Both the position numbers and the translations under genes were made by a program. Of a stretch of 64,000 nt of DNA, positions 1-64,000 are shown piece after piece. The stretch is from Roseobacter sp. (GTDB lineage: Bacteria > Pseudomonadota > Alphaproteobacteria > Rhodobacterales > Rhodobacteraceae). The stretch covers positions 1-64,000 of the forward strand of contig PCCY01000010.1 of NCBI GenBank assembly GCA_002731875.1, given 5' to 3'. Every line of letters begins with the position of its first letter. The first letter of the stretch is position 1. Below the pieces are notes generated by a model. The model saw only the letters and a list, made by a program, of their open reading frames with translations, was not told where the DNA came from and ran no database searches.

Positions 1-2
1 AA

Positions 3-1874
3 CGCCTGTGGGAGCAGATCCGCGAGCTGACGCTGAAATCCATCGCGCCCGCCAAGATCTACGAAGAAGGCGACCTGATCAAACGCTCGATCCGCGACCT
101 TTATAACCGCGAGATCGACGAGGTGTTTGTCGAAGGTGAACGCGGTTACCGCATCGCCAAGGACTTCATGAAGATGATCATGCCGTCCCACGCCAAGAAC
201 GTGAAGCTCTATAGCGAAACGCTGCCCTTGTTCGCGCGCTATCAGGTCGAAAGTTACCTGTCGGGCATGTTCAACCCTACGGTGCAGCTGCCTTCGGGCG
301 GGTATATCGTAATCGGTGTCACCGAAGCGCTTGTCGCCATCGACGTGAACTCGGGCCGGGCCACCAAAGAAGGCTCCATCGAACAGACCGCGACCAAGAC
401 CAACCTTGAAGCCGCCGCCGAAGTCGCCCGCCAGCTGCGTCTGCGCGATCTGGCCGGTTTGATCGTCATCGACTTTATCGACATGGACGAGCGTCGCAAT
501 AACGCCGCCGTTGAAAAGCTGATGAAGGAAAAGCTGAAAACCGACCGTGCGCGTATTCAGGTGGGCCGCATCTCCGGCTTTGGCCTGATGGAAATGTCGC
601 GCCAGCGTCTGCGCCCCGGTATGATCGAGGCGACAACTCAGCCTTGCCACGCCTGCCACGGTACCGGTCTGATCCGGTCGGACGACAACCTTGCGCTGTC
701 GATCCTGCGCCAGATCGAGGAAGAGGGCACGCGCAAGCGGTCGCGCGAGGTGTTGATCACCGCGCCCGTGGGCATTGCCAACTTCCTGATGAACCAGAAG
801 CGCGAGCACATCGCCCATATCGAAGGGCGCTATGGCATGGCCGTGCGCATCGAAGGTGACCCCAGCTTGGTCAGCCCCGACTTTAGTCTGGAGAAATTCA
901 AGACGGCAACACGGGTTGTGTCGGTGGTGGAGCACGTCGTTTCCGTCGACACGTCGATCATGGACGAGATCGACCAGAGTGATAATGACGATACCGCCAA
1001 CGAAGAAACGGATGAAGCGGAAGCCACCCGTAGCGATGGTAAAAATGGCAACGCCGAGAAGAAAAACGATGCCGGCAGCGACGATGACAACGACGCCGAA
1101 GGCAAACCCAAACGCCGTCGCAGGCGCCGGCGTCGGCGTGGGGGCAAGTCCAACGGTGACGATAATGGTAGCGACGAAGACACCAACGATAACAACTCAG
1201 TGTCAGAGGATGAGAAGCCATCCGACGCCGTTGCGGACACGTCAGGTGACGACACGAGCACGGACGACGCGAGCAAGGACGATGCATCTGGCGACGCGGA
1301 AAAGCCTGCGGACAAACCAAAACGGACCCGCAGCCGTACTCGCAAACCCAAGGCTGAACCGACGTCGGATGCAGACGCAGTGACCACAGCCGAAGCAGAA
1401 GACGACGCGCCCGCCAAAGCCAGTCCTCGGCCCAAGCGGACACGTACGCGCAAGCCCAAGGTAGCCGCTGCAAAGGCGGATTCGGAACAACCCGAACCCG
1501 ATAGCAAGCCGGACGAGAAACCCGAGCCGGACCAGAAACCCGAGCCTGTCGAGCCACCAAAGCCCGTCGAGAAACCCGAGCCGGAAATCCAGCCTGACGA
1601 GACCCCCGAACCGGAAATCCAGCCAGAGCCTGCGCCAGAGCCGGCAGAGGAGCCGACGCCGGTGCCTGTACCGGAGCCCGCCGAAATTGAGCAACCAACG
1701 ACACCGACCGAGATGCCGGATTCGACACCAACAGAAATTCCGCCTGTTCAAGAGGTAAAGCCGGAACCACCGTTAACCGAAATTCCGCAGCCGGGGGTCG
1801 CTCCCGCGCCTGAACAGATTTCGGAAAAGCCAGCTAAGCCAAAGCGACGCGGCTGGTGGTCCCTAGGGGGGTAA
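3..1874 (+). CDS. rne: Ribonuclease E (3' part, runs off left edge)
   Basis: Endoribonuclease E/G, which starts mRNA decay and processes rRNA and tRNA precursors in the cytoplasm. The reading frame is open from base 3, so the N-terminus (S1 domain and 5' sensor) lies outside the window. Visible are the catalytic DNase-I-like part with AIDVNSGR and IVIDFIDM, which carry the two metal-binding aspartates known in the family, then the zinc-link CHACHGTG. The C-terminal half (about 970-1870) is low complexity: acidic stretches, an Arg run (RRRRRRRRRR), and Pro/Glu/Lys repeats (KPEPEIQPDE type). That is normal for the unstructured degradosome scaffold of alphaproteobacterial RNase E. The gene is followed by a terminator now split by an insertion sequence. 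Confidence 0.95.
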   Translation, partial: RLWEQIRELTLKSIAPAKIYEEGDLIKRSIRDLYNREIDEVFVEGERGYRIAKDFMKMIMPSHAKNVKLYSETLPLFARYQVESYLSGMFNPTVQLPSGGYIVIGVTEALVAIDVNSGRATKEGSIEQTATKTNLEAAAEVARQLRLRDLAGLIVIDFIDMDERRNNAAVEKLMKEKLKTDRARIQVGRISGFGLMEMSRQRLRPGMIEATTQPCHACHGTGLIRSDDNLALSILRQIEEEGTRKRSREVLITAPVGIANFLMNQKREHIAHIEGRYGMAVRIEGDPSLVSPDFSLEKFKTATRVVSVVEHVVSVDTSIMDEIDQSDNDDTANEETDEAEATRSDGKNGNAEKKNDAGSDDDNDAEGKPKRRRRRRRRRGGKSNGDDNGSDEDTNDNNSVSEDEKPSDAVADTSGDDTSTDDASKDDASGDAEKPADKPKRTRSRTRKPKAEPTSDADAVTTAEAEDDAPAKASPRPKRTRTRKPKVAAAKADSEQPEPDSKPDEKPEPDQKPEPVEPPKPVEKPEPEIQPDETPEPEIQPEPAPEPAEEPTPVPVPEPAEIEQPTTPTEMPDSTPTEIPPVQEVKPEPPLTEIPQPGVAPAPEQISEKPAKPKRRGWWSLGG

Positions 1875-1892
1875 GGTTTCCGCGAAAGCAAC

Positions 1893-1904
1893 AAAAAAGG
1901 GCAG
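1893..1904 (+). terminator. Left half of the split rne terminator
   Basis: AAAAAAGGGCAG here is exactly complementary to CTGCCCTTTTTT at 4919-4930. With the insertion sequence and one target copy removed, the two halves form a 12 bp stem with a 10 base loop and T/A runs on both sides, a bidirectional intrinsic terminator between convergent rne and the TusA-family gene. Confidence 0.8.
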
Positions 1905-1913
1905 GCCGCGAGG
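1905..1913 (+). repeat. 9 bp target site duplication, left copy
   Basis: GCCGCGAGG directly abuts the left inverted repeat and is repeated exactly at 4909-4917, just outside the right inverted repeat. This is a clean duplication of the insertion target. Confidence 0.92.
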
Positions 1914-1940
1914 TGACGCATTCCGCCCCGTGGGACACAG
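1914..1940 (+). repeat. Left terminal inverted repeat of the insertion sequence
   Basis: 27 bp starting TGACGCATTCC and ending GTGGGACACAG. It matches the reverse complement of 4882-4908 at 25 of 27 positions. Confidence 0.92.
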
Positions 1941-2269
1941 CCACAACGAAGCCTGTCGCGGAAACGCGGCAGGTTATTGATTTAATGTGATATTTTGGTG
2001 GCAACTAAGACGCCATAAGAAGAGAAAGTGTGAGAAAATAGTCTCGCACGCATCCGGCATCATCCTGCCCAAAGAAAAACGAGCCGTTTCGGCGCTTTTT
2101 TCCTTCTGATTCAGAATCATAGAGCCAATATTCTTGTCCTGCAAGCTTGACTGTCCTCTTCGGCGGACACGCGGAGATTTCCGCATTGTGAGACTCCTAA
2201 CCCCGCGGAAAATCTGTTCTTTGGTCAGAAAAACGACTCAAGGCAGAACCGCGAATGACGAGGTTCTGA

Positions 2270-4777
2270 ATGGCAGGTTTGGCAACATTTAATTTTAAGC
2301 TCTCCCAGCTCTACCCAAGCGCGGGCGGATACCATCTCAACACTTGCGCCAATCCGGACTGCTCCAACTTTGGGCAGCCCCTTACGGATGCAGCAGAGCG
2401 ACGGAAGACCTGGGAAAAGAAACGCCCTGACCTCACGGCGGACCAGATGGAGGTCGTCGTCAAACACGGTCCAGGCGCATACAAGCTCTCGGGTGCGGAC
2501 AAGAAGCATCGACGGGTGAGTTGCGCGTTCCAGTATGAGCGCGCCCCTCATGTATGGGCAGACCAGCGCACGGTGCGTTGTCAGGGGCATACCCGCGAGG
2601 GAAAGGTCTGCAATAGCGCCTTCTCCCTCGTATCGCCCGCGCATCTCGATGAGGAGGTCGAGCGGCTTCGGAATCATAATGGCATCCTGGACGGCCCCGC
2701 CTGCGGGGCCTGTGGCACGCGCTTTCTTGCGGCTCCGGACGAGTTTTCGCTGAATGGCGCACATCAGCGGACCCGCGACAGTAAGGGCAACGCCACGAAG
2801 AAGAAGGCCACACCGAAGGCCGTCCGGGTCCTTCACAAACGCTGCAAAGGCAAGAAGGGCGCTCGGTTCTCAATCTCGCTGCCGCACTCAGGGCAAAAGA
2901 CAACCGCAGACAACCTGCGCATTCTCGGGGCGGTTTTGAACAGCGCAGGGATCACCGACATGCAGCGCATGCTGGGCACGGCTGCGACCGGCAAGACGAT
3001 CGGCTTCTCCCGGATTTACGATCGCATTGCCTGGCTGGAGGGGGTGTTCCTGGCCTATGAGCGCGAGATGTTACGCCGTTGGCGGGAAAAAGTCGAACGA
3101 ACCGGTCAGCAGATCGAGCACTGCCTCAGCCATGATGATATGGTTCTGACCGTGAACTGGGAAACAGCGACCGATCAGCGAAACACGCAACTCAACTGCG
3201 CCATCACGGCGGACGCGAAGAGCGGGTATGTCTATCGAATGGATGTCGATTTCGACCCACGCGTCAAACCTCTCGATCTCTTCAACGAGACCTACACAGA
3301 CGGCCAAGGAAGTCCGATAAACCTTTCGCAGAACTACCCCGGCAGCAAGTTCGGATCAGCGCCAAAGTTCTCTTGGCAGCGGCCGACCGGCCGCCTGCAT
3401 GAACCACAGTTCTTCGCAGCTTGCGTCAATGAACTGGAAACCTTCCGCGTGCGAGCGCGGCGCCGGATGCCGAAGAAATCGAAAGCCGACGCCAAGTCCA
3501 GAAACGATATTACCGCCCGCGTGAACGGAATGAAGGAAAATATTCGCGTCATCGCCGAAGACTGGTTCGGCTTTCCTGCGGACACCGAGGCCGAACGCGG
3601 CTCCTTCAAGGGAATGACGACGGACGACTTCTACACCAAGGCCGCACACTTCGTTCTTCTCAAGGAGATGCTGCCGAAGGGACGGATTGTTCTGACAACT
3701 GAACAGGAGGCCACCCTACCCAATATCATTCCACATGTATTCGAAGAGGAAATCCAGGCAGACCGCTTCGTTTGGCTGGCGATGAAGTTCAAGAAGAAGA
3801 CGACCAAACCGGAAAAGCTGGGAAAGGTGAAGGCATACAAGAAATCCCGCCGTCAGTTTCACAACGACGGTATGTATGCCGGTCGCTTCTCTCCGGAAAC
3901 GGATGCCCGCACCGTCACGGAAGCCTATATCGCGGACCATATGGAGCCTGCGCTGCGCGGCGCCCGTCCGTATCCCGGATCGAACTACCAGACCCCCGTA
4001 TTTCCGAAACTCTGGGTGTCTTCTCCGACGCAAGCGAGCGGAGAGCTGGACAAGGTTGTCGGATTTCCGATCCTGCCGCGGTATCTGCGCAATGAGATGA
4101 AGAACATCCCGTTCGATGGCCCTCTCGATGCTGATGCCCGCCAGGAACTGGCACCGTGGATCTACAAAGCGACCCTGCAACCGGCAAGCACTTTCATGAA
4201 CTCGCTCCGAGAGCGCCTCAGCCTGGCGGACAGAGCTGGCAGCGGCGGTGCCCGGATCGGAGGATCGTATGTTCAGGGAGCAATCTTTAACCCTGCGATG
4301 CTGATCTCGATCATCAACATCTTCCGGATCAACTACAACTTCTTTGAGCCGAGGGTCTATACGCCACCATACGAAGAAATCGACGACTTCGCTAAGGCAG
4401 GAAAGCTGATGCCACGCGCCCTCCGCATCCCGGGGACAGACGAGTTTGTCCAGCTTCCGCCCCGCGCCCGGCGCTCGCCGCAGAAGCGCACTCCAGCAAT
4501 GCGGCACGGCCTGGATGCCCGCAAGCTCCGGAAGGGCGGAGGCGAAGATGTGCCTGATCTCTACCGCGTGCTCTATCGGCCTTGGCTCTATGCCGGAACA
4601 AAAGTGGGCACCAAGCTGGACCGGTCGTGGAAAACGCCTGCGGTCCAGACAGTAAACCGACCAACAGACCAATCGGATGCTGGCGTCGAGAAGATGGAAG
4701 TCGTGCCGATTCCCGAGATTCTGGGCATTCGGACCGACTTGTCGTCCGATGAGGAGAAGACGGCGGGCCGAACCTGA
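2270..4777 (+). CDS. Putative DDE-type transposase, 835 aa, unclassified family
   Basis: Only large gene of the insertion sequence, so the transposase by position. The N-terminus has zinc-finger-like cysteine pairs: CANPDC near residue 26, a CQGH...C group near 115-125, and CGAC near 152. This is the kind of DNA-binding region found in IS1-like transposases. A helix-turn-helix-like stretch follows near 235-260. The middle has an RNase H-like pattern (VLTVNWETATDQ, then strands ending GYVYRMDVDFD, later GRIVLTTEQE). The C-terminus has INIFRINYNFFEPR...YTPP, resembling the end motif of many DDE transposases. The usual catalytic D, D and E are not obvious at the aligned places (N, E and M seem to occupy them), so the active site is unassigned. 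The start has GAGG about 6 bases upstream. Confidence 0.7.
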   Translation: MAGLATFNFKLSQLYPSAGGYHLNTCANPDCSNFGQPLTDAAERRKTWEKKRPDLTADQMEVVVKHGPGAYKLSGADKKHRRVSCAFQYERAPHVWADQRTVRCQGHTREGKVCNSAFSLVSPAHLDEEVERLRNHNGILDGPACGACGTRFLAAPDEFSLNGAHQRTRDSKGNATKKKATPKAVRVLHKRCKGKKGARFSISLPHSGQKTTADNLRILGAVLNSAGITDMQRMLGTAATGKTIGFSRIYDRIAWLEGVFLAYEREMLRRWREKVERTGQQIEHCLSHDDMVLTVNWETATDQRNTQLNCAITADAKSGYVYRMDVDFDPRVKPLDLFNETYTDGQGSPINLSQNYPGSKFGSAPKFSWQRPTGRLHEPQFFAACVNELETFRVRARRRMPKKSKADAKSRNDITARVNGMKENIRVIAEDWFGFPADTEAERGSFKGMTTDDFYTKAAHFVLLKEMLPKGRIVLTTEQEATLPNIIPHVFEEEIQADRFVWLAMKFKKKTTKPEKLGKVKAYKKSRRQFHNDGMYAGRFSPETDARTVTEAYIADHMEPALRGARPYPGSNYQTPVFPKLWVSSPTQASGELDKVVGFPILPRYLRNEMKNIPFDGPLDADARQELAPWIYKATLQPASTFMNSLRERLSLADRAGSGGARIGGSYVQGAIFNPAMLISIINIFRINYNFFEPRVYTPPYEEIDDFAKAGKLMPRALRIPGTDEFVQLPPRARRSPQKRTPAMRHGLDARKLRKGGGEDVPDLYRVLYRPWLYAGTKVGTKLDRSWKTPAVQTVNRPTDQSDAGVEKMEVVPIPEILGIRTDLSSDEEKTAGRT

Positions 4778-4827
4778 GCCTGCAAGCGCCCATCATCTTG
4801 TAAGAAGCGCATCTTTAACCACAAGAA

Positions 4828-4856
4828 ATGGCCGCGATGGTTCTCATCGCGGCCAT
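4828..4856 (+). repeat. Perfect 12 bp hairpin near the right end of the insertion sequence
   Basis: ATGGCCGCGATG, loop GTTCT, CATCGCGGCCAT, lying 51 bp after the transposase stop. There is no T run after it, so it may be a Rho-assisted or mRNA-protecting 3' structure, or a barrier to read-through, rather than a classic intrinsic terminator. Confidence 0.7.
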
Positions 4857-4881
4857 ACTCATTGAAGCCAGTTCCTAAAAA

Positions 4882-4908
4882 CTGTGTCCCACGGCACGGA
4901 ATGCGTCA
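4882..4908 (-). repeat. Right terminal inverted repeat of the insertion sequence
   Basis: CTGTGTCCCAC...ATGCGTCA, reverse complement of the left repeat with two mismatches. Confidence 0.92.
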
Positions 4909-4917
4909 GCCGCGAGG
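4909..4917 (+). repeat. 9 bp target site duplication, right copy
   Basis: GCCGCGAGG, identical to 1905-1913. Confidence 0.92.
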
Positions 4918-4918
4918 G

Positions 4919-4930
4919 CTGCCCTTTTTT
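4919..4930 (-). terminator. Right half of the split rne terminator
   Basis: CTGCCCTTTTTT, the partner arm of 1893-1904. Before the insertion the hairpin would also have ended the convergent TusA-family transcript from the minus strand; each gene now keeps only one arm. Confidence 0.8.
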
Positions 4931-4956
4931 CGTTCACTCTTTGCGAAAAAGTCCGC

Positions 4957-5184
4957 TTATTTTTTCCGGATCACATAAATTTGCGGTGAACTGTCCAGAT
5001 CGGTTCTGACCAGTTCATGACCCGCTTCCATGCAAAAATGTGGCATGTCAATGATCGCGGCGGGGTCGTCTGCCTGAACCGTCAGCTCTTCGCCCGACTT
5101 TAACGCTTGCAGGCGTTTACGGGCCTTCAAAACCGGAAGGGGGCACAGCAGCCCGGTGGCATCAAGGGTATATAAAGCGCTCAT
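4957..5184 (-). CDS. TusA/YedF-family sulfur carrier protein
   Basis: Small (75 aa) cytoplasmic protein of the TusA/SirA/YedF family. The family signature CPLPVLKARK is present near residues 14-23; in TusA the Cys of CPxP accepts persulfide sulfur and relays it, for example to tRNA thiolation or molybdenum cofactor. I chose the start at 5184 (MSALYTLDATG) over the longer frame from 5220 because GGGAAG lies at good spacing upstream and the shorter protein fits the family length. It is convergent with rne, and its 3' end faces the right end of the insertion sequence only about 50 bp away. The exact branch (TusA, YedF or other) cannot be told from sequence alone. Confidence 0.85.
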   Translation of the reverse strand: MSALYTLDATGLLCPLPVLKARKRLQALKSGEELTVQADDPAAIIDMPHFCMEAGHELVRTDLDSSPQIYVIRKK

Positions 5185-5288
5185 TTGCTTCCCATAAGAC
5201 ACATGTTTCAAGGCGTCCACAACCTTGTGAGACAGGGCCGCCCCGACACGGCGTGACGCGACCGCAAATGCGCGCTAAGGCTTTCGGC

Positions 5289-6041
5289 ATGTTCGGGCTT
5301 GAAATCATCGACGCGGGTTTGCTGCCTGCAATCTTTATCGCGCTTTCGGCGGGGATTGTCAGCTTTCTAAGCCCTTGCGTGCTGCCAATCGTACCTCCCT
5401 ATCTTGCCTATCTAAGCGGGGTGTCATTGGCCGACATGTCTTCGATTGGTACGGCGCGGCGCAAAGCTGTTTTGACAGCGCTGTTTTTCGTCATGGGGCT
5501 CAGCACGGTATTTTTAATACTTGGTTTTACGGCGTCTGTGTTCGGTGCTTTCTTTTTGCAATACCAGATCGCGTTCGCTCGTATTTCGGGGGTGATCGTG
5601 GTGATTTTCGGGCTCCATTTTATTGGGTTGTACCGGATCCCGCTTCTTGACCAAGAGGTAAGAATGGATGTCGGCGACCAAGGCGGGACGATATTTGGTG
5701 CCTATGTTTTAGGGCTCGCCTTTGCGTTCGGATGGACGCCGTGCATCGGCCCGCAGCTTGGCGCGATCCTTTCACTGGCCGCATCCGAAGCCTCGGTAGC
5801 GCGGGGTACGTTGCTGTTAGGCGCGTATGCCGCGGGTCTGGGTATCCCGTTTCTGTTGGCGGCGATGTTCATCACCCGCGCCTCGCTTCTGCTGACCCGG
5901 TTCAGGCCATACACCAAAGCGATTGAACGCGGCATGGGGGTGTTGCTGGTTATCGTTGGGCTGGCTCTGCTTAGCGGGCTGTTTTCTTCGTTCTCCTTTT
6001 GGTTATTGGAGAGCTTTCCTGCTTTGGGGTACTTGGGTTAG
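5289..6041 (+). CDS. ccdA: Cytochrome c biogenesis protein CcdA
   Basis: Inner-membrane thiol-disulfide carrier of the DsbD/CcdA family, passing electrons from cytoplasmic thioredoxin to periplasmic apocytochrome c maturation. Two characteristic half-repeats are visible: FLSPCVLPIVPPYLAYLSG in the first membrane helix and WTPCIGPQLG in the fourth, each with one redox Cys next to Pro. Six hydrophobic helices fill the roughly 250 aa, the usual family length. The start at 5289 (MFGLEII) has TAAGG eight bases upstream; a start at 5253 would add 12 residues lacking support. The gene is divergent from the TusA-family gene. It stands alone here, without other ccm genes. Confidence 0.92.
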   Translation: MFGLEIIDAGLLPAIFIALSAGIVSFLSPCVLPIVPPYLAYLSGVSLADMSSIGTARRKAVLTALFFVMGLSTVFLILGFTASVFGAFFLQYQIAFARISGVIVVIFGLHFIGLYRIPLLDQEVRMDVGDQGGTIFGAYVLGLAFAFGWTPCIGPQLGAILSLAASEASVARGTLLLGAYAAGLGIPFLLAAMFITRASLLLTRFRPYTKAIERGMGVLLVIVGLALLSGLFSSFSFWLLESFPALGYLG

Positions 6042-6096
6042 GCGCCTTACTCTTGCCCTAAATACTGTCTAATGTCGGCTCAAACGCAGGTATGAG

Positions 6097-7323
6097 ATGT
6101 CCGAAAATTTTGAACAGACAGTTAGAACCCGACAGGTATTCTACATCCCCGGGTATGACCCGATACACCCGCGCCGATACCGCGAGCTTTATCGTAAGGA
6201 AGGCTCGGAACAGGCCCGCATTTCTGACTATCAGATTGGCTTGAAACCCAAAAAGACCAAGGGAAATTACGGGTGGCGCGTCACATCTCATATAGATGGC
6301 GCGGATGTCGATACGCAGGTCGAGGTGCTGGTCTGGTCCGACATCGTGCGCATTTCGATGAGCAATTCAATTCTGGCGACATACCGACAACTGGTGCAAA
6401 CCGCGTGGGTGTACATAGCATCCGGGGCGCTGTGGCGGTTGATGCAGTTGCGCAAGGGGCCGGTGATTGCGGCGCTCTATCCCGTCGGGATGTTGCTGTT
6501 GCAATTGTTGGTCGCCATAGCGTCGGGGCTGCTGATTTACAAGGCGGTTACGTTCCTTTGGGGCCCACCGTGGTTCAAAGGTATGGCTGGAGCGCTTGGC
6601 GTAGTTGTGGGTTGGTACGTCCTGAAGTGGTTCAAGAAGAAAGATGGCAAGTTTTTTGCCTATTATCTGATGCACGATTACGCGTTTGGTGCGGCGACCC
6701 GCGGTGCATACCCCCCCGAGCTGGAGACAAGAATAGACGCGTTCGGCGATGAGATTGCCAGAGCGTTGACATCGGATGTCGATGAAGTGTTGGTCGTCGG
6801 TCATTCGTCAGGTGCGCATCTGGCCGTATCGATCCTGGCTGATTTGATCCGTGCGGGCAGGGTCCCGCGGAATGGGCCGGCCCTGGGGTTTTTGACATTG
6901 GGACAAGTCGTCCCGATGGTGTCGTTTCTGCGCGATGCCCATCGTTTGCGGGCCGATCTGCGATATCTATCGCTGCGTGACGAACTGTGCTGGGTCGATG
7001 TGACGGCACCGGGCGACGGTTGCGCCTTTGCCCTGTGTGATCCGGTCGCTGTTTCTGGTGTTGCACCCAAGGGAAAACGCTGGCCGCTGGTCTTTTCCGC
7101 CGCCTTTACGCAGTCGCTAAGCCCGGCGCGGTGGCGGGCGCTTCGTTGGCGGTTCTTCCGGCTGCATTTCCAGTATCTTTGCGCATTCGATATGCCCAAA
7201 GACTATGATTATTTCCAGATTACCGCAGGTCCGCACAGTCTGTCAGAACGCTACGCCGGCCGGCCTGCATCTCGTTCACGGGTGGTCAAACCGGTGAACA
7301 AGTTCACGTCGACCGCGCCATGA
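6097..7323 (+). CDS. Membrane-anchored alpha/beta-hydrolase-like protein
   Basis: Conserved-type hypothetical protein of 408 aa. It has a soluble N-terminus with FYIPGYDP, a hydrophobic stretch around residues 125-180 that looks like two membrane helices, then a nucleophile-elbow motif GHSSGAHL (residues 235-242, Ser237 as likely nucleophile) typical of serine alpha/beta hydrolases and lipases. The remaining catalytic residues are not obvious by eye. It overlaps the following P450 gene by ATGA (7320-7323), so the two are probably translationally coupled and could act on one hydrophobic substrate. Substrate unknown. ATG at 6097 follows AGGT at short distance. Confidence 0.75.
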   Translation: MSENFEQTVRTRQVFYIPGYDPIHPRRYRELYRKEGSEQARISDYQIGLKPKKTKGNYGWRVTSHIDGADVDTQVEVLVWSDIVRISMSNSILATYRQLVQTAWVYIASGALWRLMQLRKGPVIAALYPVGMLLLQLLVAIASGLLIYKAVTFLWGPPWFKGMAGALGVVVGWYVLKWFKKKDGKFFAYYLMHDYAFGAATRGAYPPELETRIDAFGDEIARALTSDVDEVLVVGHSSGAHLAVSILADLIRAGRVPRNGPALGFLTLGQVVPMVSFLRDAHRLRADLRYLSLRDELCWVDVTAPGDGCAFALCDPVAVSGVAPKGKRWPLVFSAAFTQSLSPARWRALRWRFFRLHFQYLCAFDMPKDYDYFQITAGPHSLSERYAGRPASRSRVVKPVNKFTSTAP

Positions 7324-8672
7324 TGCAACCGCCCAAGCCAGACAGCCGCCCCGACAAAGTGTCGCTGTGGCGCTATGCCCGCCTGTTTCGTCAAGACATC
7401 CTATCGGCACAGCCGGCGCGGTTGTATCGCGCCTGGATGGCGGAATTCAAGACACCGTTCTTCCGCAGCTATCTTATTAACCAGCCAGAGCTGATCAAAA
7501 CCGTGCTAAAGGAACGGCCCGATGATTTTCCAAAATCTGACCGGATCGGCGAAGGACTTCGGCCTTTGCTGGGCCGTTCGGTGTTTTTGACCAACGGCGC
7601 GGTCTGGAAACGGCAACGCAGGATCATCGACCCCGCCTTTGAAGGGGGGCGTCTGCGCGAAACCTTTCCCGCAATGTGGGATGCCGCGGAGTCGATGGCA
7701 AAAAGGTTCGAGCATCTGACGGATCAGGACGTCGAAATCGAAGCCGAGGTCAGTCATGCCGCCGCTGACGTGATTTTCCGAACCCTGTTCTCGATCCCTA
7801 TTGATCACCATGTCGCACGCGAGGTGTTCGACGAATTCAAAACCTACCAACGCAGCCAGCCGATACTGAACATCGCGGCATTCATTCCGCTTCCGCGTTG
7901 GATCCCCCGCTTGTTTCGCCGCGACACCCGGCGCAGCGCTACGTTGATCCGACGGCTCATCACCACTTTGACAACCCAACGTATGGCAGAGATCAATGCC
8001 GGAACCGCCCCGCTGGATCTGGCAACCAAGATAATGACCACCGTCGACCCTGTGGAAGGCAAAGCTTTCACCACCGAAGAAATGGTTGACCAGGTGGCCA
8101 TCTTCTTTTTGGCCGGACACGAAACCAGCGCCTCGACTTTGGCATGGGCGCTGTATCTTTTGGCGACCCGCCCCGACTGGCAAGACCGGCTGGCCGACGA
8201 GGCGCAGCAGATCGAAACTTGCGATTTCGCCGTCATGTCCAAGCTGCGGCTAAGCCGGGATGTCTTCCGCGAGGCGTTGCGGCTCTATCCACCGGTCCCG
8301 ATGATGGTCCGAGAGGCGAGCTGCCCCGAACGGTTTCGCGACCGCGACGTGAAAGCCGGGTCGCAATTGGTTATCAGTCCTTGGCATTTGCACCGGCACG
8401 AACGGCTTTGGGATAATCCTGACGGCTTCGATCCAAATCGCTGGCACACTGAAAACGGCCAGAAGTGCCAGCGCGAAGCGTATCTGCCCTTTAGCGCCGG
8501 TGCGCGCGTGTGCCCCGGCGCCGGTTTCGCCATGGTCGAAGGCCCCTTGCTGCTTTCAAGGTTGTTACGAGATTTCAAGGTTGAACCGATCACGAACCGG
8601 GCACCCGTTCCCGTTGCCCATCTGACTGTACGGTCAAAAGATGGCATTTGGCTGCGCCTTGTCCGACGCTAA
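7320..8672 (+). CDS. Cytochrome P450
   Basis: Heme-thiolate monooxygenase of 450 aa. All core motifs are visible: AGHETSAS in the I helix (oxygen activation), EALRLYPP (ExxR of the K helix), and the heme loop FSAGARVCPGAG with Cys398 as axial ligand. There is no N-terminal membrane anchor, so it is soluble as usual for bacteria. Redox partners are not encoded nearby. The start overlaps the stop of the upstream hydrolase-like gene, arguing for one transcript. The similarity in layout to fatty-acid or terpene-type P450s is only an impression; the substrate cannot be assigned. Confidence 0.93.
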   Translation: MMQPPKPDSRPDKVSLWRYARLFRQDILSAQPARLYRAWMAEFKTPFFRSYLINQPELIKTVLKERPDDFPKSDRIGEGLRPLLGRSVFLTNGAVWKRQRRIIDPAFEGGRLRETFPAMWDAAESMAKRFEHLTDQDVEIEAEVSHAAADVIFRTLFSIPIDHHVAREVFDEFKTYQRSQPILNIAAFIPLPRWIPRLFRRDTRRSATLIRRLITTLTTQRMAEINAGTAPLDLATKIMTTVDPVEGKAFTTEEMVDQVAIFFLAGHETSASTLAWALYLLATRPDWQDRLADEAQQIETCDFAVMSKLRLSRDVFREALRLYPPVPMMVREASCPERFRDRDVKAGSQLVISPWHLHRHERLWDNPDGFDPNRWHTENGQKCQREAYLPFSAGARVCPGAGFAMVEGPLLLSRLLRDFKVEPITNRAPVPVAHLTVRSKDGIWLRLVRR

Positions 8673-8741
8673 CGATATATCATCATGCGTACAGATAGGT
8701 TAAACGATCACGCAACGGAATCAAAAAGGGCCAACAGGATC

Positions 8742-9635
8742 ATGAGCACGACAGACGCGCAACGCACACAGATGAAGGACGGCAAGGGCTTTGTGGCTGC
8801 TCTGGACCAATCAGGTGGGTCCACACCCAAGGCGCTAAGCCTGTATGGTGTCGAGCCGTCGGACTATTCCGGTGATGCCGAAATGTTCAAGGCCATGCAT
8901 GATATGCGCGCACGGATCATTCTAGCGGATGATTTCACCAGCGACAAAGTTATCGGCGCGATTTTGTTTGAACGCACCATGGACGATACGATCAACGGCA
9001 AACCGGTCGCCGATCTGTTGTGGGACGACCGCGGCGTTGTACCTTTCTTGAAAATTGACAAAGGGTTGGAAGACGAAGCAAACGGCGTACAACTGCTTAA
9101 ACCGATGCCTGATCTTGATGCGTTGCTGAAGCGTGCCAAGGCAGCCGGTATATTTGGCACCAAAGAGCGGTCTGTCATTCATGGCGCAAATCCCGAAGGC
9201 ATCGCGTCTGCGGTGGCACAGCAATTCGCTGTCGCCAAATCTGTGTGTGATGCGGGGCTCGTGCCGATCATCGAACCCGAGGTGAATATCCATTCAGACA
9301 GCAAAGCCGAATGTGAAACAATACTGAAGGCAGAGCTAGAGAAGCATCTCTCTGCGCTACCGGAAAACGAAATCGTAATGCTCAAGCTGACGCTTCCCGA
9401 AGTGTCCGGCCATTACGCAAGTCTTGCCGATCATCCGAATGTGCTGCGTGTCGTGGCGCTTTCGGGTGGCTATTCGACGGATGTGGCGTGTACGCGACTA
9501 AGTCAGAACCCCAAGATGATCGCCAGCTTTTCCCGTGCATTGACGGAAGGGTTGAATGTCAGGATGTCGGACAACGAGTTTAATGCAGCTTTGGGCAAGA
9601 ACATCACAAAGATCTACAACGCTTCCATCGCGTAA
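8742..9635 (+). CDS. fda: Fructose-bisphosphate aldolase, class I
   Basis: Schiff-base aldolase that interconverts fructose 1,6-bisphosphate and the triose phosphates, in the cytoplasm. The 297 aa protein has the family start GKGFVAALDQSGGSTPKAL, the strand ILFERTMD, the lysine-containing VPFLKIDKG, PIIEPEVNIH, MLKLTLPE with the likely Schiff-base Lys, and VALSGGYS near the C-terminus. It follows the Staphylococcus FdaB-type enzyme closely from memory. I prefer ATG 8742 (MSTTDAQRTQ) to the longer frame from 8685, because family members begin there and AGGA lies just upstream. It is monocistronic and convergent with the ribbon-helix-helix gene. Confidence 0.93.
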   Translation: MSTTDAQRTQMKDGKGFVAALDQSGGSTPKALSLYGVEPSDYSGDAEMFKAMHDMRARIILADDFTSDKVIGAILFERTMDDTINGKPVADLLWDDRGVVPFLKIDKGLEDEANGVQLLKPMPDLDALLKRAKAAGIFGTKERSVIHGANPEGIASAVAQQFAVAKSVCDAGLVPIIEPEVNIHSDSKAECETILKAELEKHLSALPENEIVMLKLTLPEVSGHYASLADHPNVLRVVALSGGYSTDVACTRLSQNPKMIASFSRALTEGLNVRMSDNEFNAALGKNITKIYNASIA

Positions 9636-9672
9636 GGTTCCACGACGCGCGACATGCATCGGTGATGCACCG

Positions 9673-9710
9673 AAAAAGACCGCGCCCGGCAATTGTGTCG
9701 GGGGCGGGTC
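9673..9710 (-). terminator. Intrinsic terminator of the fumC operon (minus strand)
   Basis: On the minus strand GACCCGCCCC, a loop of about 14 bases, then GGGCGCGGTC followed by TTTTT. It lies about 95 bp past the stop of the ribbon-helix-helix gene. Confidence 0.7.
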
Positions 9711-9804
9711 ACGGCGCAGCATGATCTTTTGACCATCGACGCTTCGTTTCAGAGGCAAGGGGGGGGCGCTACCTGCGCCGCTTTATTGCCGCGTCATCAG
9801 ACAG

Positions 9805-10023
9805 TTATCGTTCCTTTAACGCCCGCAGCACATAAACGCGGATCGCTGAGGCCAGTCCCGCCTCGACGCCCCGGTCCGCATCTATCTGGGCAACCAATGC
9901 GTTGATCGGCATCTCTTTTTGTCGAGCCAGATCGCGCAATTCGTGCCAGAACGCATCTTCCAGTGAAATCGAAGTACGGTGACCCTGAAGGGTCACCGAA
10001 TGTTTTACCGGGCGCGCGCTCAT
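9805..10023 (-). CDS. Ribbon-helix-helix domain protein
   Basis: 72 aa protein with a compact ribbon-helix-helix pattern: strand SVTLQGHRTSISLED, then helices FWHELRDLARQ and PINALVAQIDAD. It belongs to the RHH_4 type found next to fumC in Rhodobacteraceae. Members are presumed DNA binding, but no target is known. Its ATG overlaps the stop of the upstream DUF4169 gene (ATGA), so it is the last gene of a fumC-DUF4169-RHH operon. Confidence 0.85.
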   Translation of the reverse strand: MSARPVKHSVTLQGHRTSISLEDAFWHELRDLARQKEMPINALVAQIDADRGVEAGLASAIRVYVLRALKER

Positions 10024-10196
10024 TTTTCGCGCTTATGCGCTTCCAGGTTGCGGGCGATCTGTTCGGCGCGCGCCTTAAGCTGGTCCTTTTGTGCTTTGCT
10101 CTGGCCAAACTGGACCGCGTTTTCATCAGCACGGGCCTTGCGCGACGCGCGGTTCCGCTCTTTCTTTACCTTGTTGAGATTGATAGGGGCGCTCAT
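10020..10196 (-). CDS. DUF4169 family small basic protein
   Basis: A 58 aa gene, short and easily missed: starts [16 protein letters not shown] and ends EAHKREK. It is highly charged and probably helical, rich in Lys, Arg, Ala and Gln, matching the DUF4169 family that sits between fumC and a ribbon-helix-helix gene in many Rhodobacteraceae. Both ends overlap neighbours by ATGA (with fumC at 10193-10196 and with the next gene at 10020-10023), strong evidence for real translation. Function unknown. Confidence 0.88.
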
Positions 10197-11587
10197 TCTT
10201 TTGGTCCGATCATATGTTCCGGCCGCACCACGCGGTCGAATGTTTCGGCATCGACAAAGCCCAAGGCAATTGCTTCTTCCTTAAGGGTCGTACCGTTTTT
10301 GTGGGCCGTCTTGGCAACTTTCGTCGCATTGTCATAGCCGATCGTCGGGGCCAGCGCTGTGACCAGCATCAGGCTTTCCTTCATCAGCTTGTCAATCCGA
10401 GCCTCGTTCGCCTTGGTGCCGACGACCATATTATCGGTGAATGCCGATGCGCTGTCACCCAAAAGCTGCATGGATTGCAGAACGTTATAGCTCATCATCG
10501 GGTTGTAGACGTTCAACTCGAAATGCCCCTGCGATCCTGCAAATCCGACCGCCGCATCGTTGCCCATCACATGCGCACAGACCATCGTCAACGCCTCGGC
10601 CTGCGTCGGGTTCACCTTGCCCGGCATGATCGACGACCCCGGCTCGTTTTCCGGCAGGATCAGTTCGCCCAGACCCGAGCGTGGACCGGATCCAAGAAGC
10701 CGCATGTCATTGGCGATCTTGAACAACGATGCCGCCACGGTTTTCAGCGCGCCCGAGAACATGACCATCGCGTCATGGGCGGCCAGCGATTCAAACTTGT
10801 TTGGCGCTGTCACAAAGGGCAGGCCGGTTATATCGGCCATGTGCGCTGCAACCGCTTCGGCCCAACCCTTCTTGGTGTTCAGCCCGGTACCCACGGCCGT
10901 CCCGCCTTGTGCCAGCTCGTATATATCCGGGAGGCATGCCTGCACGCGTTCGATGCCCTTCTTGACCTGATGCGCATAACCCGAAAATTCCTGACCGAGG
11001 GTCAGCGGGGTCGCATCTTGGGTATGGGTGCGACCGATCTTGATGATGTCCTTGAATTCTTCGGATTTAGCCGTAAGCGCGTCGTAAAGTTTTTGCAGGC
11101 CGGGGATCAACACGTCGCGCGTCTGCATCGCGATTGCCACGTGCATCGCCGTCGGGAACGTGTCGTTCGAAGACTGACCCATGTTGCAATGGTCGTTGGG
11201 GTGCACCGGGGTCTTTGACCCCATCTCGCCGCCCAGCATCTCGATGGCGCGGTTTGAGATGACTTCGTTGGCATTCATGTTGGACTGCGTGCCCGAACCG
11301 GTCTGCCACACGACCAGCGGAAAGTTGTCGTCAAATTTGCCCTCGATCACCTCGGCCGCGGCCGCGACGATGGCATCGGCTATGTCGCGCTCCAGATTAC
11401 CTTGTTGCAGGTTCTCCATCGCACAGGCTTTCTTCACCACCCCCAGGGCACGGATGATCGGTACGGGCTGTTTCTCCCAACCGATCGGAAAATTGATGAT
11501 CGACCGCTGGGTCTGAGCGCCCCAATACTTGTCGGACGGCACTTCCAAGGGGCCAAAGCTATCGGTTTCTGTACGGGTATCGGCCAT
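10193..11587 (-). CDS. fumC: Fumarate hydratase, class II
   Basis: Oxygen-stable fumarase of the TCA cycle converting fumarate to malate; homotetramer in the cytoplasm. The 464 aa protein shows the superfamily signature [11 protein letters not shown], the substrate-binding stretches [11 protein letters not shown] and [16 protein letters not shown], and [14 protein letters not shown] near residue 100. Full family length. The stop overlaps the start of the DUF4169 gene. Upstream, sspB ends 113 bp away in the same direction, with a short CCAGG/CCTGG hairpin between, so fumC probably has its own promoter. Confidence 0.97.
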
Positions 11588-11699
11588 GAGGCGGCTCCTG
11601 ATCTAGCGCTTGCATTGGATCAGGGTTTAACCCGCACAGTCGCGCGGCGCAATTGCGCTTTGGGGTCGGGCCAGGATCAAACCTGGCACAACCTGACGG

Positions 11700-12167
11700 C
11701 TATTTGCGAAAACTATCCAGCGAAACGATTTCCGCGGCTTTCGGCGCATCCTCGGGGACTTCCAGTTCGCTCTCATCTTCTTGCAACAACGGCGCATCCG
11801 ACTCTGCGCTGCTTTGTTGCTGTTCAAACTTGAGCCCGAATTCCACTGACGGATCCACAAAGGTGCGGATCGCGTCATAGGGGATATACATCGGTTCGGG
11901 TGCATCGCCAAAGTTCAGGGTGATCGAAAAACCTTCCTCACCGACCTCAAGCTTATCGTACCAATGTTGAATAACGACGGTCATTTCGCCGGGGTAGCGG
12001 TCCGATAACCAATCTGCCAATTCCGCATCAGGGTGGGACGTGTCAAACGAGATGAAGAAATGATGGCCGCCTGGCAACCCATGTGCGGCCACGTCAAGCA
12101 AAACCTGGCGGATCAACCCGCGCATGGCATCGTGCATCAGATTGCCATACTCAATGCTTCGGCTCAT
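11700..12167 (-). CDS. sspB: ClpXP adaptor SspB (stringent starvation protein B)
   Basis: Adaptor that binds ssrA-tagged and other substrates and delivers them to ClpXP. The 155 aa protein has the SspB fold region (HFFISFDTSHPDAEL, GEMTVVIQHWYDKL, FSITLNFGDAPEPMYIP), a variable acidic linker near 115-140, and a C-terminal tail that would serve as the ClpX-tethering peptide. It lies in the same direction as, and about 420 bp downstream of, the ssrA tmRNA gene. The adaptor and the RNA that makes its substrates' tags are therefore neighbours. Confidence 0.93.
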   Translation of the reverse strand: MSRSIEYGNLMHDAMRGLIRQVLLDVAAHGLPGGHHFFISFDTSHPDAELADWLSDRYPGEMTVVIQHWYDKLEVGEEGFSITLNFGDAPEPMYIPYDAIRTFVDPSVEFGLKFEQQQSSAESDAPLLQEDESELEVPEDAPKAAEIVSLDSFRK

Positions 12168-12589
12168 TCTTCGTTCTCCAACCCCATCTGGACAAGATCA
12201 GCATACGTGATTTCACCACGGTGAAAAGGGGGGTGAAGAATTATAGCCCTAGATTTCGAAACCAAACCTTACTGGGGCAAATACAACTATGGATATCAGT
12301 CCAACCGCTACCGGATAACGCCGCCTGGCAACGCCGATTTTGTTGAACTTGATGTCACTCGCGTGGCAAGTCTCACGTAACGGTTCTATCAATTGCCCCC
12401 GATGTTCATTGACCAGCCAACCCTGGTAGGTGCGGATTCCGGTCAATTCCAAATGGTCCTAAATCCTCGCCGAAGGCATCTTTCTTCCTAGAAAAAACAG
12501 GGCCACGCAATTGTTTCCACACCACATCAACACGGCCGCACCCGCAGATGCTCCCGCAAGGTGTGTCACAAAACGCTGTGTGGTTCAGG
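12168..12589. other. Intergenic region between ssrA and sspB (422 bp)
   Basis: No convincing gene. It contains a 33 bp dispersed repeat (12446-12478, second copy at 62486-62518) and a short TTTCT/AGAAA stem next to it that could end the tmRNA transcript (the minus strand reads GTTTTTTCTAGG). The sspB promoter should lie in its left part, where I can see no clear consensus. Confidence 0.6.
12446..12478. repeat. 33 bp dispersed intergenic repeat, copy 1
   Basis: ATTCCAAATGG, then AAATCCTCGCCGAAGGCA. It matches 62486-62518 at 30 of 33 positions, the three differences being clustered at 12457-12459. Both copies are between genes, each next to a hairpin. It recalls short extragenic elements common after gene ends in Rhodobacteraceae. 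Confidence 0.75.
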
Positions 12590-12906
12590 GGGGGTAAAGT
12601 GCAGGTTTCTGTTGCCAGGTACCTGCGAACCCCGCCTTAGGTCGCTAAACGTAAGGACTTAAGTTTCAATAGTTCCGGTCGCTTACGCGGCCATCGCCAT
12701 TGGAGCACGATTGTCATTTGCAATTGTACATTTTACGCCGATAACGGTGGCAGTCAGCCGAGATAAAGCTACATCTTTAGACGTTCGTCGATCCTATTTC
12801 GACCCCATGATCCGCAAATGACGGATGTTTGGTGGAGTCGCCGGGTACCGCCCCCGGGTCCGAACCGCGTATTACATGCGCGTTTATACCCATAGTCCCG
12901 AAGGAC
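12590..12906 (-). ncRNA. ssrA: Two-piece (circularly permuted) tmRNA
   Basis: Transfer-messenger RNA for ribosome rescue. On the minus strand the tag frame GCAAATGACAATCGTGCTCC... encodes ANDNRAPMAMAA followed by TAA (about 12725-12687). The acceptor piece comes first in the gene: a T-arm-like GGTTCGGACCCGG region and a 3' end CGACTCCACCA at 12830-12839. The coding piece then starts at 12806 with GGGGTCG, which pairs over seven positions (one G-U) with CGACTCC of the acceptor end. The intervening bases 12807-12829 would be removed. This reversed order is diagnostic of the alphaproteobacterial permuted form. The 3' boundary near 12590 is set by a GGGG...CCCC stem and is approximate; so is the 5' end. 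Confidence 0.93.
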
Positions 12907-12912
12907 ATTTCA

Positions 12913-12940
12913 AATATAGGACCCGCGGCAGACTTTGCAA
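12913..12940 (-). promoter_or_regulatory. Probable sigma-70 promoter of ssrA
   Basis: Minus strand TTGCAA (12935-12940), 16 bp spacer, TATATT (12913-12918), placing the transcript start near 12906, just ahead of a small GTCC/GGAC hairpin. Confidence 0.6.
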
Positions 12941-13104
12941 GCCGCAAACCGCAGAAATCCGCAAGGGTTGTGGCTTTGTTAACGGGACGGTGACAACGTG
13001 CATTTCACCCTTGATACGGCGAACACGGCTATCATGGTTCTGGTCCGAACCGGTCGGGTGAATGATCTCTCGATATCGAAAGTTCGCAGGCGATTATCTG
13101 CGAT

Positions 13105-13845
13105 TTACATCTTGGGCTCCGGACGCTTTCGTTGCTCGAACACGCGTCGCGCAAGGTTTTGCGTTTCGACCTCCAGCGCTGCCAGCCCATCGCTTGCACC
13201 GACGCCATCCTGGGCCTCGATTGCATCGGCGATATCGCGGTGCAGGGTGACGATGGCGCTTCGGGAACGCGCGGTGAAAGTGATCATGTTCATCAGGGGC
13301 TGCATCGCCTCGACGGCTCCGGCAAGCTGGTAGGACAGCACCGGGTTGTCGGCACCGTCGACGAGAGCGCGGTGAAACGCAACGTCAGATGCGCAAAACG
13401 CCTCGTCTGATAGGCCTGCTTCACCTTGCCGCTCAATTTCTTCTCGCATCATGTTGATATGAATTGAATTTCTTCGTTTTGCCGACAGCGGGGCGCAAGC
13501 CCTTTCAAGGGTAAAGCGGGCTTCACAGGCCGTTTCAAAGCTGACGTCGTTCATGGATAACAACAGGATCGACGTGGTAATCTGCTGCGCATGCGCGGCT
13601 TCGAAACTGATCCGGTTGACAAACGCCCCGCCGGTGGCACCGCGCTGCGTGCGGATCAACGACTGGGCTGCCAGTCTTTTCAAGGCTTCGCGAACCGTCG
13701 CCCGAGAGACATCGAACTGCAACGACAGTTCCGCCTCCGATGGCAGGCGTTCATCGACGATCAGGTCACCGCTGACGATGGCATCGCGGATGCTTGCGGC
13801 GATCTGCGTTGGCAGATCAGTGGAGAGTTCGGAGCTCGATTTCAT
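13105..13845 (-). CDS. GntR (FadR subfamily) transcriptional regulator
   Basis: 246 aa regulator. The N-terminal winged helix (residues 12-75) contains LPSEAELSLQFDVSRATVREALKRL, followed by a C-terminal all-helical FCD ligand domain with a D...H pattern (FCASDVAFHRALVDGA, LHRDIADAI). It is divergently transcribed from the DUF2182-dmdA-acuI operon. Two FadR-family operator-like sites lie in the shared intergenic region, one across its own start, so it probably controls both itself and the operon. A GntR regulator next to dmdA is usual in roseobacters; the intervening three genes are not what I remember for the typical arrangement. Confidence 0.88.
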   Translation of the reverse strand: MKSSSELSTDLPTQIAASIRDAIVSGDLIVDERLPSEAELSLQFDVSRATVREALKRLAAQSLIRTQRGATGGAFVNRISFEAAHAQQITTSILLLSMNDVSFETACEARFTLERACAPLSAKRRNSIHINMMREEIERQGEAGLSDEAFCASDVAFHRALVDGADNPVLSYQLAGAVEAMQPLMNMITFTARSRSAIVTLHRDIADAIEAQDGVGASDGLAALEVETQNLARRVFEQRKRPEPKM

Positions 13846-13890
13846 ATGTCTTACAATTTGTGTTTGGAAAAACTTTAATTGTCTGACAAT
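13846..13890. promoter_or_regulatory. Two FadR-type operator sites
   Basis: TTGTCTGACAA at 13879-13889 fits the FadR-family consensus TNGTNNNACNA exactly, inside the dyad ATTGTCTGACAAT (13878-13890). A second near match (minus strand TTGTAAGACAT, 13846-13856) adjoins the start codon of the GntR gene. Together they suggest autoregulation and control of the divergent dmdA operon. Confidence 0.65.
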
Positions 13891-13937
13891 ACTTTTTCAA
13901 GCAGCGAGTCGCACGGCGCGGGGGGTTAGAACTTAAT

Positions 13938-14726
13938 ATGGTACCGACATTACGTTCCGCGCTCTGGCTGGGGTTTTTCAGCCTGATCCTGGTTGCCTGG
14001 ATCGTCATGTATGCCATGAGCACCGGGATGGGGCTTGACCTGTTGGGGCGGCCCGACAGTTTCGGGCAGGCAATGCGCGCCATGGACCCTGCGATGGAAA
14101 TGTCGATGCCGATGGCCCGCTTTGGCCCTCTGGCCGCGATGTGGGCCACGATGATGGCAGCGATGATGTTGCCCACGATGGTACCGACGTTGCGCAGCTA
14201 TCAGGATTTGATGCACAGTGCGACCGGTACCCAGGCGGGCTGGCTGGGGGTCTTGCTTGGCTATTTTGCCATGTGGCTGCTGTTTGCACTGTTGATCGCC
14301 AGCGTGCAGATGGTTCTGTTACATGGTGGGGTAATCGACATGTTGGGGATCGCCAGGTCCCGTTGGGTGGCGGCGGCGCTGTTACTTGCGGTGGGGCTGT
14401 TCCAGTTCACCCGCACCAAGGAAATTTGCCATGGGGTGTGCCATTCTCCAATGATGTATTTCCTGGGCAATTGGCAACAAGGTTTTACCGGCGGGGTTCG
14501 TATGGGGCTTACACTCGGCTCGTATTGTGTCGGGTGCTGTTGGGGGATGATGGCCCTGGGCTTTGTCGGCGGCGTGATGAACCTGGCATGGATGGGGCTT
14601 GCCACGCTTTTTATGGTCTTGGAAAAGCTGCCCCAGATTGGCCATAGGATAATAAAACCAATGGGTTTTCTGCTGATCCTCGCTGCGGTCGGGGTGGCGG
14701 GGTGGCCTGTGATTTCAGGAGGATGA
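13938..14726 (+). CDS. DUF2182 integral membrane protein
   Basis: 262 aa membrane protein with about six to seven helices. It is rich in Met and His in the first loop (PAMEMSMPMARFG, then MWATMMAAMMLPTMVPT) and has a CHGVCHSPMMYF stretch and CVGCCWGMM near the C-terminus. These potential soft-metal ligands fit the description of DUF2182 as a predicted metal-binding membrane family. It is followed after one base by the DUF1326 gene, a pairing known from other genomes. Function is not established; handling of copper or another thiophilic metal is only an inference. First gene of the operon leading to dmdA. Confidence 0.82.
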   Translation: MVPTLRSALWLGFFSLILVAWIVMYAMSTGMGLDLLGRPDSFGQAMRAMDPAMEMSMPMARFGPLAAMWATMMAAMMLPTMVPTLRSYQDLMHSATGTQAGWLGVLLGYFAMWLLFALLIASVQMVLLHGGVIDMLGIARSRWVAAALLLAVGLFQFTRTKEICHGVCHSPMMYFLGNWQQGFTGGVRMGLTLGSYCVGCCWGMMALGFVGGVMNLAWMGLATLFMVLEKLPQIGHRIIKPMGFLLILAAVGVAGWPVISGG

Positions 14727-14727
14727 G

Positions 14728-15435
14728 ATGGTAACCAATAAACGACCCGACGCAGACCGGCTGCCGATTAGCCAACGGATAGATCAGCGTATGCCCAACC
14801 CGAAGCGACGCGAGGCCACGCCTACCGAATGGCAGATCAAGGGAGAGCTCTTTTTGAACTGCTCGTGCGAAATGTTCTGTCCTTGCGTCGTCAGTCTGGG
14901 GGCGCACCCGCCCACGGAGGGGCACTGTCATGCGTGGATGGCCATCGCGATAGACGAGGGTCATTTTGAGGGTGAAAACCTGTCGGGCCTCAATGTCGGC
15001 CTGCTGGTCGATATTCCGGGTCGCATGGGCGAAGGCAACTGGAAAGTCGCCGCCTATGTCGACGAGAACGCCAGTGGCAAAGCCTATAACGGGCTGCTCC
15101 AGATTTTTTCAGGTGCCGCGGGTGGCACAACGGGGTTGTTCACCATGTTGGTCTCCGAGATCATCGGAGCCGAACGTGCCCCGGTCAAGATCATCCGCGA
15201 CGGAAACAAGCGGTCGATCCAGATTGGCCGCAAGATCGCCGGCGAGATCGAGATGATCGCCGGTAAATCACCGGATCACCCCGTGATGATCTCGAACTCC
15301 AAATACTGGATGGGCCCCGATATCATCGCGGCGCGGGGCGTTAAATCCAAGGTGCGCGATTACGGACGGGTCTGGGACTTCGGTGGCAAGTCGGCCGAAA
15401 TCTGTCCGATCAACTGGCAAGGGCCTGCCGCATGA
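14728..15435 (+). CDS. DUF1326 domain protein
   Basis: 235 aa soluble protein. After an N-terminal extension of about 35 residues it shows the family core WQIKGELFLNCSCEMFCPC, with a CxC...CPC cysteine group, GHCHAW, then a mainly beta domain and a C-terminal YWMGPDIIAAR stretch. The cysteine cluster suggests metal or redox binding. Strong AGGAGG overlaps the end of the DUF2182 gene. Its stop overlaps the DinB start (ATGA). Partner of DUF2182 in the same pathway; function unknown. Confidence 0.85.
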   Translation: MVTNKRPDADRLPISQRIDQRMPNPKRREATPTEWQIKGELFLNCSCEMFCPCVVSLGAHPPTEGHCHAWMAIAIDEGHFEGENLSGLNVGLLVDIPGRMGEGNWKVAAYVDENASGKAYNGLLQIFSGAAGGTTGLFTMLVSEIIGAERAPVKIIRDGNKRSIQIGRKIAGEIEMIAGKSPDHPVMISNSKYWMGPDIIAARGVKSKVRDYGRVWDFGGKSAEICPINWQGPAA

Positions 15436-15941
15436 TCAGCAGCGGTTATGTCCGGACCATGGCGCGGTACAACAGTTGGCAGAATGACCAGCTGATATCG
15501 TTGCTGCTGGACATGCCGGCTGACGAGCTGACGAAGGATCGCGGCGCATTTTTCGGTTCCATTCTTGGAACCGCGAACCATCTGCTGTGCGGTGATACGC
15601 TGTGGTTGTCGCGGCTTGATCCGTCAATGGCCCCTCCTTTTGCAGCGCCTGATCAATGGCCCCGGCTGCACGACGATGCGCGTGGCTGGGCAACAGATCG
15701 CCACCGGGTCGATGGCAAGCTGCACCGGTGGGCCGACAAGCAACGCGAGATTGATTTGGTCGGTGATGTGATGTGTAAGCCAGTGACGCGCGGCACAGCC
15801 TTCAGCATATCGCGCGCAATGGCGGTGGTTCAGATGTTCACCCATCAAACCCATCATCGCGGCCAAATTCATGCCATGCTTACCGCAGCCGGTCAGACCG
15901 CACCGATCAGTGATATCATCCATATGCCGGAGATCGTTTAA
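15432..15941 (+). CDS. DinB family protein
   Basis: 169 aa four-helix-bundle protein of the DinB/YfiT metal-hydrolase-like superfamily. The metal-binding histidines are visible: the first in ILGTANHLLCGD (about residue 49) and the pair in THQTHHRGQIHAML (about residues 137-144). Members include thiol transferases and damage-inducible proteins; the substrate cannot be read from sequence. It overlaps DUF1326 by ATGA, and only one base separates its stop from the dmdA start, so it is translationally tied to DMSP demethylation. Confidence 0.88.
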   Translation: MISSGYVRTMARYNSWQNDQLISLLLDMPADELTKDRGAFFGSILGTANHLLCGDTLWLSRLDPSMAPPFAAPDQWPRLHDDARGWATDRHRVDGKLHRWADKQREIDLVGDVMCKPVTRGTAFSISRAMAVVQMFTHQTHHRGQIHAMLTAAGQTAPISDIIHMPEIV

Positions 15942-15942
15942 C

Positions 15943-17046
15943 ATGGCACTCATTTCCCCTTCGCGCCGCGTGCGGCGCACGATGTTTTCGGACGGTGTCG
16001 AAGCAGCGGGCGTCAAGGCGTACACTGTTTACAACCGGATGCTGTTGCCGACGGTGTTTGAAAGCGTGCAGGAAGATTACCATCACCTGAAGGAAGCTGT
16101 GCAGGTGTGGGATGTTGCGTGCGAACGACAGGTCGAACTGCGGGGCCCCGATGCCGCGCGGCTGATGCAGATGTTGACGCCGCGGGATCTGCGGGGGATG
16201 TTGCCGGGCCGATGCTTTTACGTGCCCATCGTCGATGAGACCGGCGGGATGCTGAACGACCCTGTTGCTGTAAAACTTGCCGAAGATCGCTGGTGGATTT
16301 CGATTGCCGACAGTGACCTGATGCTGTGGGTCAAGGGGATCGCGAACGGTTACCGGCTCGACGTGCTGATTGACGAACCCGATGTCAGCCCGCTTGCGGT
16401 CCAGGGGCCAAAGGCAGATGCGCTGATGGCGCGGGTGTTTGGCGACGCGGTGCGTGATATCCGGTTCTTTCGCTTTGGGATGTTTGACTTTCAAGGGCGG
16501 TCCCTTGCCGTCGCACGCTCCGGGTATTCAAAGCAGGGCGGGTTCGAGATCTATGTCGACGATACGCGCATCGGGATGCCCCTGTGGAACGCGTTGTTCG
16601 AGGCCGGAAGAGATTTGGACGTTCGGGCCGGATGCCCCAACCTGATCGAACGGATCGAAGGCGGTTTGCTGAGCTATGGAAACGACATGACCGACGACAA
16701 CACGCCGCACGAATGCGGATTGGGACGGTTTTGCGATACGCAGACCGCCATCGGTTGTATTGGGCGTGACGCGCTTTTGCGGGTGGCCAAGGAAGGCCCG
16801 ACCAAGCAGGTGCGTGCGCTTGCGCTGGAAGGTGGTCCGGTCCCGCCCTGTGACCGGGCCTGGGACATCGAGGCGAACGGCAAGCGGATCGGACAGGTGA
16901 CCTCGGCGGCGTATTCGCCTGATTTCAAGACCAACGTCGCCATTGGTATGGTTCGGATGACGCATTGGGACAGCGGGACCCAGGTACAGGTTCGCACCAC
17001 CGACGGGGTGCGGGATGCTGTGGTGCGAGAGGGTTTTTGGCTTTAG
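15943..17046 (+). CDS. dmdA: Dimethylsulfoniopropionate demethylase DmdA
   Basis: Tetrahydrofolate-dependent demethylase converting DMSP to methylmercaptopropionate, the first step of the demethylation pathway. The 367 aa protein belongs to the GcvT fold family and matches roseobacter DmdA as I recall it: it starts MALISPSRRVRRTMF, then VWDVACERQVEL, SPLAVQGPKADALM, RSGYSKQGGFEIYV and NLIERIEGGLLSYGNDMT. A following acuI gene confirms the assignment over other GcvT-like methyltransferases. ATG 15943 was chosen over the frame from 15871 because family members start there. It is preceded directly by DUF2182-DUF1326-DinB and probably controlled by the divergent GntR. Confidence 0.93.
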   Translation: MALISPSRRVRRTMFSDGVEAAGVKAYTVYNRMLLPTVFESVQEDYHHLKEAVQVWDVACERQVELRGPDAARLMQMLTPRDLRGMLPGRCFYVPIVDETGGMLNDPVAVKLAEDRWWISIADSDLMLWVKGIANGYRLDVLIDEPDVSPLAVQGPKADALMARVFGDAVRDIRFFRFGMFDFQGRSLAVARSGYSKQGGFEIYVDDTRIGMPLWNALFEAGRDLDVRAGCPNLIERIEGGLLSYGNDMTDDNTPHECGLGRFCDTQTAIGCIGRDALLRVAKEGPTKQVRALALEGGPVPPCDRAWDIEANGKRIGQVTSAAYSPDFKTNVAIGMVRMTHWDSGTQVQVRTTDGVRDAVVREGFWL

Positions 17047-17067
17047 CGTGGGCCGAGAGAGATGGGA

Positions 17068-17104
17068 CCGAGGGGCCAGCCCCTCGGGCTCCCCGGAGTT
17101 TTTT
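17068..17104 (+). terminator. Terminator-like hairpin between dmdA and acuI
   Basis: CCGAGGGGC, CA loop, GCCCCTCGG (17068-17087), then GCTCCCCGGAG and TTTTTT (17099-17104). Partial termination here could set dmdA above acuI, or acuI may have its own promoter. Confidence 0.6.
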
Positions 17105-17153
17105 GGCAAAATGAAAAGGGACGGCCTCAGGTGCGTTCCGGATTGGAGAGATG

Positions 17154-18146
17154 ATGTTTGATGCACTGATTGTGGATAAAGACGAGGAAACCGGCAAAAC
17201 CAGCGCTGCGGTGACCCAGATTGGTCTGGATGATCTGCCCGACGGCGAAGTGACGGTGGCTGTTGAATATTCGACGGTGAACTATAAAGACGGGCTGTGC
17301 ATCGGACCCGGCGGCGGTCTGGTGAGGAAATATCCGCACGTTCCGGGAATTGATTTTTCCGGCACGGTAGAGGCTTCGTCGGATGACCGATACGCCCCGG
17401 GAGACAAGGTGGTGTTGACCGGTTGGCGGGTCGGCGAAGCGCATTGGGGGGGATATGCGCAAAAGGCGCGGGTCAAGGCTGATTGGCTGGTGCCTTTGCC
17501 CGAGGGACTGGACAGCCGTCAGGCAATGGCGGTGGGGACTGCCGGGTTGACCGCGATGCTTTCGGTGATGGCTTTGGAGGACCATGGTCTGGCGGTTGGT
17601 CAAGGGCCGGTTCTGGTCACCGGGGCCGCTGGGGGTGTCGGATCGGTCGCGGTGGCTATATTGGCGTCGCTTGGGCATGAGGTCGCAGGCGTGACGGGGC
17701 GGCCTGAAACCGCCGATTACCTGGCGGGGCTCGGGGTGAGCCAGATTGTGCCCCGCGCAGACATCAACGAGACGGTCAAGCGCCCCTTGGAGGGGGAGAC
17801 CTGGGCCGGATGCATTGACGCTGTCGGGGGCGCGATGCTCGCCCGTGTGCTGGGGCAGATGAAATACGGGGCTTCGGTGGCCGCCGTGGGCTTGGCCGGA
17901 GGGGCGCAGTTGCCCGCGACCGTTATCCCGTTCCTGCTGCGCGGCGTAAACCTGTTGGGGATCGATTCAGTGATGCAGCCTTATGACAACCGTGTTCGCG
18001 CATGGGGGCGCATCGCCCGTGATCTGCCCATGTCCAAGCTTGAGGACATGGTCGTACCGGCCACGCTGAAAGATTTGCCGACCCTTGGCAAAGACATCCT
18101 GCAAGGTCAGGTCCGGGGGCGGGTTGTCGTAGACGTCAACGGCTGA
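17154..18146 (+). CDS. acuI: Acrylyl-CoA reductase AcuI
   Basis: Zinc-free medium-chain reductase (YhdH/YhfP group) reducing acryloyl-CoA to propionyl-CoA with NADPH, detoxifying the acrylate branch of DMSP breakdown. The 330 aa protein shows EYSTVNYKDGL, RKYPHVPGIDFSGTV, GWRVGEAHWGGYA, the nucleotide-binding VTGAAGGVGSVAVA and GLPATVIPFLLRGV-like end motifs, as in Ruegeria AcuI. ATG 17154 was preferred to 17151 because GGAGAG is better spaced and family proteins start MF. Standard partner of dmdA in roseobacters. Confidence 0.95.
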   Translation: MFDALIVDKDEETGKTSAAVTQIGLDDLPDGEVTVAVEYSTVNYKDGLCIGPGGGLVRKYPHVPGIDFSGTVEASSDDRYAPGDKVVLTGWRVGEAHWGGYAQKARVKADWLVPLPEGLDSRQAMAVGTAGLTAMLSVMALEDHGLAVGQGPVLVTGAAGGVGSVAVAILASLGHEVAGVTGRPETADYLAGLGVSQIVPRADINETVKRPLEGETWAGCIDAVGGAMLARVLGQMKYGASVAAVGLAGGAQLPATVIPFLLRGVNLLGIDSVMQPYDNRVRAWGRIARDLPMSKLEDMVVPATLKDLPTLGKDILQGQVRGRVVVDVNG

Positions 18147-18168
18147 GCAGGGCGGCGAATACGGTTGA

Positions 18169-18194
18169 GGCAGCCCGGTCGCGCCGCGGCTGCC
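18169..18194 (+). terminator. Possible hairpin after acuI
   Basis: GGCAGCC, 12 base loop, GGCTGCC, only a short T-containing tail. A weak terminator candidate ending the DMSP operon. Confidence 0.4.
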
Positions 18195-18353
18195 TTGATT
18201 TGGCCAGCAGGTCCTGGACGAAATGGTGCCGGCGAAAGCTGCGGAAGGTGATCCGGAGGAACGATGAGGGGCAGGCGCCGATGTGCGGTATTTTTGTCTT
18301 GAAAATAACCTTGGCGTGCTAACTTCAGACATATCCCTGATGAGAAGCTAGGT

Positions 18354-19775
18354 GTGTCTGGAAAATCCCCCGTAATTGTATGGTTTCGCCGTGACCTGAG
18401 GTTGACCGACCATCCCGCGTTAGACATGGCAGCCCAGTCGGGCAGACCCGTCATACCGCTTTTCATTCGTGATGATCAGATCGACGATCTTGGGGCCGCC
18501 CCGAAATGGCGGTTGGGGTTGGGCATCGAAACCCTTGCCGATCGTTTGGCGGCAATCTCCAGTCGTTTGATTTTGCGCCAGGGCAAAGCGCTTGATGTGA
18601 TACGCGCGGTGGTGGCGCAGACCGGCGCGGCGGCGGTGTATTGGACGCGGCTGTATGACCCAAACAGTATCCAACGTGACGCGCGGATCAAGAACGCCCT
18701 GATAGAGGAGGGTGTCGATGCGCGGTCTTTCGGCGGCCATCTGATGTTTGAACCGTGGACGGTAGAGACCAAGGCGGGCGGATATTACAAGGTCTATACC
18801 CCATTTTGGAACGCTGTGAAGAACAGGGGTGTCGGTGCCCCAGTCGGGGGGCCTGCGGCGTTGACCCAGCCTGCCACGTGGCCCGACAGCGACGACATTG
18901 CGCAATGGAAGATGGGGGCGGCCATGCAGCGTGGCGCAAGGATCGTGCGGCCCTTTGTCCAGTTGGGCGAAGACGCGGCCCAAGCGCGATTAGAGAAATT
19001 TATCGCTCATGGTATCGCGGAATATCGTAGAAACAGAGACCTGCCGGGGGTGGATGGCACGTCAAACCTGTCTGAAAACCTCGCCTTGGGAGAGATCAGC
19101 CCGCGTCAGTGCTGGCATGCTGGTCAACGCGCCTTGAACGAGGGCAAATCAGGTGCCGAGACCTTTCTGAAGGAGTTGGTATGGCGCGAATTTGCGTATC
19201 ATCTGATGTACCACACGCCGCGTATCCTGACCGAAAACTGGCGCGAGGAATGGAAAAGCTTTCCCTGGAACCAGGATGAGCGCCGCGCAGAGGTCCAGGC
19301 CTGGAAGCAGGGCCGCACGGGCGAGCGATTTGTCGATGCAGCGATGCGAGAACTTTATGTCACGGGTCGCATGCACAACCGCGCTCGCATGATCGTGGCG
19401 AGCTATCTCACCAAACACCTTATGTGTCACTGGCGGATCGGGCAAAAATGGTTCCAGGAGTGCCTGATCGACTGGGACCCCGCCAGCAACGCCCTTGGAT
19501 GGCAGTGGTCAGCGGGGTCGGGGCCGGACGCTACCCCGTATTTCAGGGTCTTCAACCCGGAAACGCAGCTGGCCAAGTTCGACAGTGACGGCGCGTATGT
19601 ACGCCGCTGGATCGCCGAGGAATGCTCGGAACCGCATACTGATGCGTTGGCATTTTTCCAAGCGATTCCAGAGAGATGGAACATGAAGCCGTCGGACCCG
19701 TACCCCGACAAGATTATTGCCCTGGATGACGGCCGCACCCGGGCACTGGAAATCTACAAAAGCCGAAACTTTTAA
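18354..19775 (+). CDS. phrB: Deoxyribodipyrimidine photolyase (class I CPD type)
   Basis: Light-driven DNA repair enzyme that splits pyrimidine dimers using FADH- and an antenna cofactor. The 473 aa protein has the N-terminal antenna domain (IVWFRRDLRLTDHPAL) and the C-terminal FAD domain with FLKELVWREFAYHLMY, GYPLVDAAM-like RFVDAAMRELYVTGRMHNRARM, and WDPASNALGWQWSAGSGPDA. Trp and Asn positions of the dimer pocket appear present. The start is GTG at 18354. The gene stands alone on the plus strand after acuI and before cfa. Confidence 0.95.
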   Translation: MSGKSPVIVWFRRDLRLTDHPALDMAAQSGRPVIPLFIRDDQIDDLGAAPKWRLGLGIETLADRLAAISSRLILRQGKALDVIRAVVAQTGAAAVYWTRLYDPNSIQRDARIKNALIEEGVDARSFGGHLMFEPWTVETKAGGYYKVYTPFWNAVKNRGVGAPVGGPAALTQPATWPDSDDIAQWKMGAAMQRGARIVRPFVQLGEDAAQARLEKFIAHGIAEYRRNRDLPGVDGTSNLSENLALGEISPRQCWHAGQRALNEGKSGAETFLKELVWREFAYHLMYHTPRILTENWREEWKSFPWNQDERRAEVQAWKQGRTGERFVDAAMRELYVTGRMHNRARMIVASYLTKHLMCHWRIGQKWFQECLIDWDPASNALGWQWSAGSGPDATPYFRVFNPETQLAKFDSDGAYVRRWIAEECSEPHTDALAFFQAIPERWNMKPSDPYPDKIIALDDGRTRALEIYKSRNF

Positions 19776-19844
19776 CATTTGTTAACGTGGCTTCCCCACA
19801 TGTTGTTTACACTCGCGCAGACCACTTTGCGCACAGGAGATCGA

Positions 19845-21053
19845 ATGATTTTGACCAGTACCGAGGGCCAGAGCGGTCTTCCCAGATATTTTGCGCGGGT
19901 ATTTGCCATGGCACAGGGCATGCGCAAGGGGCAGATTGATTTCGTACTGCCTGACGGGCGCGTGTTCAGAGCGACTGGCGCGCAGCCCGCAGCGCGGGCC
20001 GAAATCTACATTCACAACAACGACTTGTTCGCGCGGTTGATCCGCGATGGCGATCTGGGCTTTAGCGACGCATATCTTGATGAGTGGTGGAGCACGCCGG
20101 ATCTTCAGGCGTTTATGGATGTGGCCCACGCCAATGAAGATATATACGATTCATTTCCGGGGATGGGGCTGGTTCGAAAATATGAATCCCTGCGCTTCTG
20201 GCTGCAACGCAACAGCAAGAAGCAAGCGCGCAGAAACATCAGCTATCACTATGATCTGGGGAACGATTTTTACAAGCTGTGGCTGGATGATACGATGACG
20301 TATTCAAGCGCGCTGTTCACAGACCAGGGACGCCAATCGCTTGAAGCGGCACAGGTCGCGAAATATGCGTCCATGGTCGATCAGATGGGTGTTAGTCGCG
20401 GTGACCATGTTCTTGAAGTCGGGTGTGGCTGGGGTGGGTTCGCCGAGTATGCGGCAAAGGAACGCGGATTAAAGGTGACCTGTCTGACAATCAGCGAAGA
20501 GCAGTTTAAATATGCAACACAACGTATTGAAAAAGCAGGTATATCTGATCTAGTTGACTTTAAGCTTCAAGATTATCGCGATGAACGTGGTGTGTATGAT
20601 GGAATTGCAAGTATCGAGATGTTCGAGGCTGTCGGCGAACAGTATTGGCCCTCTTATTTCAATATGTTGAGAGACAGACTTAAACCAGGCAAGCTTGCGA
20701 CTTTACAGATTATTACCGTGCCCGACCGGCGCTGGAAGATATACAAGCGAGGTGTTGATTTCATTCAAAAATACATATTTCCGGGCGGCATGTTGCCTAG
20801 TCCGAGCATGCTAAAGTTTCAGATTGAGAAATCAGGGTTAGCGTTTGAAAAGTCTATAGAATTCGGAAAAAGCTATGACGTGACGCTTCGCCAGTGGCAT
20901 AAGGCGTTCAATGACCGGTGGGACGACATCGCGGCAATGGGTTTTGATGAGCGTTTCAAGAGAATGTGGAATTTCTATTTGACCTCATGTGCGTCAACCT
21001 TTGACAGCGGCAATTGCGATGTGACACAAATTACGGTGAAGCGTCCCCTTTAA
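19845..21053 (+). CDS. cfa: Cyclopropane-fatty-acyl-phospholipid synthase
   Basis: SAM-dependent enzyme adding a methylene bridge to unsaturated phospholipid acyl chains at the membrane. The 402 aa protein has NISYHYDLGNDFYKLWLDDTMTYSSALF-type family motifs, the SAM site VLEVGCGWGG, and IEMFEAVGEQYW. ATG 19845 follows CAGGAGATCGA; the longer frame from 19779 lacks a ribosome site. Bases about 20461-20880, coding for the part after the SAM motif, are much poorer in GC (about 42 percent by hand count) than the flanks (about 60 percent). The reading frame is intact throughout, so the gene may be a recombinant mosaic. Confidence 0.93.
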   Translation: MILTSTEGQSGLPRYFARVFAMAQGMRKGQIDFVLPDGRVFRATGAQPAARAEIYIHNNDLFARLIRDGDLGFSDAYLDEWWSTPDLQAFMDVAHANEDIYDSFPGMGLVRKYESLRFWLQRNSKKQARRNISYHYDLGNDFYKLWLDDTMTYSSALFTDQGRQSLEAAQVAKYASMVDQMGVSRGDHVLEVGCGWGGFAEYAAKERGLKVTCLTISEEQFKYATQRIEKAGISDLVDFKLQDYRDERGVYDGIASIEMFEAVGEQYWPSYFNMLRDRLKPGKLATLQIITVPDRRWKIYKRGVDFIQKYIFPGGMLPSPSMLKFQIEKSGLAFEKSIEFGKSYDVTLRQWHKAFNDRWDDIAAMGFDERFKRMWNFYLTSCASTFDSGNCDVTQITVKRPL

Positions 21054-21084
21054 CGGGCGCTGCACTTAGTCCAAGGAACCCTAG

Positions 21085-21525
21085 ATGCCAACTGCTGCCC
21101 GCTTGACCGCTGCGATATGCCTTGCGGTGCTGGCCGGCGTGTTATCGATAATGATCATGCCGCTGATGCCTGAACACACCCAGTTCGGCTATTTTATCCC
21201 GATCAATATGGCGCTTGGTCTTTTGGCAGGCTGGACGGTGATGGGCCCTCGCGCAAGCTTGGGGATCACTGCGGGTATCAACAACGGTCTGACGGGTGTA
21301 TTTGTCCTTATATTATGGGGGCTTGCGACACATAGTGTACGTGAGATGTTAAAGAAGGCCATGCTTCGCCACTATACCGGATTGGGCGAAGGATTAATCG
21401 CATCGATCAGTATCGGTGCCGAATATTTTATGGTCATTGCGACCCTACCTATAGCTGTGACCGCGATTGTCGGCGGTGCCTTGAGCGGCTTGATCACCAA
21501 CCTTGTTAACAGAAGATTTCCTTAG
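21085..21525 (+). CDS. trgA: TrgA family membrane protein
   Basis: 146 aa protein with about four hydrophobic helices (AAICLAVLAGVLSIMIMPLM; ALGLLAGWTVMG; GVFVLILWGLATH; ATLPIAVTAIVGGALSGLI). It matches TrgA, known from the trgAB-cysK locus of Rhodobacter sphaeroides that was linked to tellurite resistance. Four bases separate it from trgB, and cysK follows, reproducing that locus order. Biochemical function unknown. Confidence 0.85.
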   Translation: MPTAARLTAAICLAVLAGVLSIMIMPLMPEHTQFGYFIPINMALGLLAGWTVMGPRASLGITAGINNGLTGVFVLILWGLATHSVREMLKKAMLRHYTGLGEGLIASISIGAEYFMVIATLPIAVTAIVGGALSGLITNLVNRRFP

Positions 21526-21528
21526 AAT

Positions 21529-22662
21529 ATGGCTGCGCTGTTTTTCTATGGGACACTACGGCATATCCCATTGCTCGAGATCGTACTGGGGCACCGCTTT
21601 GGTGATTTACGGGTTACCGATGACCGCCTTGGCGACCACGCCGTGTTGGCCGTCGCCGAAGGGCCGTTTCCCTTTATAGAGGCTGCGGTAGGCCAATTTG
21701 CGACCGGCGTGCGGGTCGAAGGGTTAACGGGGCGAGACATCGAGCGACTGAATTTCTACGAAGGTAGCTTTGCCTATGACCTGCGCGAGATGGAACTGGT
21801 CAGCGGACAGATGGCATTGGTGTACTTTGCGCACGCCGACCGTTGGTCCACGGTCGGGCCTTGGTCGCTGGAACAATGGCAGGCAGAGTGGGGCGATCTA
21901 AGCTGCTTTGCCGCGATCGAAGTAATGGACTACTTCGGTAAGTATTCGGTGGATCAGGTCGCACGGATGTTCCCGATGATCCGCACCCGAGCAGCGGCGA
22001 TGGTCAACGCACAACACTCACGTCACGGGGGTGGGACCCTGCATGGTCGCGTCGATGTCGATCGGATTGACCGAGTTTATACCAATTATTTCGCGCTCAA
22101 CGAATATCATCTCAGCCATGAACGTTTTGACGGTACCATGTCGAATATGCTGGAACGGGCGGTATTCGTCGCGTCGGATGCAGCGCTGGTTTTGCCTTAC
22201 GACCCGCAGCGTGATCGCGTATTGCTTGTTGAACAGCTGCGCATGGGGCCGGTGGCGCGCGGTGACCGATCCGTGTGGCAGATGGAGCCGATCGCGGGCC
22301 GTGTCGACCCTGGCGAAACGCCCGCCGCGGCGGCGCACCGCGAAGCCGCGGAGGAGGCGGGGATTTCGCTGCAATCCCTGGAGCCAGTGGCCGAGGTCTA
22401 CGCCTCGCCCGGCGATTCAACCGAGTTTTTCTATATCTATGTGGGGCTTACCGACCTTCCTGATACGGTGACCGGGGTGAATGGGCTTGCATCGGAAGCC
22501 GAAGATATCCGGTCGCATCTATTCAGCTTTGCGGCATTGATGGATTTGGTTGACCGGCAAGAGGCCGCCAATTCGCCACTGGTAATTGCCGCCTATTGGC
22601 TGGCCCGGCACCGCGAACGCTTGAGGTTGCGCCCCCCGGGGGCTAAACCGGATGTAACTTGA
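21529..22662 (+). CDS. trgB: TrgB: gamma-glutamylcyclotransferase-like/NUDIX fusion
   Basis: 377 aa two-domain protein. The N-terminal half (residues 1-150) starts FFYGTLRHIPLLEIVLG, a gamma-glutamylcyclotransferase-like fold. The C-terminal half is a NUDIX hydrolase of ADP-ribose pyrophosphatase type with a full NUDIX box GRVDPGETPAAAAHREAAEE followed by AGI. This is the TrgB architecture from the Rhodobacter tellurite locus. The NUDIX domain probably cleaves ADP-ribose or a related nucleoside diphosphate. Tightly packed between trgA and cysK, all one operon. Confidence 0.88.
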   Translation: MAALFFYGTLRHIPLLEIVLGHRFGDLRVTDDRLGDHAVLAVAEGPFPFIEAAVGQFATGVRVEGLTGRDIERLNFYEGSFAYDLREMELVSGQMALVYFAHADRWSTVGPWSLEQWQAEWGDLSCFAAIEVMDYFGKYSVDQVARMFPMIRTRAAAMVNAQHSRHGGGTLHGRVDVDRIDRVYTNYFALNEYHLSHERFDGTMSNMLERAVFVASDAALVLPYDPQRDRVLLVEQLRMGPVARGDRSVWQMEPIAGRVDPGETPAAAAHREAAEEAGISLQSLEPVAEVYASPGDSTEFFYIYVGLTDLPDTVTGVNGLASEAEDIRSHLFSFAALMDLVDRQEAANSPLVIAAYWLARHRERLRLRPPGAKPDVT

Positions 22663-22676
22663 TTTAGGAGCACCCC

Positions 22677-23711
22677 ATGCACGTCGCATCTGATCTGGCA
22701 CAGGCCATTGGCAATACACCTCTTATTCGTCTGCGTCAGGCAAGCGAGGATACCGGCTGCGAGATTTACGGCAAGGCCGAATTCATGAACCCTGGCCAGT
22801 CGGTCAAGGACCGTGCTGCACTGTTCATCATCAAGGACGCCATTGCCAAGGGGACGTTGAAACCGGGCGGCACCATCGTCGAAGGTACGGCGGGCAACAC
22901 CGGCATCGGGCTGGCGCTGGTCGGCGCGTCGATGGGATTCAAGACTGTCATCGTGATCCCTGAAACGCAAAGTCAGGAAAAGAAAGACATGTTGCGGTTG
23001 GCGGGTGCCGAACTGGTCCAGGTGCCGGCCGCGCCTTACCGCAACCCCAACAATTTCGTGCGCTATTCCGAACGGCTGGCGAACGAACTGGCCCGCACCA
23101 CCAACGAAGGGGTGATCTGGGCCAACCAGTTCGACAATGTCGCGAACCGTCAGGCCCATATCGAAACCACCGGCCCCGAGATATGGGAGCAGACCGGCGG
23201 CAAGGTTGACGGGTTCTGCTGCTCGGTCGGGTCGGGCGGCACATTGGCCGGTATCGGCATGTCGTTGCAGCCAAAAGGCGTCAAGATCGCGTTGGCGGAT
23301 CCCGACGGGGCAGCTCTGCACAGCTATTACACGACCGGCGAACTGGTCGCCGAAGGTGGTTCGATCGCCGAAGGGATCGGTCAGGTTCGCATCACCAAAA
23401 ACCTTGAAGGGTTCACACCCGATTTCAGCTATAACATATCTGACGCCGAAGCGCTGCCCTATGTGTTCGACCTGTTACAGAACGAAGGCCTGTGCCTGGG
23501 CGCTTCCTCGGGGGTCAACGTTGCCGGTGCTGTGCGCATGGCCCGCGACCTGGGACCCGGAAAAACCATCGTTACCGTATTGTGTGATTTCGGCACACGG
23601 TATCAGTCAAAGCTGTTCAATCCTGACTTCCTGCGCGACAAGGGCCTGCCGGTGCCAAGCTGGCTTGACCGTGCGCCTCTTTCGATCCCCGGCGTTTTCG
23701 AAGATCAATGA
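22677..23711 (+). CDS. cysK: Cysteine synthase A
   Basis: PLP enzyme forming cysteine from O-acetylserine and sulfide. In 344 aa it shows the cofactor Lys44 in NPGQSVKDRAAL, the Asn/Ser substrate loop EGTAGNTGIGLA, the Gly-rich phosphate loop GSGGTLAGIG, and DFGTRYQSKLFNPDFL at the C-terminus. Third gene of trgA-trgB-cysK; the stop overlaps the start of the mechanosensitive channel gene (ATGA at 23708). Cysteine supply for thiol defence would explain its link to oxyanion resistance. Confidence 0.95.
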   Translation: MHVASDLAQAIGNTPLIRLRQASEDTGCEIYGKAEFMNPGQSVKDRAALFIIKDAIAKGTLKPGGTIVEGTAGNTGIGLALVGASMGFKTVIVIPETQSQEKKDMLRLAGAELVQVPAAPYRNPNNFVRYSERLANELARTTNEGVIWANQFDNVANRQAHIETTGPEIWEQTGGKVDGFCCSVGSGGTLAGIGMSLQPKGVKIALADPDGAALHSYYTTGELVAEGGSIAEGIGQVRITKNLEGFTPDFSYNISDAEALPYVFDLLQNEGLCLGASSGVNVAGAVRMARDLGPGKTIVTVLCDFGTRYQSKLFNPDFLRDKGLPVPSWLDRAPLSIPGVFEDQ

Positions 23712-26038
23712 TATCGCAGATGAAAGCGGTTCTGGCGGGGCTGATCTTAGCCCTGCTGTTGGCCGGAGGCGTTTCTGCCCAAACGGAAGCGACGCAGGAA
23801 ATAGACCTGTGGGAAAACGTTGCCACCCGGGCCGAAGCCGTCGTCGCCGAACCGACAAGCACCGACACGGTACTGGAAACCCTGCGTTCGCGCATCACGA
23901 CGTTTCGTGCCCAGTTTGACGCCGCGCGTGGCACAAATTCAGACCGTATTGCTGCTTTGCGCGATCAACTTGCTGCACTGGGGCCTGCACCTGAAGGCAA
24001 GGATGCCGAACCCGAAGCGCCCGAGGTGGCAAAAACCCGCAGCGAAATCAACCAGCAACTCAACACCTTGCTTGCGCCTGTCCAAATGGCGGAGCGCGAT
24101 TACCTGCGGGCCGATGGGCTGATCCGCGAAATTGACAAGATCATTCGCGACCGGCAGACCGCCAAGCTCCTCAGCTCGACGCCGTCGCCGCTGAACCCGG
24201 CGCATTGGGCCCCCGCAGTCAAAGCGCTTTCCAAGGCCTTTGGTGCGATGTGGGTAGATCGCGGCAAGGACAGCGCCACGCGCACCTTTGCAGAATTTCG
24301 CGACAAGTTGCCGATTGTCATCGTTTCGGGCCTGTTCGGGCTGTTGCTGCTGTTTCGTGGAAGGCTTTGGGCCGCCAAGATCGTGGGCACGCTCCGCCAG
24401 CATCAGGCGCGCGGTCTGGGAATATGGCGTTTCATCATATCATTGCTGCGGATCCTGTTCCCGCTGGCCGGTCTTTGGCTGATATCGATTGCTGCCGGAC
24501 AATCGGGGTATCTCGGGGTGCGGGGCATGGAGGTCGCGCAGCTTTTGCCTGTTTTGGGGCTGGTGGTCTTTGGGTTCCGTTGGGTTTCGGAACGTGTGTT
24601 TGCCCGCGACGATGAGGAAGCGTTGCTGCTGTTGCCCGACGGCCAACGCAAACGTGCGCGGCTTTTGGTAAACGCAATAACCATCGTCATGATCATATCG
24701 ATCATCACGGATGCGGTGGTGGACTTTGATGATCCATCTGCGGCCACCCGCGCGGTCATCGAGTTTCCGTTCACGTTGCTGATCAGTCTGGCACTGTACC
24801 GGATTGGCAAAATCCTGCACGGATATTTCGAGCCCAGTGAAGAACCGACCGACACCGAAGTCGCGACCAAGAGCACCACCTATTCGCGCATCGTGCGCAG
24901 TCTGGGCATAGGGGCGATCATCGTGTCGGTGCTGGCCCCGGTTTTGTTCGCGATCGGCTATCAGAATCTGTCGGATGCGATTTTGCGGCCCTACGTGACC
25001 ACGCTGGTTCTGCTGGGGATCATCGTGGCGTTGCAGCGTTTTCTGGCAGACGTTTATGGTGCGATAACAGGGCAGGGCACAGCGGCACGTGATGCCTTGA
25101 TGCCGGTATTTTTTGGACTGATCCTCATCTTGATCGCGACGCCTTTGCTGGCGCTGATCTGGGGCGCGCGGGTCGCCGATCTCACGGAGTTGTGGTCGTC
25201 ATTCAGCCAGGGCTTTACCATCGGTGGAAGCCGTATCTCGCCAACCAACCTTCTGACTTTCGCGATTATCTTTTCGGTCGGTTATCTGGTTACACGCTTG
25301 TTGCAAGGTACGTTACGCAACAACGTTTTGCCCAAGACGCAGATCGATATAGGCGGACAGAACGCGTTGCTGTCGGGTCTGGGCTACGTCGGGATATTTC
25401 TGGCTGCGCTGGTGGCGATCACGGGGGCGGGGATCGACCTGAGCTCGCTTGCGATTGTGGCCGGGGCATTGTCGGTTGGTATCGGCTTTGGCCTGCAAAA
25501 CATCGTCAGCAACTTTGTGTCCGGCATCATTCTTCTGATCGAGAGGCCTATATCCGAAGGTGATTGGATAGAGGTCGGGGGAAAATCCGGTTATGTGCGC
25601 GACATTTCCGTACGCTCGACGCGGATTGAAACCTTTGACCGGACTGACGTGATCGTGCCCAATGCCGATCTTATCAGCGGTACCGTGACCAATTTCACAC
25701 GCGGAAACACCGTGGGTCGTGTGCTTATTCCTGTCGGCGTCGCCTATGGCACGGATACCAAACGTGTCGAAGCGATCTTGCGCGAAATCGCCGAGGCGCA
25801 GCCGATGGTATTGGCCAATCCCGCGCCGAATGTGCTGTTTTTGAACTTTGGCGCGGATGCGCTTGAATTCGAGATCCGCGCGTTTCTAAGAGACGTGAAC
25901 TGGATGATGGCCGTCAAAAGTGACATCAATCACGCGATCGCCGCACGCTTCACCGAAGAAAATATCGAAGTGCCCTTCGCACAGCGTGACGTATGGCTTC
26001 GCAACCCCGAAGCCCTGAAGGTGAGAAACGAGGAATGA
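23708..26038 (+). CDS. MscS-family mechanosensitive channel (DUF3772 type)
   Basis: 776 aa inner-membrane channel. A cleavable signal peptide (residues 1-25, ending GVSAQ) is followed by a long periplasmic region with coiled-coil character (about 60-150), which looks like the DUF3772 extension. Around ten membrane helices follow, then the MscS core: pore helix LSSLAIVAGALSVGIGFGLQNIVSNFVSG, then SEGDWIEVGGKSGYVRDISVRSTRIET and a cytoplasmic cage domain. It opens under membrane tension to release solutes. It overlaps cysK upstream and the AlaX gene downstream by ATGA. Confidence 0.92.
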   Translation: MISQMKAVLAGLILALLLAGGVSAQTEATQEIDLWENVATRAEAVVAEPTSTDTVLETLRSRITTFRAQFDAARGTNSDRIAALRDQLAALGPAPEGKDAEPEAPEVAKTRSEINQQLNTLLAPVQMAERDYLRADGLIREIDKIIRDRQTAKLLSSTPSPLNPAHWAPAVKALSKAFGAMWVDRGKDSATRTFAEFRDKLPIVIVSGLFGLLLLFRGRLWAAKIVGTLRQHQARGLGIWRFIISLLRILFPLAGLWLISIAAGQSGYLGVRGMEVAQLLPVLGLVVFGFRWVSERVFARDDEEALLLLPDGQRKRARLLVNAITIVMIISIITDAVVDFDDPSAATRAVIEFPFTLLISLALYRIGKILHGYFEPSEEPTDTEVATKSTTYSRIVRSLGIGAIIVSVLAPVLFAIGYQNLSDAILRPYVTTLVLLGIIVALQRFLADVYGAITGQGTAARDALMPVFFGLILILIATPLLALIWGARVADLTELWSSFSQGFTIGGSRISPTNLLTFAIIFSVGYLVTRLLQGTLRNNVLPKTQIDIGGQNALLSGLGYVGIFLAALVAITGAGIDLSSLAIVAGALSVGIGFGLQNIVSNFVSGIILLIERPISEGDWIEVGGKSGYVRDISVRSTRIETFDRTDVIVPNADLISGTVTNFTRGNTVGRVLIPVGVAYGTDTKRVEAILREIAEAQPMVLANPAPNVLFLNFGADALEFEIRAFLRDVNWMMAVKSDINHAIAARFTEENIEVPFAQRDVWLRNPEALKVRNEE

Positions 26039-26754
26039 CCGAAGCCCTGTATCTGGAGGATGCCTATCTAAGGGATGCGCCGGCGCGTGTTCGCCATGTT
26101 ACCGCCGAAGGTGGTATCGTGCTGGACCGTACGATCTTTTATCCCACCGGGGGTGGTCAGCCGGGCGACAGCGGCTGGCTGTCTTGGGATGGCAGGCGCA
26201 TGCCGATCGCAACGACGGTAAAGGGCGACGACGACAGCATCGTGCTGGTACCCGCAGAACCGCAACAGATGCCGCAGACCGGAACGCATCTGATCCAGTC
26301 GCTGGATTGGGACCGGCGACATCGCCACATGCGGGTGCACACGTTGCTGCATCTGTTATCGGTCGCCGTGCCTTTCGGCGTGACAGGCGGGCAGGTTTCG
26401 GTCAACCACGGGCGGCTGGATTTCGATATGCCCGATGCACCCGATGACCGCGAGGGTATTGAAAACGCGCTAAGTGAATTCATCACGGCGGATCTTCGCG
26501 TAAGCAGCGCATGGATCACGCAGGACGAGCTTCGCGCGGCACCTGATCTGGTCAAGACCATGGCTGTGGCACCGCCAAAGGGCGCCGAACGGGTCAGGTT
26601 GGTGCAAATCGGGGATATGGAAAGCCGGATCGACCTTCAGCCGTGTGGCGGCACCCATGTCGCCCGCACCGGCGAAATAGGTTCAATACAGCTGGGCAAG
26701 GTCGAAAAAAAAGGTCGTCACAATCGCAGGGTTTATGTCCATCTTGACGGCTGA
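26035..26754 (+). CDS. Alanyl-tRNA editing protein AlaX
   Basis: 239 aa stand-alone editing domain that hydrolyses mischarged Ser- (or Gly-) tRNA(Ala). It shows the N-terminal beta domain with [13 protein letters not shown], the zinc site HTLLH (HxxxH) and CGGTH (CxxxH), all typical of AlaX long type (AlaX-M). Start 26035 follows GAGGA and overlaps the channel gene stop; the longer frame from 25993 would overlap by 46 bases and lacks support. Last gene of the trgA operon. Confidence 0.93.
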
Positions 26755-26824
26755 TCGCATTGTGGAAATAGGTGCATTTTTGCCCTTGCACCCAGACCGC
26801 GGCTCACGCTAAACCCCCCTAACG

Positions 26825-26913
26825 GACAGGTGGCCGAGTGGTCGAAGGCGCACGCCTGGAAAGTGTGTAGGCGGGAGACCGTCTCCAGGGTTCGAATCCC
26901 TGTCTGTCCGCCA
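26825..26913 (+). tRNA. tRNA-Ser (anticodon GGA)
   Basis: Acceptor GGACAGG pairs with TCTGTCC (one G-U), D-arm GGCCGAGTGG, anticodon loop CTGGAAA with GGA, a long variable arm (GGCGGGAGACCGTCTCC region), T-arm GGTTCGAATCC, encoded CCA at 26911-26913. The long variable arm is a class II feature and supports serine. Confidence 0.97.
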
Positions 26914-27022
26914 CTTGCCCTTTCAGTTTGTTCCTTCAGATTTCTGTACGGTAGACAGCGAGGCCGAGCCGGGTTTTCGCAGGTGCACGCGTGGGGCTTG
27001 GTCGGAAAGAATACCGCGCGGA

Positions 27023-27979
27023 TCAACTGCGCGAAAAATAGTCGAGCGACCTGCGAAGATCGTCACCCTCGTATCCGCGACCGATAAAAACAATCTGGTT
27101 TTTGCGGCCAGTGGCACCGGGTGGAAGCAACTCCGGCGGTTGGACGGATTTGCGAACGGCCTGCAATAACAAGGGTCCGGCCGGTGTTGCGAAGACACCC
27201 TTGACCCGGACAAGATCGTCGCCTCGCGCATAGAGAAGCGCAGAAAGCCAGACTGAAAACGTCGCCCAGTCAATATCATCGCCAATGTCGATTTTGGTGG
27301 GCATGATAGGGGCTTCGCCCGCGGCAATGCTGGGCAAATCATACGGTTCAGCCGAAGGAAGTTCCGGAATGCTGAAAGGCTGGCCTTTCACCGCCGCTTC
27401 GATCGGGGCCGAGGGATTAAGCTGTTTCAACGTCGCGATGACTGCGGCAAGTGTTGCGTCGGGTACAGCATCCACTTTGGTCAGGACCATGCGATCCGCA
27501 GACTCGACCTGTGCTCTGCTCAGATATTCACTGTGCAACTGGTCGGCGGCGTTCAGTGCGTCTACCAGTACGACGATCTCGGCTATGCGGACGTGGTGCA
27601 CCAAAACCCCATCGTTTCTGATCGCATCCAATATGGCTGCCGGATCGGCCAGCCCGCTGGTCTCGAGGATTACCTGGTTGGAGCCTCTCTCGGTCGCGGT
27701 TTGCCGCGAGCGTTGATCGCACAGGGTACGCAGCGCGGTAATCAGATCGTTTTTGCCCGTGCAGCAGGCACACCCCCCGGCCAATGTGGTCAAGCTTGCC
27801 GCTCGCGAGGCCAGCAGTGTATCATCCACCGGCGTTTCGGCGGCCTCGTTGACCAGAATATGAGCATTGCCAAAAGCGCCGTCAAAAAGCTGGTGGCGCA
27901 GCCAGGTTGTTTTGCCAGACCCCAGGTAACCACCAAGGATCGTCAAGCGTAGTCGGCTGTCAACTGGCTGTGCAGTCAT
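27023..27979 (-). CDS. G3E GTPase, CobW/COG0523 family
   Basis: 318 aa P-loop GTPase of the SIMIBI/G3E class, members of which deliver or allocate metals (zinc, nickel, cobalt) to target enzymes. Visible are Walker [13 protein letters not shown] (residues 16-27), the metal site GGCACCTG (CxCC type), [10 protein letters not shown] (switch II) and LTKVDAVPD (NKxD-like, here TKVD). The C-terminal CobW_C domain begins near residue 235. It overlaps the upstream small cysteine gene by ATGA and lies downstream of the NodB-fold hydrolase, a metal enzyme that could be its client (inference). Confidence 0.88.
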
Positions 27980-28281
27980 TGGGCTGAGGGGGCGGAAGAT
28001 GTGAAGCGAGGGTCAAGCGGGTCGATCGGATGGCCAAGTTGTCGCGCGCTTTCTTCCCACAGGGCCTCCAGATCGGGGACCAGGGTGGTGCGGCCCGAAA
28101 ACGAAGACAGGGCAAACCCCGGTCCGTGTCCGGGCGTACGTGCATTAAAACCATAGCCACTCAGCAGCTTGTTCAATATTTGCGCACGGCGCAGCTGAAG
28201 CCGAAGCCGGTCGCCGGTATTATCCGCACCAGCGTCGGTCCAGTGGCCGGGGCGGGTCGGGAAACCGCATGCATTGCACAT
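27976..28281 (-). CDS. Small conserved-type protein with N-terminal Cys motif
   Basis: 101 aa protein starting MCNACGFPTRPGHWTDAGA, with a CNAC knuckle and a GHWTDAGA stretch, then a helical segment (RLRLQLRRAQILNKLLSGYG). No known domain recognised. Its stop overlaps the start of the G3E GTPase gene (ATGA), indicating co-translation; it could be an accessory or client of that GTPase. The CxxC motif may hold metal. Confidence 0.7.
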   Translation of the reverse strand: MCNACGFPTRPGHWTDAGADNTGDRLRLQLRRAQILNKLLSGYGFNARTPGHGPGFALSSFSGRTTLVPDLEALWEESARQLGHPIDPLDPRFTSSAPSAQ

Positions 28282-28338
28282 TCAAAATCTCCTGACATGG
28301 CGGAAAGGGTAACGCTGCGTGCATTACTCTTTGGTGTT

Positions 28339-29241
28339 TCAGATCACTTCGGGGCGCTTATCGCCGTCAAACGGGAAGCGTTTGCGGAAATCATCCGCGA
28401 TGGTGTTGAAATCCACCCACTCCACGCCGGAATGCCCGTTGATATATTCGATCAGCCTTTCAAGCATAAGCAGGACCTGCGGGCGGCCTGCGACGTCGGG
28501 GTGAATGGTGATCGGGAACACGCCATATTCCATTTCGCGGTACACCCAGTCAAACTGGTCTTTCCACAACTGTTCAATGTCGCGGGGGCTGACAAAACCG
28601 TGGCTGTTGGGGGCATTCTTGATGAACATCATCGGGGGCAGATCATCCACGTACCAGTTGGCACCGATGTCAACCAGGTCGATCTCTTTACCGTGTTTCA
28701 GCGGGTGCATCCATTCCCCCGCGGTTTTGGAATAGTCGATCACATTCCATTCGTCACCGACCCGCGCATAAAACGGCTGAAAATCGCGGTAACTCTGGCT
28801 GTGATCGTAGGAAAACCCGTATTTGCCCAGAAGCGCCGCCGTCACGTTCGACATTTCCCACCACGGGGCCACATATCCCTTAGGTGCCTCGCCGGTAAGC
28901 CCCTTGATCAGTTCGATGGACTTGACCAGAACGTCCTCCTCCTGGGAAGGCGTCATGGCGACGGGGTTCTCATGCAGATACCCATGTGCGCCAATCTCGT
29001 GACCGGCTTCGACGATCATGTCCATCTCTTTGGGGAATGTCTCGAGCGAGTGGCCGGGAACAAAGAAAGACGTCCGCATTTCATATTTTTTGAACAGTCG
29101 AAGCAAACGGGGCACCCCGACCTCGGTTGCGAAAATGCCGCGCTGTATGTCATTGGGCGAATCGCCGCCCCCATACGAACCAATCTGGCCCGCGACAGAG
29201 TCGATATCCGTGCCGAAGGCACAATAGATTTTTTTGGTCAC
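28339..29241 (-). CDS. NodB-fold hydrolase: cyclic imidase or polysaccharide deacetylase
   Basis: 300 aa metal-dependent hydrolase of the polysaccharide deacetylase (NodB, carbohydrate esterase 4) fold. Metal-site residues are visible: GTDIDS (Asp12, Asp14), [10 protein letters not shown] (His81, His86, His90), and [11 protein letters not shown] near the C-terminus. There is no signal peptide, so it is cytoplasmic, which argues against a cell-wall role. Its pattern ([47 protein letters not shown]) recalls the Helicobacter HP0310 protein and, from memory, bacterial cyclic imidases of this fold. Next to an amidase and an ABC importer, cyclic imide ring opening is the more likely job. GTG start with AGGAG upstream. 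Confidence 0.8.
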
Positions 29242-29285
29242 TTTTCGGTCTCCTCTTGGTTTTTGCAGTGTTTGTCATGGCGGTG

Positions 29286-30638
29286 TCAGCCGCGGATGAT
29301 GTCCTCGCAGCCCAAAGCTGCCCGTAGTAACGCCGTGTCTTGTCCGGTCGGGGCAGACAGCAGAAAACCTGTCGGCATGCCATCGGCGTCGGTCCCGTTT
29401 GGAATGGACACACCGCACCAATCCAGGAAATTTCCCAAACTGGTGTTGCGCAGCGTCAGTCCATTGTGGCGAAAGAATTCGTCTTGATCCGCTTCCAGGG
29501 GCGCGGTTTCCATCGCAGTGGTCGCTGTTGTCGGACACAGGACGATGGCATTCGCGATCCTTGCTGCGGTCGATGCCATAAGCCGGTACCGGGCTTCCTG
29601 AAGCATAAGAACATCAACCGCGCTCATGGTTTCCGCCAGCTTGATGCGGCGCACCACCCGTGCATCCATCTGCGCTGCGGCGGGGCCGCACACCCGGTCA
29701 CGGTGTATCATCAGAGCCTCTGCACCCGCCAGAAACCCGTGACGCGCGATCAAATCGCTAAGCTCGGACAGTTCGGGCAATGAAATACGCGTGACCTTAG
29801 CACCTGCTGACTCGAGCCGTGCTACCGTGGCGTCGAAATTTGCTGAAACAGCAGGCATCACCCCGTCAAACAGGATCTGGTCGGGGATAACGAAGGACAA
29901 TGTCTTGGCGGGCACGGCCTCGGCCTCGGGCCTGTCTTTGCCTCGCAGCACCGCATCGAACAAGGCGCAATCGGCCACGGTGTGGGCCAGCGGTCCAATT
30001 GTGTCTAGAGACGGGGCCAGCGGATAGACCCCTTGCATCGAATACCGACGCGATGAGGTCTTGTAGCCGACAACTCCATTGAACGACGCGGGAATTCTGA
30101 CCGACCCTCCGGTGTCGGACCCCATCGACAGAGGCACGATGCCAGCCGACACCACCACCCCCGAGGCCGAAGACGACCCGCCGGGACTGCGTGTTTGTCC
30201 TGTCGGTGCATGTATGTTGCGCGGGGTCCCGTAATGGGGGTTAAGTCCGATGCCGGAATAGGCGAATTCGGTCATGTTTACGGTTCCGGTGGTAACCATT
30301 CCTGCCCTGTGGGCCGTCGCAACGACCTGGGCGTCTGCCGTTGCCGGCGGATCGGTCCTGGTGACGACGGCCCCGGCGGTGGTCACGCGACCCTTCAGGT
30401 CAAAAAGATCCTTCCATGCGACAGGAACCCCGTCGAGAGGGCTGGCGGGCAGCCCGGCCTGAAGCCGCAAGCGCGACGCATGTGCTTCGACCATCGCCCG
30501 TGAGCGCGTGGTTTCGATATAGATCGCGCTGTCGCCATGTTGCTCGAGGCGCTCGTATACCTCTTCGGCCAACGTAACCGGGTCTAGTTTTCCCGTCCTC
30601 AGGCGTTCTGAAATCTCAGTTGCGGTGGCATGAACCAT
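29286..30638 (-). CDS. Amidase (amidase-signature family)
   Basis: 450 aa serine amidohydrolase of the amidase-signature family, cytoplasmic. The Ser-cisSer-Lys triad can be placed: Lys76 in VPVAWKDLFDL, Ser155 in GGSSSASG, and nucleophile Ser179 in SDTGGSVRIPA. Start 30638 (MVHATATEISERL) was preferred to 30686 because it lies 11 bases after the ATPase stop with AGGA upstream. It could hydrolyse the half-amide produced by the neighbouring imidase-like enzyme, but the family is too broad to name a substrate; GatA is unlikely because gatC and gatB are absent. Confidence 0.88.
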   Translation of the reverse strand: MVHATATEISERLRTGKLDPVTLAEEVYERLEQHGDSAIYIETTRSRAMVEAHASRLRLQAGLPASPLDGVPVAWKDLFDLKGRVTTAGAVVTRTDPPATADAQVVATAHRAGMVTTGTVNMTEFAYSGIGLNPHYGTPRNIHAPTGQTRSPGGSSSASGVVVSAGIVPLSMGSDTGGSVRIPASFNGVVGYKTSSRRYSMQGVYPLAPSLDTIGPLAHTVADCALFDAVLRGKDRPEAEAVPAKTLSFVIPDQILFDGVMPAVSANFDATVARLESAGAKVTRISLPELSELSDLIARHGFLAGAEALMIHRDRVCGPAAAQMDARVVRRIKLAETMSAVDVLMLQEARYRLMASTAARIANAIVLCPTTATTAMETAPLEADQDEFFRHNGLTLRNTSLGNFLDWCGVSIPNGTDADGMPTGFLLSAPTGQDTALLRAALGCEDIIRG

Positions 30639-30649
30639 TGTTTTGCGTC

Positions 30650-31756
30650 CTAGCGGTCGATCACGGTAGCATTGGCGGATTTCCACGCGACGAAAGCACT
30701 TCCCCCGGCTTTCAACCTGTCGCGATACTTGTCGACATGGCCTTCGACATTGATCTGCTTGCCATCATCAAAACGCACGACCATGTGCATGATGTGACCC
30801 ACGATCTGCAAACGTTCTATGGTGCAGGGGATCGCGTTTGAACCAAAGGCGGCGCGCATTTCTGATTCGGGCACATCGGCGGGAACCAGATCAACCGCCT
30901 CCGCGGGCAGGATTATGCTCATCTCGCGACCCACATGTGCATCGGTTTTGGCGCGGTTGGCACCGGCCAAATTGCCGAACGCTGTTTGCAGAAACACGTT
31001 GCCGTTCTGCTGCGATGTGACCGTGCCGGGCAGGATCGTGTTGGAACCGATAAACCGGGCCACAAACTGACTGCTGGGACGCGTGTACAGTTCGCGCGGC
31101 GGGCTGATCTGTTCGATCCGGCCCGCATTCATCACGACGATACGGTCCGACAGGGCAAGCGCTTCGGATTGGGCATGGGTCACGAACACAAAAGTGATGC
31201 CCAGATCGCGCTGCAGCAGCTTCAGTTCGTTTTGAATACTCTTGCGAAGGTTTGCATCAAGCGCGCCAAGCGGTTCGTCCAGCAACAGGATGTCCGGTTC
31301 GACCACAAGCGAACGTGCCAGGGCTATACGCTGTCGCTGGCCGCCCGATAGCCGTGCTGTCGGCATCTGGGCAATATCGCTCAGACCCAGCTTTTCAAGG
31401 ATTTGATCAACCTTGCGATCGGCCTGCGCCTTTGGCATTTGCTTGACTTCAAGGCCAAACAGGACGTTCTGCCGCACGTTCATGTGTGGAAACAGCGCGT
31501 AGTTCTGGAAGATCATCGAGGTCGGGCGTTTTTCGGGTAGCTGATCGTTTACGCGTTTGCCTCGGATCATCAGGTCGCCTGAGGTGACTGTCTCGAAGCC
31601 GGAAATCATCCGCAAGGTCGTAGATTTTCCGCAGCCCGAGGGGCCAAGAAAGGCAATGAACTCGCCTTTTTCGACGCTCAGATTGAAGTCGATGACGGCC
31701 GGAGTTCCATTGTCGTAGGTCTTGTAGACATTTGTGAGCTGAAGATCGTAGGCCAA
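30650..31756 (-). CDS. ABC importer ATPase, PotA-like (canonical site)
   Basis: 368 aa nucleotide-binding subunit of a spermidine/putrescine-type importer. It has Walker A GPSGCGKST (38-46), signature LSGGQRQRIALARS, Walker B DILLLDEPLGALD, and an intact H-loop VTHAQSEA with His194, then a C-terminal TOBE domain. The TTG start at 31756 (MAYDLQLTNVYKTY) has AGGAC upstream; the longer upstream frame reads through the intergenic gap and is not protein-like. It lies between the binding-protein gene and the amidase. A second, different ATPase gene opens the same operon, so the importer may use a heterodimer. Confidence 0.87.
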   Translation of the reverse strand: MAYDLQLTNVYKTYDNGTPAVIDFNLSVEKGEFIAFLGPSGCGKSTTLRMISGFETVTSGDLMIRGKRVNDQLPEKRPTSMIFQNYALFPHMNVRQNVLFGLEVKQMPKAQADRKVDQILEKLGLSDIAQMPTARLSGGQRQRIALARSLVVEPDILLLDEPLGALDANLRKSIQNELKLLQRDLGITFVFVTHAQSEALALSDRIVVMNAGRIEQISPPRELYTRPSSQFVARFIGSNTILPGTVTSQQNGNVFLQTAFGNLAGANRAKTDAHVGREMSIILPAEAVDLVPADVPESEMRAAFGSNAIPCTIERLQIVGHIMHMVVRFDDGKQINVEGHVDKYRDRLKAGGSAFVAWKSANATVIDR

Positions 31757-31826
31757 GGGAAACGTCCTGTTCGTGATAAAAGGGAAGGGTGGGTTCAGCC
31801 GGTAACCCGGCTGAACCATCCGTGAT

Positions 31827-33050
31827 TTAGGCTGACAGGAATTCGTCCCATTTGCGGATGAGAAGGTCATATTCGTCGGGCCACTGGTGCCAGTAAGCGA
31901 CGTTCGCCGCACGCTCTTCCAATGAACCGCCGTCGCGCAGGTCGCCTTCCTTGATGCCGCGCTCGGCTTCGCCGACCCAGGGTTTCCCCTCGTACCAGAA
32001 CGCGTATTTATCGGGATCCATGACGTTCTTGACGTTTGTGGTCGGCGAATAATAACCCTGTTCGGACACGGCAATCGCGGGAGGACCGGAGAGCCAGTAA
32101 TCGGCATATGCAGTGACGGCTTCGAGGTTCGGAGAGGTTTTTAGCGGTGCCACGCCGATCGCCCAGCCACGATAGCCGCTTTTCATCGTCGCATAGGAGC
32201 ATTCAACACCCTGCGCCTTGACCGCCATGACAGCAGGCTGCCATGCGTCGGCAATCACCATCTCGCCCGATGCGAGCAGGTTCACCAGTTCGCCGAAGTC
32301 GCCCCAAAGTGCGCGGAACTGACCTTCTTTCTTTTTCGAAATCAGGAACTTGGCCGCTTCTTCGATGGCTGCTGCATCGGGGTTCCCCGGGTTGCTTACT
32401 TCAAGAAGTCCCAGTTCGTTCATGGCCAGAACCGCCTGACCAAAGGCAATCAGAGGGTCAACGTTGAGGCCGGTCTTGCCCTTGAACTTCGGGTCAAACA
32501 ACGCCGACCAGTTCGATGCTTCCTCGGCGTCTACCAGATCGGGGCGATAACCGATGGAATCGTAGTTATAAACCGTCGGCACCATGTTCAGGCGTGTCTG
32601 GCTTTCGTCTTCCCAGATTTGACCGACGATTTGCTGGTTCAGCGCCCAACGGTCCGACGGCTTTGTGAAGGTTTCGCGAATACCGGCCCAATTGGTCAGA
32701 TCCGCCGCAGCGACCGGGGCCAATTTGTCTGTGGCAACCATTGCGGCCAGACGTTCGCCGATGATCTCCCAGCAGTCGTATGCATCCGACCCAGACAGGA
32801 TTTCGGTTTGGGTGTTTGGAAAGATATCTGCCTTGCCGCTGACCGATCCGACGCCCGACTGCGCCTTGAAATCGTTCAATATGCGCTCTTGCACAGTCAC
32901 GGACAGGCCGACTGTGCGCAGTTCCTGATTGCCCAGGTTCGCGGCAAAGGCTTGTTGGGCACCAAGGAACGGCATCCCACCGGCTGCCAGCGCGGCCCCG
33001 CCAGCAGTCGTCTTCAGAAAGTTGCGCCTTGAGAAATTTGAGTGTGTCAC
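31827..33050 (-). CDS. Tat-exported solute-binding protein, PotD-like
   Basis: Periplasmic ligand-binding subunit (407 aa) for the adjacent importer. The N-terminus carries a twin-arginine signal SRRNFLKT (7-14), hydrophobic AGGAALAAGG, and a likely cut after AQQAFA near residue 35. The mature protein is a type II binding fold: AYDCWEIIGERL, VYNYDSIGYRPDL, FKGKTGLNVDP, SGEMVIADAWQPAVM, DYWLSGPPAIAVSEQGYY. GTG start with AAGGAG upstream. Ligand unknown; the polyamine-type family also carries amino-acid-like and opine-like compounds. It is homologous to the leaderless protein at 38602-39837. Confidence 0.9.
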   Translation of the reverse strand: MTHSNFSRRNFLKTTAGGAALAAGGMPFLGAQQAFAANLGNQELRTVGLSVTVQERILNDFKAQSGVGSVSGKADIFPNTQTEILSGSDAYDCWEIIGERLAAMVATDKLAPVAAADLTNWAGIRETFTKPSDRWALNQQIVGQIWEDESQTRLNMVPTVYNYDSIGYRPDLVDAEEASNWSALFDPKFKGKTGLNVDPLIAFGQAVLAMNELGLLEVSNPGNPDAAAIEEAAKFLISKKKEGQFRALWGDFGELVNLLASGEMVIADAWQPAVMAVKAQGVECSYATMKSGYRGWAIGVAPLKTSPNLEAVTAYADYWLSGPPAIAVSEQGYYSPTTNVKNVMDPDKYAFWYEGKPWVGEAERGIKEGDLRDGGSLEERAANVAYWHQWPDEYDLLIRKWDEFLSA

Positions 33051-33115
33051 TTGTCTTCTCCTTGTTGAGGTCGTTTTATTTTTGCAGTTTCGGAGGGCTG
33101 GCCCTCCGTACGTGT

Positions 33116-33871
33116 TCAGTAGCGCCCGACCATCAGCCCACCGTCCACCGTAATGACTTGTCCGGTCAGATAGCGCGCGGCATCCGACGCGAGAAATCCC
33201 ACCACATCAGCGATGTCATCGGGTTGTCCGATGCGGCCCAATGGGACGATATCGCCCACGGTCTTGGCACCTTCGGGGCCAAGGGAATGTTTCTCGGATA
33301 AAAGCTGGGCGGTGCGGATGTAACCCGGCGCGATGCCGTTCACGCGTATCCCACTGCGGCCCAATTCAACCGCAAGTCCGCGCACCAACCCGACCACACC
33401 GGCCTTGGCCGATGAATAATGCACATGCTCATCCCACCCATAGGCCACACCCATGATCGAGGATAAGCAGATAATCGAACCGCCGCCGCGCGCTTTCATG
33501 CCAGCGGCCGCCGGGCGAATGACCCGCAGCATCCCCTTGAGGTCGATGTCAAAGGTCTGGTCCCATTTTTCGTCGGTTAGCTGTTCTATCGGTACCCGGC
33601 GCGCGATACCCGCGTTGGCGACAATGGTGTCAATCCTGCCAAAGCGGGTCTCGATATCCTTGACCACAGAGTTGGCGCGGGTAGTGTCTCTTACATCCAG
33701 GTGCTGAAACTCGGCCTCACCGCCGGCTTTGCGAATTTCCTGAACGACGCTGCGGCCGTCATCCTCGAGAACATCGGTGACGACGACGTGATCACCCCGT
33801 GCGGCGAGCATCTTGGCCGTCGCACGTCCAATGCCGATACCGGCCCCCGTGATCAATGCGATTGATGTCAT
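33116..33871 (-). CDS. Short-chain dehydrogenase/reductase
   Basis: 251 aa NAD(P)-dependent oxidoreductase. Cofactor motif TGAGIGIGRA near residue 8, acidic VTDVLEDD after beta 2 (favours NAD), NAG in VANAGIARR, catalytic Ser in CLSSIMG and YSSAKAG (YxxxK), C-terminal LTGQVITVDGG. Start 33871 has GGGAGA upstream and overlaps the stop of the other dehydrogenase by ATGA; the longer frame from 34018 would run through that gene. Probably oxidises a hydroxyl group of the imported compound. Substrate unknown. Confidence 0.88.
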   Translation of the reverse strand: MTSIALITGAGIGIGRATAKMLAARGDHVVVTDVLEDDGRSVVQEIRKAGGEAEFQHLDVRDTTRANSVVKDIETRFGRIDTIVANAGIARRVPIEQLTDEKWDQTFDIDLKGMLRVIRPAAAGMKARGGGSIICLSSIMGVAYGWDEHVHYSSAKAGVVGLVRGLAVELGRSGIRVNGIAPGYIRTAQLLSEKHSLGPEGAKTVGDIVPLGRIGQPDDIADVVGFLASDAARYLTGQVITVDGGLMVGRY

Positions 33872-34584
33872 AACATTACGTCTCCCGAATTTGGTGACAG
33901 TGTCTGGCCCACATAAAGGCGTGCCGCGTCGGAACATAGAAACGCAACGGTTTCTGCCACGTCCTCCGGTTCTCCGAAGTGGCCCAATGGCAGGTCGGCG
34001 GCCTTGGCATTGCGCCAATCTTCCGAGAGCGCGCGCACCAGCGGGGTGTTGATCGGGCCGGGGGCCACTGCGTTAACACGCACGCCTTGGTTCGATACCT
34101 CTCGTGCCAAAGCCTTGGTCAGCCCGATTATGGCCGCCTTCGCAGCAGAATAATGAACCAGCTCAACACCGCCAATCTGGCCAAGCTGCGAGGCCATGTT
34201 CACCACGCAGCCTGATTTCCGGGTCAGCATGTCGGGCAACACCGCGCGGGTGCACAGGAACGTTCCGCGCAGGTGCACGGCAATCATCCGGTCGAATTCG
34301 GCAGGGTCCAGATCCACAAACCGGGACTGGTGGACGTGACCTGCGTTGTTTACCAGATGTGTTGCAGGGCCGTATGCGTCAACGCAGGCTTGTATCATCC
34401 CTGCGACATCGGCCTCGTTCGAAATGTCGCCTTGCACGGCCAGTCCGCCAATGTCATCGGCGGCTTTGTTGGCAGCATCGCCGTCATAATCATTGACCAC
34501 CACATTATAATCCAGCGCGGCAAGCTTTCTTGCGACCGCAAGGCCTATGCCTGATCCGGCACCGGTTACGATTACGGTGCTCAT
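33868..34584 (-). CDS. Short-chain dehydrogenase/reductase
   Basis: 238 aa, second dehydrogenase of the importer operon: TGAGSGIGLAV cofactor loop, VVNDYDGDAA, VNNAGHVHQ, NMASQLGQIGG (here Ser at the usual catalytic place), YSAAKAAI, and a final VGQTLSPNSGDV. Overlaps by ATGA with both the permease upstream and the next dehydrogenase. The two are only moderately alike, so they likely act on different steps or on a heteromer, not as a recent duplication. Confidence 0.87.
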   Translation of the reverse strand: MSTVIVTGAGSGIGLAVARKLAALDYNVVVNDYDGDAANKAADDIGGLAVQGDISNEADVAGMIQACVDAYGPATHLVNNAGHVHQSRFVDLDPAEFDRMIAVHLRGTFLCTRAVLPDMLTRKSGCVVNMASQLGQIGGVELVHYSAAKAAIIGLTKALAREVSNQGVRVNAVAPGPINTPLVRALSEDWRNAKAADLPLGHFGEPEDVAETVAFLCSDAARLYVGQTLSPNSGDVML

Positions 34585-35432
34585 GCGATATCCTCCTGCA
34601 TCGCCATCTTTTTGGCGCGCCGCACGCTCAGGCCCATCAAGATGCCATAGACAGCCAATAGAGCGAACGAGAACAGTGTCGTCATCACCCCGAATGCAAA
34701 GATGTTCGGGTGGATTTCGACCGAAAATGTTCCGTAAATCGCCAGTGGCAGGGTCTGGTCACGTCCCGATGCGAACAAAGTGCGAGGGAATTCATCAAAG
34801 CTGAGGGTAAATGCGAACAGCATCGCCGACAGGACCCCAGGGAAGATAAGCGGAAATGTTACCTTGCGAAATGTCGTCATCGGCGACACGCCCAACGACC
34901 ACGATGCTTCTTCAACAGAGCCGTCAAAGCGGTTAAGAATGGCCAGCATCACAAGGAAAGCAAAGGGAAAAGTGTAAACCACATGGGCCAGAAACGCCGT
35001 GCTCCACCAGTGACGTTCAACCCCCACGACGTTGTTGGCCAACAGCGAAGTCCCCAAGCCGGTCAGGACACCGGGCACCATCATGCCCAACACGATCAGG
35101 TAAAACACGATGCCCGCGCCGCGAAACCGCTTGCGGAAAGCCTGTGCAGCCATGACACCCAGCACGGTTGCGGTAACCATGGTCATAAAGGCCAATGTTA
35201 GTGAACGTACCAGTGCCTCTCCCACGGGCAGGGGCGCGATGCGGGATGGCGGGGTCAGACCAAAAAGATGCTTGTACCAGTAGGTCGACCATTCAATGAT
35301 CGGAAACTGCGGGCCGCCCTCTGGCCCTTGTTGGAAGGACAGGATGCCCAACACAATGAACGGACCGTATAGGAACAGGATGAACAAGCCGACATAAACA
35401 GCGAGGATCGGTTTCAAGACCTTGGATTCCAT
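34581..35432 (-). CDS. ABC importer permease, PotC-like
   Basis: 283 aa inner-membrane subunit with six helices. It has the ATPase-coupling EAA loop EEASWSLGVSPMTTFRKVTFPLIFPG near residues 180-205. The N-terminal helix (AVYVGLFILFLYGPFIVLGILSF) is typical of PotC-type permeases. It is followed three bases after the partner permease and overlaps the first dehydrogenase gene. Confidence 0.92.
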   Translation of the reverse strand: MESKVLKPILAVYVGLFILFLYGPFIVLGILSFQQGPEGGPQFPIIEWSTYWYKHLFGLTPPSRIAPLPVGEALVRSLTLAFMTMVTATVLGVMAAQAFRKRFRGAGIVFYLIVLGMMVPGVLTGLGTSLLANNVVGVERHWWSTAFLAHVVYTFPFAFLVMLAILNRFDGSVEEASWSLGVSPMTTFRKVTFPLIFPGVLSAMLFAFTLSFDEFPRTLFASGRDQTLPLAIYGTFSVEIHPNIFAFGVMTTLFSFALLAVYGILMGLSVRRAKKMAMQEDIA

Positions 35433-35435
35433 CGA

Positions 35436-36302
35436 TTATATCTCCCGTTTCAGATCAACGATGCGCAGGAAACCCGCCACCACGATGCCCAGCAGGATGG
35501 TAAGGATCACCCCGACAACCGACGCCATCGCCCATTTCAATGATCCGACCTGGGTCACGATGATATTGCCCAGAAGGTTGACTTTGCGCCCCGAAAGCGC
35601 ACCCGAAGTGGCAAATTCACCCAACACCATCACACTCACAAAGATCGCGCCGACGACGACCCCCGGCAGGCTGAGCGGAAAGATGATCTTCCAGAAGATA
35701 CGCCCGAACCCGGCACCCAGATCTCGGGCGGCTTCGATGATATTGTGGTCGATGCGGCCCAGCATGAACGCGATCGGCCCCACCATGAACACCACGTAAA
35801 TCTGCGTCATGCCGATGATCACCGAAAGTTCTGAGAACAGCAGAACCTCGATCGGCGTTTGGATAAGTCCGAGTTTCTGGAGAATGATGTTGATCGCGCC
35901 TTCCTTGCCAAGCATCGGTCGCCACGCAAGCACACGGATCAGGAAAGAGGTCCAGAAGGGGATCACGCAAAGAACCAGCAAAACGGTTGAGATTGTCTTG
36001 CTCTTGACCATTAGGCCCACGTAAAGCGCCGCCGGGTAACCGATGACGAAGGTCAGGGTAAGAACGATGAGCCAAAGGCGGATCGTCGTCCATAACGCAC
36101 CGACATAAGCCTCTGATGCGAAGAAGTTTTTCCAACTGTCCAGTGTCAGTGTCGAGTTAATCGCGAAGGTCGTCTGGGTCCAGAACGACACGTAAACGAT
36201 CATCATGATAGGCGCGATAAGGAACAGGATCATCCAAACGACACCGGGGGCGAGAAGGCGAAAAGTCGTTTTCTTCTGCCTGTTGCGGCTTGTGGCGGTC
36301 AT
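35436..36302 (-). CDS. ABC importer permease, PotB-like
   Basis: 288 aa inner-membrane subunit of the same importer. Six helices, with the EAA-like loop IEAARDLGAGFGRIFWKIIFPLSLPG. Start 36302 (MTATSRNRQKKT) was chosen over 36347 because it overlaps the ATPase stop by ATGA; the basic N-terminus precedes the first helix APGVVWMILFLIAPIMMIVYV. Pairs with the PotC-like subunit as a heterodimeric channel. Confidence 0.92.
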   Translation of the reverse strand: MTATSRNRQKKTTFRLLAPGVVWMILFLIAPIMMIVYVSFWTQTTFAINSTLTLDSWKNFFASEAYVGALWTTIRLWLIVLTLTFVIGYPAALYVGLMVKSKTISTVLLVLCVIPFWTSFLIRVLAWRPMLGKEGAINIILQKLGLIQTPIEVLLFSELSVIIGMTQIYVVFMVGPIAFMLGRIDHNIIEAARDLGAGFGRIFWKIIFPLSLPGVVVGAIFVSVMVLGEFATSGALSGRKVNLLGNIIVTQVGSLKWAMASVVGVILTILLGIVVAGFLRIVDLKREI

Positions 36303-37384
36303 CTTGCTGTCTCCTTGCCAAAAACGATCGCGTGTTCGGGATTCCACGAGAGCGTGTAGTTTTCGCCAACCGTCAAAGGCCGTGGTTCGCCGAGACTCAG
36401 GTGGTGATCGACTTCGACCGTCTTTTGATCTTCGGTTTCGAACAGGAAGATGATCGAAGATCCAAGGTATTCGCTCGCCAGGAACCGGGCAGGCAGGGCC
36501 GGGCCTGGCAGGTTGGCATCGCCCGCGTCGAATATCTGGGTGCGATCATACCGAATGGCATATGTGTCGCTTTTGTTTTTGCGTGGGTTTGTGACAGGCA
36601 CTGCCCCAAACGCCCCAGTGAAGATTCCGTTTTCAAGACTGCCTTCAAACAGGTTGAAACGATTAAGAAACTTTGCAACATCGGAAACAACCGGGCCATC
36701 ATAGATTGTATCTGGGGTGTCGTATTGAACGATCCGGCCGGCATCGAGAACCGCAACTTTATCACCCATCGCCAGCGCCTCGGTTTCGCTTCCCGTCACG
36801 TGCAGAAAGGTGACATCGAGCCGCTCTCGGATAGCGCGCAGTTCAACTTGCATGCGTTCGCGCAGATTGGCATCAAGCGCTCCGAGCGGTTCGTCAAGCA
36901 GCACCAGTTTGGGCTGCATCACAAGCGAACGGGCCAGCGCCACACGCTGTTTCTGGCCGCCGGATATCTGTTCCGGACTGCGATCTTCCAGTCCGGCAAG
37001 GCCCACCATCTCTATCGACGATTTTACACGTTCCGTTATCTCGTCTTTTGGCAGCGCCTGCGCGCCGTGACGAAGGCCGAACGCCACATTTTCGAAAACC
37101 GTAAGGTGCGGAAACAACGCAAAGTTCTGGAACACGAACCCGATGCCACGTTCATGTGCGGGTAAATCCGTGATATCGCGCCCTTGGAACCAAATGCGCC
37201 CTGCATCCGGTGTTTCGAAACCGGCGATCACGCGTAACAGGGACGTTTTACCGGAACCCGAAGGCCCGAGTAAGGCGATATAGGCATTGTCTTCCGCGAC
37301 GAAATCAATGCCGTCTAGCGCCGTCAAATTACCGTATCTGCGCGTCACACCTTCCAGTCGGAATATAGGGTCGCGTTGCGTCAT
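36299..37384 (-). CDS. ABC importer ATPase, PotA-like with altered H-loop
   Basis: 361 aa nucleotide-binding subunit, first gene of the importer operon. Walker A GPSGSGKTS (40-48), signature ISGGQKQRVALARS, Walker B LVLLDEPLGALD and a C-terminal TOBE domain are present. But the H-loop reads HVTGSETEA, where the family has VTHxxxEA: Gly198 stands in place of the switch His that positions the attacking water. The second operon ATPase (30650-31756) keeps this His. By comparison with asymmetric ABC proteins this subunit may bind ATP but hydrolyse poorly. ATG preceded by GAGGG. Confidence 0.9.
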   Translation of the reverse strand: MTQRDPIFRLEGVTRRYGNLTALDGIDFVAEDNAYIALLGPSGSGKTSLLRVIAGFETPDAGRIWFQGRDITDLPAHERGIGFVFQNFALFPHLTVFENVAFGLRHGAQALPKDEITERVKSSIEMVGLAGLEDRSPEQISGGQKQRVALARSLVMQPKLVLLDEPLGALDANLRERMQVELRAIRERLDVTFLHVTGSETEALAMGDKVAVLDAGRIVQYDTPDTIYDGPVVSDVAKFLNRFNLFEGSLENGIFTGAFGAVPVTNPRKNKSDTYAIRYDRTQIFDAGDANLPGPALPARFLASEYLGSSIIFLFETEDQKTVEVDHHLSLGEPRPLTVGENYTLSWNPEHAIVFGKETAR

Positions 37385-37621
37385 AGAGCCCTCTTTTTTT
37401 GTGAAGCCAAGGTGCGATCGTCCGTCGCGAACTGCTTAGAGCGTCAGTCCGATCGCATCTTCACAATAATGTATAACGTATGAAATGACTGATCTCATTT
37501 TATTGCAAGAGTCATTATTTAAGAATTTATTGCACTAAATTCGTCATTCAGTTGAAAATATAGCCAAAATCGCAGGTAAATCCTCAAAACTAAATGAACA
37601 TCGAACGCAAAATCCGTTTTT
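37385..37621. promoter_or_regulatory. AT-rich control region upstream of the importer operon
   Basis: 237 bp between the GntR gene and the importer operon, both reading left. It is notably AT-rich. An inverted repeat AATGACT (37484-37490) and AGTCATT (37510-37516) surrounds a minus-strand TTGCAA that could be a -35 element, though no clear -10 follows at standard spacing. A further dyad-like ATGTATAACGTAT (37470-37482) lies on the operon side. Likely target region for the neighbouring GntR regulator. Confidence 0.5.
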
Positions 37622-38605
37622 TTAGACTCGGCTGAGGTATTTGGGAATCGAGTCGCTCTCGGGTATCAAGGCGACAATTTTCAGCCGTGCCAAACTTTTG
37701 TAAGACAGGATGCGAAGGTGTTCGCGAAGGTACTCGGTCGCCGCGTGGATCTGGTGTGATTTGATCAGCCGAAACAGCGTCCCGTATTGGTCCAGCGCCA
37801 CGGTATCCACCGGAAGACCCAGGTCGCTCAGGGCTTTGTCCATGGCCGATAGCAACAAGCGGTTGTTGGTGATGATTTCGACCAACGCGCTGTTGGGTGC
37901 CCGGGACAGGCAGTATTTCATGAGCGCGTCTTCAAGCTCTGCGGCGTCCTTGGTCATGCCGCTTTCAATCTGGTCACAAACCCGCGCGATCTGGGCGTGG
38001 TCCATCCAATCGGCGGCCAATCGCAGGGCCGCAGGTTCCATGATACTGCGCAGTTCAAACTTTTCGCGCAGTGTCCGCGCGGTCAGCGGACCAGCGAGCC
38101 AGTGCGAAGTGGCGCCTTTTCGTATCAACCCGCGTTCGTTCAGACGGCTGAGCACATCGCGTGCCACCGTGCGACTGACGCCAAGATGGTTGGCCAATTC
38201 TGTCTCTATCACCCTGAATTCACCAAAGATCTGGCAAGCCGCTATTTCGGCTTCGACCTTGTCATAGACGCGCTGCCACGTACCCCGGACAGCCAAGGCG
38301 GATCGGGATGAGGACGGGATTTCAAAGTCGAATTCATCCAGTGACTTGCGGATAGGGCGAAGCCCGGGCAAGGCGGGGCCAACCAGATAGCCGCGCCCCC
38401 GAAACCGGTGAATAAGCCCTTCGGCGTTGAGCATTCGCAAAGACGCCTGCACGGGTGCGCGGCTTGTTTGCATCACTTTTGCAATGGGGCCTTCGATCAG
38501 CACCAGTCCATCGGGCAGACGCCCGGATGTGATATTATGGCGCAAGATGCGGCTGATGGTATCGTAAAGCGGTTCCTGACCGGAATTGGGTTGCTTTCCA
38601 GTCAT
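37622..38605 (-). CDS. GntR-family regulator with two winged-helix domains
   Basis: 327 aa regulator with an unusual layout. A first winged helix of GntR type at about residues 14-80 (LYDTISRILRHNITSGRLPDG, then PIAKVMQTSRAPVQASLRML, wing GRGYLVGP) is followed by a second one at about 108-170 (TWQRVYDKVEAEIAACQIFG, then ELANHLGVSRTVARDVLSRL). A FadR/FCD-like helical domain fills the rest (KFELRSIMEPAALRLAADWM). Ordinary family members have one DNA-binding domain. Start 38605 overlaps the stop of the leaderless binding-protein gene by ATGA; the start at 38644 would overlap more. Probably regulates the importer operon immediately downstream. Confidence 0.88.
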   Translation of the reverse strand: MTGKQPNSGQEPLYDTISRILRHNITSGRLPDGLVLIEGPIAKVMQTSRAPVQASLRMLNAEGLIHRFRGRGYLVGPALPGLRPIRKSLDEFDFEIPSSSRSALAVRGTWQRVYDKVEAEIAACQIFGEFRVIETELANHLGVSRTVARDVLSRLNERGLIRKGATSHWLAGPLTARTLREKFELRSIMEPAALRLAADWMDHAQIARVCDQIESGMTKDAAELEDALMKYCLSRAPNSALVEIITNNRLLLSAMDKALSDLGLPVDTVALDQYGTLFRLIKSHQIHAATEYLREHLRILSYKSLARLKIVALIPESDSIPKYLSRV

Positions 38606-39837
38606 GGTGTCGCTGCCCCCAGGGCCGCGATGAAACGGTTCCACGAACGGGCGGCGTAGTTATATTCGTCCATTACAGTGTTCCACAGCGCTATCCGACT
38701 GACCCGCTCGCGGTAGGCACCGCCGGGGCGGCGCTGACCCTGGCGGACCACGATCCTGCCGTCGGGGCCTTTAAGATCACACCGTGCGATATCACCATCA
38801 TACCAGTATCCCCACTCCTCGGGGCTAAGGTATTCGCGCAAGCCTTCGGCATTGGTCATATAGTGGCCTTGTCGCGCCATCACGGCTCCGGCAGGTCCGG
38901 TTAACCACCAATTCAAATAATCATACGCCATGTCGAGCTTGCTCCCGGTCAGGTGGCGGGCCAAGGATGCGCCGCCATGCCACGCACGATAGCCTTCCCG
39001 TGGGAAGCTTTCCCGAAAGACGTCTTTCATGGGCCCAAGATTGGCGTATGAGGGCGACCACATGCTTTGCACCGACACACGGTCGGCATGAACCAGGGCC
39101 TCGGCTTGATCGGGCGAAACCCAGCTCCCTACAAAGAACCCCTGTTGACGAAGGGTTTCCAACAGCGCCATGAGGCTGTCGATTTCATCTACCGTCATGT
39201 TTCCGATGTCTTGAAATGTCAGGTCACCATTGGCTTCTGCAGCCAAAGCTGCGTCGAAGATCCCGATCGCCGGCTCGTCTACCAATGCGATCCGACCACG
39301 GGCCCGCCGGTCGAGCAGCCAGGCCCAGCTTGATCCCTCCGGCCCTTCCGCGCCGAACAGTCGGGTATCATAACCAAAGCTATCGACGTTATGGGCCGTG
39401 GGCAGCATGCTGATTGTTGGCATCGGTTGCTGGCCCAGCGTCCCATCGGGCTGCACATACAACTTGCGCACCGGCGCATCGCCATGTCCGGTCCAGGTGT
39501 ATTTACTGATGCCGCCAGTCTTTGCCAGATCGCCAATGTTATCCCATTGTTTGATCCGTCGAGTTTCAATCGGTTGCAAAGCACCCCAATACCAGACGAT
39601 ATCAAGGTTATGAAAGCACTGTTCATAGATGTCATAGTTCATCGGATCCATCGCCGCCCGGTGCTGGCAGGTCAGGAAATCAAGCGACTCATGCTGGATA
39701 TCAAAGCCTAGATCCGCGATCGCCATCTGTCGCACCTCGTCGAGCAAGGTTACATCTGTGCCCCGGACCCGAAGAATACGACGTTTCACTTGCGGCGGCG
39801 ACGACAGCTTGTGCGGGTTGCGGGTAATAGCTGGCAT
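38602..39837 (-). CDS. Leaderless solute-binding-protein homologue, probable cytoplasmic sensor
   Basis: 411 aa protein related to the PotD-like binding protein of the neighbouring importer: shared patterns include HNVDSFGY versus YNYDSIGY, WWLTGPAGAVMARQGHY versus YWLSGPPAIAVSEQGYY, and WGYWYDG versus YAFWYEG. Unlike it, there is no signal peptide. The N-terminus (MPAITRNPHKLSSPPQVKRR) is hydrophilic and runs straight into the first domain strand, and an in-frame TGA lies two codons upstream of the ATG, excluding a longer leader. It should therefore be cytoplasmic. Its stop overlaps the GntR start (ATGA). I infer a ligand sensor or co-regulator for the GntR protein rather than a transport subunit. 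Confidence 0.85.
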   Translation of the reverse strand: MPAITRNPHKLSSPPQVKRRILRVRGTDVTLLDEVRQMAIADLGFDIQHESLDFLTCQHRAAMDPMNYDIYEQCFHNLDIVWYWGALQPIETRRIKQWDNIGDLAKTGGISKYTWTGHGDAPVRKLYVQPDGTLGQQPMPTISMLPTAHNVDSFGYDTRLFGAEGPEGSSWAWLLDRRARGRIALVDEPAIGIFDAALAAEANGDLTFQDIGNMTVDEIDSLMALLETLRQQGFFVGSWVSPDQAEALVHADRVSVQSMWSPSYANLGPMKDVFRESFPREGYRAWHGGASLARHLTGSKLDMAYDYLNWWLTGPAGAVMARQGHYMTNAEGLREYLSPEEWGYWYDGDIARCDLKGPDGRIVVRQGQRRPGGAYRERVSRIALWNTVMDEYNYAARSWNRFIAALGAATP

Positions 39838-40178
39838 TATGTATCATGCTCTCTGTAATGTGCGGCGACCGGCATGGTGCGGGTGGGCAAAACCATAGGT
39901 CGCCTATGCAAACACCAGACGATCTGTCTGATAATAAAACGCTGCTTGGGCGATGTCTTTATTAGGGATGTACTCCAAGCAATCATGAGATCAGGCAAAC
40001 AAAGGTGATGTTGAACAGTGGCGTCAGCGGTTTTTGAGGGTCTTCACGGCTAGGGTACAGGAAACGCTTGGCACTGGGATAAGCCCGTGGACAGGTAAGT
40101 TGTTGTTGCGGCCCGGCGCAAGGCCCGGGAAGGAGAGACCGGTTGCCCACCGCGATAGCGGGCAGCCGGAGAAGCAAT
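39838..40178. other. Intergenic region upstream of the sensor-GntR pair (341 bp)
   Basis: No gene seen. The left part holds two dyads (described separately) upstream of the leaderless binding-protein gene. The right part, just after the pxpC stop, has GC-rich imperfect hairpins (GCCCGC/GCGGTGGGC and CCCGG/CCGGG on the minus strand) without a T run, perhaps the end of the pxp transcript. Confidence 0.5.
39894..39930. promoter_or_regulatory. Two candidate operators upstream of the sensor-GntR pair
   Basis: CATAGGTCGCCTATG (39894-39908) is a perfect dyad with 3 base centre. CAGACGATCTGTCTG (39916-39930) is a second, with 5 base arms. Both lie 57-93 bases upstream of the start at 39837, a plausible place for autoregulation. 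Confidence 0.45.
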
Positions 40179-41150
40179 TCAGCCCAGATGGGCGCGGACA
40201 GCGGCGAGCATTTTCTTGCGCGCGGCGCGGGCTTGCAACGCTTCGTCCATGTCGACCTTGCGGAATTTCACCTGGGTGTGCGGCTGAAGCTGACCGATCA
40301 AATCCATGTCAGCCGAAATTATTGCACCGAGGGTGAAATAGCCGCCGCCCGAAACCGCATCGCGGTGCAGAACGATCGGCTCCAAACCGCCAGGAACCTG
40401 AATTGAACCGTAGGAATAGCAGCCATCCACGATATTGGACGGGTCGGCCCCGGCACCAAAGGGTTGTTCACGCTCTACAAACTCCAGCGGTTTCCCACCC
40501 TTGAACCGGTATCCCATGCGGTCTGCTTCCAAGGCGACTGTCCAGTCATCACGAAAGAACCCTTCCTGCGCGGCGCTGGTTAGGCGATGCCAGTAAAGGC
40601 CGGGAAGAACCCGAAGCTCGGCCGGTTTGCCAGGCATGCGGCGCAAGTTCTCTGGCACGCTCAGCCCCGGTTCGATCATGTCAGCCTCTCCGACAGGAAT
40701 GACATCGCCAGCCTGAATGTTGCGACCGTCGATGCCGCCCAACGCACCAATCGGATAGGTGGAACGGCTTTCCAGGGCAGCGGGCGTATCTATGCCTCCG
40801 CTAATGGCGATATAGGCCCGAGCGCCCGATTTAAGGAAGTCAAAGCTTAGCGTCTGACCTGATTTGACTTCAAAGGCGGTCCATCCTTCCTGCAGCACCC
40901 CGTCGACTTTGGCGGGCAGATCGGCCCCGGTCACGGCGACCAGAGCGTCTTGGTCGAACACGATCTGCGGCCCCATGAACACGACCTCCAGGCCCGCCGC
41001 GCCTTCGGGGTTGCCGACCAGCATGTTGGCCACGCGAAGCGCGAAACGATCCATCGCACCACCGATAGGTATGCCAAGATGAAAATAGCCCGGACGACCC
41101 AGATCCTGGATCGAGGTCGAAAGGCCCGGTTGCATGACTTTAAACGACAT
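40179..41150 (-). CDS. pxpC: 5-oxoprolinase subunit C / KipA-type protein
   Basis: 323 aa protein of the KipA / allophanate hydrolase subunit 2 family (also annotated biotin-dependent carboxyltransferase). Visible motifs: VMQPGLSTSIQDLGRPGY, GIPIGGAMDRFALRVAN, AVTGADLPAKVDG, YIAISGGIDTP, LGAIISADMDLIGQLQPH. In PxpABC it works with PxpB and PxpA to open 5-oxoproline using ATP. Last gene of the five-gene pxpA-BCCP-biotin carboxylase-pxpB-pxpC unit; it overlaps pxpB by 11 bases. Confidence 0.88.
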   Translation of the reverse strand: MSFKVMQPGLSTSIQDLGRPGYFHLGIPIGGAMDRFALRVANMLVGNPEGAAGLEVVFMGPQIVFDQDALVAVTGADLPAKVDGVLQEGWTAFEVKSGQTLSFDFLKSGARAYIAISGGIDTPAALESRSTYPIGALGGIDGRNIQAGDVIPVGEADMIEPGLSVPENLRRMPGKPAELRVLPGLYWHRLTSAAQEGFFRDDWTVALEADRMGYRFKGGKPLEFVEREQPFGAGADPSNIVDGCYSYGSIQVPGGLEPIVLHRDAVSGGGYFTLGAIISADMDLIGQLQPHTQVKFRKVDMDEALQARAARKKMLAAVRAHLG

Positions 41151-42015
41151 TGAGCGCCTCCATCAGTTTGGCGTTGGTGCCTGGCATGTCCGCGTTGAAA
41201 GCTTCCAGATCGAAATCGACTTCGGCGATGCGCGGCACGTATGTGTCGGCTTCAACCTCGGCCAGGATGCGATCATATTCGGCACGATCAATCGGCTTCC
41301 ACTTCACGATGTCGCCGGGTTTGAAGAACACCATGAAATCGCTAAGGTAACTTTGTTTCTGATCGGGATCGAAAATCGGCATCGGGGTCACGCCAAACAT
41401 TTGATAGCCACCTGCACCACGCACCGAATAAATACAGGAAAAGCAGCCGCCGTACCCCACTGTCAACTTTGGCGTGTCGGTGCGCGGTCTTAGGTATTTG
41501 GGGACCTGTAACTGCTTTTCGCGTTCAACCAGCTGATAGAGAAAAGGGAGCCCGGCAACAAAGCCCACCATCGAGACGAACCACGGTTGCGAATGATGGG
41601 CCTCGATAAACGCTTCTGCACTGTCGAATCCGTTGATCCGCGCCGCATAATCCAGATCGGTGCCGGACGGGTCCTGGTGACGCTCGCGGAACCGCATGAG
41701 GGTCTCATGCGTCCAGGGATCTTGATAATAGACGGGAATTTCAATGATACGCGTCTTCAGGCGCTTGTCTGCATCCTCGGCCTTGTCCTCAAGTTCTTGA
41801 ACTTTCTTCATCATCTCCTCGGGCGCGATGATGTCGGGATCATAGCGCACCTGAAAGGATGCGTTCGCCGGGCAGATTTCCGTCACGCCTTTGATATCGG
41901 CATTACGGACGGCGTTGCTCATCGACAGGGATTTGAAAAATGCATCAAGCGACATTTCGTCATCCACTTCGACGTAGATGTGTTCGTCGCCACCGTAGGT
42001 ATAACGTGTTTTCAC
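41140..42015 (-). CDS. pxpB: 5-oxoprolinase subunit B / KipI-type protein, divergent
   Basis: 291 aa, longer than the usual 220-240 aa of PxpB/KipI. Family marks are present but altered: FVAGLPFLYQ in place of the usual GFxPGFPYLG-like loop, and GGCFSCIYSVRGAGGYQMFG where the family generally has GGxTGIYP...GGWxxIG. The two cysteines in this loop are unusual. The altered centre suggests a related but different cyclic amide as substrate, or dependence on the biotin proteins encoded upstream. GTG start behind AAAGGAGG, the strongest ribosome site in the operon. Confidence 0.82.
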   Translation of the reverse strand: MKTRYTYGGDEHIYVEVDDEMSLDAFFKSLSMSNAVRNADIKGVTEICPANASFQVRYDPDIIAPEEMMKKVQELEDKAEDADKRLKTRIIEIPVYYQDPWTHETLMRFRERHQDPSGTDLDYAARINGFDSAEAFIEAHHSQPWFVSMVGFVAGLPFLYQLVEREKQLQVPKYLRPRTDTPKLTVGYGGCFSCIYSVRGAGGYQMFGVTPMPIFDPDQKQSYLSDFMVFFKPGDIVKWKPIDRAEYDRILAEVEADTYVPRIAEVDFDLEAFNADMPGTNAKLMEALNVV

Positions 42016-42031
42016 GATTTGCCTCCTTTGG

Positions 42032-43399
42032 TTAAGGGGTTTGTTTTAGATTGCCTGCGGCCAGCCAAGGCTCCAGCCATTGCGTATGAAAGTCGTCTGC
42101 ACGTACAGCAGCGTCGTGGGCCAATGCCAGATGAAGTGGTTTCGTTGTCTTGATGCCGCCGATCTCCAGCCCGTTGAGGGCCGATATCATCAGGTCGATC
42201 GCCGCTTCACGGTTTTCGGCGTGGACGATCAGTTTGCCCAGAAGGGAGTCGTAGAATGGCGGAACCTGATACCCTTCGTACAAAAAGTGGTCAAAACGGA
42301 TGCCTTCACCCTCTGGTACGCGCAACGTGCCGATTTTCCCGGGCGATGGCAGAAACTGCATCAGCGGGTCTTCGGCATTGAGCCGCACTTCAATCGCATG
42401 TCCGTTGCGGGTGATGTCGGACTGGGACTTGCGAAGTTTGCCGCCACCTGCGACGTGGATCATTTCCTGCACTAGATCCGTGTCGGTCAACATTTCCGTA
42501 ACGGGGTGTTCGACCTGAATGCGGGTGTTCATTTCTATGAAAAAGAACTCTTTGGTCTGGCTGTCGTAAAGATACTCAAGCGTCCCCGCGCCCACATAGT
42601 TGACAGCCTTGGCAAGCGCGACCGCGGTATCGCACAAATGGGCGCGGGTTTCCTGGTCAAGGCACGTGGCACCTGCTTCTTCCCAGACTTTCTGGCGACG
42701 GCGCTGCATAGAGCATTCACGTTCAAAGTAGTGAACCGCATCCGTACCATCGCCCATGATCTGCACCTCGATATGGCGTGGTGAATTGATCGCGCGCTCA
42801 AGGTACAGACCGCCGTCGCCGAAAGACGCCTTGGCCTCGGCCTGCGCCTGGGGTGCCATCTTGCGCAGGTCCGCCTCGGTATCGGCGATGCGAATACCCT
42901 TGCCTCCACCGCCAGCAGCCGCCTTGATCATCACCGGATATCCCAGTTTCGCGGCGACGTTGACGGCGTCTTCCACTGTGTCCAGGCGACCCTTTGAACC
43001 CGGAACCACCGGTACCCCGGCTGCCTCTGCGGCCTGTCTTGCCGCGACCTTGTCGCCCATTCGGTCAATCACGTCGGCGGAAGGCCCGACAAAGGTGATG
43101 CCAGCGGCATCCAGTGCGCGTACGAATTCGGCGTTCTCTGCCATAAAGCCGTAACCGGGGTGAACCGCATCCGCTTTGGTCGCCTTGGCGGCCGCGACCA
43201 CCGCTTCGATGTCCAGATAAGACTGCACCGCCTGAGCAGGCCCGATGCAAACGGCCTCATCCGCCAGCCGCACAGCCAGCATGTCGACGTCAGCTTCAGA
43301 GTGCGCTTGGATGGTGTGTATACCCATCGCCTTGGCCGCGCGAATGATGCGCACCGCGATTTCACCCCGATTGGCAATCAGCATGCGTTTGATTGACAT
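42032..43399 (-). CDS. Biotin carboxylase (AccC type)
   Basis: 455 aa ATP-grasp enzyme that carboxylates biotin on its carrier protein. N-terminal RMLIANRGEIAVRIIRAAK, HPGYGFMAEN, the glycine-rich ATP loop AAAGGGGKGIR, the metal-binding FFIEMNTRIQVEHPVTEM, and the C-terminal barrel domain are all present; full family length. Three bases after the biotin carrier gene. Located inside a 5-oxoprolinase-type operon and without accA or accD nearby, so it is probably a dedicated paralogue rather than the fatty-acid enzyme. Confidence 0.92.
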   Translation of the reverse strand: MSIKRMLIANRGEIAVRIIRAAKAMGIHTIQAHSEADVDMLAVRLADEAVCIGPAQAVQSYLDIEAVVAAAKATKADAVHPGYGFMAENAEFVRALDAAGITFVGPSADVIDRMGDKVAARQAAEAAGVPVVPGSKGRLDTVEDAVNVAAKLGYPVMIKAAAGGGGKGIRIADTEADLRKMAPQAQAEAKASFGDGGLYLERAINSPRHIEVQIMGDGTDAVHYFERECSMQRRRQKVWEEAGATCLDQETRAHLCDTAVALAKAVNYVGAGTLEYLYDSQTKEFFFIEMNTRIQVEHPVTEMLTDTDLVQEMIHVAGGGKLRKSQSDITRNGHAIEVRLNAEDPLMQFLPSPGKIGTLRVPEGEGIRFDHFLYEGYQVPPFYDSLLGKLIVHAENREAAIDLMISALNGLEIGGIKTTKPLHLALAHDAAVRADDFHTQWLEPWLAAGNLKQTP

Positions 43400-43402
43400 C
43401 CC

Positions 43403-43639
43403 TCAGCCCTCAAGCTCTGCAAGCGGTTGACCCGCGTTGATCGCCGCACCGTCCTCGGCGAGAAATTCCTTGAAGGTGCCCGAGGTTTCGGCTTTGACCT
43501 CGATGAAGGTTTTCATCACCTCGATCAAACCAATGACATCGCCCGCCGCGACGGAATCTCCTGGTTGTTTGAATTGCGGCTCGCCCGGTGCGGCCTGCGT
43601 GTAAAATGTGCCGGGGACGGGGGAAAGAACCTGTGCCAT
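43403..43639 (-). CDS. Biotin carboxyl carrier protein, short form
   Basis: 78 aa, essentially only the biotinyl domain: LSPVPGTFYTQ, GDVIGLIEVMKTFIEV, with Lys43 of EVMKTF as biotinylation site (the common form is EAMKM), and AINAGQPLAELEG. It lacks the N-terminal linker of AccB. Serves the biotin carboxylase encoded next. Good ribosome site AGGAGACCAAC before the ATG. Confidence 0.93.
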   Translation of the reverse strand: MAQVLSPVPGTFYTQAAPGEPQFKQPGDSVAAGDVIGLIEVMKTFIEVKAETSGTFKEFLAEDGAAINAGQPLAELEG

Positions 43640-43663
43640 GTTGGTCTCCTGGTTGAAGATTGA

Positions 43664-44443
43664 TCAAAGTGTTTTCGCGACTTCCGCCGCTGAGGCGATG
43701 CGAATTCCGGCATCCTGAAGGCCAGCGCGAATAGCCTGTCCCATCGTCAGGGCACCTGGTGTGTCAGAATGAAAGCAGATTGATTCAAAAGCGATGTCTA
43801 TGTCATCGCCCTCGACGGTGGTGACCTTGCCGGTCTTGCAGGCTTTTACGCATTTGGCGGCAATCTGCGCCGGATCGGGGCGCCCGACCTGACGTCGAAA
43901 TACGATTGAACCCGAGTTGTCGTATTCGCGATCGGCATAGAATTCGCGGATCACGGGGTGCCCGGCCCGTTTGGCAGCCTCGTAGGTTTTGGAGATTCCC
44001 ATGCAAAACAACAACGAGTCAGAGCTGGTATCCTGCAACGTATCAACCAGCATCTGCGATAATTCGTCGTTTACCGCTGCCTCCATATAAAGTGCACCGT
44101 GCAATTTTACGTGCTGAAGCGGGGCACCATAGCGCCTTCCGAACTCGCGAATGGCCCCGATCTGGTAGATGATATCGTTGATGAGCTCGTTCGGGTCGGT
44201 TTTGATAAACCGGCGTCCGAAACCCTGAAGATCTGCATAGCCGGGATGCGCCCCAAGCCCGACGCCATGCGCCTGAGCCAGTTTGACGACGCGGTCCATG
44301 GAGTTGGGGTCACCCGCATGAAAGCCCGCCGCGATATTGGCGGAACTGATGATTTTCATAATCTCTTGGTCCGGGGCGTCACCAAGCACCCACTGACCAA
44401 AACCTTCACCCATGTCGCAATTCAGATCGACGATCTCTTTCAT
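43664..44443 (-). CDS. pxpA: 5-oxoprolinase subunit A (LamB/YcsF family)
   Basis: 259 aa. The LamB/YcsF signature is present: DLNCDMGEGFG at the start, IISSANIAAGFHAGDP, GLGAHPGYADLQGFGRR, VKLHGALY, and CFHSDTPGALTMG near the end. In the PxpABC enzyme this subunit takes the activated lactam from PxpB/PxpC and completes hydrolysis. Start 44443 (MKEIVDLNCD) matches family N-termini; the frame from 44491 adds 16 residues without homology. First gene of its operon and divergent from a LysR regulator. Confidence 0.93.
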   Translation of the reverse strand: MKEIVDLNCDMGEGFGQWVLGDAPDQEIMKIISSANIAAGFHAGDPNSMDRVVKLAQAHGVGLGAHPGYADLQGFGRRFIKTDPNELINDIIYQIGAIREFGRRYGAPLQHVKLHGALYMEAAVNDELSQMLVDTLQDTSSDSLLFCMGISKTYEAAKRAGHPVIREFYADREYDNSGSIVFRRQVGRPDPAQIAAKCVKACKTGKVTTVEGDDIDIAFESICFHSDTPGALTMGQAIRAGLQDAGIRIASAAEVAKTL

Positions 44444-44515
44444 GATTGCATCCTTTTTCTGGTATGGGGCCACCATCGCATGCCAGAGCAAAATTGATAT
44501 TTCATTTTTTCACTG

Positions 44516-44544
44516 ATGCATTATTAGTTTTATAGATAATGCAT
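44516..44544. promoter_or_regulatory. LysR-type operator dyad
   Basis: ATGCATTAT, 11 base spacer, ATAATGCAT: a perfect 9 bp inverted repeat in the gap between pxpA and the LysR gene, with inner TAG...TAG-like T-N11-A geometry. Position 28 bases before the LysR start fits autoregulation and control of the divergent pxp operon. Confidence 0.65.
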
Positions 44545-44572
44545 AAACTCGATGCACATTGGAAGGTAACGT

Positions 44573-45475
44573 ATGAATTTCAAGCACTTGAAGTACTTTG
44601 TTGCCACGGCGGATACAGGGCAGGTCAGCCGGGCAGCCCGGTTATTATCAATTTCGCAGTCCTCTGTCACCGGATCGGTGCGCGAACTCGAAGCGATATT
44701 GGGGGTGACGCTGTTTGAACGGCGGGCGCAGGGAATGGAATTGACCAAGGCCGGCCGCGAGTTTCTTCAGGTTGCGCGGGACATCCTCGAGAAGGTTGAT
44801 GCGGCATATCAGATACGGCGCGGCACTTCGGACATTAGTGGAACACTGAAGGTGGCGGCGACCTATACCGTCCTTGGATATTTCCTGCCGTTTCATCTGG
44901 GACGGATGGCGCAGCTATACCCGCATATCGACATCCAGATCGTCGAATTGAACCGTCAGAATATCGAAGAACAGTTGCTGCACAACCAGATCGACATGGC
45001 AGTCGCTCTTACCTCCAACATCCAGCGCGAGGGGATCGAGACCCTAACGCTACTGAAATCGCCACGGCGGGTATGGGTGCCGACGGGTCATGTGTTTTGC
45101 CAAGGCGGAGAGGTATCGCTGCATAGGATTGCTGAAGAACCCTACGTCATGCTGACCGTGGACGAAGCGGCGCATTCAAGCATGAAATACTGGAACAGCC
45201 ACAACGCCCATCCCAACATCAAGCTGCGCACTTCGTCGGTCGAGGCCGTCCGCTCGATTGTGGCAAACGATCAGGGGGTCACTATTCTTTCGGACATGGT
45301 ATATCGTCCTTGGTCGCTTGAGGGGCGAAGAATAGAGACCGTGCCGACCGATGTGGAAATTCCGACGATGGATGTGGGCTTGGCTTTCAATCGTGCCACC
45401 GCAGTTACTCCGGCAATGAAGGCTCTGAAATCGTACTTCTATTCTGCATTTCTGTCACCCAAGTTGCAGTTTTAG
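44573..45475 (+). CDS. LysR-type transcriptional regulator
   Basis: 300 aa. N-terminal helix-turn-helix (LKYFVATADTGQVSRAARLLSISQSSVTGSVRELEAIL, residues 5-42), then the usual ligand-binding domain of two subdomains. Divergent from pxpA with a shared 130 bp intergenic region containing a clear dyad, so it most likely regulates the 5-oxoprolinase-type operon, with the cyclic substrate or a product as coinducer (inference). AGG well placed before ATG. Confidence 0.93.
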   Translation: MNFKHLKYFVATADTGQVSRAARLLSISQSSVTGSVRELEAILGVTLFERRAQGMELTKAGREFLQVARDILEKVDAAYQIRRGTSDISGTLKVAATYTVLGYFLPFHLGRMAQLYPHIDIQIVELNRQNIEEQLLHNQIDMAVALTSNIQREGIETLTLLKSPRRVWVPTGHVFCQGGEVSLHRIAEEPYVMLTVDEAAHSSMKYWNSHNAHPNIKLRTSSVEAVRSIVANDQGVTILSDMVYRPWSLEGRRIETVPTDVEIPTMDVGLAFNRATAVTPAMKALKSYFYSAFLSPKLQF

Positions 45476-45582
45476 TCGGTCCGGCCTTGTACGGCAACGC
45501 CGCATCGACGATAGAATTAAGCCATGAACAATCGGCGTAAATTTTGTGATCCTGCCAGATCAAGCTGCTTGCGGACGGTTCC

Positions 45583-46497
45583 GTGATTGTCGGTCTGGGC
45601 CTGATTGCGCCGTTTTTTATTTATATATTATCGGGTGTTATCGCTCAGATTCTGCTGCGCCACGGTGCTGATCAACAGCGCTGGCTGGATGCCTTCGTCT
45701 TTTATCTGGCGTTGCCTGCGCTGCTGTTCCAGTCGGTCCGGACGGTACCACCGGGTGCGGAAAGCCTGGTCGGCTTTCTTGCCGTGACCACCACGATGAC
45801 GGGCATGATGTTCGTGATCGGTTGGTTTATCGGGCGGGGCAATCAAGCCGGGGATCATCGCGCGGTGTTCGGTTTGGCCGCCAGCTATTCGAACATCGGC
45901 TACATGGGCCCGGCGTTGACGGTGGCGGTGCTGGGTCCCGCGGCGGGTGCGCCTGCCGCGTTTGTATTCTGTGCCGACGTGCTTCTAATTTTTACCATCT
46001 GGCCGATGATGATCGGCGACGGTACCGGCGGATCTGCTCTTTTGTGGCAATCAATGCGCAAAGTTATCACTCATCCATTCATCCTTGCCACTATCGCGGC
46101 ACTTTTATTTGCTTCGACAGGCTGGTCGCTGCCCAAATTTATCGACACTCCGCTAACCGGTTTTCAGCATGCCGCAGCACCTGCGGCTCTGTTTTCACTC
46201 GGGTTAACCCTGGCCCGAAACAGGGGTGGTCATGTGGAGACCAGGCTTGGGGCGTGCCTTGCGGTTAAACTGATCATCCACCCGCTTGCGGTGGCATTGG
46301 CCTTTATGCTGGTGTCGGGGTTTGATCCGATCTGGGTCGCCACGGCAATTATTATGGGTGCTTTGCCTCCGGCTGCGAATGTCTATGTCATGGCCCGCGC
46401 AGAAGGTATCAGCGTTGCGCTCTCCGCGCGTGCTGTTCTGTACGGAACACTCTTTTCCGCAGTCACGTTGCCCGTGGTAATTTCGCTGTTTGCCTAA
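45583..46497 (+). CDS. AEC family permease (auxin efflux carrier-like)
   Basis: 304 aa inner-membrane protein with about ten helices, the AEC fold: YILSGVIAQILLRHG, FYLALPALLFQSV, AASYSNIGYMGPALTVAVLG, and the second half HPLAVALAFMLV, GALPPAANVYVMA. Members export or import carboxylates and amino-acid derivatives. GTG start with a poor ribosome site. Same strand and about 108 bp after the LysR gene, so possibly a transporter for the pxp substrate or product. Confidence 0.87.
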   Translation: MIVGLGLIAPFFIYILSGVIAQILLRHGADQQRWLDAFVFYLALPALLFQSVRTVPPGAESLVGFLAVTTTMTGMMFVIGWFIGRGNQAGDHRAVFGLAASYSNIGYMGPALTVAVLGPAAGAPAAFVFCADVLLIFTIWPMMIGDGTGGSALLWQSMRKVITHPFILATIAALLFASTGWSLPKFIDTPLTGFQHAAAPAALFSLGLTLARNRGGHVETRLGACLAVKLIIHPLAVALAFMLVSGFDPIWVATAIIMGALPPAANVYVMARAEGISVALSARAVLYGTLFSAVTLPVVISLFA

Positions 46498-46747
46498 GCT
46501 GCGCTGACACTGCGAAACGGCACAAGCAGGCTTCGTTGGCGAGGGCTACCGCCTATCGTTCGAATTCATCCGGGGCCGCGGTGGTTCGGGATACAATGGG
46601 ATGTGTGTGCCAAATCATTCGACGAATTCAAATCGGTTGGCTAGCATGGTGGTAACTTGAACGCTGACGGCGTCGTCAGACCAACGCTGGCACGGATGCT
46701 GATCGTGTTCGCGGCAAGAACAATCTTCGGTATGGAAAGGATCAACA

Positions 46748-47059
46748 ATGTGTACGTCGACAGGTACGGGATCTGCCGTTTCAGATGTTTTGATCGAAAA
46801 CGATCGCGCCCGCGTGACACGCTGGCGCTTCCCCAAGCGCGACGACAACACCGGGTGGCACGTGCATGAACACGACTATCTGGTCGTTCCGCTTTACGAC
46901 GGGGTACTGGATATCAGGGACGCCAAAGGGAACATCAGCCAGTCCGACCTAAGGAGCGGGGTGCCATATTTCGGCAAACAGGGCGTAGAGCATGACGTGT
47001 CCAGTCCCAACGATTTCGAATTCGCTTTCATCGAAGTCGAGTTTTTCGTGGAAGCCTAG
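46748..47059 (+). CDS. Small cupin-domain protein
   Basis: 103 aa single cupin. Metal-binding histidines in TGWHVHEHDYLVVP (His38, His40, His42) and the second cupin motif around FGKQGVEHDV. GGATCAACA precedes the ATG. Small cupins include isomerases and sensors; nothing more can be said. It sits just upstream of, and on the same strand as, an AraC regulator. Confidence 0.8.
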   Translation: MCTSTGTGSAVSDVLIENDRARVTRWRFPKRDDNTGWHVHEHDYLVVPLYDGVLDIRDAKGNISQSDLRSGVPYFGKQGVEHDVSSPNDFEFAFIEVEFFVEA

Positions 47060-47068
47060 AAGAGGCCT

Positions 47069-47085
47069 GCACCAAATATTTGTGC
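47069..47085. promoter_or_regulatory. Dyad between cupin and AraC genes
   Basis: GCACCAAATATTTGTGC, an almost perfect 17 bp inverted repeat about 95 bases before the AraC start; possible operator. Confidence 0.35.
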
Positions 47086-47178
47086 GCAAATCGCCTATTT
47101 TTGATTGCGGGATAAAGTAAGGTTGATCCCAACACGCAGGGGCCGGCGCTTGCGGTGAACTGCGAACAGGAGGAAAGG

Positions 47179-48144
47179 ATGCTTGTTTCGACCGACCATA
47201 GCGACGCCGTCGACAAGAACAAAGTCTGGTCTAGGATGATTTCGGAAACCTATTTTCCGCTTTCCGTGGAATGTGCGAACCCACGAGATTTCAGAGGACA
47301 TCTAAAGTCATGGGGATTGGGTGTGCTCGGGCTGTCTGAAATGGCCTGTGACAGCGTCATGTACCGGCGCAGCAAAAGCCACTTCGCGGAAGAAAAAGAA
47401 AACAGTCTGTTGATAACGATCCCGCACAGTGCCGATGTGCACTTTCATCAGGCGTCGCGTCAAACCAGCTGCGGGCCTGGCGGATTTCTGGTTGAACAGG
47501 GCGACATGCCCTATGAATTTTCCCACACCCAGCGAAACAGGCTTTGGGTGCTGAAAGTGCCCACTGCCAGCGTCCAGTCCCGCATCGGCCCCACGGAACG
47601 TCTAAGCGCCCTCACGTTTGACGCAACTTCCGGGATTGGGTCATACTTTGTCGGGGCGGTGCGCAACACGATCGAAAGCATTGACACCATCAACAATGCG
47701 GCGCGCGAGATGGCCGGACAGCATCTGTTGGATCTGCTGTGCCTCTCCATGCGAAGCGACGACCGCATCCTTGACAGCTCCGTTTCGACCATCCGTGCCG
47801 CACATCTGCAACGGGCTGAACAATTCATCCGCGACAATCTGGCTGACCCCGGTCTAAGCCCGCTGATGGTCGCAGAGTCCTGCGGCATTTCACTACGGTA
47901 TCTTCAAGGACTGTTTGCCGAAAATGAATGCTCAGTCGCGGGCTATATCCGGGACAAGCGGCTAACGCGGTGTCACGAAACGCTCGAGATGCTGCACGAT
48001 ACATCCACGATGGCGCAGATCGCGCACAGGTGGGGGTTCTACGACCATGCGCAGTTTTGCAAACATTACCGCAACCGCTTTGGTTGCACCCCGACAGACA
48101 CACGCAAGAAAAGACGGTTGCAGGTAGCCTCGCGCTGTCAATAG
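47179..48144 (+). CDS. AraC-family transcriptional regulator
   Basis: 321 aa. N-terminal sensing region of the AraC_binding_2 kind (residues about 20-190) and C-terminal double helix-turn-helix from about residue 215 (LSPLMVAESCGISLRYLQGLF; TMAQIAHRWGFYDHAQFCKHYRNRFGCTP). ATG 47179 follows AGGAGGAAAGG, a strong ribosome site, so it was preferred to the GTG at 47155. It lies directly upstream of hyuA in the same direction and is a likely activator of the hydantoinase genes. Confidence 0.9.
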   Translation: MLVSTDHSDAVDKNKVWSRMISETYFPLSVECANPRDFRGHLKSWGLGVLGLSEMACDSVMYRRSKSHFAEEKENSLLITIPHSADVHFHQASRQTSCGPGGFLVEQGDMPYEFSHTQRNRLWVLKVPTASVQSRIGPTERLSALTFDATSGIGSYFVGAVRNTIESIDTINNAAREMAGQHLLDLLCLSMRSDDRILDSSVSTIRAAHLQRAEQFIRDNLADPGLSPLMVAESCGISLRYLQGLFAENECSVAGYIRDKRLTRCHETLEMLHDTSTMAQIAHRWGFYDHAQFCKHYRNRFGCTPTDTRKKRRLQVASRCQ

Positions 48145-48241
48145 CACCCGTCGGATCCCGATGCGCATACAAGCCTTTATGGTTCAACGGACGCCTCGGT
48201 TCGTGGCCATACCGCACGTTTAATCAGATTAGGAACGACAT

Positions 48242-50269
48242 ATGACAACGACAAGAGTAGCGGTGGATGTTGGCGGTACCTTTACAGATGTTTGCATCAT
48301 GGACGAACAAACCGGTGAAATCAGGATTGAAAAGACACCGTCGACGCCTGATGATCCCATGCGCGCCATCATGACCGGCGTTTCGCAGGCGAATATAGAT
48401 CTGGCCGACGTGACGCTGTTCTCGCACGGGACCACGGTCGCCACGAATGCGTTGATCACGCGCAAATTGCCGCGCACGGCGATGGTCTGCACCGAAGGTT
48501 TTCGCGATGTTGTAGAAATACGCCGCTCGAACAAGGAAGACCTGTGGGACACTTACAAGGACGTCGCCAAACCTTACATCCCCCGCCGCGACCGGTTGAC
48601 GGTCAAGGAACGTGTCGATGCGGCAGGTGAGATAATTCAACCGCTTGACGAAGAAGAAGTGCGGCGCGTGGCAGGTATACTGAAAAAGCGCGGCGTGAAG
48701 GCGATAGCTGTGTGCTTCATCAACTCTTACGTCAACGCCAGCAATGAGATTCGGGTACGCGAAATCCTGCGAGAGGTTATGCCTGACGTACATATTTCCA
48801 CCTCGTCCGAGATCATGCCCGAGATATTCGAGCACGAACGCTTTTCGACCACGATGGTCAATGCTGTCGTGTCCCCAGTCGTGGTGGATTATGTCTCAAG
48901 GCTTAGCGACAAGCTGACCGAGGGCGGATATCGGCGCGATCTTTTGTTGCTGCATTCCGGAGGCGGCGTCATGACGCCAGCCAGCGTCAAGGACTTTGCC
49001 GCACGTCTGGCGGGGTCGGGCATCGCTGCGGGAGCGATCGCAAGTCGCTTTATCGGCAATCTGTGCGGTTACGAAAACTCCATCGGGTTCGACATGGGAG
49101 GGACCAGCACCGATGTTTCGCTGACCTATCAAGGTGAATCCACAGTCACCAAGGATTGGTATATCGAATACGGCTATCCGATCCGCTTTCCCAGCATCGA
49201 AGTGCTTACCATCGGGGCCGGTGGCGGGTCTTTGGCCTGGAGGGACGAAGGCGGATCGTTGCGCAACGGACCGCAATCGGCAGGGGCGCAACCCGGCCCG
49301 GCTTGCTATTCCAACGGAAACGAAGTGGCGACCAACACTGACGCCAATGTCGTGCTCGGGCGGCTTGGGCACAGCTTGGCCGGAGGTGACATCACGCTGG
49401 ACCCGACGCTTGCGGAAAATGCGGTGCGCGAGACCGTGGCAGAGCCTTTCGGGATGGAACTGCACGAGGCAGCCGAGGCGATCATCGATGTCGCCAATGC
49501 CAACATGGCAAACGCGGTGCGCCTGCTATCCATCAGCCGTGGCCGCGACCCGAGGGATTTCGCGCTTGTGGCCTTTGGCGGGGCAGGTGCCTTGCACGGC
49601 GCTGCCGTCGCGCAAGAGCTGGCCATTCCGGTTGTGATTGTGCCGCCAAATCCTGGGGTTACCTCGGCAATGGGGTGTTTGCTGGTCGATATCCAACATG
49701 ACTTTTCCGATAGTTTCATGGCGGATGCGTCCACCACGACGGCGCAAGATCTGGAAGCCGCTTTTGCAAAGATCGAACAAGAAGCGGTAGATCGTCTGCA
49801 TCATGAAGGCGTGTTGCCCGAAGACACGGTCCTGCAACGCTCTGTTGAAATGATGTATCAAGGCCAATGGCGGTCCTTGTCGGCCTCTGCACCGCCAAAG
49901 ATTACCAGCACCCAAGATTTGGTGGACGGATTTCACGCGGAACACGCGCGCGAATACAACTTTCGTCGCGACGATTCTCCGGTCAGCATCTTCAGGGTCG
50001 GGGTCAAGGCGATCGGCGTTGTGCAAAAGGCCAATCTACCGTCGTTCGAGGTGGTCAAACATGTACCGGAACCCGCAGGCCAACGTGCGGTCTGGTTCAA
50101 GGGCAAACAATGCGACGCTGCAATCTATCATCGTCAGGATATCAAGGCGGGCGCTGAATTCTCTGGCCCCGCGATTGTCGAGCAAATCGATTCAACCGTT
50201 GTCGTGCCGCCAAATACCACAGCAACTGTCGACAAATACTTGAACATTCTTATCCGTGTGAAGGGCTAA
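48242..50269 (+). CDS. Hydantoinase/oxoprolinase subunit A (HyuA)
   Basis: 675 aa ATP-dependent subunit of the N-methylhydantoinase / 5-oxoprolinase / acetone carboxylase superfamily. It has the actin-like fold: first phosphate motif VDVGGTFTDVCI (residues 8-19), SHGTTVATNALI, LLLHSGGGVMTP, second phosphate motif GFDMGGTSTDVSL, and VAFGGAGALHG. With HyuB it would activate a cyclic amide carbonyl with ATP and open the ring. Exact substrate (hydantoin, N-methylhydantoin, 5-oxoproline or other) cannot be read. TAGGAACGACAT precedes the ATG. Confidence 0.92.
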   Translation: MTTTRVAVDVGGTFTDVCIMDEQTGEIRIEKTPSTPDDPMRAIMTGVSQANIDLADVTLFSHGTTVATNALITRKLPRTAMVCTEGFRDVVEIRRSNKEDLWDTYKDVAKPYIPRRDRLTVKERVDAAGEIIQPLDEEEVRRVAGILKKRGVKAIAVCFINSYVNASNEIRVREILREVMPDVHISTSSEIMPEIFEHERFSTTMVNAVVSPVVVDYVSRLSDKLTEGGYRRDLLLLHSGGGVMTPASVKDFAARLAGSGIAAGAIASRFIGNLCGYENSIGFDMGGTSTDVSLTYQGESTVTKDWYIEYGYPIRFPSIEVLTIGAGGGSLAWRDEGGSLRNGPQSAGAQPGPACYSNGNEVATNTDANVVLGRLGHSLAGGDITLDPTLAENAVRETVAEPFGMELHEAAEAIIDVANANMANAVRLLSISRGRDPRDFALVAFGGAGALHGAAVAQELAIPVVIVPPNPGVTSAMGCLLVDIQHDFSDSFMADASTTTAQDLEAAFAKIEQEAVDRLHHEGVLPEDTVLQRSVEMMYQGQWRSLSASAPPKITSTQDLVDGFHAEHAREYNFRRDDSPVSIFRVGVKAIGVVQKANLPSFEVVKHVPEPAGQRAVWFKGKQCDAAIYHRQDIKAGAEFSGPAIVEQIDSTVVVPPNTTATVDKYLNILIRVKG

Positions 50270-50272
50270 GAC

Positions 50273-52234
50273 ATGAAAAATACACCCAATCAGGACCTTG
50301 ATCCGGTCACGTTCGAGGTTCTCAAGAATTCATTCATCACCTCTGTTGACCAAATGGCAGAGCAAATGCTGAGAACTTGTTATTCGTTCGTGATCTATAA
50401 CCGTGATTTTTCAAACGGTCTGCATGACGCCGACGGTAACTGCGTGGCACAGGGCAATTCGGACATCGCCGTCCATGTCGGGACGCTTCACTACACCTGC
50501 AAGGACGTGATCCGCGTGTTCAAGGGCGACATGTATCCAGGCGATGTATACGCCATCAATGATCCCTACGCTGGCGGGACCCACTTTAGCGACGTACGCC
50601 TTATCCGACCGATATTCGACGAAGAGACCTTGATCGGATTCTCGCAATCCAATGGTCATTGGTCTGATCTGGGTGGTTCGGTACCGGGATCGTTCAACGT
50701 TGCAGCCCACGAAATGTTTGGCGAAGCCGTGCGCATAACGCCGATCCGCTTGTTTCACAAAGGCAAATTCTGCGCTGATGTGGCAAACATGATTGCCGCC
50801 AACACACGCGACCCTGCGGCTATCATCGGCGACATCCATTCACAGGCGCAAGCGACGCAGGTCGCCGAACGTGAGCTTCAGCGTTTGGTGGGCAAATATG
50901 GCCGCGGTCAGGTGACCAAGGGCATGGAGGAAGTGCAGAACTATGTCGAACGGGCCGTGCGTCAACGGATTGCCGACTTGCCCGACGGAACATGGGAGGC
51001 CGTGGACTATATCGACCGCGATCCCGGTGCCGGCGAGGGGATGATCCCGATTCACATCAAGATGACGATCAAGGGCGACCAGATTGTATATGATTTCGAG
51101 GGCAGTCATCCTACGATCTCGTCAATCTACAACTCCGCACATGGCGCGACCTTTTCGGCTGTGGTCGCAGGTATGAAAACCTTCTTTCCCGATCTTCCGC
51201 TCAACAGCGGCTTTTACCGTATGGTGGACGTACGGGCCCCCAAGAACAGCGTCGTCAGCGCCGAGTGGCCCGTCGCCGTGACCGGGTTCTTGATGCCGTT
51301 CGAAAAAATCATGAATGCTATTTTCGAAATGTGGTCGCAGATCATGCCTGATCGCGCCATCGCGTGTGCGTTTAATCTTGAATACCTGCTGGCCGGCGGG
51401 AATGACCTGCGCAAACCGGACAAACCTATTTACATGTTCTACGAATGGTTGCCCGGTGGCTGGGGCGGGCGTAACGGTAAAGACGGCAGCGATGTTACCA
51501 CGGCCTGTTTCGGTACCGGACTGATGTCGCAGCCGTCCGAAGGCAATGAGCGGGTGAACCCGACCCGCGCGGACGAATTTCAGATCAAGCAAGACAGCCC
51601 CGGCCCCGGCAAATGGCGTGGCGGTGCCGGTGTCATCAAGGCGTCTACGTTGCTGGAGGCCGACAACACGGTGATGTCTTATATCTGCGACCGCGAACGG
51701 GCCGTGGTGTGGGGCGTCGAGGGCGGATTGCCGTCCATGCCACATGGGCTGATGGTAAAACACGCGGACACCGGCGAAGAGAAATGGCTTGGATCGGTAT
51801 TTTCCAATTACAAGATCAAAAGCGGCGACAGGTTTACCCGCCCAACGGCTGGGGGCGGGGGTTATGGCGACCCGCTTGAGCGTGATGCAGAACGGGTGCG
51901 TCAAGACGTGATCGACGAGTATGTTTCTGTTGAGCGGGCCGAACTAGACTATGGTGTCGTGATCAAGGTGATCGACGCGGATATGCTGGAGTATGAAATC
52001 GACGATGCCGCGACGGAAAAAGCCCGCGCGTATATCCGTGAGCACCGGGTTGGGTGGGCCAGGATGGATCCTGATCGCGTGTCAAAGATGTACCAAAACG
52101 GCGATATCAACGAAATGGACGCGGTGCGCAAATACGCGGTCATTCTCGACTGGGGCTCTGGGGAGGTGATGCATAATTCGACCCGGCAATTTCGTGAAAG
52201 TTTCGAAAAGCGCTCGGTGGCCCATTGGACGTGA
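50273..52234 (+). CDS. Hydantoinase/oxoprolinase subunit B (HyuB)
   Basis: 653 aa partner of HyuA, starting three bases after its stop. Family motifs: DPVTFEVLKNSF at the N-terminus, MLRTCYSFVIYNRDFSNGLHDADG, INDPYAGGTHFSDVRLI, SNGHWSDLGGSVPGSF, and the glycine-rich TAGGGGYGDPLERD near the C-terminus. The GTHxxD group fits the metal site of the family. The two subunits together form the ring-opening enzyme in the cytoplasm. Confidence 0.93.
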   Translation: MKNTPNQDLDPVTFEVLKNSFITSVDQMAEQMLRTCYSFVIYNRDFSNGLHDADGNCVAQGNSDIAVHVGTLHYTCKDVIRVFKGDMYPGDVYAINDPYAGGTHFSDVRLIRPIFDEETLIGFSQSNGHWSDLGGSVPGSFNVAAHEMFGEAVRITPIRLFHKGKFCADVANMIAANTRDPAAIIGDIHSQAQATQVAERELQRLVGKYGRGQVTKGMEEVQNYVERAVRQRIADLPDGTWEAVDYIDRDPGAGEGMIPIHIKMTIKGDQIVYDFEGSHPTISSIYNSAHGATFSAVVAGMKTFFPDLPLNSGFYRMVDVRAPKNSVVSAEWPVAVTGFLMPFEKIMNAIFEMWSQIMPDRAIACAFNLEYLLAGGNDLRKPDKPIYMFYEWLPGGWGGRNGKDGSDVTTACFGTGLMSQPSEGNERVNPTRADEFQIKQDSPGPGKWRGGAGVIKASTLLEADNTVMSYICDRERAVVWGVEGGLPSMPHGLMVKHADTGEEKWLGSVFSNYKIKSGDRFTRPTAGGGGYGDPLERDAERVRQDVIDEYVSVERAELDYGVVIKVIDADMLEYEIDDAATEKARAYIREHRVGWARMDPDRVSKMYQNGDINEMDAVRKYAVILDWGSGEVMHNSTRQFRESFEKRSVAHWT

Positions 52235-52312
52235 CGGTGTTCATGATCTGCGGTGTCTGTGATCATCGGGCAGTCGGTTGCTGACGATGTTCAGCGGGGT
52301 TATAGGTTGACC

Positions 52313-52798
52313 ATGGTGAAACTTGACCGCATCGATTTCCGGATCTTGCGCGCGTTGTCTGTTGACGGGCGGATGACCAAAGCGGCATTGGCGGAAAAGG
52401 TCGGGCTTTCACCTTCGCCGTGCTGGGAACGTTTGCGCCGCCTCGAGGCGTCGGGCCTGATCGCCGGTTACCGTGCCGAAATCAATCTGCGCAAGCTTCC
52501 GGGTACGGTAACCGTATTTGTAACGATCGAACTGGATTCACATGCCGTCGCGCGGTTCCAGTCCTTTGAGAACACGGTCAGCAAGCACCCTGAAATTATC
52601 GGTTGTTGGGCGATAGGTGGAGGGTATGATTATCTGGTTCAGGTGGTGGCATCGTCCATCGAAGCCTATCAGGAGCTGATGGAAACCGTGCTTGACGCCT
52701 CTGACGATATTGCGCGTTACTATTCATATATTGTCACGAAAACTGTACGCAGCCCCGCGGCACCCCTGCATCTATTTTCTGAACAATCAGACGATTAG
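52313..52798 (+). CDS. Lrp/AsnC family regulator
   Basis: 161 aa. N-terminal helix-turn-helix (DRIDFRILRALSVDGRMTKAALAEKVGLSPSPCWERLRRLE) and C-terminal RAM ligand domain (VTVFVTIELDSH; GCWAIGGGYDYLVQVV). Start 52313 (MVKLDRID) matches the family; the frame from 52253 adds 20 residues. It follows hyuB by 78 bases and precedes an aminotransferase, so it may sense the amino acid produced by the pathway. Confidence 0.92.
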   Translation: MVKLDRIDFRILRALSVDGRMTKAALAEKVGLSPSPCWERLRRLEASGLIAGYRAEINLRKLPGTVTVFVTIELDSHAVARFQSFENTVSKHPEIIGCWAIGGGYDYLVQVVASSIEAYQELMETVLDASDDIARYYSYIVTKTVRSPAAPLHLFSEQSDD

Positions 52799-52970
52799 CA
52801 AGGAACTATCGGTCATTCGTGTTGATTATTCCGAAAACGCAGGGAACTTCGGATAAATCATCTTTGACGAACGGCTATGGTCGCGATCAGGGGCCCGTCT
52901 TGCAACTGGGTCGATTTTCAATTTCGAGGCGGCCAGCTTTGACCGTCCATCCATGATATGAGGGAACAGC

Positions 52971-54341
52971 ATGCTGCATAACGACCAAATGAGCGAATGG
53001 GATCGCGAAAACTTTTTTCACCCGTCCACCCACTTGGCAAAACACCGGCGCGGTGAAACTCCGACCCGGGTGATCACCGGCGCCAAGGGTGTTTACATCG
53101 AGGACCGTGACGGTAAAAAGCTGCTGGATGCCTTCGCCGGGCTGTACTGTGTGAATGTCGGATACGGGCGCACGGAAATTGCCGATGCAATTGCTGCGCA
53201 GGCCCATGAGCTGGCGTATTACCATGCCTACGTGGGTCACGGCACCGAAGCGTCCATTACCTTGGCCAAAATGGTGATGGACCGGGCTCCAGCGACGATG
53301 TCCAAGGTCTATTTCGGCTTGGGAGGGTCGGATGCGAACGAGACCAACGTCAAGTTGATCTGGTATTACAACAACATTCTTGGACGGCCGAAAAAGAAAA
53401 AGATCATCTCGCGGTGGCGCGGTTACCATGGATCGGGGTTGGTAACCGGGTCGTTGACCGGGCTGGAGCTGTTTCACAAAAAATTCGACCTGCCGTTGGA
53501 TCAGGTCATTCACACTGAGGCACCATATTACTTCCGGCGCGACGATCTGGACATGACCGAAGCCGATTTTACGGCTCATTGCGTTCAAAAGCTTGAAGAA
53601 TTGATCGCACGCGAAGGTCCCGACACCATCGCCGCGTTCATCGGCGAACCGGTCTTGGGGACGGGCGGTATCGTCCCGCCCCCAGAAGGGTATTGGCCAG
53701 CGATCCAGAAGGTCCTGCAAAAGCATGATATTCTTCTGGTTGCAGACGAGGTTGTCACCGGCTTTGGACGTACCGGGACGATGATGGGATCGACGCATTA
53801 CGGGATGGAGCCGGATTTAATCACCATCGCCAAGGGCCTCACGTCGGCCTATGCGCCTTTGTCAGGGTCAATTGTATCAGAAAAAGTCTGGAAGGTTTTG
53901 GAGGACGGCACCGATGAATTCGGCCCGCTGGGTCATGGATGGACCTATTCGGCGCACCCGATCGGTGCAGCCGCCGGTGTGGCAAACCTGAAGCTGATTG
54001 ATGAACTGAACTTGATAGAAAATAACACCGTGACAGGGGACTACCTGCGCGCGGGCTTGCTTGAACGACTTGGCGATCATCCCAACGTCGGCGATATTCG
54101 TGGTGTCGGAATGCTGGCGGCGGTAGAATTCGTCGAACAAAAAAGCGGGCGAAAGTTTTTCGATGCGTCGGCGGGGGTAGGTGCGCAGGTTGCGGCTGCC
54201 TTGGTCGGAAAGGGCGTCATCGGGCGGGCCATGCCGCAGGGTGACATCTTGGGGTTCGCACCGCCGTTCTGCCTTACCCAGCAAGAAGCCGATATCGTGA
54301 TCGCCAAAACCGAAGAAGCGGTGCGCGAAACCTTCGATTAA
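52971..54341 (+). CDS. Class III (omega) aminotransferase
   Basis: 456 aa PLP-dependent transaminase. Cofactor Lys288 in ITIAKGLTSAYAPLSG, Asp259 in LLVADEVVTGFGRTG, GSDANETNVKLI, the Tyr/His pair in WRGYHGSGLVTG, and HGWTYSAHPIGAAA. Layout resembles the (S)-omega / taurine-pyruvate / beta-alanine-pyruvate group. GAGGGAACAGC before the ATG. Near hyuAB and the Lrp regulator it likely handles an amino product such as a beta- or gamma-amino acid, but substrate is not determined. Confidence 0.92.
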   Translation: MLHNDQMSEWDRENFFHPSTHLAKHRRGETPTRVITGAKGVYIEDRDGKKLLDAFAGLYCVNVGYGRTEIADAIAAQAHELAYYHAYVGHGTEASITLAKMVMDRAPATMSKVYFGLGGSDANETNVKLIWYYNNILGRPKKKKIISRWRGYHGSGLVTGSLTGLELFHKKFDLPLDQVIHTEAPYYFRRDDLDMTEADFTAHCVQKLEELIAREGPDTIAAFIGEPVLGTGGIVPPPEGYWPAIQKVLQKHDILLVADEVVTGFGRTGTMMGSTHYGMEPDLITIAKGLTSAYAPLSGSIVSEKVWKVLEDGTDEFGPLGHGWTYSAHPIGAAAGVANLKLIDELNLIENNTVTGDYLRAGLLERLGDHPNVGDIRGVGMLAAVEFVEQKSGRKFFDASAGVGAQVAAALVGKGVIGRAMPQGDILGFAPPFCLTQQEADIVIAKTEEAVRETFD

Positions 54342-54470
54342 CCGGGGCGGGGCGACGCGCCCGCCTAAACGCGGCAGGGTCAAATGAAACTGGGTGTCTG
54401 GTCCTTTAGCGCTCAGACACCAAGGACGGCCCATCGCCTTACCGGCTAACCAAAGATGGCGGTACAAACG

Positions 54471-54494
54471 AAAAAAGCGCCACATGGCGCTTTT
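54471..54494. terminator. Bidirectional terminator
   Basis: AAAAGCGCCA, CA loop, TGGCGCTTTT. Serves the aminotransferase (plus) and the DUF882 gene (minus), which converge here. Confidence 0.85.
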
Positions 54495-54518
54495 ACTCGG
54501 GCGGGGATGGCGAAGTGT

Positions 54519-55088
54519 TCAGGCACCCCAGCTGCGGATTTGTCCGCAATCCATATGGACGAAATTGGAACCGGAATACCGGCCGACACCGCCGCCGTTA
54601 CACGCTATCGCGGCCTTTGCCATCTGATTGACAGAGCGTGATCCCAAACGCAGGTCTGCGGCCTGACCGCGCATGTGAAGCGAATTCTTGGCGACGCCAC
54701 GCGATCTTGATCGCAGCATAGCGTTGGTTTTGGGGCTGCGGTAGCCTGACAACAGCATGTATGGTTCGGTTACGTCCAAAAGATTATGGGAGGCCGCCAT
54801 GATGTCCACCGTACGCATATCAATGGTCTTGATCCCGTCGGTACGCCAGTCGCGCATGAAATAGTTCAATTCGTTTACAGCATCGGGTATATAATTACCC
54901 TCAATCCAGTAAATCATGTCGATGCGTTCGCCGGTGCGGCCGGAGTACATCTTGATCCTGCGAATGTCGCCTGCGCCTCGCAGGAAACCAGCTGCATTTG
55001 CGAACGTAGGAGCGGCTGTTACCGCTGTTGCTGCGAATGCACCTAACAGTGCGCGTCGGGTCATCCCCGAAGAACTCATACCAGTCAT
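54519..55088 (-). CDS. DUF882 / MepK-like peptidoglycan endopeptidase
   Basis: 189 aa exported protein with a twin-arginine-like leader (MTRRALLGAFAATAVTA, cut near FANA) and an M15-type zinc peptidase domain: YMLLSGYRSPKTN, SLHMRGQAADLRL (HxxxxxxxD-like) and NFVHMDCG. The family member YcbK/MepK of E. coli cleaves peptidoglycan crosslinks. It is divergent from a YcbB-type L,D-transpeptidase gene, as ycbB and ycbK are also neighbours in E. coli. I chose 55088; later ATGs at 55079 and 55064 are also possible. Confidence 0.87.
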   Translation of the reverse strand: MTGMSSSGMTRRALLGAFAATAVTAAPTFANAAGFLRGAGDIRRIKMYSGRTGERIDMIYWIEGNYIPDAVNELNYFMRDWRTDGIKTIDMRTVDIMAASHNLLDVTEPYMLLSGYRSPKTNAMLRSRSRGVAKNSLHMRGQAADLRLGSRSVNQMAKAAIACNGGGVGRYSGSNFVHMDCGQIRSWGA

Positions 55089-55403
55089 AATGTGTGTCCC
55101 GTTTGTCTGCCCGTGGTTCCATGATGTTACATGGAAATTTTCACCTATCCCCAGATGCAACGTTTTTATGGCATAGCGAGATTCTTTGACCAAGTGCTGA
55201 ATCAAAAAAGGTTCCATCAATCAATAATTTTAGGCGAAAAACTGCGCAAAGCTTTGTGACTTGGTGATTTATGCCACAGTACCGATGCACGAAGGCATCA
55301 ATTTTGCCTTAGTTTCTTACTCACGACGAATGTTATTGGACAATATCCGGTAGCATGAGGCGTAACAGATACCATTGGTATCCTTTTGTCTGAGGAAGAT
55401 TCG

Positions 55404-57032
55404 ATGCAGAGAATTTTAGGTATTCGCATAGGGCGATCGCGCCGCATTCCAATTTTTTTGGGATTGATGGCAACTTTAATTGCTCTTTTAGTCGCTCCTC
55501 ATCAGGTTGTCGCGCAAGTAACTGCATTCAAGCAGGCAGTCGCCGAGGCTGCTTCGCGTGACCAGGACATAGCCGCTTACTACCGCACCAGCGATTATGC
55601 TCCGATCTGGACCGAAGCAAATGAGACGCAACGCGGCCGCCGTGCCGCGCTGATGGCAGCGATTACCACGGCGCATCTGCACGGCCTTCCCACCGCCCGG
55701 TACGACCCCGAAGGCTTGATGGAAAAACTTAAAAATGTCCGCAGCCCAAGAGACCGGGGTTTGGCGGAGGTGGAAATGACCCGCGTGTTTCTGCAATACG
55801 CGCGTGATATCCAATCGGGAGTGCTGATACCGTCAAGGATCGACAAGCTGATCGTTCGCGATGTGCCGTATCGGGATCGGCAAGGGTATCTGAAGGACTT
55901 CGTTACGTCAGATCCGATGCTGTTCTTTCGCAACCTGCGCCCGCGCACGTTGGAATATAATGCGTTGATGCGGGAAAAGCTGCGCATGGAGCAGCTTTTG
56001 GCCCAAGGCGGGTGGGGGCCCGTGGTCCCGGCGACGTCGGTGAAGCCCGGCGAACAGGGCAAGAACGTTATTGCATTGCGAAATCGTCTGATTTCGATGG
56101 GCTATCTGAACAGGTCCAACGCGTCGAGCTATGATGCGACGATGCAGCAGGCGGTGCGCGAGTTCCAGCGCGACCACGGATTGAACGAAGATGGTGTCGC
56201 CGGATCGACCACCTTGGCCGAGATGAACAAGAGCGTCGAAACCCGCCTGAAGTCTGTGATCGTGGCGATGGAGCGTGAACGCTGGATGAACATCGAACGC
56301 GGTCCTCGGCATATTCTTGTGAATATCCCTGCCTTCAAAGTTGAAATTGTGGATAACGGCGAGGTCACCTTTGAAACCCGTTCGGTCGTCGGGGCGGCAG
56401 AAGACGACCGTCCTACCCCGGAATTTTCCGATATGATGGAATACATCGTGATCAATCCGACCTGGACTGTGCCACGTTCGATCGTCACCAAGGAATATTT
56501 GCCCTCCATGCAGCGCAACGCCAATGCAGCAGGACATATCGACCTGATAGACGGTGGTGGGCGTGTCATAAACCGTTCATCGGTTAACTTTAGCAAGTAT
56601 AACGCGCGCAACTTTCCGTTTGGGATGCGCCAGAAACCCGGCAACGACAACGCGCTCGGGCTGGTGAAGTTCATCTTTCCGAACAAGTACAACATCTACC
56701 TGCATGACACGCCGTCAAAAAACCTGTTTTCCCGGGACGTCCGTGCTTTCAGCCACGGATGCGTGCGACTGGCTGATCCGTTCGATTTCGCCTACAAGCT
56801 TCTGGCTGCACAGACCGACGATCCCGTCGGGTTCTTCAAAGCCAAGTTGGCGACCAAGCGAGAAACCTTTGTACATCTCGAAGTGGAGCTGCCGGTTCAC
56901 CTGATTTACCGTACCGCATTCACCACGCCGCGTGGTCATACGCAGTATCGTGCGGATATCTATGGCCGTGACGCACGAATTTGGGATGCGCTAAGCAAGG
57001 CAGGGGTGGCGTTGGGTGACGTTCAGGGGTAA
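55404..57032 (+). CDS. L,D-transpeptidase, YcbB (LdtD) type
   Basis: 542 aa periplasmic enzyme that makes 3-3 peptidoglycan crosslinks or anchors proteins. N-terminal membrane/signal segment (FLGLMATLIALLVAPHQVVAQ), scaffold domain, peptidoglycan-binding domain with VIALRNRLISMGYL and AVREFQRDHGLNEDGVAGS-type repeat, then the YkuD catalytic domain with FSHGCVRLADP, Cys453 as nucleophile. ATG 55404 behind GAGGAAGATTCG was preferred to TTG 55386. Divergent from the DUF882 gene; lpxD follows after 29 bases. Confidence 0.93.
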   Translation: MQRILGIRIGRSRRIPIFLGLMATLIALLVAPHQVVAQVTAFKQAVAEAASRDQDIAAYYRTSDYAPIWTEANETQRGRRAALMAAITTAHLHGLPTARYDPEGLMEKLKNVRSPRDRGLAEVEMTRVFLQYARDIQSGVLIPSRIDKLIVRDVPYRDRQGYLKDFVTSDPMLFFRNLRPRTLEYNALMREKLRMEQLLAQGGWGPVVPATSVKPGEQGKNVIALRNRLISMGYLNRSNASSYDATMQQAVREFQRDHGLNEDGVAGSTTLAEMNKSVETRLKSVIVAMERERWMNIERGPRHILVNIPAFKVEIVDNGEVTFETRSVVGAAEDDRPTPEFSDMMEYIVINPTWTVPRSIVTKEYLPSMQRNANAAGHIDLIDGGGRVINRSSVNFSKYNARNFPFGMRQKPGNDNALGLVKFIFPNKYNIYLHDTPSKNLFSRDVRAFSHGCVRLADPFDFAYKLLAAQTDDPVGFFKAKLATKRETFVHLEVELPVHLIYRTAFTTPRGHTQYRADIYGRDARIWDALSKAGVALGDVQG

Positions 57033-57061
57033 TTCTCATCCCCAATAAGGGGAGACCTGCG

Positions 57062-58168
57062 ATGACTTACACTATCCAGCAGATAGCTGATGCGCTTGGC
57101 GCGAAAGCTGTCGGAGATACAACGCTGCGGATTGCAAAACTGGCAGAACCCGCCACCGCTCATGCCGATGATCTGGCACTTGCGATGAGCCCGAAGTACG
57201 CGCAAACCCTGTCGGACGGTGCTGCGTTGGCGGCGATGTTGTGGCCTGACGCTGACTGGCAAGGCATGGGCCTCAAAGCGGCGATCCTGCCCGATCGACC
57301 ACGCTTTGCGATGTCAGGGCTGACCCGCATGATGGACCCCGGGCAGGGTTTTGAAACGGGTATCCACCCGTCAGCGATTATTGATCCGGTAGCCCAGCTT
57401 GCTGATGACGTAACCGTCGGGCCGCTGACGATCGTTGCGGCGGGGGCGCAAATCGGCGCGGGCAGCATCATCGGTCCCCAGTGTTATATCGGGACTGGTG
57501 CCAGTATCGGCAAAAATGCCTATCTGCGCGACCATGTGAGTATCGGCGCGCGCGTCAGTATCGGCGACAACTTCATTGCGCAGCCCGGTGCCCGACTGGG
57601 CGGCGACGGATTTTCGTTTGTGACACCCGAACCAAGCACCGTCGAAGAGACCCGCAAGACGCTGGGTGACCGCGGTGACACGAAAGCGCAACAATGGGCC
57701 CGTATCCACACGCTTGGCAGCGTTACCGTCGGCGACGATGTTGAATGCGGGATGAACGTAACCGTCGACAGCGGCACCATTCGGGACACCATGATCGGAG
57801 ATGGAACCAAGTTGGATAACCTTGTGCATCTGGGGCACAATGTCGTTGTGGGCAAGAACTGCCTGTTGTGCGGGCAGGTCGGTGTTGCCGGGTCGGTCAC
57901 CATCGGTGACAACGTGGTATTGGGCGGTCAGGTTGGGGTGAGCGACAATATTTTCATCGGTGACGGCGTCATTGCCGGTGGCGGTACCAAGATCATGTCG
58001 AACGCGCCAGCAGGGCGGTCGATGCTGGGCTATCCTGGAACCGAAATGAGCAAACAGATAGAGGGTTACAAGGCATTGCGTCGCTTGCCGCGATTGATAC
58101 GTGATTTCGCTAAATTGAAGGCTGACTTGGCCCAGAGCGACCGGTCCAAAGCCTCTGACGAAAGCTAG
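57062..58168 (+). CDS. lpxD: UDP-3-O-acylglucosamine N-acyltransferase LpxD
   Basis: 368 aa left-handed beta-helix acyltransferase of lipid A synthesis. N-terminal uridine-binding domain (TIQQIADALGAKAVGD), many hexapeptide repeats (for example IGAGSIIGPQCYIGTGASIG), and the catalytic His in LDNLVHLGHNVVVG; C-terminal helix. It heads a short operon with an acyl carrier protein and a ketoacyl synthase, not the usual bamA-lpxD-fabZ-lpxA context, so it may be a second copy with a special acyl donor (inference). Confidence 0.92.
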   Translation: MTYTIQQIADALGAKAVGDTTLRIAKLAEPATAHADDLALAMSPKYAQTLSDGAALAAMLWPDADWQGMGLKAAILPDRPRFAMSGLTRMMDPGQGFETGIHPSAIIDPVAQLADDVTVGPLTIVAAGAQIGAGSIIGPQCYIGTGASIGKNAYLRDHVSIGARVSIGDNFIAQPGARLGGDGFSFVTPEPSTVEETRKTLGDRGDTKAQQWARIHTLGSVTVGDDVECGMNVTVDSGTIRDTMIGDGTKLDNLVHLGHNVVVGKNCLLCGQVGVAGSVTIGDNVVLGGQVGVSDNIFIGDGVIAGGGTKIMSNAPAGRSMLGYPGTEMSKQIEGYKALRRLPRLIRDFAKLKADLAQSDRSKASDES

Positions 58169-58191
58169 GGCCCGCATCAACGGAGAGTAAG

Positions 58192-58449
58192 ATGAGCACC
58201 AGAGATCAGGTTATCGCCATTCTTGCCGATCAGGCATTTCTAGATCCGTCAGATGTCAGCATTGACAGCACGCTCGAACAGCTCGGGATTGACAGCATGG
58301 GGGTGGTCGAAAGCATTTTTGTCATCGAGGAAGCGTTTAATATCAGCGTTCCTTTCAACGCCAATCAACCGGGTGCGGCGGATTTCGACATCACCAGCGT
58401 GGCCAGCATCATTGCAGGGGTGGAACGGCTGCGTGCAGAGCAGGCCTGA
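58192..58449 (+). CDS. Acyl carrier protein
   Basis: 85 aa acidic helical protein with the phosphopantetheine Ser in LGIDSMGVVESIFVIEE. It differs from a housekeeping AcpP, which carries GADSLDTVELVM-type sequence. GGAGAGTAAG before the ATG. Placed between lpxD and a ketoacyl synthase gene, so probably a specialised carrier for a lipid A or other envelope acyl chain. Confidence 0.92.
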   Translation: MSTRDQVIAILADQAFLDPSDVSIDSTLEQLGIDSMGVVESIFVIEEAFNISVPFNANQPGAADFDITSVASIIAGVERLRAEQA

Positions 58450-58452
58450 GCG

Positions 58453-59667
58453 ATGAAGCGCGTTGTCATTACCGGTGCAGGGACGGTCAACGCGCTTGGG
58501 ATGAATGCGCCCGATACCATGTCCGCCATGCGCGACGGTATCTGCGGGATCGGACCGCTCGAATTTCGCGACGTGGAACGTTTGACGATCCAGATCGGTG
58601 GTCAGGTCAAAGGTTTCGACGCCCACCATGCGTTTAGCCGCCACCAGGTTTCCCTCTATGATCGCTTTACCCAATTCGCTCTTGTCGCTGCGGCCGAGGC
58701 GATCGCGCAGTCAGGGCTGGACTTTACCGAGGAGCTTTCGCACAGGTCCGGCGTCATCCTGGGCACCGCAGGCGGCGGCATCAGTACGTCTGATGACAAT
58801 TACCGCACCGTCTATGAAGAGGGAAAGAACCGGGTCCACCCCTTTGTCGTTCCCAAGCTGATGAACAGTGCAGCGGCGAGTCATATCAGCATGGAATACA
58901 ACCTCAAAGGGCCTTCATTCACGGTCTCCACGGCGTGTGCTTCCTCTAATCATGCGATTGCCCAGGCGTTTGAAATGGTACGTTCGGGCATGGCCCCGGT
59001 GATGATAGCGGGCGGCTCTGAATCGATGTTGTGCTTTGGCGGCGTCAAGGCCTGGGAAGGGCTTCGCGTGTTAAGCCGTGACGCCTGCCGACCATTTTCG
59101 GCCAATCGCAATGGAATGGTGCAAGGAGAGGGCGCGGGGATATTCGTATTCGAGGAATACGAACGCGCCCGGGCCCGAGGTGCCGACATATTGTGCGAGA
59201 TTTCGGGCTACGCCATGACGTCGGATGCCGCGGATATTGTCATGCCGTCCAAGGAAGGTGCTGCTCGGGCGATGGCCGGTGCCCTGACTGATGCACGCAT
59301 CAATGCAGACGAAGTTGGTTATATCAACGCGCATGGGACCGGGACCATGGCGAATGACAAAACCGAATGCGCGGCGGTCATGGACGTTTTTGGTGAGCAC
59401 GCACGCCGGTTGATGATCAGCTCTACCAAGTCGATGCACGGTCATTTGATCGGAGGCACGGGTGCTGTTGAACTGTTGGCGTGTATCATGGCGCTACGCG
59501 ATGGGGTGATTGCCCCCACGATCGGCTATCAGGAACCCGATCCCGATTGTGCGCTTGATGTGGTGCCCAACCAAGCGCGCAAAGCCAAGGTGACTGTCGC
59601 GTTGTCCAATGCTTTCGCCTTCGGGGGTATGAACGCCGTTATCGTTTTGCGGACACCCCAGGCATAA
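58453..59667 (+). CDS. Beta-ketoacyl-ACP synthase (KAS II-like)
   Basis: 404 aa condensing enzyme. Catalytic Cys in VSTACASSNHA, His in NAHGTGTMAND and in MHGHLIGGTGAVE, C-terminal SNAFAFGGMNAVIV. Three bases after the carrier protein gene. Elongates acyl chains on that carrier; product length cannot be predicted. Confidence 0.92.
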   Translation: MKRVVITGAGTVNALGMNAPDTMSAMRDGICGIGPLEFRDVERLTIQIGGQVKGFDAHHAFSRHQVSLYDRFTQFALVAAAEAIAQSGLDFTEELSHRSGVILGTAGGGISTSDDNYRTVYEEGKNRVHPFVVPKLMNSAAASHISMEYNLKGPSFTVSTACASSNHAIAQAFEMVRSGMAPVMIAGGSESMLCFGGVKAWEGLRVLSRDACRPFSANRNGMVQGEGAGIFVFEEYERARARGADILCEISGYAMTSDAADIVMPSKEGAARAMAGALTDARINADEVGYINAHGTGTMANDKTECAAVMDVFGEHARRLMISSTKSMHGHLIGGTGAVELLACIMALRDGVIAPTIGYQEPDPDCALDVVPNQARKAKVTVALSNAFAFGGMNAVIVLRTPQA

Positions 59668-59698
59668 AAAAAGGTCACCTCCACCAAGAAGATGACCT
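59666..59698 (-). terminator. Intrinsic terminator of the IalB gene (minus strand)
   Basis: Minus strand AGGTCA ... TGACCT with extra inner CT/AG pairs, then TTTTTTT. It overlaps the last bases of the KAS gene. Confidence 0.7.
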
Positions 59699-59726
59699 AA
59701 AGCTGTAACAGCGCATCGCTGGGTGT

Positions 59727-60458
59727 TTACTGTGCCAGTACCGAAGACTTGTCATAGCTGGTCGTAAATCCGTCAAGAGATAGCGCCAGTTCGACTTTTT
59801 GATCCGGCGCAAGCGCAGGCACGATGGTGATCAAGGCTTCCTTGCCGCGCTTGAACGCTGCGATATCAGCCGAAGTCAGCCCCATGCGCACGTAGCAGCC
59901 GACCGAGTTGCAAAATGCGAACGGATAGCGACGCGCCTTGCCACCATCGACAGTAACCGTCAGCTGTGCAGCAAGCGCTGTTTCAAGGGGTACGACGACA
60001 GTGGCACCCGCTTCGGCTTTGCCGCCATCAGGAAGTCGAAACAACGAAATCTCTGCAACCGGGGCACCCTGACCATCGTCCATCAGCTGGTACATTTGGC
60101 AAGGGTCGTTTTCATCTTCGGTCTTGATGCAGCGCATCTCCCACGCGCCGTTTACTTCCTTGGTATAGGGTTTGCCGACCTCTTGCGCCGCTTCCCCATC
60201 TTCGCCCAAGCTCAGCTGCGAATCGACCCCAGCAGGCTGGGAATCCGTCGCTTCTGCGCCGGCGGGTGCAGTCTCGGCAGGCGCCGTTGCAGAGGACGCT
60301 GCATCAGATGCCGCACCCTCTGTCGGTGCGGTATTCGACGGCGGGGTCTCTACCTCAGCCGCGGGGGCCTCCGATGTGGATGTTTGGGCATAGCCGGAAA
60401 CGGGCAGGGTCAAGGCAAGCGCCGCGCAAAAAGGGAGAATGGTAAAATACTTGTTCAT
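59727..60458 (-). CDS. Invasion-associated locus B (IalB) family protein
   Basis: 243 aa exported protein: signal peptide (FCAALALTLPVSGYA, residues about 10-24), an Ala/Pro/Glu/Ser-rich linker to about residue 75, then the IalB domain with WEMRCIKTEDENDPCQMYQLM, FRLPDG and FAFCNSVGCYVRMGL. Four conserved-type cysteines suggest two disulfides. Common in alphaproteobacteria, envelope-associated, molecular role unclear. Confidence 0.9.
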   Translation of the reverse strand: MNKYFTILPFCAALALTLPVSGYAQTSTSEAPAAEVETPPSNTAPTEGAASDAASSATAPAETAPAGAEATDSQPAGVDSQLSLGEDGEAAQEVGKPYTKEVNGAWEMRCIKTEDENDPCQMYQLMDDGQGAPVAEISLFRLPDGGKAEAGATVVVPLETALAAQLTVTVDGGKARRYPFAFCNSVGCYVRMGLTSADIAAFKRGKEALITIVPALAPDQKVELALSLDGFTTSYDKSSVLAQ

Positions 60459-60613
60459 GCTCGTTCCAAATCAGTTAAGTTCGCCGCTGTTTAACATGCC
60501 GAAATCCGATTGTCAGGTAACTTACTGAGAAACAACTGCGCCATAGGGCAAATTTTTGCTGATAGGTCATCCTGCGACGCGGCGGCAAGTCAGAAAATGG
60601 ATAAGCAAAACAG

Positions 60614-60638
60614 AAAAAAGAGCGCATAGCGCTCTTTT
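60614..60638. terminator. Bidirectional terminator
   Basis: AAAAGAGCGC, ATA loop, GCGCTCTTTT, with a further A run on the left. Confidence 0.8.
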
Positions 60639-60758
60639 CCCGTTCTTCGTTCTCCCCATCGGACTGGGCCGACTTATTGATGACACGTTACGAAAGGATG
60701 TGAGAGCGGTCAACAGGAAAAATTCAATTATGCGCGGGTCTTATGCTGCAATGCCGCG

Positions 60759-60788
60759 AAAAAAAGGGCCGTACCCGAAGGCACGGCC
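60759..60788 (-). terminator. Strong minus-strand terminator with UUCG loop
   Basis: Minus strand GGCCGTGCC, TTCG, GGTACGGCC (9 pairs, one G-U), then CTTTTTTT. No minus-strand gene is seen ahead of it. Confidence 0.8.
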
Positions 60789-60820
60789 AGTCTGACAGGG
60801 AGGAAGTGCCGCGCACCAAA

Positions 60821-60868
60821 ATGGACATGAAGGCTCGCGGCAAAATCACTATGGCACGCAAAGGTTAA
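60821..60868 (+). CDS. Possible 15-codon leader ORF before the HerA-like gene
   Basis: ATG at 60821 with GGGAGGAAG about 20 bases upstream encodes MDMKARGKITMARKG and ends six bases before the HerA-like start. It could be a translational leader, but its small size and imperfect ribosome spacing leave chance as the default. Confidence 0.25.
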   Translation: MDMKARGKITMARKG

Positions 60869-60874
60869 GGTTGT

Positions 60875-62479
60875 ATGCTTTTAGGGTACTTTGCCGGAAA
60901 GGCGTGGCCCGAAAAGGATACCGACAGCGTGACTCAAAATATTTTCATCGGTGGCGGAGGCGACGACTATTCCGTCCAGCAATTCCTCGACCTGGGCTAC
61001 GCCAACCGCCACGGGCTGATTGCAGGGGCGACCGGAACCGGCAAAACCGTCACCTTGCAGATATTGGCCGAAGGGTTTTCCGCTGCCGGCGTGCCGGTTT
61101 TTCTTTCGGACCTCAAAGGCGATCTTTCCGGTCTTGCCCAGGCGGGATCACCGACCCACAAGCTGCATGGGCCCTTTACGGACCGCGCGAAAACCATTGG
61201 CTTTGACGATTATAGCTACGCGTCATTTCCAGTGACGTTCTGGGACATGTTCGGCAAGCAGGGCCATCCGGTTCGCACCACGATCTCTGAGATGGGGCCT
61301 CTGTTGCTGGGTCAACTGCTCGGCCTCAGCGAGGCCCAGGAGGGGATATTGAACATCGTCTTTCGTGTCGCCGATGAAGACGGCTTGCCGCTGCTTGACC
61401 TGAAAGATCTGCAATCACTGCTTGTTTGGGTGGGTGAAAACGCCGCCACCTTGGCGCTGCGCTATGGCAATGTGTCGACCTCGTCGGTCGGTGCGATACA
61501 GCGTCGTCTGCTGGTGCTGGAAAATCAAGGCGCTGCGGATTTCTTTGGCGAACCGGCCCTGGCCTTGTCTGACCTGATGCGCGACGATGCCGATGGCCGT
61601 GGCATCATCAACATTCTCGCGGCCGACCAACTGATGACCTCCCCCAAACTCTACGCGACCTTTCTTTTGTGGCTGCTATCCGAACTCTTCGAAGAGCTTC
61701 CCGAAGTCGGCAATCCGGATAAACCAAAGCTCGTGTTTTTCTTCGACGAAGCCCACCTGCTGTTTGACGATGCTCCCAAAGCGCTGTTGGATAAGGTCGA
61801 ACAGGTTGCACGTCTGATCCGCTCCAAGGGTGTTGGTGTCTATTTCGTTACTCAAAACCCCGCCGATGTGCCCGAAGATATTCTGGGACAGTTGGGAAAC
61901 CGTATCCAACATGCCCTGCGGGCCTTTACCGCCAAAGACCGCAAGGAACTGCGCCAGGCCGCACAAACCTACCGCGAAAACCCGCGCTTCGATACCGAAG
62001 AGGCGATCCGCGAAGTCGGGGTCGGCGAAGCGGTTACCTCGATGTTGCAGAAAAAAGGCGTGCCCGGTGTGGTAGAAAGAACATTGATCCGCCCCCCTTC
62101 CTCGCAATTGGGTCCGATCGACGCGGCCAGCCGCGCCACGCTGATTGCTCAAAGCCCGATGGCCGGGAAATACAACCCCAGACTGGATCGCCAATCCGCT
62201 TACGAGATGCTCGCCGCAAGGTCTGAAAACGCCGCGATCGCAGCAGCGGATGCCGAAGAAAAGGCCGACGCGGACGATAGCCCGGCTGAGCTTCGCGAAT
62301 ATAACTCAGCCCGGCGCTACACGGGAAAGCGCGTATCGCGTTCCACGGCCAAGCCTCACAAAGCGGATGCCGAAGGCTGGGGGGATGCGATCGCCGGTGT
62401 GGTCATGAAGGAACTCAAGGGTACGACCGGCCGCCGCATCGTTCGCGGTATCCTCGGCGGGCTTTTCAAAGGTCGCTGA
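60875..62479 (+). CDS. HerA-like ATPase (DUF853, YjgR family)
   Basis: 534 aa P-loop ATPase of the FtsK-HerA superfamily. Walker A GATGTGKT (51-58), [12 protein letters not shown], Walker [14 protein letters not shown], sensor [19 protein letters not shown], arginine-finger-like region and [10 protein letters not shown]; the C-terminal tail from about residue 450 is charged and variable. Family function is unsettled (putative DNA pump or membrane-linked ATPase). TAAGG precedes the ATG; an internal GTG 18 codons in ([11 protein letters not shown]) is an alternative start. Convergent with livM. Confidence 0.9.
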
Positions 62480-62485
62480 CCTGAC

Positions 62486-62518
62486 ATTCCAAATGGAATT
62501 AAATCCTCGCCGAAGGCA
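62486..62518. repeat. 33 bp dispersed intergenic repeat, copy 2
   Basis: ATTCCAAATGGAATT then AAATCCTCGCCGAAGGCA; 30 of 33 identical to 12446-12478. Here ATTCCA/TGGAAT can also form a small stem. Confidence 0.75.
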
Positions 62519-62542
62519 GGCCATATCCGCAGGGATATGGCC
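62519..62542. terminator. Hairpin between convergent HerA-like gene and livM
   Basis: GGCCATATCC, GCAG loop, GGATATGGCC: perfect 10 bp stem directly after the dispersed repeat. T run is only TATTCTTC on the plus side. Confidence 0.65.
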
Positions 62543-62554
62543 TATTCTTCGACG

Positions 62555-63859
62555 CTATTTCTCCGGAATCAACCCGCGCGGGCTGAAGCGCAATACCAAC
62601 AACAACACCGCGCCCATCGTCATCAGTCGCATATGAGCGGCGGATTCGATCAAATGATCCTTCAACCAATACCCGTCGGTCATGCCCATGGTCACGAGGT
62701 TCATCAGCCATAAACCCATCGGTTCGACCATCACCCACAGATACCACATCAGGAAGCCGCCCAGTACAGCCCCGAGATTGTTGCCTGACCCGCCGACAAT
62801 CACCATGACCCATATCAAGAACGTAAAGCGAAGCGGCTGATACGACCCCGGTGTCAACTGGCCGTCCAGCGTCGTCATCATCGCTCCGGCAATCCCGCAA
62901 ATGGCAGAGCCCAGTATAAAGACCTGCAAGTGCCGCGCGGTCACGTCTTTTCCCATCGCTTCGGCGGCGGTTTCGTTGTCGCGGATCGCGCGCAACATGC
63001 GGCCCCATGGTGAATGCAATGCCCGCTGGCTCAACCACAGCAAGATCAGCAGTACCCCGGCAAACAACGCCACATACAAGACCTTGACCCACAGGGTCGA
63101 TGCCTCCACCGGATCGAATCCAAGGCTGGCGGCGCGCTCCACAAAACCCGGATCATTTTGCAGGTCGATCTCATAGGGGACGGGGCGCGGGATGCCGATC
63201 ACGTTTTTCACTCCGCGCGCCAGCCAGTCTTCGTTCTTCAGAACGGCGATGATAATCTCGGCAATGCCCAGCGTTGCAATTGCCAGATAATCCGAACGCA
63301 GACCCAGAGCTGTCTTGCCGATGATCCAGGCCGCGCCGGCAGCTAGCAATCCACCGACCGGCCAGGCCAGTATCACCGGCAGGCCAAGCCCCCCCAGATA
63401 GCCGGTCTGCGCCGGGTTGAGCGCCTCTATCGCTTCGACCGCCGGGTCAAGCACGGCCCGGAACAGCATGAACCCGGCCACCAGGATCGCGGTGATCGTT
63501 ACCATACGCAGCCATCCCTTGCGCATACGTTTGGCGACCAGGGCGGTCGCGAAGATCGTAACGGCCCCCATGAGCAACGCGGCGGTGACCCCCCATCCAC
63601 CTGCCGACCACCCCCCCAGCGTAGGCGGCATGCCGATCAACACTGCGGCCAGGCCACCCAAAGCGACAAACCCCATGATGCCCACGTTGAACAGACCTGC
63701 AAAACCCCATTGGAGGTTTACCCCCAGGGCCATGATGCTTGAAATCAACCCCATCGAAATGATCAAGAGCGCCGCGTTCCAGCTTTGTGTAAAGCCGGTA
63801 AAGACGATCAGGGCCGCGATGATGGCAAAAAGGCCGGTGTTTCTAAGTGTCTCGTTCAT
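62555..63859 (-). CDS. livM: Branched-chain amino acid ABC importer permease LivM
   Basis: 434 aa inner-membrane permease of the HAAT family with about ten helices. Signature regions: LGVNLQWGFAGLFNVGIMGFVALGG, GLRSDYLAIATLGIAEII, and the ATPase-coupling loop HSPWGRMLRAIRDNETAAEAMGKD, then GTAGGxxT-like GIAGAMMTT. Longer than many LivM proteins because of an insertion with KRMRKGWLRMVT near residues 110-125. Its ATG overlaps the livH stop, so the two permeases are coupled. Confidence 0.92.
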   Translation of the reverse strand: MNETLRNTGLFAIIAALIVFTGFTQSWNAALLIISMGLISSIMALGVNLQWGFAGLFNVGIMGFVALGGLAAVLIGMPPTLGGWSAGGWGVTAALLMGAVTIFATALVAKRMRKGWLRMVTITAILVAGFMLFRAVLDPAVEAIEALNPAQTGYLGGLGLPVILAWPVGGLLAAGAAWIIGKTALGLRSDYLAIATLGIAEIIIAVLKNEDWLARGVKNVIGIPRPVPYEIDLQNDPGFVERAASLGFDPVEASTLWVKVLYVALFAGVLLILLWLSQRALHSPWGRMLRAIRDNETAAEAMGKDVTARHLQVFILGSAICGIAGAMMTTLDGQLTPGSYQPLRFTFLIWVMVIVGGSGNNLGAVLGGFLMWYLWVMVEPMGLWLMNLVTMGMTDGYWLKDHLIESAAHMRLMTMGAVLLLVLRFSPRGLIPEK

Positions 63860-64000
63860 ACCGATTGCCCCTTGAAAAGACCGGTGGGTTTGAACAGCAA
63901 CACGATCAGCAGGATCACGAAGCTTACGGCGAATTTGTAATCGGTAGACATCAGTTGCACCAAGCTGTCCGGCTCGAACCCGGTGGGCATCAGATACCCC
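63856..64000 (-). CDS. livH: Branched-chain amino acid ABC importer permease LivH (C-terminus only)
   Basis: The minus-strand frame entering from the right edge reads GYLMPTGFEPDSLVQLM, then KFAVSFVILLIVLLFKPTG and LFKGQSV before TGA at 63856-63858. The final helix followed by KPTGLFG-like residues is the standard end of LivH. Stop overlaps the livM start (ATGA). Confidence 0.88.
   Translation of the reverse strand, partial: GYLMPTGFEPDSLVQLMSTDYKFAVSFVILLIVLLFKPTGLFKGQSV

Follow-up and report, generated by a model that had tools for sequence, protein, structure and literature searches.

What can a PotD/PotF-like solute-binding protein do when its gene encodes no export signal and runs into the gene of a GntR regulator? 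This question is raised by a gene in a stretch of 64,000 nucleotides from a Roseobacter sp. genome (assembly GCA_002731875.1, contig PCCY01000010.1; hereafter the window), in which the pair lies between a cluster for an ABC importer and catabolic enzymes and the genes for PxpC, PxpB, AccC and PxpA (Table 1). The initial annotation had proposed that the product (leaderless solute-binding protein, LLSBP) binds the imported ligand in the cytoplasm and modulates the GntR protein in trans.

Table 1. Positions of the window's features discussed in the text
Feature	Position	Strand	Basis or remark
COG0523 (CobW-like) GTPase	27023..27979	-	family match
Small MCxxCG protein, 101 aa	27976..28281	-	in front of COG0523 GTPase
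Polysaccharide-deacetylase/PuuE-like hydrolase	28339..29241	-	allantoinase PuuE match far below cutoff
Amidase	29286..30686	-	NF004766 above its cutoff
ABC ATPase 2 (PotA-like)	30650..31738	-	start approximate, within ORF 30650-32107
TatSBP, the importer's Tat-exported binding protein	31827..33050	-	TAT_signal
SDR dehydrogenase b	33116..33871	-	start chosen within ORF 33116-34018
SDR dehydrogenase a	33868..34584	-	family match
ABC permease B (PotC-like)	34581..35432	-	Pfam/NCBIfam
ABC permease A (PotB-like)	35436..36302	-	start chosen within ORF 35436-36347
ABC ATPase 1 (PotA-like)	36299..37384	-	Pfam/NCBIfam
Candidate GntR operator ATTTCATACGTTATACATT	37468..37486	-	GntR-ATPase 1 intergenic region, inferred
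GntR regulator, 327 aa	37622..38605	-	Pfam GntR (2 stretches), HTH_Crp_2, FCD
ATGA overlap, LLSBP stop/GntR start	38602..38605	-	4 nt common to both genes
LLSBP, leaderless PotD/PotF-like solute-binding protein	38602..39837	-	ORF, 411 aa
PxpC, PxpB, AccC, PxpA	40179..44458	-	upstream of LLSBP; outer start approximate

Between positions 30650 and 37384 the window encodes two different PotA-like ATPases, both with TOBE domains, and two SDR genes lie within the transporter operon. The importer's own binding protein, TatSBP, contains R8 and R9, which are invariant in 40 aligned sequences. Relatives of the PuuE-like hydrolase are annotated as polysaccharide deacetylases, and AccC was called biotin carboxylase-like by reading alone. 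The gene for the small MCxxCG protein overlaps the start of the COG0523 GTPase gene by 4 nt, and MCxxCG-like proteins precede a COG0523 GTPase also in R. johnstonii, Paraburkholderia, Klebsiella and Thioclava; the small protein is perhaps a metal-handling partner of the GTPase.

LLSBP starts with ATG in an open frame of 413 aa, has a hydrophilic N-terminus, and is preceded by the codons TGA-TAC-ATA, so that a longer in-frame start is excluded; the lack of a signal peptide and the stop two codons upstream were thus read correctly at the outset. Residues 1-12 of its AlphaFold2 model have a pLDDT below 50. A GTDB scan found at least 568 stretches encoding LLSBP relatives, and no leader was seen by eye in any of the 80 LLSBPs from the best 80 of these loci. 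The window's in-frame stop and these relatives led us to reject a missed leader or frameshift. A family search for LLSBP yielded 115 matches in 104 of 394 genomes, 16 of them leaderless and 99 other. A rule requiring twin arginines plus an uncharged stretch flagged 3 of 95 LLSBPs (1 of the 80 and 2 of 15 family members, the sixteenth, L011, having been read directly at its N-terminus), and by reading these three flagged leaders appear to lie upstream of the likely starts; the rule is crude and caught only 44 of 76 TatSBPs. Among the 99 other matches, all 94 to which the rule was applied (80 + 14) look Tat-exported and the match in G010 is Tat-like by sequence, with four outside the count. The most hydrophobic 14-residue window upstream of the core has a median of 0.33 and a maximum of 1.66 in LLSBPs, against a median of 1.29 and a minimum of 0.97 in the Tat partners; the groups overlap, and this measure was rejected as a separator. 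Cysteine content was likewise discarded as a location signal, since it does not set LLSBPs apart. A cytoplasmic location, as first proposed, is well supported by this comparison of relatives. Several database records (L137, L350-L353) label LLSBP 'extracellular solute-binding protein' or, oddly, 'signal peptide prediction'.

LLSBP itself had no match in Pfam or NCBIfam, and none in the PDB by direct sequence search. SBP_bac_8 was matched by 28 of 52 aligned relatives at E values up to 1, the best being 2.4e-13, and combining 14 relatives into a profile retrieved YdcS, PotF and PotD from the PDB (best E 5.5e-11). The AlphaFold2 model, built from an alignment of 52 sequences (the window's and 51 from the best 80 of at least 568 loci, thinned), reached a pLDDT of 89.1 and a pTM of 0.86. 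Foldseek placed PotF/PotD at the top (E 1.2e-15, TM 0.64/0.76), and the matches listed, 50 of 894 reaching E 0.001, were all solute-binding proteins. LLSBP is therefore predicted to adopt the two-lobe type II binding-protein fold, and it lacks the export signal of a PotD/PotF-type solute-binding protein of an ABC importer.

The paralogy to the importer's binding protein that the initial annotation had asserted stood in part. TatSBP is a distant homologue (26% identity over 298 aa, E 2e-31) and the sole other LLSBP match in the source genome at E <= 0.001 (28%), but the nearest exported relatives, at 33-38% identity, form another Tat-exported family, whose genes adjoin ABC importer genes where seen. 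In a tree of 56 binding proteins, the 27 leaderless rows constitute one clade with support 100/100, in which L042 and L046 sit on long branches, and TatSBP belongs to a separate, distant clade. The leader was probably lost once in the LLSBP lineage. In a class-wide sample, the L046 protein was matched in 41 of 367 genomes: the window's protein and that of G537 are leaderless and share a cluster with a GntR gene, a further 25 appear by eye to be Tat-exported, three of one family have an uncertain start, and the remaining 11 were unassigned or outside inspection. PotD-like proteins of three genomes of one family (L261 6875-8155, L262 6909-8189, L263 6796-8076), encoded next to no recognised importer or GntR gene, have a likely start that leaves no clear leader, the start being uncertain; two of them were placed in the tree, inside the exported clade, and they possibly represent a second, independent leader loss. 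A search of viral contigs for LLSBP gave no match.

If LLSBP and GntR form an in-trans sensor-regulator pair, they should be inherited together. Among 394 family genomes, the 16 with LLSBP are exactly those with the 16 strongest GntR matches (E <= 1.8e-41; the next match follows at 6.0e-39), so that a lack of conserved linkage in other genomes, which would have told against the initial proposal, did not apply. Fourteen of the 16 also match TatSBP at E <= 3.7e-180; three further family genomes contain weaker TatSBP relatives only (E 8.9e-72 to 4.8e-61). The best 80 of at least 568 loci fall into two types. In type I (L057-L088; 30 loci viewed, L083 and L086 taken from coordinates only), GntR is encoded directly downstream of LLSBP in 32 of 32 loci. 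The shared ATGA that the initial annotation had pointed out in the window was confirmed, and the 4-nt overlap is kept in 29 of 30 tandem type I loci among these best 80, which is more than chance. In type II (L089-L136, 48 loci of the same best 80 of at least 568, mostly Rhizobiales), LLSBP follows a COG0523 GTPase gene and not GntR in 46 of 48 loci, with a 4-nt overlap in 23 of the 46. A GntR is nevertheless present in 46 of 47 type II genomes searched among the best 80 (L092 left out); the one exception to co-occurrence and linkage is L123, a MAG with LLSBP on a 6-kb contig and no GntR match at E <= 1e-15 in its bin. Where placed, in five family genomes and in Rhizobium johnstonii 3841 (pair RL_RS33620 and RL_RS33680), the type II GntR gene is divergent from ATPase 1, and further placements come from partial genes at locus edges. 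Elsewhere GntR precedes LLSBP (L042, L046), the two are convergent (L043-L045, L264) or divergent (Aminobacter), or they stand apart within one cluster (type II, Thioclava, Klebsiella). The claimed linkage thus holds as co-inheritance, but overlap and adjacency are not constant. No natural fusion of LLSBP with GntR came to notice among these loci.

The pair also occurs beside other transporters. In G010, where GntR precedes LLSBP, it is transcribed divergently from a different ABC importer that has a Tat-leader binding protein of its own; in G360 it lies on a 7-kb contig without a recognised ABC importer, on which one ORF reads like a DMT permease; and in Aminobacter sp. SR38 it lies near a BMP-type ABC importer, the annotated GntR and LLSBP starts overlapping there, perhaps because the GntR start was annotated too early. 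On plasmid pBN4 of Paraburkholderia aromaticivorans and on a Klebsiella pneumoniae plasmid, clusters encoding the amidase, polysaccharide deacetylase, two SDRs, CxxC protein, GTPase, LLSBP and GntR have an MFS transporter where the window has its PotD-type ABC system. The 29 kb examined in Paraburkholderia contain no annotated ABC importer, and in the Klebsiella stretch, on the far side of GntR and a LacI gene, lies an ABC importer of the amino-acid type, accompanied by a binding protein of its own. The LLSBPs of these two plasmids are 48% (Paraburkholderia) and 44% (Klebsiella) identical to the window's and leaderless as annotated. Service to an ABC importer is thus not what they have in common, an MFS permease being present in both clusters within the stretches shown. 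We know of no use of a binding protein to an MFS permease, and the retention of LLSBP beside one indicates that the function common to these clusters is probably not uptake. That LLSBP is a simple passenger of the window's ABC importer was rejected in view of L042, L046, Aminobacter, Paraburkholderia and Klebsiella. Records L351 and L352 show the same catabolic set with an MFS gene on the Paraburkholderia and Klebsiella plasmids, close to IS elements, which suggests that the module is passed between proteobacterial classes.

The regulator itself contains two winged helices and an FCD domain (residues 183-298), the N-terminal GntR winged helix and the FCD domain both scoring above the Pfam gathering scores and HTH_Crp_2 matching residues 134-164. 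In FCD domains, the effector site commonly binds a metal through three histidines, as with His134, His174 and His196 in TM0439 and His148, His196 and His218 in LldR (PMC4746285). The window's GntR does not have this site intact (E225, M229, Y274, H296). In contrast to the partnered regulators, of which 42 of 46 deviate from it, the set E225, H229, H274 and H296 (EHHH), whose last two residues are 22 apart as in LldR and TM0439, is present in 19 of 19 complete non-partnered paralogues, a 20th being incomplete. The 46 comprise the window, 15 family genomes and 30 of 48 matching genomes, and include two identical pairs. With four plasmid genomes added (R. johnstonii 3841, a repeat, counted once), the site is broken in 43 of 50 partnered genomes, again with 30 of the 48 matching genomes included, and intact in seven (G162, G350, G318, G360, Aminobacter, Paraburkholderia and Klebsiella). 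These seven indicate that LLSBP is no simple replacement for a lost sensor.

In the GntR tree, in which several long branches were flagged, the partnered rows are nearly one clade (two changes are needed, one due to an incomplete sequence), and the 43 broken sites therefore represent few events. The four of the seven intact regulators that are in the tree branch outside the main partnered group; decay of the FCD site thus probably followed the partnership, in few events. Such decay is as expected if sensing was shared at first and later transferred, and other causes are possible. Twenty weaker GntR copies (11 of 11 family, 9 of 19 wider), among which the copy of G216 is incomplete on a short contig, had no LLSBP match within the 9-17 kb searched around them, which led us to reject a need of every double-winged-helix GntR for LLSBP. 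Double-winged-helix GntR/FCD regulators that lack a leaderless partner (L211-L230) stand beside varied catabolic genes, by reading those for sugar-acid dehydratases, dehydrogenases and others.

With regard to the ligand, conservation within LLSBP is highest in the cleft-side loops (0.895 against a mean of 0.666, matched by no circular shift), a comparison biased by the fact that the loops were picked partly from their motifs. These motifs bear only indirectly on a loss of the ligand pocket, which the initial annotation had named as telling against its proposal. Invariant polar residues near the cleft are D69, Y71, Q73, H76, E188, R284 and H287. At 54 positions LLSBP and TatSBP agree, with conservation of >=90% in each; N150, D152, S153, W260 and the G-Y-R-x-W hinge are among these. 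At 53 positions, including T27, Y71, H76, H149, E188 and G288, they differ. The ligand of LLSBP is accordingly related, probably, to that of TatSBP and perhaps not identical with it. It may be a cyclic amide, imide or lactam, to judge from the adjoining genes for the PuuE-like hydrolase, the amidase, the Pxp proteins and the SDRs. A polyamine is unlikely, as the acidic residue of the PotF W-F-D motif, which we take to have a role in ligand recognition, aligns with a glycine in LLSBP.

The block at 37468-37486 recurs in the majority consensus of 30 type I intergenic regions from the best 80 of at least 568 loci and is preceded there by a TTGACA-like box; the consensus of 41 type II regions from the same best 80 contains a related block, ATTNNATAC, also given as ATTGAATACAAAAATCATT. 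The motif ATYNNATAC is present in 11 of 30 type I and 36 of 41 type II regions among these 80 loci, compared with 2.3 and 2.4, respectively, in mononucleotide shuffles. The sequence TATTNNATAC was sought in the window and is absent from it. A common operator for both types was not retained, the statistics being modest and pointing to a conserved block only; in the window, we infer that this block could be the GntR operator.

The absence of a leader, co-inheritance with GntR, varied adjacency and association with other importers fit a cytoplasmic GntR partner. We propose that LLSBP senses a ligand in the cytoplasm as the in-trans partner of the double-winged-helix GntR, which would govern the uptake and catabolism of what is perhaps a cyclic amide, a reading drawn from comparative sequence data and, in our estimate, evenly poised between right and wrong. 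A PotD-type binding protein without its Tat leader would act in the cytoplasm, in trans, with the GntR/FCD protein. Once the substrate of the catabolic genes, or an early product of its breakdown, had entered the cell, LLSBP would close on that ligand, and the open or closed form of LLSBP would set the occupancy by GntR of the importer and catabolic promoter at the 37468-37486 block; ligand binding, GntR contact, the direction of the effect and the operator are the conjectural parts of this scheme. Tentatively, and a shade less confidently, we suggest that the two genes form a portable module, in which the unexported binding protein is a detachable sensor of GntR, the regulator's own effector site was thereby free to decay in one large lineage, and the pair occurs beside various importers in alpha-, beta- and gammaproteobacteria.

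The same four lines are also compatible with the main rival, a pathway role beside the COG0523 GTPase. LLSBP would then bind an intermediate and hold it, buffer it or pass it to the amidase, deacetylase-like and Pxp enzymes, perhaps together with the GTPase, and co-inheritance with GntR would reflect membership of the same regulon only. The position of LLSBP directly after the GTPase gene in nearly all type II loci of the best 80, often with the 4-nt overlap, and also in Paraburkholderia, Klebsiella and Thioclava speaks for this role, as do the small CxxC protein before the GTPase where looked at and the frequent location of LLSBP in front of an amidase or asparaginase gene. However, the 7-kb contig of L046 shows only GntR and LLSBP of the cluster, the 25 kb of Aminobacter contain no annotated GTP-binding protein or SDR, and GntR adjacency in four orientations would be left without explanation; we consider such a role rather unlikely. 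An enzyme built on the binding-protein fold and acting on the imported compound would account for the invariant polar residues near the cleft and for the catabolic neighbourhood, but it is quite improbable, given that the closest relatives are exported and encoded beside ABC importer genes, that no catalytic motif was recognised on reading, and that the fold matches listed (50 of 894) are without exception solute-binding proteins.

Tat can carry leaderless partners, and LLSBP might reach the periplasm with a Tat-exported protein or from a missed start, as the name extracellular solute-binding protein in several records would have it. The in-frame stop in the window, the 80 relatives (best 80 of at least 568) in which no leader was seen by eye, and the retention of LLSBP in the Paraburkholderia cluster with an MFS transporter and no annotated ABC importer in 29 kb make this highly doubtful. 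Feedback on the ABC importer by trans-inhibition at the ATPases, suggested by the adjoining importer genes in type I and the TOBE domains on both ATPases, is the least credible, as LLSBP is kept where the transporter is an MFS protein or another ABC importer.

If LLSBP is indeed a sensing partner of GntR, a GntR system would have handed ligand sensing over from a domain of the regulator to a stand-alone cytoplasmic binding protein, which to our knowledge has no precedent for this fold. The locus would show how transport proteins turn into regulators, the intact to decayed FCD sites would form a natural series, and widespread proteins that the records viewed here list as extracellular binding proteins would be cytoplasmic. 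Literature searches covering mostly papers available without subscription found no cytoplasmic or leaderless binding protein described with a GntR protein or in transcriptional control, and a search for the catabolic gene set returned nothing relevant. In PMC3333776, three tag fragments, which may not correspond to the older locus tags of the R. johnstonii cluster, led to nothing on its expression.

LLSBP resembles PotD and PotF in its fold and in the P-x-E-G-x-x-x-W hinge motif and differs from them in being leaderless and not tied to one ABC importer. Its partner has the GntR winged helix and FCD domain of LldR, TM0439 and CitO, from which it differs by a second winged-helix domain and, as in most of the partnered members examined, a broken effector/metal site. 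Regulators of the LacI, AraR and LysR families employ a binding-protein fold as cytoplasmic sensor in cis, fused to the DNA-binding domain, whereas LLSBP is encoded by a separate gene. Stand-alone binding proteins also act in signalling, as proposed here for LLSBP, in ChvE-VirA and LuxP-LuxQ, in which exported binding proteins signal from the periplasm to membrane receptors; LLSBP, by contrast, has no recognised export route.
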